From positions 1,488,001 to 1,552,000 of the forward strand of contig NZ_CP018171.1 of NCBI RefSeq assembly GCF_001889605.1: DNA of 64,000 nucleotides, written 5' to 3'. The notes below the pieces were generated by a model. It made no database searches. It was given only the letters and a program-made list of their open reading frames with translations, and was not told the DNA's origin. The DNA comes from Aquibium oceanicum (GTDB lineage Bacteria; Pseudomonadota; Alphaproteobacteria; Rhizobiales; Rhizobiaceae). Positions 1 through 64,000 of the stretch are shown here, piece after piece; the stretch's first letter is position 1; every line of letters begins with the position of its first letter. The translations under genes and the position numbers were made by a program.

Positions 1-440
1 TCGGCTCGGGAACCACGGGCGCGGTCGCTAAGCGTCTCGGCCGCCACTTCGTCGGCATAGAGCGCGAGCAGGCCTACATCGACGCCGCAACGGCGCGCAT
101 CGCCGCCGTCGAACCGCTGGAGGCACCCGAACTCGCCTCGATGACGGGAAAGCGCGCCGAGCCGCGCGTCGCCTTCGTCAGCCTCATCGAAAGCGGGATG
201 ATTGCGCCGGGGACCCTCCTGTCGGACGCCCGCCGCCGCTGGACAGCCAGCGTGCGTGCCGACGGCACGCTGGCGATCGGCTCCGAGGCCGGCTCAATCC
301 ACCGCATGGGCGCCCGCGTCCAGGGCCTCGACGCCTGCAACGGCTGGACCTTCTGGCACTACGAGGCAGGCGGCAAGATGCAGCCGATCGACGACCTGCG
401 CCGGCAGGTCCGGGACGGGATGGTCGCAGCTGGGGCTTGA
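1..440 (+). CDS. ccrM: CcrM-type adenine-N6 DNA methyltransferase, C-terminal part (5' truncated by window)
   Basis: Reading in frame from base 3 gives about 145 residues up to a TGA stop; the N-terminal two thirds lie before the window. The visible part opens with [14 protein letters not shown], the motif I region of beta-class methyltransferases (SAM binding), followed by HFVGIE, then a C-terminal RAMA-like extension ending in GWTFWHYE. This arrangement is typical of CcrM, which methylates the A of GANTC and times the cell cycle in alphaproteobacteria. The catalytic DPPY motif is outside the window, so target specificity is inferred from family only. Confidence 0.85.
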
Positions 441-443
441 GAC

Positions 444-545
444 TCAGGCTTTGTAGTGGAAGCGGCAACTGACGATCGCGATCGCCTCGTGGTCGCCGGC
501 TCCGGTGATGCGATAAACGAGACGATACGCGATCCGAGCGAAATC
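444..545 (-). pseudogene. C-terminal relic of a Txe/YoeB-like (RelE superfamily) toxin
   Basis: On the minus strand, a frame ending in TGA at 444-446 encodes RIAYRLVYRI, then SCRFHYKA. This matches the end of Txe/YoeB toxins (HRLVY...CRYHY), where the final His-Tyr belongs to the RNase active site. No start codon, N-terminal half or antitoxin is visible. The upstream part of the frame runs into the 3' end of the HAD gene, so only the tail survives. It is most likely the remains of a toxin-antitoxin pair deleted between ccrM and the HAD gene. The match is by eye and short. Confidence 0.5.
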
Positions 546-1170
546 AATTTCGCGCGGCGACCGGCCATACGCCGGCCCGCCCGAGATCGCGCCTCAGCGT
601 GTCGGGATCGGTGAACAGCACCGCCTGCCAGCCGGCCGCCTTGGCGCCCTCGACGTTCTTCGGGCTGTCGTCGATGAACAGCGACCCCGCCGGGTCGAGC
701 CCGAAACTCTCGGCGTGAAGGTCGTAGATCGCCCGGTCAGGCTTGATCAGCTTCACCTCGCCCGAGACCGTCACGCCGCGCGGCCGCGTCAGGAAGGGAA
801 ACCGCGCCTGCGCCTCCGCAAAGGTGTCGGTGGCGAAGTTGGTCAGCATGGTCACGTCGCGGCCGGCCTCGATCAGGCCCAGCATGATCTCCACCGACCC
901 GTCATAGGCGTGCGGCACCATCTCGTGCCAGAAGCGCCGGAAGGCACGGATGTTCTCCTCTTCGTCCGGATGCTGCGCGATCAACAGCGCCTCGGCCTCC
1001 TCCCAACTGCGGCCGCGGTCCTGCTCAAGGTTCCAGTCCGACGTGCAGACGTTGGCGAAGAACCACTCCCTCTTCGCCTCGTCGGGGATAACGCGGCTGA
1101 ACGGCAGGTTCGGATCGTAGTGGATCAGCACCCGGCCGATGTCGAACACGATATGGCGGATCTCCGGCAT
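544..1170 (-). CDS. HAD-superfamily hydrolase, YihX-like
   Basis: A 208-residue protein. Motif I is FDIGRVLIHYD, the D-x-G form used by YihX-type sugar-phosphate phosphatases rather than the usual D-x-D. Motif II is MLTNFA, motif III the Lys in LIKPD, and motif IV FIDDSPKNVEGA, all in the expected order. The fold predicts a cytoplasmic phosphatase; the substrate is unknown. Its ATG shares one base with the mutY stop (TGATG), so it is translationally coupled to mutY and probably co-transcribed. Its 3' end overlaps the toxin relic by two bases. Confidence 0.85.
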   Translation of the reverse strand: MPEIRHIVFDIGRVLIHYDPNLPFSRVIPDEAKREWFFANVCTSDWNLEQDRGRSWEEAEALLIAQHPDEEENIRAFRRFWHEMVPHAYDGSVEIMLGLIEAGRDVTMLTNFATDTFAEAQARFPFLTRPRGVTVSGEVKLIKPDRAIYDLHAESFGLDPAGSLFIDDSPKNVEGAKAAGWQAVLFTDPDTLRRDLGRAGVWPVAARN

Positions 1171-2303
1171 CAGTTTCTCCGTTGCTGGCGGTTCTGGACC
1201 GGCTTCAGCGTCGCGCCCGGTATCGCAGCTTCGATCGCCTTTTTCATGACGGTTGGCAGGGCCTCGCTGTGGATATCGGCGGCGGCCGACCACCAGCAGC
1301 CGTCCGGCGCAGCGCGGTCGATGTTCGCCCGGTAGACCGAAAGACGAAGCTCGAAATGCGTGAAAACGTGGCCGACCATTCCCGCCGGCTCCCATTCGGC
1401 CTCGAACGGCGCGGCCTCCAGCCCCGGCTCCCCGTCCTGCCGCGAGGTCCAGCCCGAAGTCGGCGGCTCGCTCATGCCGCCTAGCAGGCCGGTCTCGGGC
1501 CGCTTGCGCAGGAGGATCGCGCCGTCGTTTCGCTGCGCGACGAAGGCGGCGCCGAGCCGCTTGGGCTTCTCCGCCTTCGGCGCCTTCACCGGAAAGCGCT
1601 CCGGCTCGTCCCCGAGAAAGGCGAGGCAGTCCCCATTCACCGGACACAACGCGCAGGCCGGTCGCCTGGGCGTGCAGATCGTGGCGCCGAGATCCATCGT
1701 CGCCTGCGCGAAATCGCCGGGGCGTGCGGCCGGCAGGATGGACTGCACGAAGGCGCGGATCTGCGGCTTGGCCGCCGGAAGCGGTGTGGCGATCGAGCGC
1801 AACCGCGTCGCGACCCGCTCGACATTGCCGTCGACCACCGCGACCGGACGATCGAAGGCGATCGCGGCAATCGCCGCCGCGGTGTAGTCGCCGATGCCGG
1901 GCAGCGATTTCAAAAGGTCGAGATCCGCCGGAAATTCTCCGCCGAACCGCTCCACCACCGCCTCGGCGCATTTCTTGAGGTTCCGTGCCCGCGAGTAGTA
2001 GCCGAGCCCGGCCCATACCTTCATGATGTCGTCGCCGGGCGCGCCGGCCAGCGCCCGCACGCTCGGCCAGCGGCTGGTGAAGGTCTCGAAATAGGGCTTC
2101 ACCGCCTGCACGGTCGTCTGCTGGAGCATGATTTCGGACAGCCAGACGCGGTAGGGGTCGGGCCGCTCGCCTGCGGCGATGCGGGCCGGCGGCAGGCGCC
2201 AGGGCAGGCTGCGGTGGTGCCGGTCGTACCAGGCAAGCAACTGCGCCCCGGTGGCGCGCGCATCGGCGGATGCACCCTTTGGATTTAACTTCGCCATAGA
2301 CAT
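1170..2303 (-). CDS. mutY: A/G-specific adenine DNA glycosylase MutY
   Basis: A 377-residue protein that removes adenine mispaired with 8-oxoguanine. The catalytic Glu lies in LSEIMLQQTT (E57), the helix-hairpin-helix is LPGIGDY (about 134-140), and the catalytic Asp is in VVDGN (D158). A [4Fe-4S] cluster motif C-x6-C-x2-C-x5-C uses C210, C217, C220 and C226. A NUDIX-like C-terminal domain for 8-oxoG recognition follows. Met1 is taken at 2303; a second ATG two codons later (2297) is equally possible. The gene is divergent from the DUF721 gene and coupled to the HAD gene downstream. Confidence 0.95.
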   Translation of the reverse strand: MSMAKLNPKGASADARATGAQLLAWYDRHHRSLPWRLPPARIAAGERPDPYRVWLSEIMLQQTTVQAVKPYFETFTSRWPSVRALAGAPGDDIMKVWAGLGYYSRARNLKKCAEAVVERFGGEFPADLDLLKSLPGIGDYTAAAIAAIAFDRPVAVVDGNVERVATRLRSIATPLPAAKPQIRAFVQSILPAARPGDFAQATMDLGATICTPRRPACALCPVNGDCLAFLGDEPERFPVKAPKAEKPKRLGAAFVAQRNDGAILLRKRPETGLLGGMSEPPTSGWTSRQDGEPGLEAAPFEAEWEPAGMVGHVFTHFELRLSVYRANIDRAAPDGCWWSAAADIHSEALPTVMKKAIEAAIPGATLKPVQNRQQRRN

Positions 2304-2378
2304 GCGGTAGGGTCGCGCTCCAGCGGCATCAGGATCGGTCGCGGCATAGCAGACCCGCCGCCGGTCAGGAACAGCATC

Positions 2379-2876
2379 ATGGCGGCCAGACCCCGCAGCA
2401 ACCAGCCCGTGCCCGTCAGCGATCTGGCGAGCGACATCATCGACCCGGTCCTGCGCAAGCGCGCCGGCGTCTCGATCGGCCTCGTCCAGTCCTGGGACGA
2501 AATAGCCGGGGCGAAGCTCGCGCGGTCGAGCCGACCGGAAAAGATCGTATGGCCGCGGCGGCTGCACGAGGAAGACCCTTTCGAACCGGCCACGCTGGTC
2601 ATCGCCTGCGAGGGCGCGGCGGCCCTGCATCTCCAGCACGAGACCGGCGAGATCATCGGCCGCGTCAACGCCTTTCTCGGCTTCGCGGCGATCGGACGTA
2701 TCAAAATCGTGCAGAAGCCGGTGCTCGCCCATCGCGGGCCCGAGCCCGCAAAGTTGCGCGAACTCGACCGAGAGGAGGCATCGCGGCTTGCGCGATCCGT
2801 CGGCGGCATCGAGGACGAAAGCCTGCGCGCATCGCTGGAGCGGCTTGGGCGTTCGGTGCTCGGCTCCCGCAAGTAA
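2379..2876 (+). CDS. DUF721 (DciA-like) domain protein
   Basis: A 165-residue protein with the DUF721 pattern. A helical start (SDLASDIIDPVLRKR) leads into VQSWDEIAG, then a beta-rich part with LVIACEGAAALHLQHE. The fold resembles the KH-like domain of DciA, the loader of replicative helicase in many bacteria, but whether alphaproteobacterial versions at this locus load helicase is not established. The position, divergent from mutY and ahead of a DsbA-like gene and smc, is a familiar Rhizobiales neighbourhood. Confidence 0.8.
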   Translation: MAARPRSNQPVPVSDLASDIIDPVLRKRAGVSIGLVQSWDEIAGAKLARSSRPEKIVWPRRLHEEDPFEPATLVIACEGAAALHLQHETGEIIGRVNAFLGFAAIGRIKIVQKPVLAHRGPEPAKLRELDREEASRLARSVGGIEDESLRASLERLGRSVLGSRK

Positions 2877-3039
2877 ACTCCGAGATTCCGGATCGCCGGG
2901 GGCGTCATAGCGCCATCGTGAAGCCCGGCACGCGGATTCGTGCTGGGAACCGGCGCCCGCTTGCCTTAAATACCGCCCAACTATGGCTTATTGAATGCAA
3001 GAAGCCGCACAATCGCAACAATGGTCGGGTGATTCGCAA

Positions 3040-3720
3040 ATGGTACGTTCGATTTCGCGTCGTCAGGTGGTCGGTGCGCTGGCAATGTTCTCGGCTCTTC
3101 CGCTGATCGCTTCGTGCAGCGATTCGGTGGGTGAAGCGCAGGCGCAGTCGCCCACCGGAACTGCTCCCAAACCGGCCGGCACCGTCGACATGTCGGATCT
3201 GATGAAGCCCGGCGCGCTGCCCGACAAGGTGATGGGCCAGCAAGACGCGCCGGTCACCATCGTCGAATACGCATCGATGACTTGCCCGCATTGCGCCCAT
3301 TTCCACGAGGCGACGCTTCCGGCGCTGAAGGAGAAGTACATCGACACTGGCAAGGTGAAGCTGATCCTGCGCGAATTTCCCTTCGACCCGCGCGCCGAGG
3401 CAGGCTTCATGCTGGCGCGCTGCGCCGACGACAAGTATTTCCCGATGGTCGACGTGCTGTTCGCCCAGCAGGATGCGTGGGCGCCGGTCAAGGATGCTCG
3501 CACCGCGCTCCTGCAGATCTCGCGCCTGGCCGGTTTTTCACAGGAGTCCTTCGAGGCTTGCTTGACGAACCAGCAGCTTCTGGAGGATGTCAGGTCGGTG
3601 AAGGACCATGGCGTGGAACTGGGCGTGGATTCGACACCGACATTCTTCATCGACGGCAAGCGGTATCCGGGGGCGCTCACGATTGACCAGATGTCGGCGA
3701 TCATCGATCCGCTGCTCTGA
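3040..3720 (+). CDS. DsbA-family thiol:disulfide interchange lipoprotein
   Basis: A 226-residue protein from the ATG at 3040; an upstream in-frame ATG (2995) would only add a polar leader before the signal sequence. The N-terminus has an SRRQVVGA twin-arginine-like stretch, a hydrophobic core and a lipobox ending LIASC, so export with possible lipid anchoring is predicted. The thioredoxin-fold active site is C-P-H-C (C82 and C85), inside MTCPHCAHFH, and the cis-Pro loop is STPTFFIDGK. This is the DsbA/BdbD-like class seen in Rhizobiales, likely a periplasmic thiol oxidoreductase. It sits 60 bp upstream of smc. Confidence 0.9.
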   Translation: MVRSISRRQVVGALAMFSALPLIASCSDSVGEAQAQSPTGTAPKPAGTVDMSDLMKPGALPDKVMGQQDAPVTIVEYASMTCPHCAHFHEATLPALKEKYIDTGKVKLILREFPFDPRAEAGFMLARCADDKYFPMVDVLFAQQDAWAPVKDARTALLQISRLAGFSQESFEACLTNQQLLEDVRSVKDHGVELGVDSTPTFFIDGKRYPGALTIDQMSAIIDPLL

Positions 3721-3780
3721 CGTCGCCCTGACGGGCGGGCGGGGCAAGACCGCGCCCGCATTGCGCGGCGGGCCGGCCTG

Positions 3781-6700
3781 ATGCACTTTTCCCGCCTCCG
3801 TCTCCTCGGTTTCAAATCCTTCGTCGAGCCCGCCGACTTCATGATTGAAGGCGGGCTGACCGGCGTGGTCGGCCCCAATGGCTGCGGCAAGTCCAATCTT
3901 GTCGAGGCCCTGCGCTGGGTCATGGGCGAGAATTCTTACAAGAACATGCGCGCGTCCGGCATGGACGACGTCATTTTCTCCGGCTCGGGCACACGGCCGG
4001 CACGCAACACGGCCGAGGTCACGCTCTTTCTCGACAATGCCGAGCGCAAGGCGCCACCCGCCTGGAACGACGCCGACGAGTTGCAGGTTTCGCGCCGCAT
4101 CGAGCGCGAGGCTGGCTCCGTGTACCGCATCAACGGCAAGGAAGCACGTGCCAAGGACGTACAGTTGCTCTTCGCCGACCAGTCGACCGGCGCGCGTTCG
4201 CCTTCGATGGTCGGGCAGGGCCGCATTGGCGAACTGATCCAGGCCAAGCCCCAGGCGCGCCGGGCGCTGCTCGAAGAGGCGGCCGGTATCTCCGGTCTCC
4301 ACTCGCGCCGGCACGAGGCGGAGCTTCGCCTGCGAGCAGCGGAGCAAAACCTCGAACGGCTCGATGACGTCACCCGCGAACTCGAGGCCCAGATCGAAAG
4401 CCTGAAGCGCCAGGCGCGGCAGGCCTCCCGCTTCAAGAATCTGTCGTCCGAAATCCGCCAGGCCGAGGCGATCCTGCTCCACCTGCGCTGGTCGCAGGCC
4501 AAAGCGCAGGAAGCCGAGGCGCAGTCGGCGCTCTCGGCCGCGACTTCGCTCGTCGGCGAACGTGCGCAGGCGCAGATGAACACCGCCAAGGATCAGGCCG
4601 TCGGCGCCATGAAACTGCCCGAACTGCGCGATGCCGAGGCTGCCGCGGCCGCCGCGCTCCAGCGCTTGACCATCGCCCGTACCCAGATCGAGGAGGAGGC
4701 CGAGCGCCTGCGCGCCCGCACCGCCGAGCTCGACAAGCGCATTGCCCAGCTTGACGCCGACATGGCGCGCGAGGAGCGCATGGTGCGCGACAATGCCGAG
4801 ACGCTGGCGCGGCTTAGCGAGGAAGAGGCGGTCCTGAAGAGCGAGCAGGCCGGCTCCACCGATCGCGAGGCCTCCGCGCGTCTCGCGCTGGAGGAGGCGA
4901 CGCAGCGCCTCGCCGCCAGCGAAGCCGCGCTTGCGAAGGTCACGGCGGAACGCGCCGAGGCCAATGCCGCGCGCACCCAGTTCGAGCGCGCCGTGCGCGA
5001 GCATTCCGAGCGCAGGACGCGCCTCGACCGACAGCTTGGCGAGGCCAGGGCCGAAATGGAGACGATCGCCGCGCGGCTTTCCGCGCTGCCGGACCCGGCC
5101 GAGAAGAAGCGCCTCGTCGAACAGGCAGAAGTGGCAGTCACGGAAGCCGAGGCGGCTGCGGTCGCCTCCGAACGGCGGGTGAGCGAGGCGCGCTCGAAGG
5201 AAGGATCGCTGCGGCCGCTGGTGCAGGAAACGCGGGCCGCGTTGCAGCGCATCGAGACCGAGGCGCGCACGCTGGCAAAGATCCTGAATGCCGGCTCCTC
5301 CGATCTCTTCCCGGCGGTGCTGGAGCAGATAAAGGTGGATCGCGGATACGAGACCGCGATGGGTGCCGCCCTCGGCGAGGACCTCGACGCACCGCTCGAC
5401 CGGGCGGCGCCCGCGCATTGGGGGGGGATCGACGTCACTGACGGTGACCCGCGACTTCCCGAGGGCGTTTCGCCGCTGGCCGACAAGGTGCGCGCGCCGG
5501 GCCAGCTCGCCCGTCGCCTGGCGCAGATCGGCATCGTCGACAAGGACGACGGTTCTCGTCTCCAGGCGATGCTCGCGCCCGGCCAGCGCCTCGTCAGCCG
5601 CGAGGGTGCCGTCTGGCGCTGGGACGGGTTCGTCGCCGGTGCCGACGCGCCGACCGCCGCCGCGCAGCGGCTGGCGCAGAAGAACCGGCTGGCCGAGCTC
5701 GACCAGGAGGCATCAGCGGCCGGCGCCAAGGTGCGGGAGGCGGAAGCCGTGCTCGCCGAAGCGGAAGCCGCCGTACGTTCGCTGGTCGACGCCGAGAAGG
5801 CGGCGAGAGAGGCCTGGCGTGCCGGCCAGCGCGCGCTCGGCGCGGCCCGCGACGAACTCGCCAAGGCGGAGCGTTCCGCCGGGGAGCTCGCGACCCGCCG
5901 GGCCGCCTTGCAGGAAGCACTGGCGCGCATCGAGGAAAGCCGCAACGAAGAGTCGCGACTGCTCGGAGAGGCGGAGGCGGCGCTGTCTGGTGCGCCCGAT
6001 CCTCGCGACCTCCAGTCCGCCTTCGAGCGACAGACCGCAATCGTGGCGCAGGATCGCAGCGCGGTTGCCGAAGCGCGGGCGGCCAACGATGGGCTGAAGC
6101 GCGAGGCCGAGGCCCGTGAGCGCCGACTGGAAACGATCGCAAAGGACCGCGCCACCTGGATATCGCGCGCGGAGAATGCCGACCGCCAGATCGCCGCGCT
6201 CGGCGAGCGCCGCACCGAGGCGGCGGCCGAGCGCGAGGCCATGGCCGACGCTCCGGACGACCTCGACCAGCGCCGCCGCGCCCTCATGTCACAGCTATCG
6301 GAAACCGAACGCAAGCGCCGCGAGGCCGCCGACCGGCTGGCGGAAGCCGAGACGCGGCAAGCCGCGCTCGACAAGGCCGCCAACGCGGCGATCCAGGGGC
6401 TGGCCGAATCGCGCGAGGCGCGCGCCCGCGCCGAAGAACGCCTTACCGCAGCCGACGAACGCAGCCGGGACGCCGAGGCGCGTATCCAGGAGGCTCTGGG
6501 CGTCCAGCCGCACCTGGTGATCCGCCAGACCGGCCTCGCCCCCGGTGATCCGCTCCCCGACATGGTAGAGGTCGAGCGCAAGGTCGATCGGCTCAAGATC
6601 GAGCGCGAGCGGCTCGGTGCCGTCAACCTGCGGGCGGAGGATGAGCAGCGGGAACTGTCCGACCGCCTGGAACTGATCGTCTCGGAGCGCGAGGACATCG

Positions 6701-7239
6701 TAGAAGCGATCAAGAAGCTGCGCCAGGCGATCCAGAGCTTGAACAAGGAGGGCCGCGACCGGCTGCTCGCCGCCTTCGACCAGGTCAACGCCCAATTCCA
6801 GCGGCTGTTCACCCACCTTTTCGGCGGCGGCACGGCGGAACTCCAGCTGATCGAATCGGAGGATCCGCTGGAAGCCGGTTTGGAGATTGTCGCCCGCCCG
6901 CCCGGCAAGAAGCCGCAGACCATGACGTTGCTTTCGGGTGGCGAGCAGGCGCTGACGGCGATGGCGCTGATCTTCGCCGTCTTCCTCACCAATCCCGCGC
7001 CGATCTGCGTGCTCGACGAGGTCGACGCCCCGCTCGACGACCACAATGTCGAGCGCTTCTGCAACCTGATGGACGAAATGGCGCGCACCACCCAGACGCG
7101 CTTCGTCATCATCACCCACAATCCCATCACCATGGCGCGCATGAACCGCCTCTTCGGCGTCACCATGGCCGAGCAGGGCGTCAGCCAGCTGGTCTCGGTC
7201 GACCTCCAGACCGCCGAACGAATCCGTGAAGCGGGATGA
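3781..7239 (+). CDS. smc: Chromosome segregation ATPase SMC
   Basis: A 1152-residue SMC of full family length. Walker A is GPNGCGKSN (31-39), the ABC signature LLSGGEQALTAMAL is near residue 1050, and Walker B PICVLDEVDAPLDD near 1074, forming the composite ATPase head. Two long coiled coils very rich in Glu, Arg and Ala (about 170-490 and 640-1000) flank a hinge at about 500-630. It condenses and segregates the chromosome, in most bacteria with ScpA and ScpB; those genes are not in the window. Confidence 0.97.
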   Translation: MHFSRLRLLGFKSFVEPADFMIEGGLTGVVGPNGCGKSNLVEALRWVMGENSYKNMRASGMDDVIFSGSGTRPARNTAEVTLFLDNAERKAPPAWNDADELQVSRRIEREAGSVYRINGKEARAKDVQLLFADQSTGARSPSMVGQGRIGELIQAKPQARRALLEEAAGISGLHSRRHEAELRLRAAEQNLERLDDVTRELEAQIESLKRQARQASRFKNLSSEIRQAEAILLHLRWSQAKAQEAEAQSALSAATSLVGERAQAQMNTAKDQAVGAMKLPELRDAEAAAAAALQRLTIARTQIEEEAERLRARTAELDKRIAQLDADMAREERMVRDNAETLARLSEEEAVLKSEQAGSTDREASARLALEEATQRLAASEAALAKVTAERAEANAARTQFERAVREHSERRTRLDRQLGEARAEMETIAARLSALPDPAEKKRLVEQAEVAVTEAEAAAVASERRVSEARSKEGSLRPLVQETRAALQRIETEARTLAKILNAGSSDLFPAVLEQIKVDRGYETAMGAALGEDLDAPLDRAAPAHWGGIDVTDGDPRLPEGVSPLADKVRAPGQLARRLAQIGIVDKDDGSRLQAMLAPGQRLVSREGAVWRWDGFVAGADAPTAAAQRLAQKNRLAELDQEASAAGAKVREAEAVLAEAEAAVRSLVDAEKAAREAWRAGQRALGAARDELAKAERSAGELATRRAALQEALARIEESRNEESRLLGEAEAALSGAPDPRDLQSAFERQTAIVAQDRSAVAEARAANDGLKREAEARERRLETIAKDRATWISRAENADRQIAALGERRTEAAAEREAMADAPDDLDQRRRALMSQLSETERKRREAADRLAEAETRQAALDKAANAAIQGLAESREARARAEERLTAADERSRDAEARIQEALGVQPHLVIRQTGLAPGDPLPDMVEVERKVDRLKIERERLGAVNLRAEDEQRELSDRLELIVSEREDIVEAIKKLRQAIQSLNKEGRDRLLAAFDQVNAQFQRLFTHLFGGGTAELQLIESEDPLEAGLEIVARPPGKKPQTMTLLSGGEQALTAMALIFAVFLTNPAPICVLDEVDAPLDDHNVERFCNLMDEMARTTQTRFVIITHNPITMARMNRLFGVTMAEQGVSQLVSVDLQTAERIREAG

Positions 7240-7351
7240 CTGGCGGGAGACGGCCAGACATTCTCCGACGCGCTCCTGACGCGCGGTCGAATCAACTTGA
7301 TTGAAGCCATGGTCTTGCGCACGGCCGCATGGCTCGCATCGAGGAAATACC

Positions 7352-7759
7352 ATGGCGACACAGACGAACCCAAGCGCGGAGCACGCCGCGGCACTTTCCT
7401 CGGCCCTGCAGGAACTGCACCGGGCGCTGATTCGTGCAGAGATCGGCGACGATCCCACGCTCGACAATCCCTACACGATGCTGTTCGCGCTGATCGGCGA
7501 CCCGCGATTCGCCTGGATGAAGCCCCTGTCGGAGCTGATCGCCGGCATCGACCAGAGTGTAGTCGACGGGGATGTCGACGAACCCGGCCGGCTGACGACG
7601 ATCCGCGACGAGGCTGCCGGTTTTCTGGGCGAAGGCCCCAACCCGCCGGCCGGCTTCAGGCTCCGCTACCTGATGGCGGTGCAGAAGGAACCTGCGGTGG
7701 GGCTGGCGGCGGGCCGTTTGCGCAAGACGATCGCCGCGATGCCCGGAAAGTCCGGTTGA
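7352..7759 (+). CDS. Conserved hypothetical protein (135 aa)
   Basis: The ATG at 7352 is preceded by GAGGAAA at good spacing and is preferred to the in-frame start at 7301. The protein is soluble and mostly helical: residues 10-60 contain ALQELHRALIRAEIG and PYTMLFALIGDPRFAWMKPL, then an acidic middle (VVDGDVDEPGR) and a basic C-terminus. The FALIGDPRFAWMKPLSELI segment is reminiscent of small Rhizobiales proteins of unknown function. No catalytic motif, signal or membrane segment is seen. It is convergent with the lipoprotein gene that follows. Confidence 0.65.
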   Translation: MATQTNPSAEHAAALSSALQELHRALIRAEIGDDPTLDNPYTMLFALIGDPRFAWMKPLSELIAGIDQSVVDGDVDEPGRLTTIRDEAAGFLGEGPNPPAGFRLRYLMAVQKEPAVGLAAGRLRKTIAAMPGKSG

Positions 7760-7832
7760 AAGGTCCGGATCGCATACCCGTCAGATGTGGCGCGGAGGTG
7801 GGCCTCCGGCACCATTCTTCGACTCTCGAACC

Positions 7833-8159
7833 TTATCCGCACTTCCGCCTGGCGATCGAGCGGTCCATCGCCGCGACCTCGCCGATCGCCTTACCGCGTT
7901 CCTTGTCGCTGGCGCTGCGATAGTCCGGCACGATCATGCCGACCCCGGGCTCCAGATACTTCGGCCTCTCGCCGGGGACGAGCGCTGGCCCGCTCGCGGT
8001 GATCGCGTAGCGCGCAGCGAGCGAATTTCGTTGCGCGATGAGGTCCGGACAGGCGATGGAGTCGTAATGCATCGACGAGACGATCTCGTCGTCCAGCGCC
8101 GACGACATGCATCCGCACAGGGCAAACAGCGGCACGGCGAGGACCAGCGCGAACTTCAT
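7833..8159 (-). CDS. Small putative lipoprotein of unknown function
   Basis: A 108-residue protein with a classical short signal peptide (MKFALVLAVPLFAL) followed by C-G-C; the lipobox fits with Cys17 as the acylated residue. The mature part is polar and contains SSMHYDSIACPDLIAQRNSLAARY, interrupted here only by description, and ends RSIARRKCG. Similar small lipoproteins are common in Rhizobiales and have no assigned role. Placement at the envelope is inferred from the signal only. Confidence 0.65.
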   Translation of the reverse strand: MKFALVLAVPLFALCGCMSSALDDEIVSSMHYDSIACPDLIAQRNSLAARYAITASGPALVPGERPKYLEPGVGMIVPDYRSASDKERGKAIGEVAAMDRSIARRKCG

Positions 8160-8273
8160 GGGCTTCTCCGACGGGCGACCAAAGCGGCGGCGTTTCGAAG
8201 ACTATCCAGTAAATTCCGCCGAAAGAACGACCAATTTCGCGCTACCGCGCCTTCGTGGACCGGCAGATCCCGT

Positions 8274-8873
8274 CTAGAGGTCGCCCCCGGCCAGCCACCG
8301 CCGTCCGCGTTCGTACAGCTTTTCGACCTCCGTACCGGTAAGACCCGGCATGTCGCGCTTGACCTCGTAGCCGATGCCGGTCTGGAGGTAAGCCAGATGG
8401 CGATAGCCTTCCGGAAACCGGGCCAGAAGCTCGGGGTCGAGCTTCGGGGCCTTGGTCGGGTCGATCGGGTCGAGCCGGTCCTTCTCGTAGATCGGCTGGC
8501 GCAGCACCACGCCCCAGCGGCCGTCGCGCTTTTCCAGGAAATCGTAGAAGCGGCCGGTGCACACCACGTCGCACTCCACGCCTTCCACCGCCGCACGCTG
8601 GCTGATCGTCATCTTGGTCTGGGCGATCGCGCGTACCCCGGAGAGGTCGATCGAGGTGCCGCCGAGAAAGTGCAGGATACGCACGCCGTTCTCGAAGCCC
8701 TTGCGGCTAACGGCGATGAACTGGTCGGCCGTGCCCTGGAACCAGGTCGCCATCATGCGTCCGTCGTCGTGCCACACGCCGCGGAAGCGCTCCCAGTCGC
8801 CGGCGTCGCGCCAAACCGCCCAGTTCTCCACCAGATCCCGGATGGCGAGGCGGTCGATCAGGACGTCGTTCAT
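8274..8873 (-). CDS. SnoaL-like / NTF2-fold protein
   Basis: A 199-residue protein with the SnoaL_4-type pattern: an N-terminal helix (IDRLAIRDLVENWAVWRDAG), the WERFRGVWHDDGRM strand, then GRFYDFLEKRDGRWGVVLRQ. The NTF2-like cone fold serves polyketide cyclases, small dehydratases and ring-hydroxylation beta subunits. Here no partner subunit is present, so a stand-alone isomerase, hydratase or dehydratase acting on a small ring compound is the best inference. It lies downstream of, and in the same direction as, the EthD-like gene, which fits a two-gene operon. Confidence 0.7.
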   Translation of the reverse strand: MNDVLIDRLAIRDLVENWAVWRDAGDWERFRGVWHDDGRMMATWFQGTADQFIAVSRKGFENGVRILHFLGGTSIDLSGVRAIAQTKMTISQRAAVEGVECDVVCTGRFYDFLEKRDGRWGVVLRQPIYEKDRLDPIDPTKAPKLDPELLARFPEGYRHLAYLQTGIGYEVKRDMPGLTGTEVEKLYERGRRWLAGGDL

Positions 8874-8956
8874 CGGGCGGTCTCGCGATTTCGATCGTTG
8901 GTGACGCCCCTTCTAGGTACCCGGCGCTACCGCGTAAAGGCGGCGGAGCCGCGCGC

Positions 8957-9715
8957 CTATTCGCCCGATTGGAGAAAATCCTCCCGATGCAGCATCACCA
9001 TCCGGTCGAGCGCCGCGGCGTCCAACGCATGCGCGAGGCGGTAGATTGTGAGCGTCTTTTCGGGCGACGGCACGCCGCCGTCCCTCAGCGCCGCGAAGAG
9101 TCCGTCCATGGCCTCGTGCTGTGTCGTCTCGCCGTAGCTCTCGACCAGGATCGCCCCTTCGCGCGGAAAGTCCGGCGCTGCGCCGCCGATCGAAAACGGC
9201 ACCTCCGGGACGCCGGCATCCCGTTCGATCACGTGCGCGGCGATGAACGGTGTCCGCGACAACAGCTTCGCCAGCGCGCCGTGCAGCCGGTCTCCCCGGA
9301 GATCGACCGTGTCGTCCACTACCACCGTGGCGAGCGCCCCGCCGAGGCCGCCGCCATGCGAGCCGATACGCCGGCCGCAAAGCCGCATGAAGCCGCGGAA
9401 ATTCGGCCGCATGCTCCGCGACCAGTCCGTCGGATTGTCGAGGAGCTTCCGGTAGGGCGCGCTCTCCAGCACCCCGGTGTCCGCTAGGTCATAGAGCGTC
9501 AGATAGTCTGGAAGCGGACCCCCGACGCGGCCGTAGCGCCGCGCCCCGATCATCCCCGGCACCGAGATTCGCTCGGGCACGTGTTCGCGGCTGTGCCAGG
9601 CGTCGTATTCGCGCCGCACCGCGGGGTCGACGCCGTTCCATAGCGCCAGCATTGCCTTGCCTGAAAGATCGATCGTCCGGCTCCCTTGTCCTGTGTGGAC
9701 CGTCGAATTGCGCAT
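8957..9715 (-). CDS. EthD/dimeric alpha-beta barrel-like protein, function unknown
   Basis: A 252-residue cytoplasmic protein. Near the N-terminus it reads MLALWNGVDP, then EYDAWHSREHVPERI, the Trp-His...Glu-His pattern of EthD-like/DUF4286-like dimeric alpha-beta barrels; a second, weaker repeat appears to fill the C-terminal half. Such folds appear in small monooxygenases, isomerases and decarboxylases of ring-compound catabolism. It is divergent from the ABC transporter operon across a 184 bp gap and probably shares its control. Its exact reaction cannot be told from sequence. Confidence 0.6.
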   Translation of the reverse strand: MRNSTVHTGQGSRTIDLSGKAMLALWNGVDPAVRREYDAWHSREHVPERISVPGMIGARRYGRVGGPLPDYLTLYDLADTGVLESAPYRKLLDNPTDWSRSMRPNFRGFMRLCGRRIGSHGGGLGGALATVVVDDTVDLRGDRLHGALAKLLSRTPFIAAHVIERDAGVPEVPFSIGGAAPDFPREGAILVESYGETTQHEAMDGLFAALRDGGVPSPEKTLTIYRLAHALDAAALDRMVMLHREDFLQSGE

Positions 9716-9743
9716 GCTGTGCCATTAGCGGTCGCAAAAGCGT

Positions 9744-9772
9744 TTGATCAAGCTTTCCCCGCCCCCTAGTGT
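9744..9772 (+). promoter_or_regulatory. Possible sigma-70 promoter for the NitT/TauT-type operon
   Basis: TTGATC and TAGTGT are separated by 17 bp in the divergent gap upstream of the substrate-binding protein gene. The -35 hexamer is a fair match and the -10 a weak one, so this is only a candidate. Confidence 0.25.
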
Positions 9773-9899
9773 TCCGGTCCCCGTTCCGCGCGCCACACAG
9801 CTCAGGCGTTGGCGCCGGCCGGACGAGGAAACAGCGAAAGCGCAAACCGTACCCGTTGCCGGTATCAGCGCAGGACGATCGACGAAAGGGAGGAAGACC

Positions 9900-10946
9900 A
9901 TGCTGAATCTTACGAGAAGGCGCTTCGGCGCCTGGGCCGCCGCCACGATGCTCTTTGTGGGCGGCACCTTCGCCGCGGACACGAGCCTTGCCGCGAACGT
10001 CGCGCCGCTCGATCCGCCGCAGACCGTGAAGGTCGCCTACGTGCCGATCATGAAGTTCGCCACGGCCTACGTGGCCAAGCAGCGCGGCATCTTCGACAAA
10101 TACGGGCTCGACGTCGAGTTCGAGCGGGTGAAATCCGGCACGGAGGCCATCGCCTTCCTCGACCAGGGCAATGTCGATGTGGGCGGCATCGCGATCGTCT
10201 CCTCGCTCTGGTCGGCCTGGGACCGGGGCCTCGACATCCGCATCATCGCGCCCGGCGCGCTCGACCCGATGGAGAACGGCCCGACCAAGCTCCTGGTGCG
10301 CAAGGACCTGGCCGACTCGGGCGCCATCGGATCGATCGCCGACCTCAAGGGCAAGCGCATCGGGGCTGCGGGCGGTCCGGGCAGCGGCGGCGAGTTCTTC
10401 GTCAGCAAGGCGCTCGAACAGGCCGACCTCACCATCCGCGACGTCGAACTCATGAACATCGGCAATGCCGACATGCCGGCTGCGCTGGAGGCGAAGTCGG
10501 TTGACGCGGCGCTGCTCAGCTCGCCCTTCTCCGACCAGGCGATTTCGTCGGGCACCGCCGAGGTGCTGGCGCAGGACTTTACCCCGGGCCTGATGACCGT
10601 CGCCTTCGTGGCGTCCGGAAAATTCATCAAGGAGCGGCCGGAAGCCGCCGAACGCTTCGTGCTGGCGCTCGCCGAGGCGGCACGGATGATGCAGGGCGAC
10701 GATTATCTCGCGTCTGAGAACATCGAGGCCTATCTCGCCAACACCGCATCCACCGAGGAGGCGATCCGCCAGGGCAACCCCGTGATATACGATCCCAACG
10801 TCGCCATCCCCGTCGAGGGCCTGGCCGACGTCGAGCGCGTGCATCGCGAGAACGGCCGTACCGAGTACGAGGAGCCGCTCGACCTGTCGAAGGCGGTCGA
10901 CGAGACCTTCACCAGGAAGGCTATCGAGACGCTCGGCAGGATGTGA
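9900..10946 (+). CDS. ABC transporter periplasmic binding protein, NitT/TauT (NMT1-like) type
   Basis: A 348-residue protein whose ATG follows a strong GGGAGGAAG ribosome site. An N-terminal LTRRRFGAW twin-arginine-like signal peptide is cleaved near SLAAN. The mature part has VKVAYVPIMKFATAYVAK and GIFDKYGLDVEF, typical of the SsuA/TauA/ThiY (NMT1) family, followed by LKGKRIGAAGGPGSGGEF. Family members bind sulfonates, nitrate, thiamine precursors or aromatic acids, so the ligand cannot be named. It heads an operon with ATPase and permease genes. A strong hairpin separates it from the ATPase gene. Confidence 0.88.
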   Translation: MLNLTRRRFGAWAAATMLFVGGTFAADTSLAANVAPLDPPQTVKVAYVPIMKFATAYVAKQRGIFDKYGLDVEFERVKSGTEAIAFLDQGNVDVGGIAIVSSLWSAWDRGLDIRIIAPGALDPMENGPTKLLVRKDLADSGAIGSIADLKGKRIGAAGGPGSGGEFFVSKALEQADLTIRDVELMNIGNADMPAALEAKSVDAALLSSPFSDQAISSGTAEVLAQDFTPGLMTVAFVASGKFIKERPEAAERFVLALAEAARMMQGDDYLASENIEAYLANTASTEEAIRQGNPVIYDPNVAIPVEGLADVERVHRENGRTEYEEPLDLSKAVDETFTRKAIETLGRM

Positions 10947-10965
10947 TGCCGATGACGTTTCCGAT

Positions 10966-10988
10966 GCGGGCGGAGTCCTTCCGCCCGC
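10966..10988 (+). repeat. Intercistronic hairpin between binding protein and ATPase genes
   Basis: A perfect 9-bp stem (GCGGGCGGA / TCCGCCCGC) with a 5-base loop lies 20 bp after the binding-protein stop. There is no U-run, so it is more likely an mRNA-stabilising or partial termination element that keeps the binding protein more abundant than the membrane components. Confidence 0.55.
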
Positions 10989-11010
10989 GTCGGCTCATCC
11001 GGAACCCCGC

Positions 11011-11823
11011 ATGACCGACCATGACCGCGACGGCCGCGCCGGCGCCGCCAAGATTTCGGCGCGCAACGTGACCAAGACCTATCCGACGCTCGACGGCTCC
11101 ATCGTGGCGCTCGAGGATTTCAGCCTCGAGGTCGCGGACGGCGAGTTCGTCTGCATCGTCGGCCCCTCCGGCTGCGGCAAATCCACCTTCCTGCGTATGC
11201 TGGCCGGGCTGGAGGAGATCTCATCCGGAACGATCGAGATCCGCCCCGGCGCCGAACCCGGAAAACCGCTCAACAGCGTCGTTTTCCAGGAGTACGCGAT
11301 CTTCCCGTGGAAAAGCGTCATCGACAACGTTGCCTTCGGGCTCCAGATGCGCGGCATCGGCCGGAAGGAACGCAATGAGACGGCGCGCTACTGGCTGGAC
11401 CGTGTCGGCCTCGGCAAATTCGCCGACTACTACCCGCACCAGATTTCGGGCGGCATGAAGCAGCGCGTTTCGATCATCCGGGCGCTCGCCAACGACCCCG
11501 AAGTCCTCCTGATGGACGAACCGCTCGGCGCGCTCGACGCGCAGACGCGAGTGGTCCTGCAGGAGGAACTGCTGCGCATCTGGGAAGAGACCCGCAAGAC
11601 GGTCGTCTACATTACCCATAGCCTCGACGAGGCGGTGCTGCTCGGCGACCGGGTCATCCTGATGAGCGCCCAGCCGGGGCGCCGGCTGGCGACCTTCGAC
11701 ATCGACCTTGCCCGCCCGCGCAGCATCGACGCCATGAACACGCCGCGCTTCGCCGAGTATCGGGCCGGCATCTGGGAGCGGCTGTCGAGCGAGGTCACCC
11801 GCGCCATGGAGCTGCAGCAATGA
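11011..11823 (+). CDS. ABC transporter ATPase, SsuB/TauB type
   Basis: A 270-residue ATPase. Walker A is GPSGCGKST (51-59), the Q-loop is in VVFQEYAIFPW, the signature ISGGMKQRVS is of the NitT/TauT subtype, and Walker B is LLMDEPLGALD (about 166). The switch His is in VVYITHSLDEA. It energises import of the ligand captured by the upstream binding protein. Its stop overlaps the permease start (ATGA), showing translational coupling. Confidence 0.93.
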   Translation: MTDHDRDGRAGAAKISARNVTKTYPTLDGSIVALEDFSLEVADGEFVCIVGPSGCGKSTFLRMLAGLEEISSGTIEIRPGAEPGKPLNSVVFQEYAIFPWKSVIDNVAFGLQMRGIGRKERNETARYWLDRVGLGKFADYYPHQISGGMKQRVSIIRALANDPEVLLMDEPLGALDAQTRVVLQEELLRIWEETRKTVVYITHSLDEAVLLGDRVILMSAQPGRRLATFDIDLARPRSIDAMNTPRFAEYRAGIWERLSSEVTRAMELQQ

Positions 11824-12902
11824 GCGACGTCGCCGTCAAGCCCGTTCCCGTTTCGGCCGAACCCGCCGCTCGCGCCGCCAAGCATACCGCCGATCGCCGC
11901 GCGATCCTCGTTCTCGCCGCCGGCATCGTGGCGCTCAATGCCGTGCTGGCGCTCGCAGGCCTCTGGGTTCCGTTCGCCTGGTTCGCCATCGTTGCGAGCT
12001 TCGTGCTCCTGGTGATGATCTGCGAGCGCCTCGGTCGCATGGTGCCTCTGCGGAGACGCGCGGCCTACGAGCGCGCGCTTGCCTTCGGCTTCCCTGCGCT
12101 GGTGCTCCTGCTTTGGCAGTTCTCGGCGCAGACGGGCCTCATCAATCCCACCTGGTTCCCGCCGCCGACCCGCATCCTCGCCGGCCTCTGGGACATGACG
12201 GTGCGCTACGATAAGTTCTCCCAGACCAGCCTGATCGGCCGGCCATGGCTGATTCCCGAATATTTCGGCCGCGACGGCCTCGCCGGCGTGTGGACCCTCC
12301 TGTCGGAAAGCCATGTGCTGGCAACGATCAGCCGTGTCCTGATCGGCTTCGTGCTCGGCTCCATCCCCGGCATCCTGCTCGGCGTGGTGATGGGCGTGAA
12401 CCAGACCGTGCGCCTGATGCTCGACACCACGCTCTCGGCCATCTACGTGCTGCCAAAAATAGCCATCTTCCCTATAGTCATGCTCATCTTCGCCGATCCC
12501 TTCGGCGAAGGGCCGAAGATCCTTGTCGTGGCGCTGGCCGTCTTCATCCTCATGACCATCAACACCATGGCCGGCGTGCGAGGCATCGACCGGGTCTACC
12601 TTATGGCCGGCCGCAACTACGGCGCCAATGGCTGGCAGATGATGCGCCATGTCATCCTGCCCGGTGCCATGCCGGTCATCTTCGCGGGCCTCCGGATCGC
12701 GCTCGGCACGGCCATGATCGTCATCATCTCGGTCGAGTTCCTGCGTGCCAGGCAAGGCGTCGGCTACATCACCTTCTATTACTGGGAAGTGCTGAACCCG
12801 GAGAAGATGTATGCCGGCCTGCTGGTCGTCATGATGCTCGGCGTGCTTCTCACCTATCTCTTGCAATGGCTGCAGCGGAGGCTGATGCCATGGCAGCGTT
12901 GA
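11820..12902 (+). CDS. ABC transporter permease with extended N-terminus
   Basis: A 360-residue inner-membrane permease of the BPD_transp_1 family. The C-terminal 260 residues are a normal SsuC/TauC-like core, with the ATPase-contact EAA loop in AGRNYGANGWQMMRHVILPG. Ahead of it are about 95 extra residues: an Ala/Pro-rich cytoplasmic lead and two additional hydrophobic segments (about 30-70). This is roughly 100 residues longer than typical family members. It is coupled to the ATPase by a 4-base overlap. Confidence 0.9.
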   Translation: MSDVAVKPVPVSAEPAARAAKHTADRRAILVLAAGIVALNAVLALAGLWVPFAWFAIVASFVLLVMICERLGRMVPLRRRAAYERALAFGFPALVLLLWQFSAQTGLINPTWFPPPTRILAGLWDMTVRYDKFSQTSLIGRPWLIPEYFGRDGLAGVWTLLSESHVLATISRVLIGFVLGSIPGILLGVVMGVNQTVRLMLDTTLSAIYVLPKIAIFPIVMLIFADPFGEGPKILVVALAVFILMTINTMAGVRGIDRVYLMAGRNYGANGWQMMRHVILPGAMPVIFAGLRIALGTAMIVIISVEFLRARQGVGYITFYYWEVLNPEKMYAGLLVVMMLGVLLTYLLQWLQRRLMPWQR

Positions 12903-12939
12903 TGCCGCAGCTTCCCGCCGTCGTCTCGAAGGATCGCTC

Positions 12940-13692
12940 ATGAAGGTCGCGCTCGTCACCGGAGGCGCAGGCGCGGTCGGCGCCGCCACCGCGCGGATGC
13001 TGGCCGAAGACGGCTTCGCCGTCGCCATCGCCGATCTCGACGGCGAGGCCGCGACGTCCGTCTGTGCGGAGATTTCTCGCGACCAGGGCGTCGAGACGCT
13101 CGCTATCCCCGCCGATCTGTCCGATCCGGCCTTCGCCGCGCCGCTGGTGGAAAAGTTCGCCAAACGTTTCGGCCGGCTCGACTGCCTCGTCAACAATGCC
13201 GGCCGCTCCGGTGCGCCGCGAATCGGCGAGGTCGATCTCGACGTCTGGAACGCGGTGCTGGCGCTCAACCTCACCGCCCCCATGCTGCTCGTCCAGGCGG
13301 CACTGCCCTTGATGCGCGCCGCCGGCGGCGGCAGCATCGTCAACGTCGCCTCGCGCGTCTACCTGAGCGGCACCGGCATCGGATACGCGTCGAGCAAGAC
13401 GGGGCTCATCGGGCTCACCCGCACGCTGGCGGTCCAGCTCGGTCGGGACAACATCCGCGTCAACGCCGTGGCGCCGAGCTATCTCAAGACGCCGTTCAAC
13501 ATCGGCAGCGCTGAAAAGCTCGAAGCGACCGCCGACGCATTTCGCGCGGTCACGCCGCTGGGGCGGCTAGGCACGCCTCGGGACGTGGCCGGCGCCATCG
13601 CGTTCCTGGCATCCGACCGCGCCTCCTTCGTCACCGGCGACGTCATCCACGTCTGCGGCGGCTCACAGCTCGCTCCCACCCCGCAAGGCTGA
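12940..13692 (+). CDS. SDR-family NAD(P)-dependent oxidoreductase
   Basis: A 250-residue classical short-chain dehydrogenase. The nucleotide-binding TGGAGAVG is at residues 7-14, NNAG follows RLDCLV, and the catalytic triad is S138, Y149 and K153 in GYASSK. The Ser-Tyr spacing is slightly shorter than usual. An acidic residue after the second strand (IADLDGE) favours NAD(H). The gene starts 37 bp after the permease, so it probably belongs to the transporter operon and oxidises or reduces the imported compound or a derivative. Confidence 0.9.
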   Translation: MKVALVTGGAGAVGAATARMLAEDGFAVAIADLDGEAATSVCAEISRDQGVETLAIPADLSDPAFAAPLVEKFAKRFGRLDCLVNNAGRSGAPRIGEVDLDVWNAVLALNLTAPMLLVQAALPLMRAAGGGSIVNVASRVYLSGTGIGYASSKTGLIGLTRTLAVQLGRDNIRVNAVAPSYLKTPFNIGSAEKLEATADAFRAVTPLGRLGTPRDVAGAIAFLASDRASFVTGDVIHVCGGSQLAPTPQG

Positions 13693-13712
13693 CGCGGTCC
13701 GGCCCGTTCCGC

Positions 13713-14231
13713 TCAGGCGGCTTCGCCCAGCGGGATCAGCCAGTGGTGGCGCAGGCTGTCGAGCGTCTCGGCGATGTCGCCCGCCTCGATCGAGACGAGG
13801 TCGGTGTGTCCGAAGCCCTTCGAATAATCGAGGATCGAGATCATCGTCGGCCTGACCCGCATGACCTTGACCGCACCCGGCTCAACCGGCTCCACCGAGG
13901 CGATCTGCGGAAAGCGTTCGGTCATCAGCGTCCAGACCTGTTCCAGTTCGCCGGGCGCGGTGACCTCCTCGGCGATCGCCGCGATCGACAGGCCCCGGAT
14001 CTTCATCCAGTCGTCGTAGGGCGCCGTCATGGTGACTGAGATGCGCGGCTCGCGCGCGATGTTCTTCGCCTTCTGGGAATCGGCGCCGCAGCCGAAATAG
14101 ATCAGCAGGCCGTCATGCGCGAAGGACACGACGGTCGCCTGCGGTGCGCCGTCCGGCCGCACCGTCGCGACACTCATGTCGACGCACGATGAAAGGATGT
14201 CGAGGGCAGTCCGCTGCAGGTCATGTTTCAT
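13713..14231 (-). CDS. Pyridoxamine 5'-phosphate oxidase-family (FMN-binding split barrel) protein
   Basis: A 172-residue protein. The ATG at 14231 is chosen because GGAGA lies at ideal spacing; an ATG four codons upstream overlaps that site. The split-barrel pattern is clear: MSVATVRPDGAPQATVVSF, then LLIYFGCGADSQKAKNI and ISVTMTAPYDDW. Such proteins bind FMN, F420 or heme, and several in alphaproteobacteria belong to the low-oxygen response. An FNR/FixK box lies upstream at a spacing suited to activation. Confidence 0.85.
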   Translation of the reverse strand: MKHDLQRTALDILSSCVDMSVATVRPDGAPQATVVSFAHDGLLIYFGCGADSQKAKNIAREPRISVTMTAPYDDWMKIRGLSIAAIAEEVTAPGELEQVWTLMTERFPQIASVEPVEPGAVKVMRVRPTMISILDYSKGFGHTDLVSIEAGDIAETLDSLRHHWLIPLGEAA

Positions 14232-14358
14232 GGCAATCTCCATAAAGGTTGCCGGAAACGGTGCGCCCGATCGCCAGGCGCCCGATGTGGTTCTCGCGGA
14301 GCCCTGCTCCGCGACGTTCTCCGGAGCCTTCATTCTGGCTGTAGACGGCACTTCCACC

Positions 14359-14372
14359 TTGACGAAGATCAA
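14359..14372 (-). promoter_or_regulatory. FNR/FixK-type anaerobox upstream of the PPOx-family gene
   Basis: TTGAC-GAAG-ATCAA differs from the perfect FNR/FixK palindrome (TTGAT-N4-ATCAA) at one position, and that form is common in rhizobial FixK sites. Its centre is about 134 bp from the start codon. A -10-like CAGAAT lies on the minus strand at the distance expected for class II activation (site centred near -41.5). Confidence 0.6.
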
Positions 14373-14395
14373 TGGATCGCGGCTGGCGCATGACG

Positions 14396-14427
14396 AAAAA
14401 AGCGGCCGGACGCGAAGGTCCGGCCGC
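14396..14427 (-). terminator. Rho-independent terminator of the tandem-Usp gene
   Basis: A perfect 10-bp stem (GCGGCCGGAC / GTCCGGCCGC, 6-base loop) is followed, on the minus strand, by six U residues. It lies 59 bp beyond the Usp stop codon and before the PPOx promoter, separating the two transcription units. Confidence 0.85.
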
Positions 14428-14485
14428 AAGGGGGCCTCAGGGTGTTGCCCGAGACGCCGCGCCGCTCGGGAGGATGCGACGCAAC

Positions 14486-15310
14486 TCAGTTGGACAGGAG
14501 CCGGTTCACCGAACTTGCATCGAGCAGCCGGCGGGTGACGCCGCCGAAAGCCCATTCGCGCAGCCGGCTGTGGCCATAGCCGCCCGACACGATCAGGTCG
14601 GCGCCGATTTCGAAGGCCGTCGTCGACAGCGTATCGCCAAACTCCTCGTCGGCCGGAAGCAGACACTCCGAGCGAGCCGCCACGCCGTGCTTCTTCAGGA
14701 AGCGCACGACGTCGGCCAGGCTTTCCTTCGAGCGGGCCCGTTCGTTCTCGTCGACGGTGGCGATCAGCACGTCCCCGGCGCGCGCCAGGAACGGCATGGC
14801 GTCCGCGACCGCCCGGCGCGCCTCGCGCGTATCTTTCCAGGCCACCAGCACGCGTTCGGCCTTGAGGAGCTGCTCGGCCCCCGAGGCGACGAGCACCGGG
14901 CGCCCCGCCGCCAGGATCAGCGCCCCAAGATCGACGGTATGGGCGGTGTCGCGCGCACCCTTCTTCGGGATGCCGGTCACCAGAAGGTCCGCTGCCCGCC
15001 CATGCTCCGCGAAGAGCCGCGTCGGATCGCCGACCATGCAGCGGAACGACGCGCTCGCGCCGCCGCCCGCGACGCGTTCGAAGGCCTTCTCGATCTCGCC
15101 CAGCCTCGTCTCGATCTCCTCGCCCTCGCGCCGGATCAGTTCGGCACTGACGATCGCACCGTCCATCGGCGCGATCGACGCGTGCGGCTCGGCCGCGCAA
15201 AATCCCACCAGATCCGCCTCGAAGCGCGTCGCGACGTCGAGTGCGAACCGTGTGCGCGGTTCCGGCGCTTCGTCGAGACCGAGCTGGACCATCACGGTGC
15301 GGTAGTTCAT
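14486..15310 (-). CDS. Tandem universal stress protein (two Usp domains)
   Basis: A 274-residue protein from the ATG at 15310, which has a GGAG site; an upstream in-frame ATG at 15367 overlaps the regulatory box. It has two UspA-like halves. The second keeps the ATP-binding motif G-x2-G-x9-G (GGYGHSRLREWAFGG); the first (TGIPKKGARD) is degenerate and may not bind nucleotide. Tandem Usps are commonly induced under oxygen limitation or stasis. A perfect FNR/FixK box lies 57 bp upstream, supporting that role here. Confidence 0.9.
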   Translation of the reverse strand: MNYRTVMVQLGLDEAPEPRTRFALDVATRFEADLVGFCAAEPHASIAPMDGAIVSAELIRREGEEIETRLGEIEKAFERVAGGGASASFRCMVGDPTRLFAEHGRAADLLVTGIPKKGARDTAHTVDLGALILAAGRPVLVASGAEQLLKAERVLVAWKDTREARRAVADAMPFLARAGDVLIATVDENERARSKESLADVVRFLKKHGVAARSECLLPADEEFGDTLSTTAFEIGADLIVSGGYGHSRLREWAFGGVTRRLLDASSVNRLLSN

Positions 15311-15366
15311 GGCGGCAATCTCCTGCGGAATTTGATCCATCCGACCATGGCAGGGAGACGGCGGCA

Positions 15367-15380
15367 TTGATGCGCATCAA
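15367..15380 (-). promoter_or_regulatory. Perfect FNR/FixK anaerobox upstream of the tandem-Usp gene
   Basis: TTGAT-GCGC-ATCAA is an exact match to the FNR/FixK palindrome. It is 57 bp before the chosen start codon, so the gene is probably activated by FixK or FnrL/FnrN under low oxygen. Confidence 0.8.
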
Positions 15381-15473
15381 ACCGGGGTGTGCCCAGATCC
15401 GGCAGGGAGGTGGCCGAGGGTGTCGAACCCTTCGTCGTAAGACCCGGCTGTCGCCGTCTGTCCGCGCGCCGCG

Positions 15474-16559
15474 CTAGGCGTCGACGGACGTTGCCGGACG
15501 TGGCGCGTCCGGCTCCAGGCTTTCGCGCGTCGCGACGAAGATGTCCCATACCGCGATGAACATCGCGGCGATCATCGGCCCGATAACGAACCCGTTGAGG
15601 CCGAACACGGATATGCCGCCGAGGGTGGAGATCAGCACGACGTAGTCGGGGATACGCGTCGACTTGCCCACCAGGTAGGGCCTGAGCAGGTTGTCCACGA
15701 GCCCGATCACCAGCATGCCGAAGGCGATCAGAATGAGGCCCTTAAGGACCGATCCCGAGACCAGCAGGTAGATCGCCACCGGCGCCCACACGAGCCCCGA
15801 GCCCACCAGCGGTAAAAGCGCGAGGAACGCCATCAGCACCCCCCAGAGCACCGGCGCGTGGATGCCGAGCAGCCAGAAGATCAGCCCGCCAAGTGCGCCT
15901 TGCGCTGCCGCGACCAGCAGCGAACCCCGGACCGTCGCGCGTACCACCACGGCAAATTTTTCGAGCAGCGCGTCGCGCTGGCGCGGTCGCAGCGGTATCG
16001 CGCGCTTGATGCGACGGGTCAGCCCCGCGCCGTCCCTGAGCAGGAAGAACAGGAGATAGAGCATGACCCCGATGCCGACGAAGAATTCCAGCGTGCTCTG
16101 CCCCACGATGAGCGCTCGCGACACGAGCACCTGCAGGAACTGCGTGAACGTCTCGGACAGCCGGTCGCGGATGGCGTCTAGGCTGGTCAGGTCGAGCGCG
16201 GCGAGCGGCTCCTTCATCCAGGCCGGGATGCCGTCGAAGACGCTCTTGAGGATCTGCCCAAGATCGACCTGACCGGACTGGATGTTTTCGTAAAGTGTCG
16301 TGGCCTCGAGCACCAGCGAAGAGGCGATCAGCATCAACGGCACGATGACCAGGAGCACGGTCAGCACCACGGTGACGATCGCGGCAAGCCCGGCCCGGCC
16401 GCCCATTGCCCGCGTCAGCCGACGCTGAACCGGCAGGAAGAGGATCGCCGCGATCACCCCCCACAGCACGGCGCCGAAATAGGGCCACACGATGATACCG
16501 AACGCGATGGAGGTGAGCAGCAGAAGCCAGAGGAACGCCTGGTCCTCGATCGTGCGCAT
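15474..16559 (-). CDS. AI-2E family transporter (PerM/YdiK-like membrane protein)
   Basis: A 361-residue inner-membrane protein with about seven or eight hydrophobic segments: two N-terminal (LWLLLLTSIAFGIIVWPYFG), one near residue 60-85, a long amphipathic central loop (LYENIQSGQVDLGQIL to LTSLDAIRDRL), and a C-terminal cluster with GSGLVWAPVAIYLLVSG and GLVDNLLRPYLVG. The PYLVG motif is typical of the family. Members have been linked to autoinducer export or ion exchange, but most, including this one, have no proven substrate. It is preceded by a non-coding gap towards the tRNA gene. Confidence 0.9.
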   Translation of the reverse strand: MRTIEDQAFLWLLLLTSIAFGIIVWPYFGAVLWGVIAAILFLPVQRRLTRAMGGRAGLAAIVTVVLTVLLVIVPLMLIASSLVLEATTLYENIQSGQVDLGQILKSVFDGIPAWMKEPLAALDLTSLDAIRDRLSETFTQFLQVLVSRALIVGQSTLEFFVGIGVMLYLLFFLLRDGAGLTRRIKRAIPLRPRQRDALLEKFAVVVRATVRGSLLVAAAQGALGGLIFWLLGIHAPVLWGVLMAFLALLPLVGSGLVWAPVAIYLLVSGSVLKGLILIAFGMLVIGLVDNLLRPYLVGKSTRIPDYVVLISTLGGISVFGLNGFVIGPMIAAMFIAVWDIFVATRESLEPDAPRPATSVDA

Positions 16560-16764
16560 CGTGGGTATCCGTATGCCTGAGCCGGTCGTGCATCAGTACA
16601 GGCAGCAGCGGCGAAGACACAATCGGTTTCGAGAAGGAGATCGTCATGCCGGCGGCGCGACAGGCGGGAGAACAGATGCCGGACGGGCAGCGAACGCATC
16701 GGTAGATCGCGAGCGCTCTCGGGCAGGCTCCGCCTGACCGACTGGGCGACGCAATGAAATGCGC

Positions 16765-16839
16765 TGGCTGGGGCGCCTGGATTCGAACCAGGGAATGGCG
16801 GTACCAAAAACCGCTGCCTTACCACTTGGCTACGCCCCA
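16765..16839 (-). tRNA. tRNA-Gln (anticodon UUG)
   Basis: A full cloverleaf is readable on the minus strand. The acceptor TGGGGCG pairs with CGCCCCA, the discriminator is G, and CCA is encoded. The anticodon stem GCGGT/ACCGC carries the loop TTTTGGT with UUG at 805-807 of the 16.x kb block (16805-16807). The T loop is GGTTCGAATCC. Length is 75 nt including CCA. It is divergent from ppdK. Confidence 0.96.
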
Positions 16840-17072
16840 ATCGCGGTGCCGCGGGCAGACCGGTCTTATATGGAGATGGCCGTGCGAGCGCAATATGCCG
16901 TCGCCCGGTTCGAACGGTTCGCGGCGGCTCATGTTCCTCGAACTAGGTACCGAACGGCATCGCGGATACGCGCGATGTTTCCGTGCGTTTTTTAGCCCGT
17001 ACAGCATTTGCGATGGATATTGCGCGTGCAACGCAATATCACGCATCCGGCACTGACGATGGAGGAGCCGGC

Positions 17073-19730
<2,658 letters not shown>

Positions 19731-19733
<3 letters not shown>

Positions 19734-19763
19734 GGAGTGCGTTGTGCGTAGGGAGTAGGGAGT
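19731..19763 (+). repeat. Three copies of a TAGGGAGT short direct repeat
   Basis: TAGGGAGT occurs at 19731-19738, 19749-19756 and 19756-19763. The first copy supplies the ppdK stop codon (TAG). Such runs are frequent 3' of genes in Rhizobiales genomes and have no known function. Confidence 0.6.
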
Positions 19764-20236
19764 CGGGAAGCCGCCACCCCTTTCCTCCCTCCCAACGGGG
19801 GAGAGGTGGCTCGCGAAGCGAGACGGTGATGGTTTCTTTCCACGGCGATGAGCCATGCCGCTCCGCCGGCATCTCGCTCAGCCTCTCCGCTCCCACAAGT
19901 AAGCCGCTCACGCGCCAGCCTTCTGGCTGATGCGTCGTGGCAGTGCGGGGAACGTCAGAGCGATATGTGAGAATGTCGTCAACGGGGCCGATTCCGGATG
20001 GTCCGCTGTCGCAACAGTTCAGCGTGGAAGCGGACGTCCGCGGTCACAGTGCAACAGGAGGCGCGGCTAAGCCGATTGCGGAGGGAGTCCGCAAACAAAT
20101 CCGGTGCATCGGCTGAAGGGAGATTATACAGGTCCAGCGGTGCTAGGTTTCGGCAATTCGCCCTACAGCATGTCCCTTCAAGTCGGAAATTTCCCGTTCG
20201 GCTAGCTTCAGAAAGTCAGTGACGGAGCAGCTTCCA
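19734..20236. other. Non-coding stretch between ppdK and the low-GC island
   Basis: This gap holds the short direct repeats, one palindromic intergenic repeat (19784-19828), and then sequence of falling GC content with no convincing gene. A 74-codon open frame at 19998-20222 has no ribosome site and an implausible Arg/Ser-rich composition. The left boundary of the accessory island probably lies here. Confidence 0.6.
19784..19828 (+). repeat. Palindromic intergenic repeat, GCGAAGCG type
   Basis: CCTCCCTCCCAACGGGGGAG is followed by AGGTGGCTCGCGAAGCGAGA, giving two nested hairpins. The same modules (CACCTCTCC, GGGGGAGAGG, GCGAAGC) recur in the larger element at 50600-50744, so this is a dispersed family in this genome. 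Confidence 0.65.
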
Positions 20237-21004
20237 CTAAAATTCGCTCCAGTAAATGAATGAGGAAATTAACTCTCCATAAAGGTTCGGATCCTCTTCT
20301 CCACTCAAATCCACGACAACCGCATCAACGGAGATCGCGCCTGGCTTACATTTATGCTCCTGCAAGTTTATGACTCCAAAATCTTCCATTCCGGGACAGA
20401 GCTCGCTATCTCCGCCCATCAGCATGAACGAAAAATTCCTATACATACCCGGACGACCAAAATAACAACTAGGCGTCCATCTGTAATTATACCTCGCGTC
20501 CCCCTCCGAGGTTTCGCCTCCGCAGCTACCTGACAGAAGCGCGAAATCTATATCGCTAAGAACATTATAATCCCGATCACCGATTGACATATGCAAAAAA
20601 GGTATCCGGGCATTTTCTGGTTTTTCGAAGGAATACAATCCTACATTTTTTACTTTCTTCATATCCTGATCGTATATAATATAAAAATTCAAAGAGACGC
20701 CTTGATACTCCTCCATTGCAGCGAATTCGTTCCGCGCAACGCGAGAAGGATTTCCAAACATTTCAACAACTGCCGCCCTAGGTGTATACTCGGTATACCC
20801 CTGCATGAATTTAAACTGCTCTTTGCACTCAAAAAAGCAACTTTCTTGCGTGTTGCCGTCCACGGGCGCTGACAGACACAGCGCAAGAGCTACCGCAAAA
20901 GGAGCACTTAATCCGGTTGGGTGACGCACCAACGAGCGTAGTACCTTCAGAGGACCGCGCTCACTCTCGACTCTCTCCCGATACTGTATTACTTCTGATT
21001 TCAT
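20237..21004 (-). CDS. Predicted exported protein of unknown function (island gene)
   Basis: A 255-residue protein with visibly lower GC and AT-rich codons than its neighbours. After about 20 polar residues a hydrophobic stretch (about 32-48, APFAVALALCLSAPVDG) looks like a signal peptide, suggesting that the true start may be internal. The mature part has several Cys (ESCFFECKEQF, GSCGGE, PSCYFG, SELCPG, EHKCKPG), consistent with disulfides in the periplasm or outside. GNPSRVARNEF resembles the SmpA-like pattern of small envelope proteins, but no family can be named. It is divergent from the DUF1353 gene with only about 20-30 bp between starts. Confidence 0.7.
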   Translation of the reverse strand: MKSEVIQYRERVESERGPLKVLRSLVRHPTGLSAPFAVALALCLSAPVDGNTQESCFFECKEQFKFMQGYTEYTPRAAVVEMFGNPSRVARNEFAAMEEYQGVSLNFYIIYDQDMKKVKNVGLYSFEKPENARIPFLHMSIGDRDYNVLSDIDFALLSGSCGGETSEGDARYNYRWTPSCYFGRPGMYRNFSFMLMGGDSELCPGMEDFGVINLQEHKCKPGAISVDAVVVDLSGEEDPNLYGELISSFIYWSEF

Positions 21005-21032
21005 TGGGTCCTACCAACCGAAGGTGTCTCGG

Positions 21033-21404
21033 ATGCGAAGCGTGAACACGATCCTACTATTACTGTTTTCCGCATTCTTGTCGACACCGTGTCTTGCTCA
21101 ACACGGTACATTCAGCGGCGAACTTGTGGTGGTCCTGGAGGGACCTCGCAATGCACGTCTGCTGACTGACTTTTCCTATACGGATCCGAACGGCGAGAGA
21201 TGGACAGCTCCTAAGAATGCAATAGTTGACGGCGCGTCTATACCACGTGTTTTTTGGTCCGCTGGCAGTCCATGGGTAGGCCCCTATCGACAAGCATCTG
21301 TTATACACGATTATTATTGTGTAACTAAAGTTCGCCCATGGAAGGAGGTGCATCGAATGTTCTATAATGCCGCCCTTGCCGGCGGTACATCTGCTTCGCA
21401 GTGA
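21033..21404 (+). pseudogene. DUF1353 protein, 5' part, interrupted by the IS element
   Basis: The chosen ATG at 21033 has AAGG upstream; an in-frame GTG at 21024 is possible. A signal peptide (SVNTILLLLFSAFLSTPCLA) precedes the DUF1353 core: GTFSGELVVVLEG, LLTDFSYTDPNGERW, DGASIPRVFW and ASVIHDYYC. The reading frame is closed by the TGA that forms the first three bases of the inserted IS. The remaining C-terminal portion lies beyond the IS at 22680-22862. DUF1353 proteins occur in phages and accessory islands; their activity is unknown. The secretory signal is not usual in phage versions. Confidence 0.85.
21398..21401. repeat. Left target-site duplication (GCAG) of the IS element
   Basis: GCAG immediately precedes the IS terminus TGACC and is repeated at 22676-22679 immediately after the other terminus. 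A 4-bp duplication is the hallmark of IS407-type IS3 elements. Confidence 0.9.
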
Positions 21405-21467
21405 CCTGCCACTGAGTTTTTCCTCCACCTGGAGTTAGAGTCCGGCTCTCGATCAAAGGACGGACAG

Positions 21468-21734
21468 ATGAAGCGAAAGCGATTTACGGAAGAGCAGATC
21501 ATCGGGGTTCTACGCGAGCACGAGGCGGGTGCGAAGGCAGGTGACCTGGCCCGCAAGCACGGGGTCTCTGAGGCGACGCTGTATAACTGGAAGGCGAAGT
21601 ATGGCGGCATGGACGTGTCCGACGCCAAGCGCCTGAGGGCTTTGGAAGACGAGAACGGGAGGCTGAAGAACCTGCTCGCCGAGCAGATGCTGGAAGCCTC
21701 GGCCCTTCGCGAGCTCCTGTCAAAAAAATGGTAG
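21468..21734 (+). CDS. IS3-family transposase OrfA
   Basis: An 88-residue HTH_Tnp_1 protein: [18 protein letters not shown], then the recognition helix region [20 protein letters not shown], then a Leu-rich coiled coil ([19 protein letters not shown]) for dimerisation. It binds the IS ends. The last sense codons are TCA AAA AAA TGG, which contain an A-AAA-AAA slippery heptamer; a -1 slip enters orfB at its ATG codon, giving the OrfAB transposase fusion. Confidence 0.92.
21722..21728 (+). promoter_or_regulatory. Programmed -1 frameshift site A-AAA-AAA
   Basis: Seven A residues are in the phase required for tandem slippage (xxA AAA AAA in the orfA frame). After a -1 slip the next codon is the orfB ATG at 21728. 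This is the standard way IS3 elements make OrfAB. Confidence 0.75.
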
Positions 21735-22657
21735 GGCCCGCCGCCAAGCGCGAAGCCGTCGCGCATCTGCAGGCCGTCATGGGTCTGTCGGAGCGTCGGG
21801 CCTGTTCCATCGTCGGTGCCGATCGCACGATGATCCGCTACCAGTCGTGCCGGGCGCCGGAGACCGAACTGCGCGGCCGGCTGCGCGATCTCGCCAACGA
21901 GCGCCGGCGTTTCGGCTATCGGCGCCTGTTCATCCTGCTGCGGCGCGAGGGCGAGCCATCAGGGATCAACCGCATCTATCGGCTCTACCGCGAGGAGGGG
22001 CTGACAGTGCGCAAGCGCCGGGCGCGGCGACGCGCGGTGGGCACGCGGGCGCCGATCCTGGTCGAGGCGAGGCCGAACGCGCGTTGGTCGCTGGACTTCG
22101 TGCACGACCAGTTTGCCTGCGGGCGGCGGTTCCGCGTGCTCAACATCGTCGACGACGTGACCCGCGAATGCCTGGGCGCCATCCCCGACACGTCGATCTC
22201 CGGTCGTCGGGTGGCCCGTGAGCTGACCGATCTGATCAGCCGTCGCGGCAAGCCGGACATGATCGTTTCCGACCACGGCACGGAGTTCACCTCGAACGCG
22301 ATCCTCGCCTGGTCGAAGGATCATCGCGTCGAATGGCACTACATCGCGCCGGGCAAGCCCATGCAAAACGGTTACGTCGAATCCTTCAACGGCCGGATGC
22401 GCGACGAACTCCTGAACGAGAGCCTGTTCTTCGGCCTCGACCACGCCCGCAACGCCATCGCCGAGTGGCGGCAGGACTTCAACTCTGCGAGACCTCATTC
22501 CTCGCTCGGATACCAGACCCCGGCGGCCTTCGCCGGAACTCTCGCCGCAACCGCCTCCGACGCTTCGCTCGATAAGGGCTTCGCGTCTCCACCGGTTGCT
22601 CGAACCGCGCCCTACGGCGTAACAGAAACGGCCAAGGCTCTAACCGCCGCTGGATGA
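21728..22657 (+). CDS. IS3-family transposase OrfB (DDE integrase core)
   Basis: A 309-residue protein with an HTH_21 region ([17 protein letters not shown]) and an rve integrase core. The DDE triad is visible: Asp in [10 protein letters not shown], Asp in [11 protein letters not shown], and Glu in [16 protein letters not shown]. The C-terminal [15 protein letters not shown] is the standard family ending. No inactivating change is seen. Confidence 0.95.
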
Positions 22658-22675
22658 AAGTTCAGTGGCAGGTCA

Positions 22676-22679
22676 GCAG
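22676..22679. repeat. Right target-site duplication (GCAG) of the IS element
   Basis: Second copy of the 4-bp duplication, directly after the terminus GGTCA; it matches 21398-21401. Confidence 0.9.
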
Positions 22680-22862
22680 GCGAAATTAATGTACGCTGCG
22701 ATAGTCTATTTCGGCCCGAAATGGAAGTTTGAAGACGGTCTGGACGGTTCTGTATTATTCGAATGGCGCAACCCCTACAATGAGGACTCGTACGAAACGC
22801 TGAAGAAGTGGGTTGCGGAAACAAATCCTTCTCTAGCCGAAATAGACAGTCTTGGTGATTAA
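22680..22862 (+). pseudogene. DUF1353 protein, 3' part, downstream of the IS element
   Basis: Sixty codons starting AKLMYAAIVYFGPKW complete the DUF1353 domain. They join in frame to codon CAG at 21399-21401 once the IS and one GCAG are removed, giving about 183 residues. Alone the fragment has no start or ribosome site, apart from a frame that enters from the IS end. The gene stops 3 bp before the metalloprotease ATG, so the two were probably one operon before the insertion. Confidence 0.85.
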
Positions 22863-22865
22863 ATC

Positions 22866-23699
22866 ATGTCCATTGACCTTTCTCGCCGTACATTGATAAA
22901 ATCAATTCCGCTTTTTGTTAGCCCTATCATATGCTTGGGCAATAGACCTCATGCTTTTGCGAGCTCCGGTTGCGACGACGCTCAGAACGGACAAGCCTGC
23001 GGAGCTTTAAATGACCTACAAGGATGCGATGCCTCAGCCGACGTTTTATCAAGGTTTACGTCTTACGTGGATAGGCCGTCTGTAGTGAAGGTACCTTGGA
23101 GCAAGCGGGAAATAATTGAGGAATCAGGTCGACCTGCGTTCGACGATTCACTTTATATGAACGTCCTAAACCCGCTAAGTGAGCTTTTTAATGTAAAACC
23201 CGGCTTCGGATACTATGATGAAGAGGATGCTGATGGCCAGCCCAACGCGCTCGCGTCGCGGCATACCCAAGTGCCCGGGACTGAGGGTACCGTCCTTGTA
23301 GGGCTTTTGCTCCTTGAGAAAATGCTTGCGCGTCCAGACGGAGACTATGCACTCATGGCTATCTGCGCCCATGAGTACGGTCACATATTACAGTATAAGA
23401 TGCCATGGGAAGCGGGGTACTTTGACCGTTTTCCATGTTACAATTCTGAGTTGCATGCAGATTTTTTAGCGGGTTTTTTTCTTTCTTCATATCGAGTACG
23501 CTTTTCGACATCAGACTTTGAGGGTATCGGACAGGCTTGGCTTAGTTGGAGCACGAACTCCTGTAGCCACGGTGACCCTTCGCAACGCTTGACGGCTATC
23601 GAGGCTGGATATGGTTTTGGACGGAGGCGCTCGGGGAGAACTTATCGGGATGCTGCGCTAGCCGGACTTGATCATATCAGCCAGTACAGACGTGCGTGA
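22866..23699 (+). CDS. Predicted exported zinc metalloprotease (HExxH) of the island
   Basis: A 277-residue AT-rich gene. The N-terminus has a twin-arginine-like SRRTLIKS and a hydrophobic stretch, cleaved perhaps near AFASSG. Residues 169-173 are H-E-Y-G-H in AICAHEYGHILQ; 22 residues after the second His comes ELHAD (E195-D199), a plausible third zinc ligand as in neutral zinc metallopeptidases. Several Cys suggest disulfides. It follows the DUF1353 gene by 3 bp. The substrate is unknown. The IS insertion may be polar on it or give it a new promoter. Confidence 0.75.
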   Translation: MSIDLSRRTLIKSIPLFVSPIICLGNRPHAFASSGCDDAQNGQACGALNDLQGCDASADVLSRFTSYVDRPSVVKVPWSKREIIEESGRPAFDDSLYMNVLNPLSELFNVKPGFGYYDEEDADGQPNALASRHTQVPGTEGTVLVGLLLLEKMLARPDGDYALMAICAHEYGHILQYKMPWEAGYFDRFPCYNSELHADFLAGFFLSSYRVRFSTSDFEGIGQAWLSWSTNSCSHGDPSQRLTAIEAGYGFGRRRSGRTYRDAALAGLDHISQYRRA

Positions 23700-24264
23700 T
23701 ATTCGCTCGCATCGGAAAAACTAAAGCATGGGTGAACGAGAGTCTCGACTGGCCTGCCCGCTGGAAAGTTCTCTAGACGGTCTGGCCAAGGTTTCCGTTT
23801 CGGGTCTGCGCCTTTGCCGGGTTCAGGGATCTCTCTGCAGTCGATCGGTCTCGGTAGCTTTTCACCGCCGATGCCGAGGAAATCGATAAGTGCCAGCCGA
23901 GCATAGACGAGCCGATCGCCGCAATTGATGGGCTACACCCTTGAATGTCTGCTCACCATCCTGGTGGATGCAGACCGTTCTTTCGCTCGCCCGAGAAGGT
24001 CGGTTCATAGTGCAACCATGCCGATCCGGAGCTTCCGGGAATGTCAGCTTACAGGCGGCGACCACTCTGGGCAGAACGGCGAGTTTGGGGGCGCGCTCAG
24101 CTGAAACAGTAATTCTATCCACGTCCCTACGGTCCTCCCGTATCCTTCAAGCAGTGTCGGACACATGCGGCCCCCGGTGGCGGTGGCCATTGTCTGGCCG
24201 GTGAGACGACCGGCCGGCTTTTCTTTTCCGGCACGTTCCCTGAAACGCTATCGAGGAGACTGAG
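23700..24264. other. Non-coding stretch at the right edge of the low-GC island
   Basis: About 560 bp with no convincing gene on either strand; the longest open frames lack ribosome sites and family resemblance. Composition rises from low to high GC across it, so an island junction is likely here. Its last 75 bp hold a terminator-like hairpin. Confidence 0.55.
24194..24227 (+). terminator. Terminator-like hairpin with T-rich tail
   Basis: GGCCGGT / ACCGGCC with a 6-base loop, extended by two more pairs, is followed by CTTTTCTTTT on the plus strand. It is 38 bp ahead of the next start codon and nearly 500 bp after the last stop, so it could end an unannotated small transcript. Confidence 0.5.
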
Positions 24265-24927
24265 ATGCCGGATGCTTTGCCGGACGAACGCTGGGCGGGA
24301 ATTCGGGCGCTGTGCGAGGGTCAGCCGCCGACGCATGAGCGCGTCGCGATGGCCTGTGGGGTCGGGCCGAAGTCGATCGCCAAGCGCGCGGGACAGGAGG
24401 GCTGGAAGACGCTCGACTTCCGCTTCAAGCGCGTGCGCGGCGCCTGGAACCAGGCGATGGAGCTTGCCGCGCGGGCGGGCGCCGGCGAGGAACTCGACCG
24501 CGAGATGGAGCCTATCCCCGACGAGCCCTTCGAGATGGCCCCGGCCGAGGTGTTCGATCCGGACGAGGAGGACGACCCCGAGGGCCGCATCGAACGCATC
24601 GGCGCCATGCTCTCCTTCCGCGCCGAGGCGATGCTGAAGAGCGCGGTGGCCGGGCGGCCGCTGGAGGCCCGGCAGGTCGCGGCGCTCTCGGCCATGGTCC
24701 AGCTCTCCGACCGGCTGGCGGCGATCGCGCGCGAGCACGCGCAGAAGCGTCAGGTGCGTAGCGACGAGGAACTCGCCGAGGCTTTCCGGCTCATCGACGA
24801 GCGCATCATCTACATGGCGCGCTGCGAGGCGCGGCGGCTTTTGACCGACGTGTTCGGGATCGCGCAGGCGGAGGTGGACGCGAAAGTGCCGGACCCGGAC
24901 GCGGAACCGGAGCCGGAGGGGCGATAG
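24265..24927 (+). CDS. Hypothetical protein with N-terminal helix-turn-helix-like segment
   Basis: A 220-residue protein, GC-rich like the chromosome. Residues 5-50 (RWAGIRALCEGQPPTHERVA, then CGVGPKSIAKRAGQEGW) resemble the helix-turn-helix of phage terminase small subunits and related DNA-binding proteins. A long acidic linker follows (about 75-105), then two helices (RQVAALSAMVQLSDRLAAIA and FRLIDERIIYMARCEARRLL), perhaps for oligomerisation. No phage genes surround it. A DNA-binding role is inference only. Confidence 0.6.
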   Translation: MPDALPDERWAGIRALCEGQPPTHERVAMACGVGPKSIAKRAGQEGWKTLDFRFKRVRGAWNQAMELAARAGAGEELDREMEPIPDEPFEMAPAEVFDPDEEDDPEGRIERIGAMLSFRAEAMLKSAVAGRPLEARQVAALSAMVQLSDRLAAIAREHAQKRQVRSDEELAEAFRLIDERIIYMARCEARRLLTDVFGIAQAEVDAKVPDPDAEPEPEGR

Positions 24928-24964
24928 GGCGGGCGCGGGAAGGCGCCTCCGCCGGCGCGCCGTG

Positions 24965-25339
24965 TCAGGTCGTCTCGATTGTCACGCGGTCGGGATAGAA
25001 GGCCGCGTGGTCGCGGATCGCCGCCATCTCGTCATAGGGGTTCTCGTAGGCCCACATGGCGTCCTCGCCGCGGTCGCCGGCCGGGCGCACGCGCCAGTAG
25101 GTGGCGTCGCCCTTCCAGGGGCAGTGGCTGGTCCTGAGCGTCTTTTCGAGCTGCAGGAAGTCGACGTCGGCGAAGGGGACGTAGAGCACCGGCGGGTAGG
25201 GCGCCTCGGTCAGCACCTGGGCATGGTCCGAGCGGGCGATGGTGACGCCGCCGGCCGTGACGGTGACCGTGCCGGGATGCGGCTCGACGGTGATGACCTT
25301 GCCGGGGTTCTTCGCGAAGCCGGGGGAGGGGTTTGCCAT
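24965..25339 (-). CDS. DUF427 domain protein
   Basis: A 124-residue single-domain protein of full DUF427 length. Characteristic pieces are TVTAGGVTIARSDHAQVLTE, PPVLYVPFADVDF and TSHCPWKGDATYWRV, where the Cys-Pro-Trp-Lys-Gly segment is the family signature. The fold is a small beta barrel; the function is not established. It follows the aminotransferase gene by 26 bp on the same strand and is probably co-transcribed with it. Confidence 0.9.
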   Translation of the reverse strand: MANPSPGFAKNPGKVITVEPHPGTVTVTAGGVTIARSDHAQVLTEAPYPPVLYVPFADVDFLQLEKTLRTSHCPWKGDATYWRVRPAGDRGEDAMWAYENPYDEMAAIRDHAAFYPDRVTIETT

Positions 25340-25365
25340 GGGGAGTTCCTTCTCTTCGTTCCGCC

Positions 25366-26760
25366 TCAGGTAGGGCGCAGCCCCGCCTTCGCCACCCAGG
25401 CCTCCGCATCGGCGAGGCCTTTTTCGAGGCGGTCGAAGAGCTCGGTGAGCTCGGCCTCGGTGATGACCATGGGCGGGCAGAGCGCGATCGTGTCGCCGAT
25501 GGCGCGCAGGATGGCGCCGTGGCCCTCGAGGATGCGCGCCACCTGCGGGCCGACGCCGCTCTTGGGGTCGAAGGGTCGCTTCGTGGCCTTGTCGGCGACG
25601 AGCTCGACGCCGCCCATCAGGCCGCAGTAGCGCGCCTCGCCGACCAGCGGGTGCTGCGCGACCCTGTCCATGCGCGCGGCGAAGACCGGCGCGAGTTTTC
25701 GCACGTGGCCGATGATGTCGCGGCGCTGGTAGATCTCGATTGCCTTGACGCCCAGCGCGCAGCCCAGCGGATGGCCGCCATAGGTGAAGCCGTGGCCGAA
25801 GGTGCCGATCTTCGCGGAATGGTCGACATAGGCCTGGTAGATGTCCTCCGGCACCATGACGGCGCCGAGCGGCGCGTAGGCGGCGGTCATCTGCTTGGCG
25901 GCGGAGATGGTGGTGGGCGTCATGCCGAGCGACTGGCAGCCCCACCACTCGCCGGTGCGGCCGAAGCCGTTGATCACCTCGTCGTCGATCAGGATGATGT
26001 CGTGCGCGTCGAGCACCTCCTTGACGGCGGCGTAGTAGCCGGCCGGTGGCACGATGACGCCGCCCGCGCCCATCACCGGCTCGGCAATCATCGCCGCGAT
26101 GGTGTCGGGGCCCTCGCGCTCGATCAGGTCGGAGAGCGATTTCACGATGCGCGCGGTGAACTCCGCCTCGCTCTCGCCGTCCTGGCCGAAGCGGTAGTAG
26201 TGCGGGCAGTCCGTGTGGAGCACCCGGTCGACGGGAAGGTCCCAGCCCATGTGGTTGTAGGGCAGGCCGGTGAGTGAGGCCGACATGATCGTCACCCCGT
26301 GATAGGCCTTCTGCCGCGAGATGATCTTCTTCTTCTTCGGCCGTCCGAGCGCGTTGTTCATGTACCAGGCGAGCTTCACCTGCGTGTCGTTGGCCTCCGA
26401 GCCCGACGAGGTGAAGAAGACCTTGGAGATCGGCACGGGCGCGATCTCCTTCAGCTTCTCGGCCAGCTCGATGGCCGGCTCCATGCCCTTGCCGCCGAAC
26501 AGGTGGTAGTAGGGCAGCGTGCGCATCTGCTCGGTTGCGGCCTCCACCAGCTCCTCCTCGCCGAAGCCCAGCCCCGCGCACCACAGGCCCGACATGCCCT
26601 CGATGTATTCCTTGCCGCGCGTGTCGTAGACATAGACGCCCTTGCCGCGCTCGATCACCGTCGGCCCGTTCTCGCGTAGCTTGTGCAGCGGCGTATAGGG
26701 ATGCAGCAGCGCCTCGACGTCGCGCGTCTGGATGTTGGAAAGCGGCGGATGGGTGTTCAT
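25366..26760 (-). CDS. Class III (omega) aminotransferase, PLP-dependent
   Basis: A 464-residue enzyme. The class III pattern is complete: GMSGLWCAGLGFG near the N-terminus, FTSSGSEANDTQ for cofactor phosphate binding, LIDDEVINGFGRTG with the PLP-ring Asp, and SAAKQMTAAYAPLGAV with the Schiff-base Lys. Length and the N-terminal HPYTPLHKLRENGP region match the pyruvate-dependent omega-aminotransferases (beta-alanine, putrescine or GABA type). The amino donor cannot be told. It lies downstream of tetR on the same strand. Confidence 0.92.
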   Translation of the reverse strand: MNTHPPLSNIQTRDVEALLHPYTPLHKLRENGPTVIERGKGVYVYDTRGKEYIEGMSGLWCAGLGFGEEELVEAATEQMRTLPYYHLFGGKGMEPAIELAEKLKEIAPVPISKVFFTSSGSEANDTQVKLAWYMNNALGRPKKKKIISRQKAYHGVTIMSASLTGLPYNHMGWDLPVDRVLHTDCPHYYRFGQDGESEAEFTARIVKSLSDLIEREGPDTIAAMIAEPVMGAGGVIVPPAGYYAAVKEVLDAHDIILIDDEVINGFGRTGEWWGCQSLGMTPTTISAAKQMTAAYAPLGAVMVPEDIYQAYVDHSAKIGTFGHGFTYGGHPLGCALGVKAIEIYQRRDIIGHVRKLAPVFAARMDRVAQHPLVGEARYCGLMGGVELVADKATKRPFDPKSGVGPQVARILEGHGAILRAIGDTIALCPPMVITEAELTELFDRLEKGLADAEAWVAKAGLRPT

Positions 26761-26864
26761 GGGGGAGCTCCGGTGGATCGCGCGATGCTATCGTGTGTGC
26801 GGTGCGAATTGAACCCGCGCCGCGTACTGGTGCAATCGATTTGCCGCAGCGCTCCCGCCTTGCC

Positions 26865-27443
26865 TCAGCGCGTGCGCAGGCCGTCAACGAACACGTCGAC
26901 GAGGCGCAGCGCCGCCGGCTGCCAGTCGCCGGACCCTTGCGAATAGTAGATGCCGAGCAGCGTGCGCAGCAGGTCTTCGGGCGGGATGTCGGAGCGCATG
27001 GCGCCGGCCGCCACCGCGCGGTCGAGCAGGAGGCGGATCGCTCCGGTCAGTCGCTCGAAGGAATAGGCCCTCAGGCCAGGCGAGGCGGCCGCGACGAGCT
27101 GCAGCGCTTCCATCATGCCCTTCTTGGTGGCGACGAGCCGCACGTTGGCGTGAAACCACCGGCGCAGCGCCTCCACCGGATCCGGGTCCTGGGCATACTG
27201 TTCGGCCAGCGCGCCGAGATGGTCGACCTCGTGGCGGTAGACCGCCTCGAACAGGTCCTCGCGGGTCGGAAAGTGGCGGTAGAGCGTCGCGATGCCGACG
27301 CTGGCCTGCCGCGCCACCGCTTCCAGGCTCGCCTGCGGGCCGCCCGCGCTGAAGATCTGCGCGGCCGCCTCGAGCAGCCGTTCGCGGTTGCGGATGGAGT
27401 CGGCGCGGAGCTTTCGTTTTGCCTTGTTCGGTTCCTGCACCAT
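26865..27443 (-). CDS. TetR/AcrR family transcriptional regulator
   Basis: A 192-residue regulator from the ATG at 27443; an upstream in-frame ATG at 27506 would overlap the operator palindrome and adds an atypical Arg-rich leader. The DNA-binding domain spans about 15-65 with the helix-turn-helix [21 protein letters not shown] and the [12 protein letters not shown] helix. The C-terminal ligand domain is of the unknown-effector type. It is divergent from the aldehyde oxidoreductase operon across a palindrome and most likely represses that operon and itself. Confidence 0.9.
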
Positions 27444-27479
27444 CTTTTTGTCCCGCGGGGCTGCTCGCCCTCTTGATAA

Positions 27480-27496
27480 ACGGAGGCTCCCTCCGT
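27480..27496. promoter_or_regulatory. Putative TetR operator in the tetR/oxidoreductase divergent gap
   Basis: A-CGGAGG-CTC-CCTCCG-T is a perfect inverted repeat (7-bp arms, 3-base centre) set in AT-rich flanks (TTGATAAA before, TATAAATAC after). It is 37 bp upstream of the tetR start and 140 bp upstream of the first oxidoreductase gene. Confidence 0.65.
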
Positions 27497-27635
27497 ATAA
27501 ATACACCTATCGGGAAACGCACTTCCAATCACGAATCCCGTCCGGGGGTCGCGACCGCGACCGGCCCGCCTCGACTTTCCAAGCCGCCGAGCGGCGACTT
27601 CGTTCCCAACATACATCTTCTGATCGGAGTACCAC

Positions 27636-28133
27636 ATGTCACTCTCCATCAGCATTACCCTCAATGGCCATCCGCACGAAATCGCGCTGGACGACCCGCG
27701 GGTGACGCTTCTCGACCTCCTGCGCGAACGGCTGGACCTGACCGGCACCAAGAAGGGCTGCGACCGCGGCCAATGCGGCGCCTGCACCGTGCTTGTCGAC
27801 GGGCGGCGCATCAATTCCTGCCTTTCGCTTGCCGCCAGCCTCGACGGCGCCGAGATCACCACCATCGAGGGCCTTGCCGACGGCGATGTGCTGCATCCGG
27901 TGCAGGCCGCCTTCATCGAAAACGACGCGTTGCAGTGCGGCTACTGCACGCCGGGCCAGATCATGAGTGCCGTTGGGCTGATCGCGGAAGGCCATGCGGG
28001 CGACGACCCCGAGCGCGTGCGCGAATTGATGAGCGGCAATATCTGCCGCTGCGGCGCCTATCACGGCATCGTCGAGGCGGTGCTGGAAGCGCAAAAGACG
28101 ATGGCGCAGGACAAGGGGAGGGCCGCGGCATGA
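27636..28133 (+). CDS. Aldehyde oxidoreductase, [2Fe-2S] subunit (PaoA/CoxS-like)
   Basis: A 165-residue protein with two iron-sulfur clusters. The plant-type ferredoxin cluster uses C42, C47, C50 and C62 ([11 protein letters not shown]...SC); the second, helical cluster uses C101, C104, C137 and C139 (CGYCTPGQ and GNICRCGAY). It passes electrons from the Mo cofactor to the FAD subunit. Unlike E. coli PaoA it has no Tat leader, so the enzyme should be cytoplasmic. Its stop overlaps the next start (ATGA). Confidence 0.93.
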
Positions 28134-29188
28134 ACCGCTTCGATTTCATCCGCCCCGCCAGCGTGGCAGAGGCGGTCGCGGCGGCTTCCGAGCCGGGTTC
28201 GGCCTATCTCGCCGCCGGCACCAACCTCCTAGACTTGATGAAGATCGGCGCCGAGCGGCCAGATCGGCTCGTTGACATTACGCGGCTACCCGGCCTCGGA
28301 AGTATCGAGTGGGATGCCGAAGGCGGCGTGCGCATTGGCGCGATGGTGCGCAATTCCGATCTCGCCCATGACGAGCGCTTCGCCCGCACCTTTCCTGCCG
28401 TCGCCGAGGCGCTGCTTTCGGGGGCTTCGGCACAGCTCCGCAACGCCGCGAGCGTGGGCGGAAATCTCCTCCAGCACACGCGCTGCGCCTATTTCCAGGA
28501 TACCGCGAGCGCCTGCAACCGCCGTGTGCCCGGCTCGGGATGCGACGCGAGGGAAGGCGAGAACCGGCTTCACGCGGTGCTCGGCTGGAGCGAGCACTGC
28601 ATCGCCACGCACCCGTCGGATTTCTGCGTGCCGCTGGCCGCGCTCGACGCGGTCGTCGAGGTGGAAGGCCCCTCCGGCCGCCGCGACGTCGCGGTCGACG
28701 ACCTCCACCTTCTGCCCGGAGACACGCCGCAGGCCAGGACCGCGCTTGCGCCGGGCGAACTCGTCGTGGCACTGCGTATCCCCGCCGGGGCGACGGCCTT
28801 CGCGGCACATTCGCGATATCTGAAACTGCGCGAGCGCACCTCCTATGCCTTCGCGGTGGTGTCGGCGGCGGTGGCGATCGAGATGCGGGGCGACACGATC
28901 GGCGGGGCGCGAATCGCGCTCGGCGCCGTGGCCGCAAAGCCCTGGCGTGCCCGGGCCGCCGAGGCCTCACTGGAAGGGGCGCGCCCGTCGGCGCAGGCCT
29001 TCGCGGAAGCGGCGAAGATCGCGCTGGCCGACGCACGACCCTCCGGCGACAACGCCTTCAAGATCGAACTGGCGCGCCGCCTCGTCGCACGCGCGATATC
29101 CCTCGCTTCGCAGGGAACGCCGGAAGACATGCCCGCTCTTCCGGCCTCGCCCTTCTCGACAATTCCGGGAGCCACCAATGTCGCCTGA
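28130..29188 (+). CDS. Aldehyde oxidoreductase, FAD subunit with [4Fe-4S] insertion (PaoB-like)
   Basis: A 352-residue protein of the molybdopterin dehydrogenase FAD-binding family. FAD contacts are in [12 protein letters not shown] and [11 protein letters not shown]. Four Cys (C119, C129, C138 and C157), in TRCAYFQDT...ACNRR and SGCDA...[11 protein letters not shown], match the extra [4Fe-4S] cluster known from E. coli PaoB and 4-hydroxybenzoyl-CoA reductase, and separate it from ordinary xanthine dehydrogenase subunits. It overlaps both neighbours. Confidence 0.93.
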
Positions 29189-31433
29189 GACACCATCCCC
29201 ACAGACAGTCCGCTTCGGATCGAATGCTGGCCAGCCCCTGACGCGCCGCGACGGCGTCGCCAAGGTCACCGGCCGGGCGACCTACGCGGCCGACAATCAT
29301 CCCGACGGGATACTCCATGCGGTCGCGGCCGTGAGCAGGATCGCGCGCGGACGCGTCACCTTCATGGACGTGGAGGCGGCGAAGGCGCATCCCGGCGTCG
29401 TGGATGTGCTGACGCCGTCGAACCGGCTGACGCTTTCGCACGATCCGAACGAAAAGATGCCGCCCTTCGGCTTCCGCGTCGAGGTGCTGCAGGACGACAC
29501 GGTGCGCTACGTCAACCAGCCGATCGCGCTGGTGGTGGCCGAGACGCTCGAGGCCGCCGTCGAGGGTGCCGCGCTCCTCAACCCGAAGTACGACGCCGAA
29601 CCCGCCCGCACGACGCTCGGAAACGGCGTGCGCTTCGACCCGCCGGCCGTCGGCGTCGGCGCTCCTCCGCGCACCGCCTATGGCGACGTGGAAGCGGGGC
29701 TGGCGGCGGCATCCAAGGTGGTCGAGTTCGACTGCGACACGCCGGCCCAGTACCACAATGCGATGGAGCCGCATGCGGTGGTCGCCGAGTGGGACGGCGA
29801 CCGGCTGATGCTCGACATGCCGAACCAGGCGCTGGCGATGAGCTGCGCCTCCTACGCGGCCTATTTCGGCATCCCGGCCGCGAACGTGACGATCCGCTCG
29901 CCCTTCCTCGGCGGCGGCTTCGGATCGAAGGCCATCATCAATGGTCCGCAGATCCTCGCCATCATGGCCGCGCGCATGCTGAAGCGCCCCGTCAAGCTCG
30001 CGCTGCCGCGCGCGCAGATGTACGGCCCGGTCGGTCATCGCGGGCGCACCTGGCAGAAGCTGCGGCTCGGCATGGACGATGCTGGCCACCTGACCGCGCT
30101 CCATCACCGGACCATCGCCGCTACTTCAAGCTTCGACGACTTCCTGGAGCCGGCGGCAAACGCCTCGCTGCCGCTCTATGCCAGCCCGGCGATCCTCGCC
30201 GAGCACCAGGGCGTGCGTCTCGACACGGGCACGCCCGGGCCGATGCGCGCGCCGGGCGAGGCGTCGGGATCGGCGGCGCTCGAAGTGGCCATGGACGAGG
30301 CGGCCGAGGCCTGTGGCATGGACCCGCTCGCCTTCCGCCTCGCCAACTATGCCGAGACGGAGCCGGGCAGTGGAAAGCCGTTCTCCTCCAAGGCGCTTCG
30401 TGACTGCTACGAGCAAGGAGCGGAGCGCTTCGGGTGGTCATCCCGCCCGCTGGCGCCGCGCCAGATGCGCGACGAGGACGGTTTCCTCGTCGGCTGGGGC
30501 ATGGGTACTGCGGTCTTCCCTTGCCCGCAATTCCCGGCTGCGGGCCGCGCCACGCTGCGTGCCGATGGCACGGCGCTGGTGGAGACGGCGGGCGCCGACA
30601 TGGGGCAGGGCGCGTGGACCGCGCTCGCCCAGGTCGCCGCCGAGGCGCTCGGGCTCGATCCCGAAAAGGTCGAACTCCATTCAGGCGTCTCCACCCTTCC
30701 CGACGGCGGCGTGGCAGGCGGCTCGGCCCATACGGCCAGCGCCGGACTGGCGCTGCACAATGCCGGCGCGGAGGTGATCCGGGAACTGTCGGAGCTTGCC
30801 ACCGCCGATGCGGCTTCGCCGCTCTTCGGTGCCGGCAACATCGGCGTCGTGGCGCGCGCCGGGCGGCTCCACCGCCGCGACGACGAGAGCCGCAGCGAAA
30901 GCTATGCCGACATTCTCGCCCGCGCCGGCAAGCGCGAACTCGTCGGCAACGCCAAGGCGGCGCGCGATCCGGCGGATGCTGCGGCGCATGCGATGTATTC
31001 GCACGGCGCCGTCTTCGCCGAGGTAAAGGTCGATCCGGATCTCGGGCAGATCCGCACCACGCGGCTCGTGGGCGCGTTCGCAGCGGGCCGCATCATCAAC
31101 CCGCGGCTCGCCCGCAGCCAGTACTTCGGCGGGATGATCTGGGGTATCTCCTTCGCGCTGCTGGAGGAGGCGATCACCGACGAGAGGACCGGCCGGATCA
31201 TGAATGCGGATCTCGCCGAGTACCACGTGCCGGTCAATGCCGACGTGCCCAGGCTCGATGCGATCCTGGTTCCGGAGGAGGATGCCTTCGTCAATCCGCT
31301 CGGCATCAAGGGCGTCGGGGAGATCGGCGTCACCGGCACGGTCGGCGCCATCGCCAACGCGGTCTGGCATGCGACCGGAGTCAGGCCTCGCCGCTTCCCC
31401 GTCCGGATCGAGGACGTGATCGGCGGACTGTAG
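29178..31433 (+). CDS. Aldehyde oxidoreductase, molybdopterin-binding catalytic subunit (PaoC-like)
   Basis: A 751-residue catalytic subunit of the xanthine oxidase family. It starts inside the end of the FAD-subunit gene. The N-terminal Ald_Xan_dh_C domain is seen in [19 protein letters not shown]; Mo cofactor contacts include the Gly-rich [10 protein letters not shown] and [15 protein letters not shown]; and the active-site Glu is in [11 protein letters not shown] near the C-terminus. With the two small subunits it makes an LMS heterotrimer oxidising aldehydes to acids. The Mo cofactor is probably MCD-type and would need a PaoD/XdhC chaperone, which is not in the window. Confidence 0.94.
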
Positions 31434-31490
31434 ACCGAAAGCTCGAGGCCGGCGGGACGGGTGCGTTTCGCCGGCCGGGAGACGGGCGGC

Positions 31491-31865
31491 TCAGGCTGCC
31501 ATGCTTTCGGGCAGGTCCTTGAGGTGCCTCAGAAGACCGCCATAGGAGAGCGCCATGCCCGCGAAAGGGTTGGCGCTTCCTTCGGCGTCTTCGATGCGGA
31601 CGGAGCGACCGTCGTCCTGGAGCAGGACCAGCACGGTCGACCGATCGTCGCCGCCGCCGACGCTGACGGCCGCGACGCGCTGGCAATCCTCGATCATGTG
31701 GGCGGGCATGAGGAACAGGAAGTGGCCGTCGGCCTTGTCGGCCGCATGGCGCACCGCGGCCTCGAAACCGCACTCGGCAATATCCTGCGAATTCAGGGAA
31801 AGTTCGAACTCGACGACTTCCAGGGGCGCGCCGTCATTGTTCTGGTTGTTTGGCCGCGTTTCCAT
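31491..31865 (-). CDS. Hypothetical acidic protein (124 aa)
   Basis: A 124-residue protein without signal or membrane segment. It has two strand-like parts (PLEVVEFELSLNSQDIAECG and DGHFLFLMPAHMIEDCQRV), and VLVLLQDDGRSVRIEDAEG near the end. No family is recognised. It is convergent with the oxidoreductase operon and has a 230 bp gap upstream with no clear promoter. Confidence 0.55.
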   Translation of the reverse strand: METRPNNQNNDGAPLEVVEFELSLNSQDIAECGFEAAVRHAADKADGHFLFLMPAHMIEDCQRVAAVSVGGGDDRSTVLVLLQDDGRSVRIEDAEGSANPFAGMALSYGGLLRHLKDLPESMAA

Positions 31866-32099
31866 GCGGGGTACTCCGTCTTCCTGATCGCCCCCGCATT
31901 TCCAAGCATGACCGTCAGAATGGCGTTATTGTGGCGCGGTCAAGGGCGGCGCTCCATCCGCCGGGACGACCGGGGTGCGGACCTCGTTCGCCTCGACGGG
32001 GTCATCTCGCCCGTTTGAATTCCCGCGCCGGAACCACGGAGCCCGTGGCCGGTTTGGGGAGGAACCCGGAAGGATTTCCATGCAGATCGGTGCCGCAAC

Positions 32100-32612
32100 G
32101 TGGTAGAATGGCTTCTGGCCACAGTGCCGATCTTCAAGGCTGTGCACATCGTGTGCCTGAGCATCTGGTGCGGCGGCCTGATCGCCCTGCCGATGATGCT
32201 GGCGCGGCACGATCCGGCGATCGCACAGGACGATTATCATCTCATCCGCCGCGCCACTCACCTGACCTATACGATGCTCGTCACCCCCGCCGCGGTGATC
32301 GCGGTGATCGCGGGGACATGGCTCATATTCCTGCGGCAGGCCTTCGTTCCCTGGCTGTTCGCCAAGCTCGTCTTCGTCGCGCTGCTGCTGGTTCTCCATG
32401 CCTGGGTCGGCCACAGCATCGTGCGCATCGCCGAGGAGCCGGGCAAGCACAGGCCGCCCAATCCCTATCTGCCGCTGGCCGGAGTGCTCGCCTGCGCCTG
32501 CGCGATCCTGGTTCTCGTGCTGGGCAAGCCGGATCTCGGCTGGATCGGCTTTCCCGACTGGATGCTTCGGCCGAGGGGCGGTCAGCTGCCTTTCGAAGTG
32601 CCGAGACGATAA
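32100..32612 (+). CDS. CopD-like four-helix membrane protein of the oxidase cluster
   Basis: A 170-residue integral membrane protein with four hydrophobic segments (about 8-30, 53-76, 80-100 and 120-140). It begins with GTG; no in-frame ATG or strong ribosome site is present. His residues lie at the ends of helices (FKAVHIVCLSIWCGGL, RRATHLTYTM, HAWVGHSIV), as in CopD/HemJ-type proteins that bind heme or copper. Its place at the head of cytochrome oxidase genes suggests copper or heme handling for oxidase assembly. Its 3' end overlaps that of the DUF2231 gene by 31 bp. Confidence 0.75.
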   Translation: MVEWLLATVPIFKAVHIVCLSIWCGGLIALPMMLARHDPAIAQDDYHLIRRATHLTYTMLVTPAAVIAVIAGTWLIFLRQAFVPWLFAKLVFVALLLVLHAWVGHSIVRIAEEPGKHRPPNPYLPLAGVLACACAILVLVLGKPDLGWIGFPDWMLRPRGGQLPFEVPRR

Positions 32613-33097
32613 TCGAAGACGAGCTTGCCGCCATGCCACCCCGTGAACCCCACGATGACCACGCAAAGCGCCGACAGGAGGATGCCATAGGGCAGCACCG
32701 CGTCTTCGTAGCCGTAGAGCCTGTGGCCCCAGTTCGTGCCGAGGAGCGCGAGCAGCGTCACGGCGATGATGAAGTGCGTCCAGGCCGCAGCGCGGGCGCG
32801 GATGCCGGAGACCAGAAGCAGTTCCGCCGTGCCGGAGAGGCCGGCCAGCATGCCGAACAGGAACCCGGTTCCCGCCGCCCACAGTGCGGCGCGCGCCCAG
32901 AAGGCTTCGCCCGTCCACCAGTAGAGGATGTCGGCACCGAAGGCGCAGAAGGTGAGCGCGACCGGAAACGACACGCTCATGGCATGGATCGGATGGCCCA
33001 GGATGGCGATCTGGGACTCGGTCTGGTCGTATCCCGGGTCCTGCGCGACGGGATCGATGAGTTTCTCGTCTTTCCCCTGGAATTCTTCGTTCGGCAT
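32582..33097 (-). CDS. DUF2231 membrane protein
   Basis: A 171-residue protein. It has the DUF2231 signature LGHPIHAMSVSFPVALTF near residue 33, then four hydrophobic segments. Several conserved His (GHPIHAM, WTHFII, GHRLYG, GWHGG) suggest a heme- or metal-binding bundle. It is the only minus-strand gene in the oxidase cluster, with its 5' end overlapping the signal-peptide region of the subunit II gene. Its role is unknown, but DUF2231 proteins often accompany respiratory and copper genes. Confidence 0.8.
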   Translation of the reverse strand: MPNEEFQGKDEKLIDPVAQDPGYDQTESQIAILGHPIHAMSVSFPVALTFCAFGADILYWWTGEAFWARAALWAAGTGFLFGMLAGLSGTAELLLVSGIRARAAAWTHFIIAVTLLALLGTNWGHRLYGYEDAVLPYGILLSALCVVIVGFTGWHGGKLVFDYRLGTSKGS

Positions 33098-33787
33098 CGC
33101 CGCCGTCTCCTTCGCGCTCTCCCGCTTCTCACAACGGTGGTTCTCGTTTCCGGTTGCGCCGGCCCGCTCTCGACCGTGGATCCCGCCGGACCCGCCGCGC
33201 GCGACATCGCCACGCTGTGGTGGGTCATGCTCGCCGGGTCGCTCGCCATCCTGGTGCTCGTGCTCGTCCTGCTCGCGCTGGCGTTCCGCCGCGGCCGCGA
33301 CCCCGGCGCGGGGGACGAGGCGAGGCAGGAACGCCGCTGGATCGTCGGTCTCGGCCTGGCGTTCCCGGTCGCGGTCCTGCTCGCCCTCTTGGCCTACGGG
33401 CTGGTGATCGGCGAGCGCCTCCTGCCGCGTAGCGGGGCGGACGTCGTGGCGGTCGCGGCCGAGGCGCGGCGGTGGGAATGGTCCTTCTCCTATGACGACG
33501 CGCCCGGCCGCTCGACCCTCAACGTGCTGCACATACCGGCCGGCCGTCCCGTCGCCGTGGCGATCACCACGGCCGACGTCATCCACAGCTTCTGGGTGCC
33601 GCGCCTGGCCGGCAAGCTGGACGCGATCCCCGGCCACGTCAACGTGCTGCGCATCGAGGCGGACGCGCCCGGCATCTATGCCGGACGCAGCGCCGAGTTC
33701 AGCGGCGTGGGCTACATGGACCACGCCTTCACCGTGGTCGCCCACGATGCCGAAGCATGGCAGGCATTCCTCGGAGGCGCCGAATGA
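32993..33787 (+). CDS. coxB: Cytochrome c oxidase subunit II (start unresolved)
   Basis: The mature protein is clear: a lipobox VLVSGC, two transmembrane helices (LWWVMLAGSLAILVLVLVLL and VGLGLAFPVAVLLALLAYG), then the periplasmic cupredoxin with WEWSFSY and TTADVIHSFWVPRLAGK. The CuA site looks altered: the usual C-x3-C loop appears as AGRSAEFSGVGYMDH, with Ser/Glu/Gly where the two Cys should be. The only conventional in-frame starts are ATGs at 32984 and 32993 or GTG at 33137, which falls inside the signal peptide. The Arg-rich n-region begins about 33090. It is coupled to the next gene (ATGA). Confidence 0.8.
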   Translation: MAQDGDLGLGLVVSRVLRDGIDEFLVFPLEFFVRHRRRLLRALPLLTTVVLVSGCAGPLSTVDPAGPAARDIATLWWVMLAGSLAILVLVLVLLALAFRRGRDPGAGDEARQERRWIVGLGLAFPVAVLLALLAYGLVIGERLLPRSGADVVAVAAEARRWEWSFSYDDAPGRSTLNVLHIPAGRPVAVAITTADVIHSFWVPRLAGKLDAIPGHVNVLRIEADAPGIYAGRSAEFSGVGYMDHAFTVVAHDAEAWQAFLGGAE

Positions 33788-36267
33788 ACGCTCTGAAGCG
33801 CCATCGCCGGCTCGATGCGATCTGGTCGTCACAGCCCGGCTGGAAGGGCTGGTTCTCCACTGTGAACCACAGCGACGTCGGGCGGATGTTCCTGGCGACG
33901 GCGTTCTTCCATTTCCTCGTCGGCGGCGTGCTGGCGATGCTGATCCGCGCGCAATTGGCCACGCCGCACTCGGCCTTCGCGGGGCCGGAGATCTACAACC
34001 AGCTCTTCACGATGCACGGGACCATCATGATGTTCCTGTTCGCCATCCCGACCTTCGAGGGCCTGGCGATCTACCTGCTGCCGAAGATGCTGGGCACGCG
34101 CGACCTCGCCTATCCGCGCCTCACCGCCTATGGATTCTGGTGCTACTTCTTTGGCGGCGCCATGCTCCTGCTCTCGCTGGTGCTGGGCATCGCGCCGGAC
34201 GGCGGCTGGTTCATGTATCCGCCGCTGACGGGACCGATCTATTCGCCGGGCATCAACACCGACTTCTGGCTGATCGGCATCACCTTCGTGGAGATTTCCG
34301 CGATCTGCGCCGCCGTCGAGTTCACCGTCTCGATCCTGAAGTACCGCGCGCCAGGCATGTCGCTGGCCAAGATGCCGATCTTCGCCTGGTACGCGCTGGT
34401 CACCTCGCTGATGATCCTGACCGGCTTTCCGCCGCTGATCCTGGGGTCGATCCTGCTCGAGGTGGAGCGGGCGTTCGGGTTGCCCTTCTTCCAGGCCGAG
34501 CACGGCGGCGACAGCCTGTTGTGGCAGCACCTGTTCTGGCTGTTCGGCCATCCGGAGGTCTACATCATCTTCCTGCCGGCCGCGGGCGTGGTCTCGACGA
34601 TCATCCCGGTGATGGCCCGCACGACGCTGCTCGGCTATGGCTGGGTGGTCGCCGCGGTGGTGGCGCTGGCCTTCCTGAGCTTCGGCCTGTGGGTCCACCA
34701 CATGTTCGCCACGGGCATCCCGCACATGGGGCTCGCCTTCTTCTCGGCGGCCTCCACGCTGGTCGCAGTGCCGACGGGCATCCAGATCTTCGCCTGGATC
34801 GGCACGCTGTGGAAGGGGCGGCCGCAGCTCCATTTGCCGATGCTGCACATCCTGGGCTTCTTCGTGACGTTCGTCATCGGCGGGCTGACGGGGGTGATGG
34901 TCGCGGTGGTGCCGTTCGACTGGCAGGTCCACGACACGGCCTTCGTCACCGCGCACCTGCACTACGTGCTGTTCGGGGGCTTCGTCTTCCCGATGCTTGC
35001 CGCCATCTACTACTGGCTGCCGCTGGCGACCGGGCGGAAGCGCTTCTTCCGCCTGGGCGAGGTCGCCTTCGCGTTGGTGTTCTTCGGCTTCCACCTCACC
35101 TTCCTTGCCATGCACTGGGTCGGGCTCATGGGCCAGCGGCGCCGGATACCGACCTACGCCCCCGAGGACGGCTGGACGACGATCAACCTGATCTCCTCGA
35201 TCGGCGGCTTCATCATGGCGATCGGGCTTGCGATCGTGTTGCTGGAGGTCGTCCTGCACATGACCACCCGCCACCGGGTCGCTCGCAATCCCTGGCGGTC
35301 CGGGTCGCTCGAATGGGCCATGACTTTGCCGCCGCCGGCCTACAACTTCGCCAGCCTGCCGCATGTCGAAGGCCGCGACCCGCTCTGGGCAGACGAGGCA
35401 CTCGCGGTGCGCCTGGCGCGCGGCGAGGGGTATCTCGGCGATCCGCCGGACGGGCAGCGCGAGACGCTGACGGTCGACATCGCCACCGGCGACCCGGACT
35501 ACCACGTCGTCTACCCGGCCAACACGCGCCTGCCGATCGTCTTTTCGGCGGTGACGGGCCTGTTCTTCCTGTCCCTGCTGCTCAAGGTCTACTGGCTCAC
35601 GCCCCTCGCCGTGGCGGGGGTGGCGGCGGTCGGCTGGGGATGGGTCTGGACGCTGGGGCGCAGGGAGGATCCGGGCACGCAGGATGTCGGCCGCGGCGTG
35701 CGGCTGCCGAGTTCCGATTCGGTTGCCCGTTCGCCGGGCTGGTGGGGATCGCTGTTCCTCCTGGTCGCCAACGCCACCTTCTTCGGCTCGCTGCTCTTCG
35801 GATACGCCTTCCTGTGGACCGTCGCACCGGACTGGCCGCCGCCGGCCCTGATCGCCCCGTCGCTCTTCGTCGTCGCCGTCGCGCTCGCCGGGGCCGCGTT
35901 CGGCGTCGCCGGTATCGCACTTGCGGACCGCGCGAACCGCCGCGGCGGTGCGCCGGTCTCCGGTCTCGGCATTGCCCTCCTCGGCACGCTGGGAAGCGCG
36001 GCGGCGTTCGCCTGGCTGATGATCGGCACGCCCGATCCTGCCGGACACGCCTATGGCGCGACGCTCTTCGTACTCGGCGCATACGGCCTCTTCCATGCCG
36101 CGCTCGCTGTCCTCATGACCTGCTTCCTGATCGCGCGGCTGCGCAGCGGCTTCATGGCGCCTGGCCGAGCGGCTGGGCTACCCATCGTCGGCCTGTGGAT
36201 GGCCTACCTCGCCCTCGTGACGGTTCCGATCCTGCTGGCGGCCTATCTGCCGTGGGTCCTCGCATGA
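33784..36267 (+). CDS. coxA: Cytochrome c oxidase, fused subunits I and III
   Basis: An 827-residue membrane protein. Subunit I fills about 1-530. The heme a ligand His is in FTMHGTIMMF, CuB His and the cross-linked Tyr in FGHPEVY (which also has the D-channel Glu), the CuB His pair in WVHHMF, and the heme a3/a His pair in TAHLHYVLFGG. RDLAYPRL keeps the D-channel entry Asp. About 590-827 is subunit III-like with five helices (WWGSLFLLVANATFFGSLL). The I+III fusion is known from SoxM/caa3-type oxidases. The enzyme reduces oxygen and pumps protons. Confidence 0.94.
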   Translation: MNALKRHRRLDAIWSSQPGWKGWFSTVNHSDVGRMFLATAFFHFLVGGVLAMLIRAQLATPHSAFAGPEIYNQLFTMHGTIMMFLFAIPTFEGLAIYLLPKMLGTRDLAYPRLTAYGFWCYFFGGAMLLLSLVLGIAPDGGWFMYPPLTGPIYSPGINTDFWLIGITFVEISAICAAVEFTVSILKYRAPGMSLAKMPIFAWYALVTSLMILTGFPPLILGSILLEVERAFGLPFFQAEHGGDSLLWQHLFWLFGHPEVYIIFLPAAGVVSTIIPVMARTTLLGYGWVVAAVVALAFLSFGLWVHHMFATGIPHMGLAFFSAASTLVAVPTGIQIFAWIGTLWKGRPQLHLPMLHILGFFVTFVIGGLTGVMVAVVPFDWQVHDTAFVTAHLHYVLFGGFVFPMLAAIYYWLPLATGRKRFFRLGEVAFALVFFGFHLTFLAMHWVGLMGQRRRIPTYAPEDGWTTINLISSIGGFIMAIGLAIVLLEVVLHMTTRHRVARNPWRSGSLEWAMTLPPPAYNFASLPHVEGRDPLWADEALAVRLARGEGYLGDPPDGQRETLTVDIATGDPDYHVVYPANTRLPIVFSAVTGLFFLSLLLKVYWLTPLAVAGVAAVGWGWVWTLGRREDPGTQDVGRGVRLPSSDSVARSPGWWGSLFLLVANATFFGSLLFGYAFLWTVAPDWPPPALIAPSLFVVAVALAGAAFGVAGIALADRANRRGGAPVSGLGIALLGTLGSAAAFAWLMIGTPDPAGHAYGATLFVLGAYGLFHAALAVLMTCFLIARLRSGFMAPGRAAGLPIVGLWMAYLALVTVPILLAAYLPWVLA

Positions 36268-36587
36268 ACGACCTGCTGCGTATCCTGGCCGGTCCGCTCC
36301 TCTGGCTCGCGACGTTCAGCGCCGTCTACGGGCTGAACGGGGTCGTTTGCGGCGTCTGCGCCGGAGGAACCGCGTTCGGCGACGTGTCCTTGCCGCGCGT
36401 GATCTTCGCGGTCGCATGGCTGGTCGCGATCGGCCTGCAACTCGGCCTCGTGGCGGCGCTCCACACGGCCCGCTTGGGTTCGCGCTCAAGCTTCGTGCGC
36501 GTCGTCAGCCGCACGACCGGATGGGTCGGCCTCGCGGCGAGCCTCTGGACGCTCTTCCCGACCGTCGTCACGTCCTCCTGCCTCTGA
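36264..36587 (+). CDS. Small membrane protein of the oxidase operon
   Basis: A 107-residue protein with three hydrophobic segments (about 5-30, 47-70 and 88-102) and a VVCGVCAGG loop with two Cys. It overlaps the end of coxA (ATGA), so it is translationally coupled and probably an assembly factor or small oxidase subunit (a subunit IV-like place). No family is recognised with certainty. Confidence 0.7.
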   Translation: MNDLLRILAGPLLWLATFSAVYGLNGVVCGVCAGGTAFGDVSLPRVIFAVAWLVAIGLQLGLVAALHTARLGSRSSFVRVVSRTTGWVGLAASLWTLFPTVVTSSCL

Positions 36588-36732
36588 TCGCTTCCAGCGG
36601 CTCCGTTCTCTGCCGTCTGCTTCGCCTGCGACACGGCGCAAATTGCGCCGCAGTGCGAATGCGGCTACTGGACAAAGGAACGGCCGCCTTGAGAATGGCG
36701 GCCAGGAGAGCGCCGAACCGGGAGGTCGTTTC

Positions 36733-38361
<1,629 letters not shown>

Positions 38362-38444
38362 GGAACGGCGTGCATCATGCCCTGCCGTGACGCCGGCCAG
38401 CCGGCTGGGCGTTCCGGCCGGTCCGGCCACGGGTCGCAGTGACG

Positions 38445-39227
38445 ATGGCAACGAGAGTGACGATCGAACGGCGTCCGTCGCGGGCCTGCGAATGGGCGTC
38501 GCGGCTGGCCAGGTTCGCGGCGGTGCTCGCGATCGTCGGCGGGCTGTCGCATCGCTACGGGCTCCTGGAGACCGTCCCGTTCTTCTGGGTCCTCGGCATC
38601 ATCGGCGTGCTCGCGGTGGTCGCGGTCGGGCTGGCGATCGCCGGCTTCATCGACGTTTGGGAACATGGCGACAAGGGCGGACGCAAGGCGCTGGCCGCGG
38701 GGCTCCTCGCCTGCGCGATCCTCGTGCCGTTCGGCCTCGGCGGCTGGCGCGTCTTTGAGTATCCGCGCCTGGTCGACGTCACCACCGACACGGAGGACCC
38801 GCCGTCCTTCCGCTCGCTGGCCCTCCTGCGGCCTCCCTCGGCGAATACGATCGGCGCGATCGACGCCAACACGGCCAACCTCATCGAGACGAGCTACCCC
38901 GACATCAGCGGTCGTCGCTACGCGGTGTCGCCCGACCGCGTCATGCAGGCGGTTCTGGCGATCATGGCCGAGCGGGGATGGCAGGTCGTCGCGACGCGCG
39001 GCATCCCGCAACAGGACAGCGAGATGACCATGGAAGCGCGGGCCTTTTCCCGGTTCATGCGGTTTCCCGCGGACGTGGCGGTGCGGCTGACCGACGAAGG
39101 CGCCTCGACCTTCGTCGACATGCGCTCTGCCTCACACTATGCCCAGCACGACCTCGGCGACAATGCCGACAGGATCAGTCGGTTCCTGACCGAACTCGAC
39201 GCGGCAATGGAAGCGGGCACGCAGTAG
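38445..39227 (+). CDS. DUF1499 domain membrane protein
   Basis: A 260-residue protein from the ATG at 38445 (GTG at 38439 also possible). Three hydrophobic segments occupy about residues 18-105. The C-terminal DUF1499 domain begins near YPDISGRRYAVSPDRVMQAV and contains GWQVVA, FPADVAVRL and FVDMRSASHYAQHDLGDNA, the family hallmark. DUF1499 function is unknown. It may form a unit with the ligase 84 bp upstream, but nothing forces that. Confidence 0.85.
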   Translation: MATRVTIERRPSRACEWASRLARFAAVLAIVGGLSHRYGLLETVPFFWVLGIIGVLAVVAVGLAIAGFIDVWEHGDKGGRKALAAGLLACAILVPFGLGGWRVFEYPRLVDVTTDTEDPPSFRSLALLRPPSANTIGAIDANTANLIETSYPDISGRRYAVSPDRVMQAVLAIMAERGWQVVATRGIPQQDSEMTMEARAFSRFMRFPADVAVRLTDEGASTFVDMRSASHYAQHDLGDNADRISRFLTELDAAMEAGTQ

Positions 39228-39243
39228 GGCTACGGCAGCAGGC

Positions 39244-40512
39244 TCAGGTCTCCGGAGGCTGTTCCGGTTCCTCCTGCACCACCTGCTCGACCACGAAAGC
39301 GGCGGTGAGGCCGTGGATGAGGGTAGACAGAAGGATGGTGAGCGCGATCGTGGCCCATAATTGCCCTTCGTTGACGAACTCCAGATGGCTGGCGGCATAG
39401 CCCAGATAGTAGATCGAGCCGACGCCTCGCACGCCGTAGAACGCGATCACCATGCGTTCCTTGGTGCGGGTGTCGGTGCCGAGCAGCGACACCCAGGCGC
39501 CAACGGGCCGCACGACCAGGAGCAGGCCGATCGCGATGGCGGCGTGGCGCCAATCGAGTTCGGACCAGAGTTCGGGGAATATCCCGCCGACGAGCACGAG
39601 GAGCAGCGCGGTCAGCGCCAGTTCGATCGCCTCGTTGAAGCTGTGAAGTTTGCCATGAAACGCATGCTCGGCCTTGATGCGCCGCATCGTCAGGCCGGCG
39701 ACGAAGCAGGCGATGAAACCGTAGCCTTCCAGGATCTCCGTCGCGCCGTAGCTCACGAGCACGCAGGCGAATGCGAGCACGCCCGAGCCGGTATTGGCCA
39801 GCACGTTGTTCCTCGGGATTGCGAAGAGGACGCGACCGAGCAGCCAGCCGGTGGCGACGCCCATCGCGCACCCGACGGCGATGCGGTAGAACACATCGAG
39901 CAGCAGCCAGTCGCCGAGGATGGCAGGGATGGAAAATCCGACCGAGCCGACGAGAAGCCCTAGATAGACGAAGGGGAAGGCGAGGCCGTCGTTCAGCCCG
40001 GCTTCCGTGGTGAGCGCGAAACGGATCGGATGTTCACCGCCTTCCGTCGGCGGCCCTACCTGCACGTCGCCGGCCAGCACCGGATCGGTCGGCGCGAGTA
40101 CGGCACCGAGCAGGATGGCTCCGGCAAGCGTCATCCCGGCGAAATTGTAGCCCATGAAGGCAACGGCCGCGATGGTGATCGGCATGGCGATCACGAGCAG
40201 CCGCACGGTTGGCTGCCAGCGGCGGTAGCTCGACAGGTTGTCGATCCTGAGGCCTGTGCCGAACAGGGCCACGATGACTGCAAGTTCGCTCGTCAGCTCC
40301 CAGAAGCGCGGTGAGTCGCGCGGATCGAGCGCCTGGGGCATGCCCGGGACGAGCGAAAAAGCCGCCATGCCGAAGAGGATCAGAAGGCCCGAGGCCGCGG
40401 GCTCGCGGCCCGAAAAGAATCGCGGCAGCCACAACGCCAGGACGATGCCCAGCCCGATCGTGAGCATGGCTACGTGGTAGGTGTTGAAACCGAAGAAGGG
40501 CTCGTCCTGCAT
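39244..40512 (-). CDS. Cation:proton antiporter (CPA1/NhaP-like)
   Basis: A 422-residue transporter with about 12 membrane segments. Characteristic motifs are LGAVLAPTDPVLAGDVQ in the unwound helix and TTEAGLNDGLAFPFVYLG with the Asn-Asp ion-binding pair of CPA1 exchangers. It should exchange sodium or potassium for protons at the inner membrane. The C-terminus is short and lacks a TrkA-type regulatory domain. It is convergent with the DUF1499 gene. Confidence 0.92.
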   Translation of the reverse strand: MQDEPFFGFNTYHVAMLTIGLGIVLALWLPRFFSGREPAASGLLILFGMAAFSLVPGMPQALDPRDSPRFWELTSELAVIVALFGTGLRIDNLSSYRRWQPTVRLLVIAMPITIAAVAFMGYNFAGMTLAGAILLGAVLAPTDPVLAGDVQVGPPTEGGEHPIRFALTTEAGLNDGLAFPFVYLGLLVGSVGFSIPAILGDWLLLDVFYRIAVGCAMGVATGWLLGRVLFAIPRNNVLANTGSGVLAFACVLVSYGATEILEGYGFIACFVAGLTMRRIKAEHAFHGKLHSFNEAIELALTALLLVLVGGIFPELWSELDWRHAAIAIGLLLVVRPVGAWVSLLGTDTRTKERMVIAFYGVRGVGSIYYLGYAASHLEFVNEGQLWATIALTILLSTLIHGLTAAFVVEQVVQEEPEQPPET

Positions 40513-40622
40513 TTTGCCTCAAGGTAGGAGGCGCTAGCGCCCTGCTGGCCGATCAACACCCGATGCGACCGACGGTTCCCATCGCGCCGACGCACCCGCA
40601 TTGCCGGCCACGACAGTGTGGG

Positions 40623-41213
40623 TCAGCCGCCAAAACCGAAGTACCAGACCGCGACGGGTACCGCCAGCAATACGATCAGCGAAAAGACCACGAGTGCGCC
40701 GTCGCGGGTGAGCAGACCGGCAGCGAAAAGCGCGATGACGGCGGAAGCGATCGAACCGGAGGTGGGGATGACCTCCATGAAGGGCATGAAGAGCGTCAGC
40801 CCCAGGATGAGGAGCAGCGGCAGGAACAGCCAGGGGCGATGCAGGAAGAAGGTCAATCGCGCCTTTAGGAAGCGCTCGACGAACGCGATCGGCTTGCGCA
40901 GCCAGGCGATGCCCTTGCAGAGCTTTTCCGTCGACATGCGGCGGCGGGTGATGAACGATGGCAGCCAGACGCTGTCGCGCCCGAAGATCATCTGGACGAC
41001 CAGGATGAAGGTGATCCCCGCGACCACGGTGGTGATGCCGGGGATCGCGCTCGCCGGCGAAGTCGAGATCAGCGCGAAGACCAGCATCAGCGACGCAAAG
41101 GACTTGTGACCGAGTTCCTCGATGACTTCCTGTACCGTGATGCTGTCGTCGTGGGTGGACTTCTCGAGACGGTCGAGAACGTCGCTCAGCGCATGCGTAC
41201 GCTCCTTCGGCAT
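40623..41213 (-). CDS. exoD: ExoD-family membrane protein (exopolysaccharide synthesis)
   Basis: A 196-residue protein of full ExoD length. The N-terminal helix LSDVLDRLEKS is followed by VQEVIEELGHKSFASLMLVF and the SPASAIPGITTVVAG turn that typifies the family, then membrane segments around 110-190. ExoD affects exopolysaccharide production and alkaline tolerance in Sinorhizobium meliloti; the mechanism is not known. It is one of a same-strand series with the MBL gene upstream. Confidence 0.88.
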   Translation of the reverse strand: MPKERTHALSDVLDRLEKSTHDDSITVQEVIEELGHKSFASLMLVFALISTSPASAIPGITTVVAGITFILVVQMIFGRDSVWLPSFITRRRMSTEKLCKGIAWLRKPIAFVERFLKARLTFFLHRPWLFLPLLLILGLTLFMPFMEVIPTSGSIASAVIALFAAGLLTRDGALVVFSLIVLLAVPVAVWYFGFGG

Positions 41214-41314
41214 ATTCACTCTCACTTCCGTTCGGCGGGAAACGCCGCAGCGTGAAGAGGCGTTCCCTCGGTGGGGCGGCTTTGTCGCCACTGGAAGCGG
41301 GACGGCAATCGCGC

Positions 41315-42220
41315 TCAGGCAGGGAAGTAGCTGGAGTCGATGGAAACCTCGCCCTCGGTGGTGACGCAGCTTCGTGCGACGAGGTCCTCCAGATGGGCGA
41401 GCAGCGACAGCCCCGCCGCGCCGTGCAGCCGCGGATCGGTGTCGCGGTAGATCGTGCGCACCATGTCCGGAATCGTCCGGTCGCCCGACCGGAGCCGGTC
41501 CATGATCGCGGCTTCGCGCATCTTGCGGTGGGCGCGCAGCGCGCGCACGAACTCGGCCGGCTTGTGCACGGGACCGCCATGTCCGGGGAAATAGATTTGG
41601 TCCTGCCGTTCGAGCAGTTTCGTCAGCGACGTCATGTAGTCCGACATCGATCCGTCCGGCGGGGCCACGATCGAGGTCGACCAGGCCATCACGTGATCGG
41701 CGGAAAACAGGATGCCCGTGCCCTCGAGCGAGAAGGCGCAATGGTTGGCCGCGTGGCCGGGCGTGTGCACGGCGCCGATCGTCCAGCCGTCACCCTCTAC
41801 CGCCTCGCCGTCGGCAAGCGTCCGGTCGGGGCGGAATTCGGTGTCGGCGCTCGCATCGAGCGGATTGACCTCGCCAATCCTCAAAGGCCGCGCGGCGCGG
41901 TGCGGGCCTTCCGCGCAGACGATCGCCCCGGTCGCCTCCTTCAGCCGTGCAGTCAGCGGCGAATGATCCCGATGCGTATGGCTGACGAAGATGTGGCTGA
42001 CGGGACGGTCGCCGATGGCGGCGATCAGCGCCTCGAAATGCGCGTCGTCTTCCGGCCCGGGGTCGATCACGGCGAGCGTGTCGGTGCCGACGAGATAGCT
42101 GTTGGTGCCGTGGAAGGTGAACGGACCCGGGTTGTTCACCGTCAGCCGGCGCACGTCGGGAGCGACCTCCACGGGTTCGCCGTAGGCGGGTTCGAAAGCC
42201 GTCACGAAATCGATGGCCAT
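41315..42220 (-). CDS. MBL-fold metallo-hydrolase, LACTB2-like
   Basis: A 301-residue hydrolase. The metal motif is SHTHRDHS (H81, H83, D85 and H86), further ligands being in HTPGHAANH, SADHV and the PGHGGPVH segment. The C-terminal 70 residues form the winged-helix-like LACTB2 cap. Such enzymes are glyoxalase II-like or RNA endonucleases; this one resembles the Rhizobiales hydrolases of unknown substrate. It is divergent from bioY. Confidence 0.9.
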   Translation of the reverse strand: MAIDFVTAFEPAYGEPVEVAPDVRRLTVNNPGPFTFHGTNSYLVGTDTLAVIDPGPEDDAHFEALIAAIGDRPVSHIFVSHTHRDHSPLTARLKEATGAIVCAEGPHRAARPLRIGEVNPLDASADTEFRPDRTLADGEAVEGDGWTIGAVHTPGHAANHCAFSLEGTGILFSADHVMAWSTSIVAPPDGSMSDYMTSLTKLLERQDQIYFPGHGGPVHKPAEFVRALRAHRKMREAAIMDRLRSGDRTIPDMVRTIYRDTDPRLHGAAGLSLLAHLEDLVARSCVTTEGEVSIDSSYFPA

Positions 42221-42336
42221 CTAGCGGAGGAAGAGATTGGGGAAGGCATGATGCATGGCGGTTGTCGGATAACACGGAACCTCATATAGGGGAACCAGCG
42301 GCCCGTCGGGTCCCGTTCAACACAATGGAGTCGTCC

Positions 42337-42930
42337 ATGTCGGCAGCGATCGCAATGCGTCCCCTCGCCAGCCTCGCCATTCCGCAGAGCGGGGCCTCCC
42401 GCTTTGCCGTACAGGCACTGCTCGTGATCGGCGGGACTCTCCTGCTGACGCTTTCGGCCAAGACGAAGGTCGTGCTGGGCCCCGTCGACATGTCGCTGCA
42501 GACGCTTGCCGTGCTGCTCATCGCCACGGCTTTCGGCGCCCGGTTGGCCGTCGCTACCGTGATTCTCTACCTGGTCGAGGGCGCGATGGGCTTCCCCGTC
42601 TTCCAGAGCACGCCGGAAAAGGGCATCGGCCTCGCCTACATGATGGGCACCACCGGCGGCTACCTCGCCGGCTTCCTGGTCATGGCCGCCATCGCCGGAT
42701 GGGCCGCGGACCGGGGTTTCGACCGCTCGCCGTTCAAGCTCTTCGGGGCGATGCTCGTCGCTGAAGCCGTGATGCTGTCGATGGGCTTCGCGTGGCTCGC
42801 CACCTTCATCGGCTTCGAAAAGGCCTGGTTCTTCGGCGTCCAGCCCTTCCTCGTGCCCGACCTGATCAAGGTCGCGCTCGCCGCCGCGATCGTGCCGGCG
42901 GTCTGGAGCCTCGTCCCGCGCAAGGGCTGA
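42337..42930 (+). CDS. bioY: Biotin transporter BioY (S component)
   Basis: A 197-residue membrane protein from the ATG at 42337 with GGAG at correct spacing. Six hydrophobic segments match the S-component fold; family marks are LGPVDMSLQTLAVLL, YLVEGAMGFPVF and GTTGGYLAGF. It captures biotin at the membrane. No bioM/bioN ATPase or T component lies next to it, so it either works alone or shares a general ECF module. It has no recognisable BioR box upstream. Confidence 0.93.
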   Translation: MSAAIAMRPLASLAIPQSGASRFAVQALLVIGGTLLLTLSAKTKVVLGPVDMSLQTLAVLLIATAFGARLAVATVILYLVEGAMGFPVFQSTPEKGIGLAYMMGTTGGYLAGFLVMAAIAGWAADRGFDRSPFKLFGAMLVAEAVMLSMGFAWLATFIGFEKAWFFGVQPFLVPDLIKVALAAAIVPAVWSLVPRKG

Positions 42931-43060
42931 CCGAAGACCCGCTCCTTCCGGTCCGGGCCGTTGCAGGCCTGGACCTTGCTGCTACGACCGGCCCGTTGAA
43001 CGCGGGTCTGGCGCGTTCGCGCAATTCTCAGATCGCGTGGATTGGGCGGGAGAGAGCGAA

Positions 43061-43098
43061 CGGCTGATAGACCTGGGGCAAACAAGATCTATCAGCCG
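43061..43098. repeat. 11-bp perfect inverted repeat downstream of bioY
   Basis: CGGCTGATAGA and TCTATCAGCCG flank a 16-base centre. There is no adjacent U-run, so a simple intrinsic terminator is not indicated. It lies in the 284 bp gap between the converging bioY and DUF2793 genes; that gap holds nothing else recognised. Confidence 0.6.
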
Positions 43099-43214
43099 GG
43101 TGAATTGCTCGCGAGCCTTCCACCGCGACGGTCAGTATCCGTTCTCCTTCCGCAACGCCACACATGTTTGGCGTGAGCGTCAGCTTTAAGTCTGCGGGGA
43201 CGTCTGGACCCGCC

Positions 43215-44654
43215 TCATGCCGGCGTGACCGTCGCCGAGCCGTCCAGCACGTGCCAGGGATCGGCGGCCGCGGTTCCGGAGGCGCGCAGCGCGCGGTTGT
43301 CGGTCGTGTCCCAGACGATCAGACCTTTGAGCTTTCCGGTCGTGTTCACCGCGTGGGCCACGTTGGCGATGTTGGCGCCCGAATACTCCGAGCTCGCGCC
43401 GATGACGAAGCGCCGGCTGGCGTCGATCACCGTGTCGCGCGCGGCGCCCATCTGGAGGGCGCCGGTCTCGGCGACCGTAACGCGCACCGCCACCGTCGCC
43501 GTGCCGTCCGTGGTCATGAAGTCGATGCGGCCGGGCGTGCGTTCGGTGCCCGGCGTACCGGCGACGCTGACGTTGATGCGGGCGGCCTCGCCCTGGTTCC
43601 CGCTCGATGCGACGCCGGCGAACGAGAAGGTGGCGAGATCGTCGCCGGCCTGCACGACGGTGTTGTCGCCGACATTCGCGCCGCGGGACTTGGCGAAGAA
43701 CAGGTACGGCGCGCCCACGTTGTTGGCGAAGCGCGCCAGCATCAGGGAGGCATCCGGGCCGGTCGAGAGGATCTGCATCTTCGGCGTCACGACGGTCAAA
43801 CCGGTCCCGCCGGTGCGGGTGCCATAGGCGCTCGATCCGCCGATGAGGAAGTTTCCGGACGTACCGAAACGCGCCTGCTCGGTCGCGCCGGTGACGAAGG
43901 CGAGCATGTTGTCGCCACCGGCCAGGCCGCTGTCGCTGTCGCCGACCTTCAGCGCCGGCGAAGCGGCGGACCCGGCCGGCAGCCGCACCGCGCCGGTAGT
44001 CTTGTCGACGAGGATCGCCGTCGTCCAGGCCGATCCGTCGGCGGAGACCTTGAGCGTAAAATCGTCGTCGCCGATCAGGCCGAGTTCGGCGCGGCCGGAG
44101 AAGCCGGTCTGCATGAGCAGCGAATTAACGTCGCCCTCCGTCTCCTTGTTCATCGTGTAGCGCAGGTCGCCATCGCCGCCTTCGCCGGCGCTCCTGGCGG
44201 TCCACAATGCCTTGTTGAGCTTGGCCGAGAAAGGGTTGGTGGCATCGGCGGCGGTTCCGACACCGAGCAGCGAGAGGTTCTGGAACACGGTGAGGGCGGA
44301 GGTGAGCCCGGCCCAGGCCGACCCGGTCCAGTAGCAGAGCTGCGCCTCGTCGTTGACCCAGGCGACCCAGCCCGGCAGCGGCGTGAAGAACAGCCAGGCG
44401 TCGTCCCGGAAAACCGCGATCTTGTCCTCCTTGCCTGCCCAGTCGCCGGTCGCCGTGGCCGCGACGATGTAGCGGTCGCCCTCGCTCTCGCCGCCGGGCG
44501 GTGCCGTCAGGTCGCGGTCGATCACCGAGAGCTGGACCAGCGCGTCCAGCATGGCGATCGCCTCGTTGTGGGTGACGTGCTTCTGCGCCTGGGAAGGCAT
44601 GATGTAGGGGAGGGCGAGATGGGTGCTGTTTTCCACGGGGGATGCTCCAAGCAT
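43215..44654 (-). CDS. DUF2793 protein, phage/GTA fibre-like
   Basis: A 479-residue protein. Residues 10-110 are a DUF2793 domain: THLALPYIMPSQAQKHVTHN, then AMLDALVQLSVIDRDL and YWTGSAWAG. The rest is Gly/Ala/Thr-rich, beta-type sequence with FLIGGSSAYGTRTGGTGLTV, like structural fibre or spike proteins. A GTG at 44636 with GGAG is an alternative start. DUF2793 occurs in tail and head fibres of phages and gene transfer agents, where it may bind cell-surface polysaccharide. No other phage gene is near, so it is either an unlinked GTA component or a relic. Confidence 0.8.
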   Translation of the reverse strand: MLGASPVENSTHLALPYIMPSQAQKHVTHNEAIAMLDALVQLSVIDRDLTAPPGGESEGDRYIVAATATGDWAGKEDKIAVFRDDAWLFFTPLPGWVAWVNDEAQLCYWTGSAWAGLTSALTVFQNLSLLGVGTAADATNPFSAKLNKALWTARSAGEGGDGDLRYTMNKETEGDVNSLLMQTGFSGRAELGLIGDDDFTLKVSADGSAWTTAILVDKTTGAVRLPAGSAASPALKVGDSDSGLAGGDNMLAFVTGATEQARFGTSGNFLIGGSSAYGTRTGGTGLTVVTPKMQILSTGPDASLMLARFANNVGAPYLFFAKSRGANVGDNTVVQAGDDLATFSFAGVASSGNQGEAARINVSVAGTPGTERTPGRIDFMTTDGTATVAVRVTVAETGALQMGAARDTVIDASRRFVIGASSEYSGANIANVAHAVNTTGKLKGLIVWDTTDNRALRASGTAAADPWHVLDGSATVTPA

Positions 44655-44897
44655 TTTTCGTCCCCATGATGCTACGGGAGCGGGACGGCACGTGGATCAA
44701 ATGGGCGCATTCTTTCGCGATCGACGACCCCAGCGGGACACACCGACCGCGCCCCCCCGAGGCGACAAGTCCCAAAAAACCGGGCGTTCACGGCGAGCGG
44801 GGGACGGGACCTGGCGTTCGGCGACGCTTCCTCCACCACGAGATGGCGCGGAATCTGTTCACGCCGTTTTCCCGCGCGGCTCGCGAAAAGCGGTGCG

Positions 44898-45767
44898 TCA
44901 CGGCCAGTCGGCGAAGCTGGCTGGCGGGGCGAGTTCGCCCTGTCGCCGTGCCTCGCCGCGTTGGCGGCGGTAGGCGCCGGGCGATATGCCCATCATCCGG
45001 CGGAAAAAGTTCGAGAAATGCGCCGGGTCGTTGAAGCCCAGCGAGTGGCCCAGTTGCTGGATGGTCATGGCCGACCGGTCGAGCCGAAGTGCGGCCTCGT
45101 GCGCCAGCCGCTCGGAAACCAGCGCCTTGGGTGACTTGCCGATGCCGCTGGTGCACACGGCGTGCAGCCGGTCGGCCGAAATACCGAGTGCGGAAGCGTA
45201 CTGGACGATGCTCCAGTGGCTGCGAAAGTTCATCTCGACGAGTTGCCGGAACCGCAGCAGGAGCCCGGCCTTCTCCCCGGTGCCGACCAGCGAGGTCTCG
45301 TGCGCCCCGGAGAGGCGCATCATGGTGACGAGCATGATGCGGAGCAAGGCCGCGAGCAGCAGCGGCGATCCCTCCTGCGGCTGCCGCAATTCGTTGAGAA
45401 CGCCGTTGAAGCAGCGCGCGATTACCGAGGCCTGCTCGCCCTGCCCGGCGAGCGACAGCACGAAGTTGCGGTCGACGAGATAGCGCAGATCGACCGATTC
45501 GGCCTGGTCGCCGATCGCGTCTACCAGGAAGGCATTCGCCACGTGGCCGCGATAGCCGGTGCTTCCGGCTTCGACGCGCAGGCGCCCCGGCTGCTGGTCG
45601 CCCAGCCACAGCAGTGCCGGGGCCTCGATCGAAAGGCGATCGTCGCCGGCCTCCGCCTCGCCGCTGCCGTCGGTGAGCAGCACGACTTGGCGTTCCGCCA
45701 GGTCGCTCAGGCGGTTGAGCGACCAGAATCGCCGCTGCAGGCTGCTTTCGATGCGTTCGGCCTTCAC
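44898..45767 (-). CDS. AraC family transcriptional regulator
   Basis: A 289-residue regulator, starting at a GTG with GGAAGA nearby; longer in-frame starts would run into the divergent promoter. The N-terminal ligand domain is cupin-like. The C-terminal DNA-binding domain has two helix-turn-helices: WSIVQYASALGISADRLHAV and TIQQLGHSLGFNDPAHFSNF, followed by the GISPGAYR motif. It is divergent from the first aldehyde dehydrogenase and likely activates that gene in response to an aromatic or aldehyde ligand. Confidence 0.9.
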   Translation of the reverse strand: MKAERIESSLQRRFWSLNRLSDLAERQVVLLTDGSGEAEAGDDRLSIEAPALLWLGDQQPGRLRVEAGSTGYRGHVANAFLVDAIGDQAESVDLRYLVDRNFVLSLAGQGEQASVIARCFNGVLNELRQPQEGSPLLLAALLRIMLVTMMRLSGAHETSLVGTGEKAGLLLRFRQLVEMNFRSHWSIVQYASALGISADRLHAVCTSGIGKSPKALVSERLAHEAALRLDRSAMTIQQLGHSLGFNDPAHFSNFFRRMMGISPGAYRRQRGEARRQGELAPPASFADWP

Positions 45768-46015
45768 CTGTCTTCCGCGTCCAAGCCTGATCCGGGATGT
45801 AAAACCGTTCGATGGCCACCGTTTTACCAGTTTCTTGCAATCAATAGCCAGAAATTTGCCTTCTACAAGAGGCCGCTTGGCTGTTCTGTGAATGGCATGC
45901 AGTGGCAAAGGGCTCGGCAAGAGGCCCGTACCGCCAGATTGCGCCGGCAAATCAGGCCGGACGCGGGAGGAATCGGAATTTGGCAGGCGCATCGACGGCG
46001 ATCGCCCGAAGCAGG

Positions 46016-47428
46016 ATGACGGCTGGCGGTGCGATCCTCGAGAGGATCAGCCCGGTCACCGGCGACGTCGTGACCCGCGTTCCGGCATCAAGCCCCGACG
46101 AGGCCCGCCACGTGGCGAACCGCGCCGCCGCCGCTTTTGCGCAATGGTCCAGGGTTCCCCCGTCGGAGCGGCGCGCGCTGCTCGACCGCGCGGCCGACCT
46201 GCTCCTGGCCCGCTCGCACGACTTCGTCGAGGCGATCTCGGCGGAGACGGGCGGGACCTGCGCCTGGGGCGAACTCAACTGCCGCCTGGCCGCTTCCATC
46301 CTGCGCGAGGCGGGCGCGCTGACGACGCAGGTGACGGGCGAGGTGATCCCCTCCGATCGGCCCGGCGCCCTTTCGATGGCGATGCGCAGGCCCTGCGGCG
46401 TGGTGCTGACGCTGGCGCCCTGGAACGCGCCGCTCATCCTCGGGGTGCGCGGACTGGCCATGCCGCTCGCCTGCGGCAACACGGTGGTCTTCAAGGCCTC
46501 CGAACTCTGCCCGCGCACTCACCAGATGATCGGCGAGATCTTCGCGGAAGCGGGATTTCCCGACGGGTGCGTCGGGGTCGTCCACAATGCCGAGCACCAC
46601 GCCACCGAGATCGTGGAAGCGCTCGTCGCGCATCCGGCGGTGCGACGCGTGAACTTCACCGGTTCGACGCGGGCTGGCCGCGTCATCGCGGAACTCTGTG
46701 CCCGACACCTGAAGAGGCCGCTGCTGGAACTGGGAGGAAAGGCGCCGCTCGTCGTGCTCGACGACGCCGATGTCGAGCAGGCGGTGAAGGCGGCCGCCTA
46801 CGGCGCCTTCTTCCATCAGGGCCAGATCTGCATGTCGACGGAACGGGTGCTCGTCCATGACGACATGGCCGACGATTTCACCGCCCGTCTCGCCGGACAC
46901 GCCGGCCGGCTGAAGGCGGGCGATCCACGCTATCCCGGCAATGCGATCGGGCCGATGGTCAGCGAACAGGCGGCGCAGCGCGTGAAGGCCCTGATCGACG
47001 ACGCGGTGGACAAGGGCGCGCGACTGGTCGCCGGCGGAAAGCTGCGCGGCGCCTACCTGGACGCGACGATCCTCGACGGGATGACGCCCTCGATGCGCAT
47101 CTACTACGAGGAATCCTTCGGGCCGGTGGCCTCGGTCATCCGCTATTCCGACATCGACGAGGCCGTCTCGATCGCCAACGACACGGAGTACGGCCTCGCC
47201 GCCGCGGTTTTCGGCCGCGACGTGACGCGCGCGCTGGAGGTGGCGCACCGGCTGGAGACCGGCATCTGCCACATCAATGCTGCGACCATCCAGGACGAGC
47301 CGCAGGTGCCGTTCGGCGGCGTGAAGGCGTCCGGCTACGGCCGCTTCGGCGGACGCGCGGGCATCGACGAGTTCACGGAACTGCGCTGGATTTCGATCCA
47401 GGGCGGCCGCGAGGAGTATCCGATATGA
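46016..47428 (+). CDS. Aldehyde dehydrogenase 1 (NAD(P)+-dependent)
   Basis: A 470-residue ALDH. The general base Glu238 is in LELGGKAPLV and the nucleophile Cys272 in FHQGQICMSTERV. The cofactor-binding PWNAP and FTGSTRAG segments are present, and the C-terminus has PFGGVKASGYGRFGG. The HQGQICMS form resembles vanillin, benzaldehyde and salicylaldehyde dehydrogenases. A TTG at 45980 with a GGAGG site is an alternative start. The gene is first in the plus-strand series and divergent from araC. Confidence 0.9.
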   Translation: MTAGGAILERISPVTGDVVTRVPASSPDEARHVANRAAAAFAQWSRVPPSERRALLDRAADLLLARSHDFVEAISAETGGTCAWGELNCRLAASILREAGALTTQVTGEVIPSDRPGALSMAMRRPCGVVLTLAPWNAPLILGVRGLAMPLACGNTVVFKASELCPRTHQMIGEIFAEAGFPDGCVGVVHNAEHHATEIVEALVAHPAVRRVNFTGSTRAGRVIAELCARHLKRPLLELGGKAPLVVLDDADVEQAVKAAAYGAFFHQGQICMSTERVLVHDDMADDFTARLAGHAGRLKAGDPRYPGNAIGPMVSEQAAQRVKALIDDAVDKGARLVAGGKLRGAYLDATILDGMTPSMRIYYEESFGPVASVIRYSDIDEAVSIANDTEYGLAAAVFGRDVTRALEVAHRLETGICHINAATIQDEPQVPFGGVKASGYGRFGGRAGIDEFTELRWISIQGGREEYPI

Positions 47429-47530
47429 GTGCGCGGGGAGGGGTGGAACCGCGCGGCGAGACGGCAGGCTGGACGGCGCGCGACGGGTTCGTCGCCGCTG
47501 CCGCCGCTCGCGGCGACGGGCGCTGCTTCA

Positions 47531-47538
47531 TGTATACA
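47531..47538. promoter_or_regulatory. TGTATACA operator-like palindrome, distal site
   Basis: A-TGTATACA-C, about 300 bp upstream of ALDH 2. It is the same octamer found at 47676 and 58744 and, with one mismatch, at 59615. Confidence 0.5.
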
Positions 47539-47675
47539 CCACCGCCTGCCGGCGTGACGCCCGGCATGTTCGAACCTCACGCCCGGCATCGTCCCGCGGC
47601 GCGCGCAAGCACCGTGTCGGCAACGGCACGTCCGGTTGGGTCGCGGCAAGGGTCGGCAGGGCTCCTTGCGCGATG

Positions 47676-47683
47676 TGTATACA
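47676..47683. promoter_or_regulatory. TGTATACA operator-like palindrome, proximal site
   Basis: TGTATACAT in the ALDH 2 upstream gap, just before the candidate -35 element. This octamer is the type of site bound by FCD-class GntR regulators; the regulator encoded at 58846-59610 is the likely partner. Confidence 0.6.
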
Positions 47684-47700
47684 TGGCATCTGATTGCGCG

Positions 47701-47729
47701 GTGACAGGCCGGCAGAAAAATTCTATTGT
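47701..47729 (+). promoter_or_regulatory. Candidate promoter of ALDH 2 and the first Liv operon
   Basis: GTGACA and TATTGT with an exact 17-bp spacer, in a locally AT-rich patch (AGAAAAATTCTATTG). The predicted start is about 100 bp before the ALDH 2 ATG. The proximal TGTATACA is immediately upstream of the -35. Confidence 0.4.
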
Positions 47730-47837
47730 CTCCGGCGGCCGCGCCATCGGGCGGGAGAGAGCGGAGCCGCTGTTCCGTCGCCCCATGCGAAAGACGGGAT
47801 TGCGTGTCCCGGCGCGGCGTGCCGAGGGAGGATTGCC

Positions 47838-49304
47838 ATGAACGTGATGCACAGACCCGTCGCGGGCCCGAAGGCGCCCGAGCGCTTCTTCATCGGCGGA
47901 CGCTGGATCGACCCGATCTCCAGGCAGACGCTCAAGGTGGTCTCCCCGACTACCGAGGAACTGCTCATGACCTATCCCGAAGCGGGGCCGGCGGACATCG
48001 ACCGCGCGGTGTCGGCGGCGCGCGACGCTTTCGACAACGGACCCTGGCCGCGCATGTCGCCGTCCGAACGTGCCGGCTACCTTCGCCGTGTGGCCGGGCT
48101 CCTGTCTGAGCGGCTGGAGGACATCGCGCAGGCCTGGACCGTCCAGGTCGGCGCGCCGATCTCGCTGACCCGGAAGCTGGTCGGGCAGAACCCGACGCTC
48201 TTCAACTACTATGCGGACCTGATCGAGACCTACCCCTTCGTCGACGACCGCACCCGCGACGACGGCGGCAAGGTCAAGGTGGTGAAGGAGCCGGTAGGCG
48301 TCTGCGCCGCGATCACGCCGTGGAACGCGCCACTGGTGCTCCTGAGCTACAAGGTTTCGGCCGCCCTTGCGGCGGGCTGCACCATGGTGGCGAAGCCGTC
48401 GCCGGAAACGCCGCTCGAGGCCTACATACTGGCCGAATGCATCGAGAAGGCGGGGCTGCCCGCGGGCGTCTTCAACATCGTGCCGGCGGGGCGCGAGGGC
48501 GGCGACTACCTCGTGCGCCACAAGGGCATCGACAAGGTCGCCTTCACCGGCTCGACGGGGGCAGGCAAGCACATCGCCGCGGTCTGCGCCGAACGGCTCG
48601 CCCGCGTCAGCCTCGAACTCGGCGGCAAGTCGGCCGCGGTGCTGCTGGACGACGCGGATTTCCAGGCGGCACTGCCGAGCCTCATGGTCTACACCATGCC
48701 GATCACCGGCCAGGTCTGCTTCTCGCTGACGAGGGTGCTGGTGCCGGAACGGCGCGAGAAGGAGTTCCTCGACCTCTACCTGGGCGCCGTCTCGAACATC
48801 AAGGTCGGCGATCCCATGGATCCGTCGACCCAGATGGGACCGCTGACCATGGCAAGACAGCGCCAGCGCGTGGAAGGCTACATCGCCGCCGGACGTGCCG
48901 AGGGCGCCCGCATCGCCTGCGGCGGCGGCCGGCCCAAGGGGCTCGACCGCGGCTACTATGTCGAGCCGACGGTCTTCACCGGCGTCACGCCCCACATGAA
49001 GATCGTCCAGGAGGAGATTTTCGGGCCGGTCGTGTCGGTCATGACCTACCGCGACGAGGACGAGGCGGTCGCCAAGGCCAACAACTCGCAGTACGGCCTG
49101 AGCGGCGCGGTCTACACCGCCGATCCGCAGCGCGGCTACGAAATGGCGCGCAAGATGCGAACCGGCAGCATCACGATCAACGGCATGATCGTCGATCCCA
49201 AGCACCCCTTCGGCGGCTTCAAGCAGTCCGGAATGGGCCGCGAGGGCGGACCGGAAGGCCTCGACAACTACGTCGAGACCAAGACCATCCACTTTGCCGG
49301 ATGA
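47838..49304 (+). CDS. Aldehyde dehydrogenase 2
   Basis: A 488-residue ALDH whose ATG follows GGGAGG. The general base is Glu260 (LELGGKSAAVLL) and the nucleophile Cys294 in ITGQVCFSLTRVLV. This Cys context differs from the HQGQICMS of its two neighbours and matches the broad betaine/long-chain-type ALDH class found next to catabolic genes. The C-terminal HPFGGFKQSGMGREGG is standard. It lies 70 bp ahead of the binding-protein gene and is probably the first gene of that operon. Confidence 0.9.
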   Translation: MNVMHRPVAGPKAPERFFIGGRWIDPISRQTLKVVSPTTEELLMTYPEAGPADIDRAVSAARDAFDNGPWPRMSPSERAGYLRRVAGLLSERLEDIAQAWTVQVGAPISLTRKLVGQNPTLFNYYADLIETYPFVDDRTRDDGGKVKVVKEPVGVCAAITPWNAPLVLLSYKVSAALAAGCTMVAKPSPETPLEAYILAECIEKAGLPAGVFNIVPAGREGGDYLVRHKGIDKVAFTGSTGAGKHIAAVCAERLARVSLELGGKSAAVLLDDADFQAALPSLMVYTMPITGQVCFSLTRVLVPERREKEFLDLYLGAVSNIKVGDPMDPSTQMGPLTMARQRQRVEGYIAAGRAEGARIACGGGRPKGLDRGYYVEPTVFTGVTPHMKIVQEEIFGPVVSVMTYRDEDEAVAKANNSQYGLSGAVYTADPQRGYEMARKMRTGSITINGMIVDPKHPFGGFKQSGMGREGGPEGLDNYVETKTIHFAG

Positions 49305-49374
49305 GGAGCTTCAAGGTCATCCGGTCGAGACGGTAACGAGCAGAGACAGTCACGTCATCACAGGGAGGAAAAAT

Positions 49375-50574
49375 ATGCTGAGACGTTCATTCATCACCCT
49401 TGCCGCCTCGGCGGCTGTTCTGGCGGGGGCGGGCACATCCGGCTTCGCGCAGGAGGAGACGATCAAGCTCGGCGCCAGCGCGCCGAAATCCGGCCCGCTG
49501 GCCGGCGGCGCGGCCATGACGCATTGGCCGAACATCCAGCTGTGGATGAAGGAAGTGAACGATGCCGGCGGCCTCAAGGTCGGCGACAAGCAGATGAAGA
49601 TCGAACTCGTCGAATATGACGACAAGACGAGCGGCGAAGAGGCGATCAAGAACATCCAGCGGCTCGCCACCGTCGACGAGGTCGACTTCCTCGTCGCGCC
49701 CTATTCCACGGGCCTGAACATCGCCGCCGCTCCGGCGATCGCGCGCTACGGCTATCCGCAGATCGCGACGACCGCCGCCACCGATGGCGTCAAGGAATTC
49801 GCCGAACGCTGGCCGAACTCCTTCTGGATGCTCGGCACGTCGACGCAGCTTGCCAACGGCATCGTCGACACGATCTCCAAAATGAAGGAGAAGGGCGACA
49901 TCGGTAACAAGGTCGCCCTCGTCAACGTCGCCGACGCCTTCGGGCTGGAACTGATCGGAGCCGCCAAGCCGGCGCTGGAGAAGGCCGGGTTCGAGATCGT
50001 CTACGAGACGTCCTATCCGCTCGGCACACAGGATCTCGCTCCGGTTATCAGCCAGGCCAAGGCCGCCGCGCCCGACGCCTTCATCGCCTTCTCCTATCCG
50101 GGCGACACCTTCGCGCTGACCGAACAGGCGCAGGTGCAGGGCTTCGACGTTCCGGTCTTCTATACCGGCGTCGGCACCGCCTTCCCGCCCTTTGCCAAGC
50201 GCTTCGGCGACGCCGCGAACGGCATCATGGGCATCGGCGGCATCAACAGCTCGGACGAGAACGTCAAGGGCTACCTCGACATGCACAAGGCCGACCTCGG
50301 CTCAGACCCGGACTTCTGGGCCAGCGCGACGACCTATGCCGGGCTGCAGATCCTGGGGCAGGCGATCGAAAAGGCGGGTTCCCTCGACAAGGCCGCCGTC
50401 GTGGAGGCGATCAAGACCGGTACGTTCGACACGGTGATCGGCCCCGTCTCGATGCCCAACAACGTCAACGAGAAGGTCTGGACCGTCGGGCAGTGGAACA
50501 ACGGCGTCTTCGAGGCGGTCGCCGCCGAGGGAATGCCGGTCGCCGCCGAGCCGGCGAAGAAGTCCGGCTGGTAG
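49375..50574 (+). CDS. Branched-chain-type (HAAT) ABC binding protein 1
   Basis: A 399-residue periplasmic protein with a signal peptide (RRSFITLAASAAVLAGAGTS) cleaved near GFAQE, after a GGGAGG ribosome site. The type I fold of LivJ-like proteins is evident: KLGASAPKSGPLAGG, ELVEYDDKTSGEEAIKNIQR and VDFLVAPYSTGL. The pocket Ser/Thr pattern of true amino-acid binders is not obvious. Related proteins in Rhodopseudomonas and others bind aromatic acids, consistent with the ALDH and demethylase neighbours. Confidence 0.9.
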   Translation: MLRRSFITLAASAAVLAGAGTSGFAQEETIKLGASAPKSGPLAGGAAMTHWPNIQLWMKEVNDAGGLKVGDKQMKIELVEYDDKTSGEEAIKNIQRLATVDEVDFLVAPYSTGLNIAAAPAIARYGYPQIATTAATDGVKEFAERWPNSFWMLGTSTQLANGIVDTISKMKEKGDIGNKVALVNVADAFGLELIGAAKPALEKAGFEIVYETSYPLGTQDLAPVISQAKAAAPDAFIAFSYPGDTFALTEQAQVQGFDVPVFYTGVGTAFPPFAKRFGDAANGIMGIGGINSSDENVKGYLDMHKADLGSDPDFWASATTYAGLQILGQAIEKAGSLDKAAVVEAIKTGTFDTVIGPVSMPNNVNEKVWTVGQWNNGVFEAVAAEGMPVAAEPAKKSGW

Positions 50575-50599
50575 CAGGGGGCGGCCGCCTTTGGCGGGA

Positions 50600-50744
50600 T
50601 CGACCCCCACTCCGTCCGCTTCGCGGCCACCTCTCCTCCGGTCGACGGGGGAGAGGAAGCACGGGCGGTCGGGCACCGCGCTCTTTACCTCTACCCCTGG
50701 AAGGGGGAGAGGTGGTTTGCGAAGCAAACCGGAGTGGGGGTCGA
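50600..50744. repeat. 145-bp palindromic element inside the first Liv operon
   Basis: The ends TCGACCCCCACTCC and GGAGTGGGGGTCGA are perfect 14-bp inverted repeats. Internal modules (CCACCTCTCC and GGAGAGGTGG, plus CTTCGCGG and GTTTGCGAAGC) are also inverted, so the RNA could fold into one long stem with side loops. It fills the 258-bp gap between the binding-protein gene and livH. Parts match the repeat at 19784-19828. Confidence 0.8.
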
Positions 50745-50832
50745 CCGCCGTCCAGCGGCACTCCCGGCCTGACGTCCGGTCGCGGTTTCCATCGACGGCT
50801 TATCGTCAAGCAGGACGGATAGAAACATCCTC

Positions 50833-51699
50833 ATGAACATCCTCGTCACCGGCATACTCCTGAGCGGCACCTATGCGCTGATCGCGCTGGGGCTGACCAT
50901 GCAGTATGGCGTCGCCCGAATCATGAATCTCGGCAATGGCGAGACGCTGGTCGCCGCCTGCTTCGTGGCCTTCTGGCTCTACACGGGTCTCGCGATCAAT
51001 CCGCTGATCGGGCTCGTCATCATCGCGCCGGCGGCCTTCGTCATCAACTGGGGCATCTATGCGGTGGCGCTTCGGCCGCTTGTCAACCGCGCCAAGAACC
51101 GGGGGCAGCTGGAGGTGGATTCGATCCTCGCCACCTTCGGGCTCCTGTTCCTGCTTCAGGGGCTGATGATCGTCGGCTTCGGCGGCGAGTACCATTCCTA
51201 CACGTTCCTTGCCGAACGCTTCGAGATCTTCGGCAATTCCTACGGCCTGAACCGCGTCGTCGCCTTCGCCGCGGCGGTGCTGATCTTTGTCGCGCTGTGG
51301 CTCTTCCTCTACCGCACGCGGCAGGGGACCGCGCTGCGCGCCGTCGCCGTCGATCCGGACGCGGCAAACCTCGTCGCCATCGACGTGGCGCGGACCGCCG
51401 CCTTCGCCTTCGCGCTCGGTGGCGCGCTGACGGCCTGCGGAGGCGCGCTGCTTTCCACTTTCTACACCTTCAACGCCTCGATGGGCGTGGTCTTCACCAT
51501 GAAGGCGCTGATCATCGTCATCATGGGCGGGGTCGGCGACGTGCGCGGCGCGGTGCTCGCCGCCCTGATACTCGGCGTCTCCGAGACGCTGGTGGCGAGC
51601 CTGATCGATCCCGGCCTGACGCTGGCCGCGACCTATACGCTGTTCATCCTGGTGCTTCTCTTCCGCCCGCAAGGCATCTTCGGGAGGGCGCCGACGTGA
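50833..51699 (+). CDS. livH: Branched-chain-type ABC permease LivH 1
   Basis: A 288-residue inner-membrane permease with about eight hydrophobic helices. LTMQYGVARIMNLGNGETLV matches the N-terminal LivH motif; RPLVNRAKNRGQLEVDSILA and RTRQGTALRAVAVDPDAANL are the cytoplasmic ATPase-contact regions. It forms half of the channel with LivM. The stop overlaps the livM start (GTGA). Confidence 0.92.
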   Translation: MNILVTGILLSGTYALIALGLTMQYGVARIMNLGNGETLVAACFVAFWLYTGLAINPLIGLVIIAPAAFVINWGIYAVALRPLVNRAKNRGQLEVDSILATFGLLFLLQGLMIVGFGGEYHSYTFLAERFEIFGNSYGLNRVVAFAAAVLIFVALWLFLYRTRQGTALRAVAVDPDAANLVAIDVARTAAFAFALGGALTACGGALLSTFYTFNASMGVVFTMKALIIVIMGGVGDVRGAVLAALILGVSETLVASLIDPGLTLAATYTLFILVLLFRPQGIFGRAPT

Positions 51700-52658
51700 A
51701 CGGCATCACCCGCGATGAAATCCGCGGACTGGCGATCGGCGCGGTGCTGGTGGCGCTCGCCGCCGCGTTGCCGCTGTTAGACAAGGGGTTCTACCTGTCG
51801 ATCTCCGTCAACATCATGCTCTACGCCGCTCTCTGCACCGCCTGGGCGCTGTTTTCGGGACCGACGCACTACGTCTCGCTGGCGACGGCCGCCTTCTACG
51901 GGCTGGGCACCTATTCGGTCGGCCTTGGCATCGACATCCTGCCCTTCCCGCTGCTGCTCGCCATCGCGGCGGCGGCCGGCGCGGTTCTGGCGGGGCTGGT
52001 CGGCGCGGCGACGCTGCGGATCTCCGGCGTCTACTTCGTCATCTTCACCTTCGGCCTTGCGGAACTCGTGCGGCAGGTGGTGACGTGGACGCAGACCAAG
52101 CTCGCGACCGCCATGGGTCTCTACGTCTTCACCGACTTCACCGAGAGCCACATCTACTGGATGCTGCTGGCGCTGGCCGCCGCCGTCTTCCTGACCGGCT
52201 GGGCGATCAACCGCTCGCGGCTGGGCTTTGCCATGCAGATCATCGGCAATGACGAGACGGTGGCGCGCCACGTCGGCATCGACACGGCGCGTTCCAAGAT
52301 CCTGCTCTTCATGATCTCGGGCGCCTTCATCGCGGTGGCAGGCGCGATCATGGCGCCGCGCTATTCCTACATAGAGCCGCCGGCGGCCTTCAATCCGATG
52401 ATCTCGTTCCTCGTCGTCATCATGGCGCTCCTCGGCGGGACCAAGCGGCTGTGGGGACCGCTGGTCGGCGTCATCCCCTTTACCATCGTCATGGACATCA
52501 TCTCCTCGCAGTTTCCCAACCACACCTCGATCGTGATGGGGCTGGCCTTCCTGACGATCGTCTACTTCATCCCCAACGGAGTGACCGGCCTGATCGAACA
52601 GGGCCGCGAACGTTGGCGAAGGAGGGTCGTCGTGGTGGGCGAGGAGAAGACGGCGTGA
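51696..52658 (+). CDS. livM: Branched-chain-type ABC permease LivM 1
   Basis: A 320-residue permease starting at GTG within the livH stop, with GGGAGGG upstream. About nine helices are visible; GPTHYVSLATAAFYGLGTYS and RLGFAMQIIGNDETVARHVG are the diagnostic LivM segments. The C-terminus (GRERWRRRVVVVGEE) is basic and longer than usual by a few residues. Its stop overlaps the next GTG start. Confidence 0.92.
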   Translation: MNGITRDEIRGLAIGAVLVALAAALPLLDKGFYLSISVNIMLYAALCTAWALFSGPTHYVSLATAAFYGLGTYSVGLGIDILPFPLLLAIAAAAGAVLAGLVGAATLRISGVYFVIFTFGLAELVRQVVTWTQTKLATAMGLYVFTDFTESHIYWMLLALAAAVFLTGWAINRSRLGFAMQIIGNDETVARHVGIDTARSKILLFMISGAFIAVAGAIMAPRYSYIEPPAAFNPMISFLVVIMALLGGTKRLWGPLVGVIPFTIVMDIISSQFPNHTSIVMGLAFLTIVYFIPNGVTGLIEQGRERWRRRVVVVGEEKTA

Positions 52659-53383
52659 CCGCCGCGCTGACCGTCAACTCGGCGCGGAAAGCGTTCGGCG
52701 GCCTGATTGCCGTCAACGACGTGTCATTCGAGGTTCGCCGCGGCGAACTGCTGGGGCTGATCGGGCCGAACGGGTCGGGCAAGACCACCATGCTCAACCT
52801 GATCTCCGGCGCGCTGAAGCCGACTTCGGGCGAGATCATGCTGGAGGGCAGGCGCATCTCGGGACTGCCGGCACATGCGATCGCGCGGCAGGGCGTGGCG
52901 CGGACCTTCCAGCTCGTGCGGGTGCTGCCCTCGCTCGACGCGGAGCAAAACGTCATGGCGGGCGCGGTCTTCGGCCACGTACGCAGCTGGGGCGCGGATG
53001 CGAGGAAGACGTCGCGGGCGCTGCTTGACCGCGTCGGGCTCGGCGCGCGCGCCCACATGCCGGTGTCGGCGATGACCTATATCGACCAGAAGCGGGTGGA
53101 ACTGGCGCGCGCGCTGGCCGCCAACCCGCGCATCCTGCTGCTCGACGAGTGGCTTGCGGGGCTGAACCCGAGCGAACTGAAGATCGGCATTTCGCTCGTC
53201 GACGAGTTGCGCCGCGAAGGCCGCACCATCATCATGGTCGAGCACGTGATGGACGCGATCCGCTCGCTCTGCGACCGCTGCGTGGTGATGAGTTCGGGCC
53301 GCACGATCGCGCAAGGGGGCGTGGAGGAGACGCTGTCGGACCCGGAGGTGGTACGCGCCTATCTCGGAGACGAGGATGCTTGA
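52655..53383 (+). CDS. livG: Branched-chain-type ABC ATPase LivG 1
   Basis: A 242-residue ATPase starting at GTG inside the livM stop. Walker A is GPNGSGKTT, the LivG-type ARTFQLVR follows, and Walker B is ILLLDEWLAGL. The signature is reduced to MTYIDQKRVELARAL, lacking the usual LSGGQ, as in many LivG proteins that read LPYGxQRRLE. The stop overlaps the livF start by 8 bases. Confidence 0.92.
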   Translation: MTAALTVNSARKAFGGLIAVNDVSFEVRRGELLGLIGPNGSGKTTMLNLISGALKPTSGEIMLEGRRISGLPAHAIARQGVARTFQLVRVLPSLDAEQNVMAGAVFGHVRSWGADARKTSRALLDRVGLGARAHMPVSAMTYIDQKRVELARALAANPRILLLDEWLAGLNPSELKIGISLVDELRREGRTIIMVEHVMDAIRSLCDRCVVMSSGRTIAQGGVEETLSDPEVVRAYLGDEDA

Positions 53384-55202
53384 GGTCCGCAATCTGGCCG
53401 TCAGCTATGGGCGCCACCGCGCGCTCGAGGGCGTCAGCGTACGCGTCGACAAGGGCGAGATCTGCGTCATCCTCGGCGCCAACGGGGCGGGCAAGTCGAC
53501 GCTTCTCAAGACCATCGCCGGCATGGTGAAGCCGGACGCCGGCGCCGACATCGTCATTAACGGCAAGGCCATCGCCGGCATGAAGCCGCACAGGATCGTG
53601 GAGGAGGGCATAGCGCTGGTGCCCGAGGGGCGGGGCATCTTCGGCGAGCTTTCCGTCGCCGAGAATTTGCAGCTGGGCGCCTTCGCCACGCGAGCGCGGA
53701 AATCGGAACGCGAGACGCTCGACCTGATCTACCGGCTGTTCCCGAAGCTCGCCGAACGCAAGCGCCAGATGGCGCGCACCATGTCGGGCGGCGAGCAGCA
53801 GATGGTGGCGATCGGCCGTGCTCTGATGTCGAAGCCGGACATCCTGATGCTCGACGAGCCGTCGCTCGGTCTGTCTCCGATCCTGACCAAGGAGCTGTTC
53901 AAGTCGCTGAGGCAGGTGGCGGCGACCGGCGTCGGCATTCTCCTGGTGGAGCAGAACGCCAAGCAGAGCCTCGCCATCGCCGACCGGGGCTATCTGGTCG
54001 AGAACGGGCTGGTGACCGGAGAGGGCAAGGCGTCCGACCTCGCCAGCGATCCGGCCGTCGTCAACGCCTATCTCGGCGGCACCGGGAAGGAGGGCAAGCG
54101 AACCGCTCCGGCGCGCGGGATATCGATCCGCCTGCCGGCCTCCATTCCGCTGCCGATCGATCTTTCCGCCATGCGCGACGCGCTGTCCGGTCTGGCGATG
54201 CGGGCGAGCCGCATCCAGTCGGCGTTCGTGCGTTCCCTGCGGCGCGCGGGCGCTATTCCGAGCGCGTTCGTCGGCCGCTACGACCCGAAGGCGGGGACCG
54301 ATCCTTGGGAGGAGGCCGCATCCATGCCAAACGAGCTGATCGTGTCGCGTAAAGCCGGGCGGCGGCCCGTCCGCGTCGACGTGAACCCGGCGGACCTCGC
54401 CGACCGCGCAAGCGCGCGGCTCGCCAGGCACATCAGGACCACGCGGCTTTCCTCGCCCGCGCCGTCGGCCTTCGCGAATGCGCTGACGACCGCCCCTGCG
54501 GCCGAGGCGGAGAACCATGTCCGCCAGACCGCCAACCACGACCAGACCGCGGGGAGGGTGGTTTCCCGGCCCGAAGACCGGCCGCGCGCGGAAGGATCGC
54601 AAGATCCCGCCGCACTGGCACGCCGCGCTTCCGATAGGCTGGCGGAGCATGTCGCGGCCCGGCGCAAATCGATTCCTGTCCCGTCCGCTTTCGCCGGAAA
54701 AACCGGTGCAGAAGCAGAGCCTCGGGACGAGCAGGAGGTTTCGTCCCGTGCGGGTGAGCAGAAGTCACCCAGCGATCCCGGCGGCGAGCGGGGAAACCGC
54801 TCAGGCAGCACCAACCCGCTCGAACTGGCGCAGCGCGCGACCGCGCGGCTCGCCGAGCAGGTGCGCGCTCGGCGTGCGTCCAGGCCGGTGCCGTCGGCGT
54901 TCGCGAGCCTCGCGGCTGTTCGGCCGCCGGAGGCGGATCGCGACCAACCGCGCAGCGGCCGCGGGCTCATCGGCCACAACAGTGCCGGCTTCGACGTCGA
55001 GGCAGACGCGCCGGCGGCGCCCGCAAATCCGAAAGGCGCGCCTGCCATCGCCGATCTCGTCGCCCGGGCGGCGGCCATTCATACCGCGCATGTGGCGGCG
55101 AAACGGCGCAAGCTGACCGCATTCGTCATTCCGGCGCGGCCGGACAATGAAACCGAAGATTCCGCTCCGGGGCGTCCGGCGGAAAGAACGCAAGGAGACT
55201 GA
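53376..55202 (+). CDS. livF: LivF 1 ATPase with a novel repeat-bearing C-terminal extension
   Basis: A 608-residue protein; normal LivF is about 235. Residues 1-235 are an intact ATPase: Walker A GANGAGKST (34-42), signature MSGGEQQ, Walker B ILMLDEP (156-162), switch His position replaced by Gln in LLVEQNAKQ. From about 240 to 608 is an Ala/Arg/Pro-rich extension with repeated units: N/D-P-x3-LAxRAxxRLAxH, then RxSxPxPSAFA. Clear copies are at 337-367, 410-440 and 480-510; degenerate ones at 262-299 and 557-585. Linkers between are polar and likely disordered. The frame is continuous and ends 2 bp before ALDH 3, whose ribosome site lies within it. Confidence 0.9.
   Translation: MLEVRNLAVSYGRHRALEGVSVRVDKGEICVILGANGAGKSTLLKTIAGMVKPDAGADIVINGKAIAGMKPHRIVEEGIALVPEGRGIFGELSVAENLQLGAFATRARKSERETLDLIYRLFPKLAERKRQMARTMSGGEQQMVAIGRALMSKPDILMLDEPSLGLSPILTKELFKSLRQVAATGVGILLVEQNAKQSLAIADRGYLVENGLVTGEGKASDLASDPAVVNAYLGGTGKEGKRTAPARGISIRLPASIPLPIDLSAMRDALSGLAMRASRIQSAFVRSLRRAGAIPSAFVGRYDPKAGTDPWEEAASMPNELIVSRKAGRRPVRVDVNPADLADRASARLARHIRTTRLSSPAPSAFANALTTAPAAEAENHVRQTANHDQTAGRVVSRPEDRPRAEGSQDPAALARRASDRLAEHVAARRKSIPVPSAFAGKTGAEAEPRDEQEVSSRAGEQKSPSDPGGERGNRSGSTNPLELAQRATARLAEQVRARRASRPVPSAFASLAAVRPPEADRDQPRSGRGLIGHNSAGFDVEADAPAAPANPKGAPAIADLVARAAAIHTAHVAAKRRKLTAFVIPARPDNETEDSAPGRPAERTQGD
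54384..55130 (+). repeat. Coding repeat array in the LivF 1 extension
   Basis: Three clear protein repeats of about 31 residues, spaced by linkers of about 42 and 39 residues, and one degenerate C-terminal copy. Each has an amphipathic helix (LAxRAxxRLAxHxxxxR) followed by S-x-P-x-PSAFA. A further degenerate copy lies just before, near 54160-54275. Conservation is at protein level; the DNA copies have diverged, so the array is not recent. Confidence 0.8.
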
Positions 55203-55204
55203 CA

Positions 55205-56665
55205 ATGGCTCGCGTATTCGAAGGCATGTACATCGGCGGCGGCTGGTCCGCGACGCAGAAGACCTTCAAGGACCTGAACCCCGCCGACGGATCGGTGTGG
55301 GCCGAGGTGCCCGATTCCGGCCGCGCCGAGACGGCCGCCGCGATCGACGCGGCGCACGCCGCCTTTCCCGAATGGTCGCAGCTGCCGTTTTCCAAGCGCG
55401 CCCACATCCTGATGAAGGCCGCCGAGATCTGGGAGCGGCGCAAGATGGAGATCGTCGAGGCGATCCAGGCCGAGGGTGGCGGATGGTTCGGCAAGGGCAT
55501 GTTCGAGACCGGCTACGTGACCGAGATCTTCCATGCCGCGGCCGGCTCGGTGTGGCAGCCGACCGGCGAGGTCCTGCCGTCGGAATACGGCAAGGTGTCG
55601 ATGGCCGTGCGCCGGCCGATGGGCGTTGTCTCTGTCATCAGCCCGTGGAACTTCCCCTGCATTCTCACCGCGCGCGGCTTTCTCTTCCCGCTGGTGGCGG
55701 GCAACACGATCGTTCTGAAACCGTCGGAGGAGACGCCCTATCTCGGCGGACTGCTGTTCGCTGAAATCTTCGAGGAGGCGGGGCTGCCCAAGGGCGTGCT
55801 CAACGTGGTCACCTGTTCGCGCGACAACGTGGCCGAGGTCGGTGACGAGCTGATCGAGCACCCCTACGTGAAGGGCATTTCCTTCACCGGCTCGACCGCC
55901 GTCGGCCGCCAGGTCGCGGCGAAGGCGGGCGCCCACCTGAAGAAGTGCTGCGTGGAGCTCGGTGGCAAGGATTCTCTCATCGTGTGCGACGACGCCGACA
56001 TGGAACGCGCCACGCAGGCGGCCAATTTTGGCTCCTTCATGCACCAGGGCCAGATCTGCATGTCGGTCGAGAAGGTGCTGGTGCACGAGAAGATCTTCGA
56101 CGAGTTCCTCAAGAAGTTCGTCGAGCGAGCCGGCAAGCTCAAGGTCGGCGATCCGACAAAGAGCAAGGAGCACATCATAGGCCCGCTCATCAACGACAAG
56201 CAGCTCGGCAAGGTGAAGGAACAGCTCGAGGATGCCATTGCCAAGGGCGCCAAGGTGGTGCTCGGCGGCAAGATAGACGGTCGCTACGTCGAGCCGACGA
56301 TCCTGACGGGCGTCACGCCCGACATGAAGCTCTACCAGGACGAGACCTTCGGCCCCGTGGTGCCGGTGATCCCCTTCCGCACGGATGACGAGGCGGTGCA
56401 GATCGCCAACGACACCGAATACGGCCTGTCGGCCGGCGTCATGACCCGCGACGAGGTGCGGGGGCTGGCGATCGTCAACAAGCTCGACACCGGCAACTGC
56501 CACATCAACTGCTCGTCGGTGAACGACGAGCCGCATGTGCCCTTCGGCGGCTTCAAGGCTTCGGGCTCGGGCAAGCATGGCGGGCGCTGGTCGCTGGAGA
56601 CCTTCACGGAAACCCGCTGGATCACGCTCGACCGCGGCGGCAGGCCGTATCCGCCGATGTTCTGA
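55205..56665 (+). CDS. Aldehyde dehydrogenase 3, vanillin/benzaldehyde dehydrogenase-like
   Basis: A 486-residue ALDH with AGGAG seven bases before the ATG. General base Glu251 is in VELGGKDSLIV and nucleophile Cys285 in MHQGQICMSVEKV. SPWNFPCILTARGF and PFGGFKASGSGKHGG are as in aromatic aldehyde dehydrogenases such as vanillin dehydrogenase. It follows livF by 2 bp, so it is the last gene of the transporter operon. Oxidation of vanillin-like aldehydes to acids would feed the LigM-like demethylase on the other strand. Confidence 0.92.
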   Translation: MARVFEGMYIGGGWSATQKTFKDLNPADGSVWAEVPDSGRAETAAAIDAAHAAFPEWSQLPFSKRAHILMKAAEIWERRKMEIVEAIQAEGGGWFGKGMFETGYVTEIFHAAAGSVWQPTGEVLPSEYGKVSMAVRRPMGVVSVISPWNFPCILTARGFLFPLVAGNTIVLKPSEETPYLGGLLFAEIFEEAGLPKGVLNVVTCSRDNVAEVGDELIEHPYVKGISFTGSTAVGRQVAAKAGAHLKKCCVELGGKDSLIVCDDADMERATQAANFGSFMHQGQICMSVEKVLVHEKIFDEFLKKFVERAGKLKVGDPTKSKEHIIGPLINDKQLGKVKEQLEDAIAKGAKVVLGGKIDGRYVEPTILTGVTPDMKLYQDETFGPVVPVIPFRTDDEAVQIANDTEYGLSAGVMTRDEVRGLAIVNKLDTGNCHINCSSVNDEPHVPFGGFKASGSGKHGGRWSLETFTETRWITLDRGGRPYPPMF

Positions 56666-56671
56666 CGCGTC

Positions 56672-56706
56672 GGCTCCGCCGCCCGCTCCGTCCGGGCGGC
56701 GGAGCC
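56672..56706 (+). terminator. Hairpin terminator after ALDH 3
   Basis: A perfect 14-bp stem (GGCTCCGCCGCCCG / CGGGCGGCGGAGCC) with a 7-base loop begins 6 bp after the ALDH 3 stop. The trailing sequence TTGAATGCTT is only weakly T-rich, so it may need a factor, or mark the RNA 3' end. Confidence 0.65.
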
Positions 56707-56729
56707 TTGAATGCTTCAGGGATTGCCGA

Positions 56730-56927
56730 TCAGCGGTTCGCGGAGCGGTGCGTCTGCCTTTCGAAGCCTGCGCCGGCCTGCCGACGTGACGTGCCCCGGC
56801 CTCGTTCGAGCCGTCGCTCGGCTTCAACGCCGAGTTCCTCCAGGCTGCCGTAGCCGGTCATCTCCAGGGCCTCGTTGCCGGTGATGACGCGCTCACGCCA
56901 CGCTCTGAGAATGTCGTCCCTTCTCAT
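56730..56927 (-). CDS. Small hypothetical protein (65 aa)
   Basis: A 65-residue basic protein with a predicted helix pair in its first half (ILRAWRERVITGNEALEMTG and SLEELGVEAERRL) and a disordered Arg/Gln/Ser-rich tail. The first half looks like a genuine small conserved protein, perhaps a helix-turn-helix-like fragment. It is downstream of the LigM-like gene but beyond a terminator, so it may be expressed alone. No family is recognised. Confidence 0.5.
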   Translation of the reverse strand: MRRDDILRAWRERVITGNEALEMTGYGSLEELGVEAERRLERGRGTSRRQAGAGFERQTHRSANR

Positions 56928-57011
56928 GGCCGTCCTCCGTGGTTCCCCATGCAGGTAGGGTTTTTATTCGGAGCGAGAACCCCTCGGACGCGGCAAATTT
57001 GCCGGGCAACG

Positions 57012-57045
57012 AAAAACGCCCGCGCCATCAGATTTCAGCGCGGGC
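57012..57045 (-). terminator. Rho-independent terminator on the minus strand
   Basis: GCCCGCGC / GCGCGGGC (8-bp stem) is followed on the minus strand by TTTTTCGTT. It lies about 250 bp past the LigM-like stop, after the repeat pair. Confidence 0.7.
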
Positions 57046-57102
57046 ATGGAGATGGATGTGCCGGCCAACGCAAGGGCCTTTCGATGAGAATCGGCGCAGC
57101 CT

Positions 57103-57263
57103 CTCATCCGGCCCTTCGGGCCACCTTCTCCCCGTGAACGGGGAGAAGGGGCGGTTTCATCGAGGCCTTCGCCAATCGTGAAGTTCATAGGTCGGGCGCC
57201 AGCATCGCGGCCGGCGTCCCTTCTCCCGGCTTGCGGGGAGAAGGTGCCCGAAGGGCGGATGAG
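57103..57263. repeat. Inverted pair of palindromic intergenic repeats
   Basis: The unit CTCATCCGGCCCTTCGGGCC then ACCTTCTCCCCG (57103-57134) recurs in reverse orientation, with two small differences, at 57234-57263. Between them CTTCTCCCCG-TGAA-CGGGGAGAAG forms its own perfect 10-bp hairpin with a tetraloop. This is a BIME-like arrangement of a repeat type widespread in Rhizobiales. Confidence 0.75.
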
Positions 57264-57298
57264 GGGCGGCGCGAGGGTCGAATGAAGCCGTTGGGAGA

Positions 57299-58714
57299 TC
57301 AGGCCGGCTTCTTCGTGCGCCAGCTGTCGGCGTAGTTCTCGCGCGCCTCGCGGGCATAGGGCGTCGGCGAAACGCGCACACGGATCTCCGCCTGCTTGTG
57401 GCGTTCGGTGGAGCTCTTGCCGCTGCCGCCGTCGGGCTCGCCCCAGACCAGCGTCAGTACGTCGCCTTCCTTGACGTCCGGATCGACGATGCCGAGCGAC
57501 AGCATGCAGCGCTCGTTGAAGGAGTAGCCGTTGAACATCGAGAGCCCCGCCAGCCGGTCGCCGATCATCACCCGGTCGAAGCCCGAGGAGGCATAGTTCG
57601 GCTGCGGCAGGTCGAGCCACTTGTAGTTTTCCTCGCCCGGCCGGAAGGCTGAGTGGATGACCTTCATGACGTCCTCGTCGTTCCACTCGAAAGTGACCTT
57701 CTTGCGCGACGGCTTGTCCTTCATGGCCGCGAGGGCGTCCTTGCCGATGAAGTCGTCCTTCTTCCAGCCGATGTAGAAGCCGTAGCCGAGTTCGAAGGGG
57801 GTGGTGTAGTAGTCCTCTATGTCGTCGGAGACGAAGCTGCCGCCGATCGAGCCGTTGGCCTCGTAGGAATCGGCCCCCAGCCATTCGCGGTATTCCTCCA
57901 TCATGCCGCCGCCGGTGTAGATGGCGGGCAGGGGGGAGGGGATCCAGCCGGATTCGAGCGTGTTGGTGGAATAGGCGCGCGAGCCGACGCGGCGCAAGTC
58001 GACGCCGGCGTCCTGCGCGGCTTGCAGGATCACCGACTGGACGTAGGCCTTGTCCTCGTAGGGGCCCCAGACCTCCAGCCCCGGCGCGCCGGCCATGCCG
58101 TGGCGCAGGGCGCGTACCTTCTTCGAGCCGGCGTTGATCCAGTCGACGTGGAAGAACTTGATCTCCTGGACAGGGCCGCCGTTCATGGCGTCGAGCACCT
58201 TGTTGGCGTCGGGTCCCTGGATCTGGAAGCGGTAGTGCGTCCGGTAGATCGCCTTGCCGTCGGGGCGTGAATCGGAGCGTGGGTCGCGGTGCAGGCGCAC
58301 GTTCCACTTACCGACCGCCTGCTGGAACTGCACCCAGTTCGCTGTTGGCGCCCGACCGACCAGCACGAACTTGTCGTCGCGCTCGCGGAAGATGATCATG
58401 TCGCCGATCACGTGCCCGGACGGCGTGACCGGCACGAAGTGCTTTGCGCGGTTCAGGTCGAAGTTCGAGAAGCTGTTGACGCCGACTTGGGAGAGAAATT
58501 CCGCCGCCTGCGGCCCCTCCACGATCAGTTCGTCCATGTGGTGGGTCTGGTCGAACAGCACGGCGGTCTCGCGCCAGGCGCGCTGCTCGTCGCGCCAGTT
58601 GGTGAACTCGTTCGCCACCACCGGGTATACATACATGCCGATCTTCGAATTGCGCAACATCTCGACGACGTTGCCTTTTTCGCGCATCAGCGCCTGCAGG
58701 CTGTGGTTTGCCAC
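57299..58714 (-). CDS. LigM/DesA-like tetrahydrofolate-dependent aromatic O-demethylase (GcvT family)
   Basis: A 471-residue protein starting at GTG, 7 bases after a strong GGAGG; this start gives the same length as I recall for Sphingobium LigM. Segments agree closely with LigM as remembered: VVEMLRNSKIG, VLFDQTHHM (His58, His59), VPVTPSGHVIGD, RFQIQGP, LRHGMAGAPGLEVWGPYE, GSRAYSTNTLESGWIPSPLP (Tyr248) and GGSFVS. LigM moves the methyl group of vanillate or 3-O-methylgallate to tetrahydrofolate. The substrate here may be another methoxy acid. A TGTATACA operator lies 30 bp upstream. Confidence 0.85.
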   Translation of the reverse strand: MANHSLQALMREKGNVVEMLRNSKIGMYVYPVVANEFTNWRDEQRAWRETAVLFDQTHHMDELIVEGPQAAEFLSQVGVNSFSNFDLNRAKHFVPVTPSGHVIGDMIIFRERDDKFVLVGRAPTANWVQFQQAVGKWNVRLHRDPRSDSRPDGKAIYRTHYRFQIQGPDANKVLDAMNGGPVQEIKFFHVDWINAGSKKVRALRHGMAGAPGLEVWGPYEDKAYVQSVILQAAQDAGVDLRRVGSRAYSTNTLESGWIPSPLPAIYTGGGMMEEYREWLGADSYEANGSIGGSFVSDDIEDYYTTPFELGYGFYIGWKKDDFIGKDALAAMKDKPSRKKVTFEWNDEDVMKVIHSAFRPGEENYKWLDLPQPNYASSGFDRVMIGDRLAGLSMFNGYSFNERCMLSLGIVDPDVKEGDVLTLVWGEPDGGSGKSSTERHKQAEIRVRVSPTPYAREARENYADSWRTKKPA

Positions 58715-58743
58715 TGGTGATCCTCCCTGATCGACTGCCGTCA

Positions 58744-58751
58744 TGTATACA
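58744..58751. promoter_or_regulatory. TGTATACA operator upstream of the LigM-like gene
   Basis: Within the perfect 10-bp palindrome ATGTATACAT, 30 bp before the GTG start. Placement near the transcription start fits repression. It lies in the 131-bp gap downstream of the GntR gene on the same strand. Confidence 0.65.
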
Positions 58752-58845
58752 TAGTCATGCCCGGCCGGGGCTGAAATTGCAAGCGGGCGAGGAGCCGCGG
58801 ATGCCGCGTTTCGCCTCCCGATATCCGCGTCGATCGCCTCGGATG

Positions 58846-59610
58846 TCAGCTGACGACGAGGGCGAGACCGGGCACGTGGCTGATCAGGCCGCGGTCCTTC
58901 ACCAGCACGTATTCGAGGTTGTGGCGTGCCGTGCGGGCGTGTTCGCGCGCGAGCGCCTCGGCGCGCGCGCCCTCGCGGGCGGCGATGGCGGAGATGATGG
59001 CGCGGTGCTGCTCCTGGGCGGAATTGAGCGAGCGGCGGAAGGCGTGGATATCGGCCTTGTTGGGCAGGAAGGCGGACGGCGAGGCGAAGGGTAAGCGCGA
59101 GGCGCGCTCCACCTCGCGGCAGATCATGTCGCTGCCCGAGAGTGCCGCGAGCTGATGGTGGAACTCCGCGTTGAGTTCGGAATAGGCGTCGAAATCCACG
59201 TCGCCGGGTGTTTCGCCGAAACAGCGGTCGAGCCTGGCGACGACGTCGCGGATGCGGGCCAGTGCGGCAGGCTCCACGCCCCGTTCGGCGGCGAGCCGGG
59301 CAGCGGTGCCTTCCAGCACGCCGCGCAGCTCGATGGCATCGACGACGTCGGCATAACCAAAGGAGCGGACGACGAAGCCGCCGCCGCGAACGCGCTCCAG
59401 AAGGCCCTCCTCGGCCAGCCGCGACATGGCCTCGCGCACCGGCGTGCGCGAGATCTTCAGTTCCTCGGCCATGGGGACTTCGAACAGGCGCGTGCCGCCC
59501 GGCAGTTCGCCGCTGAGAATCTTCTTACGCAGTTCGATGAGCGCCCGCGTGGCGTGGGTCCTGGCGGAGGTCTGATCCATGGGGGCCGTCATCCTCAAAT
59601 AGGTCCGCAT
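58846..59610 (-). CDS. GntR family regulator, FadR/FCD subfamily
   Basis: A 254-residue regulator; ATGs at 59592 and 59580 are alternative starts because no start has a well-placed ribosome site. The winged helix has LFEVPMAEELKISRTPVREA and LAEEGLLERVRGGGFVVRSF. The C-terminal FCD domain is all-helical with metal/ligand-binding His in NAEFHHQLAALSG and the later HARTARHNLEYV. FCD regulators of aromatic-acid genes release DNA when bound to the acid or its CoA ester. The TGTATACA sites nearby are its probable operators. Confidence 0.92.
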   Translation of the reverse strand: MRTYLRMTAPMDQTSARTHATRALIELRKKILSGELPGGTRLFEVPMAEELKISRTPVREAMSRLAEEGLLERVRGGGFVVRSFGYADVVDAIELRGVLEGTAARLAAERGVEPAALARIRDVVARLDRCFGETPGDVDFDAYSELNAEFHHQLAALSGSDMICREVERASRLPFASPSAFLPNKADIHAFRRSLNSAQEQHRAIISAIAAREGARAEALAREHARTARHNLEYVLVKDRGLISHVPGLALVVS

Positions 59611-59614
59611 GCCT

Positions 59615-59622
59615 CGTATACA
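59615..59622. promoter_or_regulatory. Operator-like CGTATACA upstream of the GntR gene
   Basis: One mismatch from TGTATACA and within 5-35 bp of the possible GntR starts; fits autorepression. Confidence 0.45.
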
Positions 59623-59680
59623 CTTCGGGGCGCGGACGCGCCAATCCGCCGGCCGTTCCGTGGCCGGTCCAAACCTCTGC

Positions 59681-60397
59681 TCACCCGGGTTCCAGGTTCA
59701 TTCCGATGTAGCGATCGAGCGTCTTTTCGTCCTTCAGCAGATCGGCGGACCGCCCACGGTGCGCGACCACGCCGCGCTCGATGACGATGGCGTCCTCGGT
59801 CAGCCCGAGCGCGACGGTGGCGTGCTGCTCGACCAGCACCAGGGCGATGCCCTCGTCCTTGGCCATGCGGGTGATGGCGGCGGTGAGTTCCTCGATGATG
59901 ATGGGCGCCAGGCCTTCGAGCGGTTCGTCGAGCAGCAGCACGGACGGATTTGTCATCAAGGTGCGGGCGATTGTCAGCATCTGCTGCTCGCCGCCGGAGA
60001 GCTGGTTGCCCATGTTGGTCCGCCGCTCGCGCAGCCGCGGGAAGAGCGAATAGACGGCGTCGAGATCCCATCGCCCCTTGCGGGCGGCGACGGTGAGATT
60101 TTCCTCGACCGTCAGCGAGGGAAAGATGTCGCGCTCTTGCGGCACCCAACCGATCCCTCTGCGGGCGCGCTGGTGCGGATGCATCGCTGAAACATCCTCG
60201 CCCGCGAAGAAGACGGCGCCCGCGCGCAGCGGCACGAACCCCATGATCGTGAGAAGCAGCGTCGTCTTGCCGACGCCGTTTCGCCCGAGCACCGCAAGGC
60301 TCCCCGCCTTCGGGACCGACGCGGAGACGCCGTCGAGCACGATGCCCTCGCCGTAGCCCGAGCGCACGTCGCGCAGTTCCAGGATCGCATCAGGCAT
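59681..60397 (-). CDS. livF: Branched-chain-type ABC ATPase LivF 2
   Basis: A 238-residue ATPase of normal LivF length, with no extension, in contrast to LivF 1. Walker A is GRNGVGKTT, GIGWVPQERDIFPSLTVEEN is the LivF Q-loop region, the signature is LSGGEQQML, and Walker B VLLLDEPLEGLAP. It is the last gene of the second Liv operon and starts 8 bases within the livG 2 end. Confidence 0.93.
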   Translation of the reverse strand: MPDAILELRDVRSGYGEGIVLDGVSASVPKAGSLAVLGRNGVGKTTLLLTIMGFVPLRAGAVFFAGEDVSAMHPHQRARRGIGWVPQERDIFPSLTVEENLTVAARKGRWDLDAVYSLFPRLRERRTNMGNQLSGGEQQMLTIARTLMTNPSVLLLDEPLEGLAPIIIEELTAAITRMAKDEGIALVLVEQHATVALGLTEDAIVIERGVVAHRGRSADLLKDEKTLDRYIGMNLEPG

Positions 60398-61154
60398 GGT
60401 GGCCGTGTCCCAGATAGACTTCGCGAACGCGGCTGTCGGTGCGGATCACGTCGGGCTCCGCCTCCAGCAGCACCTCTCCCGCCACCAGGACGACGATGCG
60501 GGTTGCGAAGTTGAAGACGATGTCCATGTCGTGCTCGATGAACAGCACCGAAATGTCGTCCGGCAGGGCCGCGATCACCTGGAAGAGTTCGCCGCTCTCG
60601 GCCTTCGGGACGCCTGCGGCGGGCTCATCGAGCAGGAGCACCTTCGGCCGGGTGGCGAGCGCCAGGCCGATCTCGAGCAGCCGCTGCTGGCCGTAGGCCA
60701 GCGTACGCGTGGTGCGCGTCGCGACATCCCCGAGGCGCAGCTGCACCAGGATTTCGTAGGCCTCCTCGACGGCGGAGGCGTGAGAGGCGAGGCCGCGCCA
60801 GAACTGGCCGGACGTGCCCTCCCGCTCGGTGATGGCGAGCATCGTGGCTTCCAGCGGGGTGAGGTCGGGAAACAGCGTGTTGATCTGGAACGTGCGTGTC
60901 AGGCCGCGCCGCACGCGCGCGGCGGTCGCCAGACCGGTTACGTCCTTGCCGTCGAGCAGGATGCGTCCCGTATCGGGTCTCAACTGGCCGGTGATGAGGT
61001 TGATGAGCGTGGTCTTGCCCGCACCGTTCGGGCCGATCAATGCGTGCCGCGCGCCGCGCGGGAGCTTGATCGATACATCTTTCGACACGACGAGCGAACC
61101 GAAGCGCTTGCCGATGCCTTCGGTCTGGAGCGCAATCTGGCCGGGCTCGCTCAT
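60390..61154 (-). CDS. livG: Branched-chain-type ABC ATPase LivG 2
   Basis: A 254-residue ATPase. Walker A is GPNGAGKTT, TRTFQINTLFPDLT is the LivG Q-loop, LAYGQQRLLEIGLAL the relaxed signature, and VLLLDEPAAGVPKAES Walker B. The switch region is FIEHDMDIVF. The start overlaps the livM 2 stop (ATGA). Confidence 0.93.
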   Translation of the reverse strand: MSEPGQIALQTEGIGKRFGSLVVSKDVSIKLPRGARHALIGPNGAGKTTLINLITGQLRPDTGRILLDGKDVTGLATAARVRRGLTRTFQINTLFPDLTPLEATMLAITEREGTSGQFWRGLASHASAVEEAYEILVQLRLGDVATRTTRTLAYGQQRLLEIGLALATRPKVLLLDEPAAGVPKAESGELFQVIAALPDDISVLFIEHDMDIVFNFATRIVVLVAGEVLLEAEPDVIRTDSRVREVYLGHGHHA

Positions 61155-62140
61155 CCGTTCCTCCGGACGAGGCGGGACAGGCCGCCGAGGATGCCCTTGG
61201 GCAGGAACAGCACGACGATCATCAGGAGCAGGCCGATCCAGAAATACCAGTACTGCGGATTGAGCCCCGCCGCCTGGTCCCGCACCAGAAGAAAGATGAT
61301 GGAGCCCAGGATGGCGCCGTAGAGCCGGCCAGTGCCACCGAGGATCAGCATGACCACGACGTCCGCGGAGCGCTGGAAGCTCAGCACCTCCAGTGCCACC
61401 GTGTTGGTGGACTGGGTAAGCAGGGCGCCTGCGACACCGGCCATGGCTGCGGAGATGGTGTACACCTTCTGCAGGTGCCAGCGATGCTCGGAGCCGATCG
61501 CCGGCATGCGGCGCACGTTCTCCCGTATGCCGCGCAATGCCAGCCCGAACGACGAATTGACGATGCGTCGACTGATCAGGAAGCCGAGGAGCAGCACGAC
61601 CAGGGAATAGGAATATGCGGTGTATCCCCAGAGATCGAAGCGGAAATGATTGAAGATCGGCCAGGTGTTCACGCCGCTGAGGCCGTCGGTTCCACCCGTC
61701 AGCCAGGTCATCGCGTTGGCGAGCTCGTAGGTCAGGAAGCCGAGGCCGAGCGTCACCATCAGTAGCGCCATGTGCTGGACGCGCACGATGAGGTAGCTCG
61801 CCACGAAGCCGACCAGCCCTGCGAAGGCACCGGCGATGAACAGTCCCGAGATCGGTTCGCCCCAGCCCAGACGGGCGCTCAGCAGCCCCGCCACGTAGGC
61901 GCCCAGCCCGAAGAACATGGCGTGCCCCAGCGTGACGATGCCGGCATAGCCAAGGATCAGATCCACCGAGATCGCGAAGAGGGCGGTGATCGCAACCTGG
62001 CTTGCGAGCGTCAGGTAGGTCGGAAAGAAGAAGAAAGGCAGAAGCATTGAGAGCCAGAACACGATCTCGAAGACCGACAGGCGGCTCCGCCGCCTGAGCC
62101 ATGCGACCGGGTCGCTCGATGCAGGGGCCACAGCGCTCAT
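61151..62140 (-). CDS. livM: Branched-chain-type ABC permease LivM 2
   Basis: A 329-residue permease with about nine helices. GYAGIVTLGHAMFFGLGAYV is the LivM N-terminal motif and SSFGLALRGIRENVRRMPAI the ATPase-contact loop. The N-terminus has a short Arg-rich stretch (WLRRRSRLSV) before the first helix. It overlaps livG 2 and follows livH 2 directly. Confidence 0.93.
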   Translation of the reverse strand: MSAVAPASSDPVAWLRRRSRLSVFEIVFWLSMLLPFFFFPTYLTLASQVAITALFAISVDLILGYAGIVTLGHAMFFGLGAYVAGLLSARLGWGEPISGLFIAGAFAGLVGFVASYLIVRVQHMALLMVTLGLGFLTYELANAMTWLTGGTDGLSGVNTWPIFNHFRFDLWGYTAYSYSLVVLLLGFLISRRIVNSSFGLALRGIRENVRRMPAIGSEHRWHLQKVYTISAAMAGVAGALLTQSTNTVALEVLSFQRSADVVVMLILGGTGRLYGAILGSIIFLLVRDQAAGLNPQYWYFWIGLLLMIVVLFLPKGILGGLSRLVRRNG

Positions 62141-62147
62141 CGGGTTC

Positions 62148-63011
62148 TCACCGCTTGCCGAACAGGCCCATCGGCCGCACCAGGAGGATCGCCACCAGCA
62201 GCAGATAGATCAGGAAGGATCCGATTTCCGGCACGAAGTACTTGCCCGCGACGTCGCCGATGCCGAGCAGCGCCGCTCCGACGAAGGAACCGGTGACCGA
62301 CCCGAGCCCGCCGACGGCCACGACGATGAGGACATAGACCAGGAAGTGGAACCCGAAGGACGGGTCGAGCCCGACGATCTCGATGGCCAGTGCGCCGCCG
62401 AGCCCGGCAAGGCCGCTTCCCAGCGCGAAGGTGATCGCGAAGATGCGCTCGACGTTGAGCCCGAGCCCCTGCGCCACCCGCTGGTTGTCGACCGCGGCCC
62501 TGATCTGCGCACCGAAGCGGGTCCGCTCGAGCGTGAAATAGAGAAGCCCCGTAATCGCCAGGGCGACCACGATCAGGAACATGCGATAGATGCCGAAGCG
62601 CAGGCCGAAGAGTTCCACGGACCCGCGCAGCCAGTCGGGCAGGACGATCGGCTGTTGCCCGGTACCGAAGACGAAGGTGGCGCCTGCTGCCGCGACGAAC
62701 ACCAGACCGATGGTGAAGAGCACCTGGTTGAGTTCGCCGGCCCCGTAGAGCCGCCGAAAGAGCGTCCGCTCGAAAAGGATGCTGACCGCCGCCGCGGCCA
62801 GGAACGCCAGGGGCAAGGTCAGCAGGAAGGGAAGGCCGAACTGGCGCATCAGCCACACCGCCGTGTAGCCGCCCAGCATGGCGAAAGCGCCGTGCGCCAG
62901 GTTGATGAAGTTCATCAGCCCGAGCGTGACGGACAGGCCGACCGACAGGACGAACAGCAGCATCCCGAAGGCTAGGCCGTCGAAGAGCACGATTGCGACG
63001 CTGCTGATCAC
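62148..63011 (-). CDS. livH: Branched-chain-type ABC permease LivH 2
   Basis: A 287-residue permease with about eight helices. LSVTLGLMNFINLAHGAFAM is the classic LivH motif, here closer to the consensus than in LivH 1. RTRFGAQIRAAVDNQRVAQG is the cytoplasmic coupling loop. It lies about 100 bp downstream of the binding-protein gene, a gap with no notable repeat. Confidence 0.93.
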   Translation of the reverse strand: MISSVAIVLFDGLAFGMLLFVLSVGLSVTLGLMNFINLAHGAFAMLGGYTAVWLMRQFGLPFLLTLPLAFLAAAAVSILFERTLFRRLYGAGELNQVLFTIGLVFVAAAGATFVFGTGQQPIVLPDWLRGSVELFGLRFGIYRMFLIVVALAITGLLYFTLERTRFGAQIRAAVDNQRVAQGLGLNVERIFAITFALGSGLAGLGGALAIEIVGLDPSFGFHFLVYVLIVVAVGGLGSVTGSFVGAALLGIGDVAGKYFVPEIGSFLIYLLLVAILLVRPMGLFGKR

Positions 63012-63113
63012 TGGGTAGGCCGCCGTATGGGTTCAGGCCGCGGAACCGCCCCTCGCCACGACCGTCTCCGCGGAGGCGGGCTGAAGAGGGGCGTTCGCAT
63101 CAGGCAGGGCGCT

Positions 63114-64000
63114 TTACTTGGCGGCGCCGTGCAGCGGGTCCTTGACGTTCGGAATCTGGTCGATGATCACGTTCTGGTATTTGCCGTCGACCTCCTGGAC
63201 CTCGCGGATCCAGACCGTCTGCACGATTTCCCGTGTCTCCGGGTCGATCGAGATCGGGCCGCGCGGGCTGTCCCAGGCCATTCCCTTGGCGGCTTCGACG
63301 AGCTTCGCTCCGTCGGTATCGCCACCGGTCTTCTTCAGTGCCTCGTCGATCAGGTGCATCCCGTCGAAGCCGCCCACCGAGAAGATGTCGGGGCTGCGAC
63401 CGTTGTTGGCGTCGCGGTATGCCTTCACGAATTCATTGTTGAGCGGATCGTCGCGCTCCATCGTGTAGTGGAAGGTCGTGATGATGCCCTTGGCAGTATC
63501 GCCCATGCTCTCCAGCGCCTCGGGCAGCGTGAGTTCGCCCTGACCGAACACCTTGACGTCCGGCGGCGTCAGGCCGCGATCGGAGAGCGCCTTGCCGATC
63601 GCCGGCGGTTGCGCGCCACCGGGAATGAAGATGTAGACGGATTGGGGATTGGCGTCCTTGATGCGCTGCACGAAGGCGGAGAAGTCCGGATTGGCGACAG
63701 GGCTGGCATCGGCGCCGACGATGGAGCCGCCGGCTTCGGTAAAGCCCTTGGCGAAGGCCTTCTCTGCGTCGTGGCCCGGGCCGTAGTCCGCCACCAGTGT
63801 ATAGGCGCTGTTCACGCCGCCTTTTTCCACGGCCCACTTGCCGAAGGCGTAGTTGAGCTGGGGAATGGTCAGCGAGGTGCGCACGATGAGCGGCGATTTC
63901 TCGGTGATGACCGACGTCGCCGCGTTCATGACGACCATCATCTTGTTGCCTTGCGTCGCGATGTCGGCGGCGCCCAGCGCCTCCGGCGTGAGCGTGAAGC
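63114..64000 (-). CDS. Branched-chain-type ABC binding protein 2 (N-terminus beyond window)
   Basis: About 295 residues of a LivJ-like binding protein are visible; the signal peptide and first lobe lie beyond the window. Type I features are clear: KWAVEKGGVNSAYTLVADYG with AFAKGFTEAGGSIVGAD, then ANPQSVYIFIPGGAQPPAIG and SVGGFDGMHLIDEALKKTGG. It begins the second Liv operon. Ligand is unknown; an aromatic acid is favoured by context. Confidence 0.9.
   Translation of the reverse strand, partial: FTLTPEALGAADIATQGNKMMVVMNAATSVITEKSPLIVRTSLTIPQLNYAFGKWAVEKGGVNSAYTLVADYGPGHDAEKAFAKGFTEAGGSIVGADASPVANPDFSAFVQRIKDANPQSVYIFIPGGAQPPAIGKALSDRGLTPPDVKVFGQGELTLPEALESMGDTAKGIITTFHYTMERDDPLNNEFVKAYRDANNGRSPDIFSVGGFDGMHLIDEALKKTGGDTDGAKLVEAAKGMAWDSPRGPISIDPETREIVQTVWIREVQEVDGKYQNVIIDQIPNVKDPLHGAAK

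Follow-up and report, generated by a model that had tools for sequence, protein, structure and literature searches.

Why does the LivF-like ATPase of a branched-chain amino acid type importer continue, in the same reading frame, for 373 residues beyond its ATPase domain, and what might this extension bind? We addressed this question in the window (the whole stretch of 64,000 nucleotides that was analysed) and in related genomes. LivK, H, M and G lie beside LivF, both in the window and in relatives, as in a LivKHMGF importer operon, and the complete gene row consists of two aldehyde dehydrogenases (ALDHs), LivK, LivH, LivM, LivG, the tailed LivF and a third ALDH:

45902..47428, plus strand: first ALDH, of the type found after, or fused to, some tail-less LivF elsewhere
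47694..49304, plus strand: second ALDH of the operon
49375..50574, plus strand: LivK periplasmic binding protein (Pfam; start placed by eye)
50833..51699, plus strand: LivH permease (gene order and mutual matches)
51696..52658, plus strand: LivM permease (gene order and mutual matches; start placed by eye)
52655..53383, plus strand: LivG-like ATPase (NCBIfam)
53376..54080, plus strand: LivF-like ABC ATPase domain, residues 1-235 (Pfam and NCBIfam matches)
54081..55199, plus strand: C-terminal tail, residues 236-608, type A, predicted to be largely disordered
55205..56665, plus strand: aromatic-type ALDH, the proposed partner (Pfam Aldedh, 546.4 bits against a cut-off of 23)

The stretch 53376-55202 (+) is a single intact open reading frame of 608 aa with an ATG start and no internal stop. 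A preliminary description of this DNA had recorded a LivF of about 235 aa running on in frame for about 370 residues and an ALDH 2 bp downstream; indeed, the frame stays open for 373 residues past residue 235, and the ALDH starts 2 nt after the LivF stop. Residues 1-235 match ABC_tran (E 8.7e-30; 104.6 bits against a Pfam gathering score of 25), i.e., they form an ABC transporter ATPase, with what we take to be the Walker A (GANGAGKS), signature (MSGGEQQ) and Walker B (LDEPS) motifs. The match to the LivF equivalog (NCBIfam NF008626) reaches the end of the model, but at 242.4 bits it stays below the curated cut-off of 441, thus we speak of a LivF-like protein and not of a characterised LivF. 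The genome's seven best-scoring LivF paralogues are 233-254 aa long. The paralogue at 59681-60397 had been said to lack the extension, and its length of 238 aa agrees with this; 59681-63941 (-) appears to hold a second importer set of the Liv type, whose LivF is tail-less. Antisense to livF runs an open frame of 472 aa (53232-54650, minus strand), which we take to be a mirror of the codon bias and not a gene.

The tail is built from five helix-bearing units and two short blocks, joined by linkers:

54189..54272, plus strand: unit A, residues 272-299, helix followed by IPSAFV
54273..54308, plus strand: GRYDPKAGTDPW block, residues 300-311, of the form GRYDPKxGxDPW (dN/dS 0.060 in relatives)
54393..54476, plus strand: unit B1, residues 340-367, helix followed by APSAFA
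54612..54695, plus strand: unit B2, residues 413-440
54822..54905, plus strand: unit B3, residues 483-510
54960..54989, plus strand: RGLIGHNSAG block, residues 529-538 (dN/dS 0.017 in relatives)
55053..55136, plus strand: unit D, residues 560-587, DLVARAA helix followed by TAFVIPA
55167..55199, plus strand: last 11 residues of the tail

Each of the five units follows the pattern [DE]LAxRAxxIQxAHVxxxR, with PSAF, or a variant of this string, after it. The three clear and two degenerate repeats seen previously correspond to B1, B2 and B3 and to A and D, respectively. Between the copies B1-B3, 61-71% of residues and 56-68% of bases are identical, with a pooled pS of 0.58 and pN of 0.28, so that the earlier argument, according to which the protein is conserved among divergent DNA copies, holds. 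The best internal ungapped match of 28 residues in the tail scores 88 (BLOSUM62), a value reached by none of 1000 tail shuffles, whose maximum was 52. Two blocks had been overlooked in the preliminary description, namely GRYDPKxGxDPW, which follows unit A, and GLIGHNSAG, which precedes unit D. They are kept in most of 20 aligned proteins, the exceptions being L145, without both blocks, and L129 and L130, which read GHNSG.

Searches of Pfam (up to E 10) and NCBIfam (up to E 1) gave no family for residues 241-608, and the tail gave no PDB chain up to E 1 in a sequence search and no match among 72,556 plasmid records. When a 29-column profile of the unit was run against seven genomes (at most 150 candidates scored per genome), all scored matches under E 0.02 lay in the LivF tail protein. 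The GHNS pattern occurred at one site in each of four genomes, in three of the four inside the tail. The G214 site (G214:C1:4289024-4289042, minus strand; L221) could encode a LIGHNSG-like string outside the LivF tail; the tail of G214 itself has Leu before GHNS, which the search pattern did not admit.

We then estimated selection by the Nei-Gojobori method. Over 14 pairs, of which the most distant are near saturation, dN/dS was 0.15-0.57 for the whole tail, as against 0.02-0.23 in LivF and 0.02-0.09 in the ALDH. When six close pairs were pooled, it was 0.017 for GHNS, 0.060 for GRYDPK..DPW and 0.064 for LivF, followed by 0.128 for the helix, 0.149 for PSAF, 0.293 for the last 11 residues and 0.312 for the linkers. 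Purifying selection on the repeats, as had been proposed, is thus borne out (0.02-0.15 for the motifs), with the linkers less constrained (0.31).

The preliminary description knew of no ABC ATPase family with such a tail. The tail is not peculiar to this one protein but is shared across a broader family (20 + 19 family genomes), in which it belongs to one type of importer. Of 394 family genomes, 20 gave a match to the type A tail, spread over 9 of 109 genera; at the order level, three further genomes among 397 matched, one of them weakly, and all three have a 55205-type ALDH next to the tail. The ALDH query found 39 of the same 394 family genomes, 20 at 89-100% identity and, after a gap, the others at 62-74%. 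The 20 genomes with the close ALDH are exactly the 20 with a type A tail (in three of them, G101, G235 and G337, a contig end cuts LivF or the tail). In the remaining 19, the ALDH is preceded by LivKHMGF with a LivF of 357-633 aa, tailed in all 19 cases, the tails being more divergent: ten are of type A', with the same helix unit, and nine of type B. In a comparison of profiles, A matched A' (92.9%, E 3.8e-7), A and B aligned over only 17 columns (the IADLVARAA part at the start of unit D; probability 14.9%), and A' and B gave no alignment (probability 0.2%). A class-wide search of 385 genomes added three ALDH orthologues, each with a tailed LivF upstream.

We also looked from the side of LivF, in the best 80 LivF loci of a longer contig scan, which is an uneven sample. 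Twelve of the 80 frames were of 300 aa or more, namely 11 tailed ones and the fusion L062 (discussed below), and 68 were short. All 11 tailed, unfused LivF precede a 55205-type ALDH (in L040 this ALDH is cut by the contig end). None of the 66 tail-less LivF with room downstream does so: 12 are followed by a 45902-type ALDH and 54, under the test used, by neither type. This count leaves out two short loci in which at most 800 bases lay downstream, L084 and L052, the contig of the latter breaking off within a tail. A stop after about residue 240 in orthologous operons had been named as evidence against the extension. No such stop was found beside a 55205-type ALDH. In 12 of the 80 loci, however, LivF does end at 235-248, with the other ALDH type downstream; thus, some ALDH-linked importers do without a tail. 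The absence of stops within the extension itself was confirmed, as none occurred inside the tail matches from the search of family genomes.

How many independent events stand behind this coupling? In the LivF tree, the tailed rows fall into two main groups, of 30 rows (support 85) and 21 rows (support 98), plus L145; two members of the 21-row group do not count among the tailed rows: L052, which is truncated by a contig end, and L050. The latter, a tail-less LivF from a SAR324 bin (6713-7456), sits among tailed LivF on a long branch, and its 13.4 kb gave no ALDH match; it likely represents one loss of the tail. Two phylogenetically independent contrasts were obtained, both in the expected direction (sign test p 0.5), in an analysis that gave each row the same label for the ALDH as for the tail and therefore tells only the number of independent events. 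With only two contrasts, the coupling of tail and ALDH may reflect co-inheritance of the operon. Among the operon proteins compared with their counterparts in the window, the 55205-type ALDH is the most conserved: its median is 92.7% in 18 loci, against 78.3% for LivF and 72.0%, in 10 loci, for the first ALDH (matches of the tail were too short to be counted). It is perhaps more conserved than catalysis alone would need.

Among 103 genomes from the Hyphomicrobium CS1BSMeth3 family, seven carry LivF and an ALDH fused in frame, with the frame open over its full length (loci L062, 6713-9019, and L195-L201). These seven include the genome of L062 itself, and the other six are 64-91% identical to the L062 fusion. 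The linker measures about 50-75 residues, as judged by eye and from total length, and the ALDH part is of the 45902 type, not of the 55205 type. In L062 a stretch resembling a ribosome-binding site, seen by eye, precedes the ALDH Met, so that the ALDH may also be initiated separately within this fusion.

Taken together, these observations lead us to a tentative reading, to which we give a little less than an even chance: the tail would be a disordered, multivalent linker which recruits the downstream ALDH to the importer, so that the substrate is oxidised at the membrane. In this scheme, LivF, as part of an ALDH-linked importer, would bear an intrinsically disordered tail whose Arg-rich helix/PSAF units, together with the two blocks GRYDPK..DPW and GHNS, would dock the ALDH encoded directly downstream, and the substrate, or an aldehyde made from it, would be channelled to the enzyme and oxidised on arrival. 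Its first part, a disordered and multivalent linker, is well supported by prediction, as several copies of a conserved short motif lie in sequence predicted to be disordered (low pLDDT in a relative). For its second part, gene content points to the 55205 ALDH as the probable partner. The preliminary description had likewise suggested a tether to this enzyme, and that idea gains from the tail going with the downstream ALDH and from the existence of fusions. On the other hand, the ALDH in the fusions is of the other type, which also follows the 12 unfused tail-less LivF, so that not every such pair requires a tether. In addition, the A and B tails align over the 17 columns only, and the A' and B tails do not align.

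As for the substrate, the best solved relatives of the ALDH at 55205-56665 include salicylaldehyde (6qhn) and vanillin (9ihb) dehydrogenases and NahF (4jz6), and a 4-hydroxybenzaldehyde dehydrogenase is found among them too. Beside the operon lie a LigM-type vanillate/3-O-methylgallate O-demethylase (57299-58744, minus strand) and a GntR/FCD regulator (58846-59610, minus strand); among the other loci probed, LigM had a match in L046 only. The aromatic ALDH relatives and the nearby LigM make an aromatic substrate plausible.

AlphaFold models were made for the relative L127, not for the window protein. In the model of LivF, tail and ALDH, read through one stop, three helices form at the units (block pLDDT about 45-75) and the linkers are mostly below 50; this first model misfolded the ALDH, and the 50 Foldseek matches listed for it were all ALDHs. 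In a single-chain model of tail and ALDH, likewise read through one stop, most of the ALDH folded (blocks mainly 73-97, with some weak stretches and the last ~45 residues below 50), and the tail stayed unplaced, with block pLDDT of 22-58, a shallow tail alignment and output without contacts. Because no contacts were reported, the tail alignment was shallow and the end of the ALDH was poor, we regard this as weak counter-evidence to the tether; binding is not supported by the model.

The best surviving alternative, although we hold it to be unlikely, is that the tail clusters the importer or places it in the membrane, its cationic amphipathic units and poly-Lys end binding anionic lipid or a flotillin-like scaffold, while the ALDH is a mere passenger of the operon. 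The window's five units have a net positive charge, and two of them, A and B1, are amphipathic, with a moment of 0.41 that 4.3% and 2.6% of shuffles, respectively, equal or exceed. For B2, B3 and D, by contrast, 20-61% of shuffles do so, and their amphipathicity is not clear. Likewise, seven or more K/R occur in the last 25 residues of 15/20 type-A and 9/10 type-A' tails, but the window tail has only three there (55125-55199), as against seven or more in 15 of the 19 other complete type-A tails. In the 30 type-A and A' tails, Arg:Lys is 274:18 in helix units, counted only where the search pattern is neutral between the two residues, and 468:216 in linkers, and the unconstrained last helix position is Arg in 84 of 85 units. 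We infer from this retention of Arg over Lys that a protein partner is favoured over a generic cationic anchor.

In favour of a scaffold of this kind, a flotillin-type gene follows the ALDH in 18/18 type-B operons with enough DNA, as judged by similarity to the L046 flotillin (10343-11977), which has matching places in 17 other type-B loci. Pfam confirmed flotillin in all four type-B proteins given, and in 10 of the 18 operons a short-chain dehydrogenase stands between the ALDH and the flotillin-type gene. No flotillin match was found in the retrieved DNA of type-A, A' and tail-less loci (L039-L079, L124-L194; the contig of L040 ends in the ALDH, and L203-L205 were left out) or in the 64 kb window. 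With a flotillin model, whole genomes matched in 9/9 type-B family genomes (in the operon, by position), 5/10 of type A' and 7/20 of type A; the genome of the window has one flotillin, about 1.1 Mb from the tailed-LivF operon. As 13 of 20 type-A genomes gave no match, flotillin as a general partner of the tail was rejected for type A.

Quite unlikely, in our view, is a regulatory tail acting on the ATPase by autoinhibition or by sensing a cytosolic ligand or partner. Direct fusion to the nucleotide-binding subunit and short blocks under LivF-like constraint would suit such a role. However, no folded regulatory C-terminal domain (TOBE, CBS, ACT or similar) was recognised in the tail by Pfam up to E 10, pattern searches give anything between 1 and 5 units per tail across types A and A', linkers drift, and the tie to one ALDH type would be left unexplained. 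Binding to another cytosolic partner, e.g., an upstream ALDH or a later pathway enzyme, we consider less probable still. One or two ALDHs stand upstream in type-A and A' operons where the retrieved DNA reaches, and it is the 45902 type that occurs in the fusions; yet several type-B operons (e.g., L042, L045, L047, L079, L188-L192) have neither upstream ALDH in the retrieved DNA, while the 55205 type is shared by every tailed operon with enough DNA. Finally, although linkers and tail length drift fast across relatives, a neutral read-through extension, frameshift or annotation artefact is hardly credible, being contradicted by the intact ORF, the stop-free relatives, the selection on whole tail and motifs, and an internal repeat that beats 1000/1000 shuffles.

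Returning to the tail as a linker for the ALDH, a broader and more doubtful picture, which we think somewhat unlikely as a whole, would be an importer family with three ways of keeping an ALDH at the pore: the Arg-helix/PSAF tail (type A), a shorter tail with flotillin (type B) and the LivF-ALDH fusion. The tail of the window would then gather ALDH oligomers and importers into membrane-bound import-and-oxidise clusters, a metabolon on a disordered repeat scaffold. If true, an ABC importer would be tied to a pathway enzyme by a disordered repeat tail, with the covalent fusions of relatives as a natural comparison; hand-over of substrate from importer to enzyme would become testable, and the tail might serve as a transferable tag that brings enzymes to a transporter. 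The reactivity of aldehydes would be a good reason for such a hand-over.

Neither C-terminal additions to ABC ATPases nor multivalent enzyme linkers are new in themselves. Titles and abstract openings in the literature searched, whose coverage leaves out most subscription journals, held nothing relevant to a LivF tail, its ALDH partner or the fusion; within that literature, the union of an ABC ATPase tail with a multivalent linker tied to one enzyme appears to be new. The nearest system is LivF of the branched-chain amino acid type ABC importers, which we take to be the HAAT family: residues 1-235 match to the end of the model and the LivKHMGF order is the same, whereas the window protein scores 242 bits against 441 and has a tail of 373 residues. 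The aromatic ALDHs 6qhn, 9ihb and 4jz6 (NahF) are among the best solved relatives of the 55205 enzyme, and we know of no report of them bound to a transporter. The Hyphomicrobium-family fusions have a related importer and an ALDH held to LivF, but the bond is covalent, the ALDH is of another type and a short linker replaces the repeat tail. Regulatory C-terminal domains are known from other ABC ATPases, such as TOBE of MalK/ModC, C2 of MetN and CBS of OpuA; here, too, the extra part sits on the nucleotide-binding subunit, but theirs is a folded domain and that of the window consists of repeated units in predicted disorder, with no Pfam domain. EPYC1 and CsoS2 are multivalent disordered enzyme linkers, likened here for their repeated short helical motifs between drifting linkers; the window tail differs in sitting on a subunit of an ABC importer, and its enzyme binding is putative.
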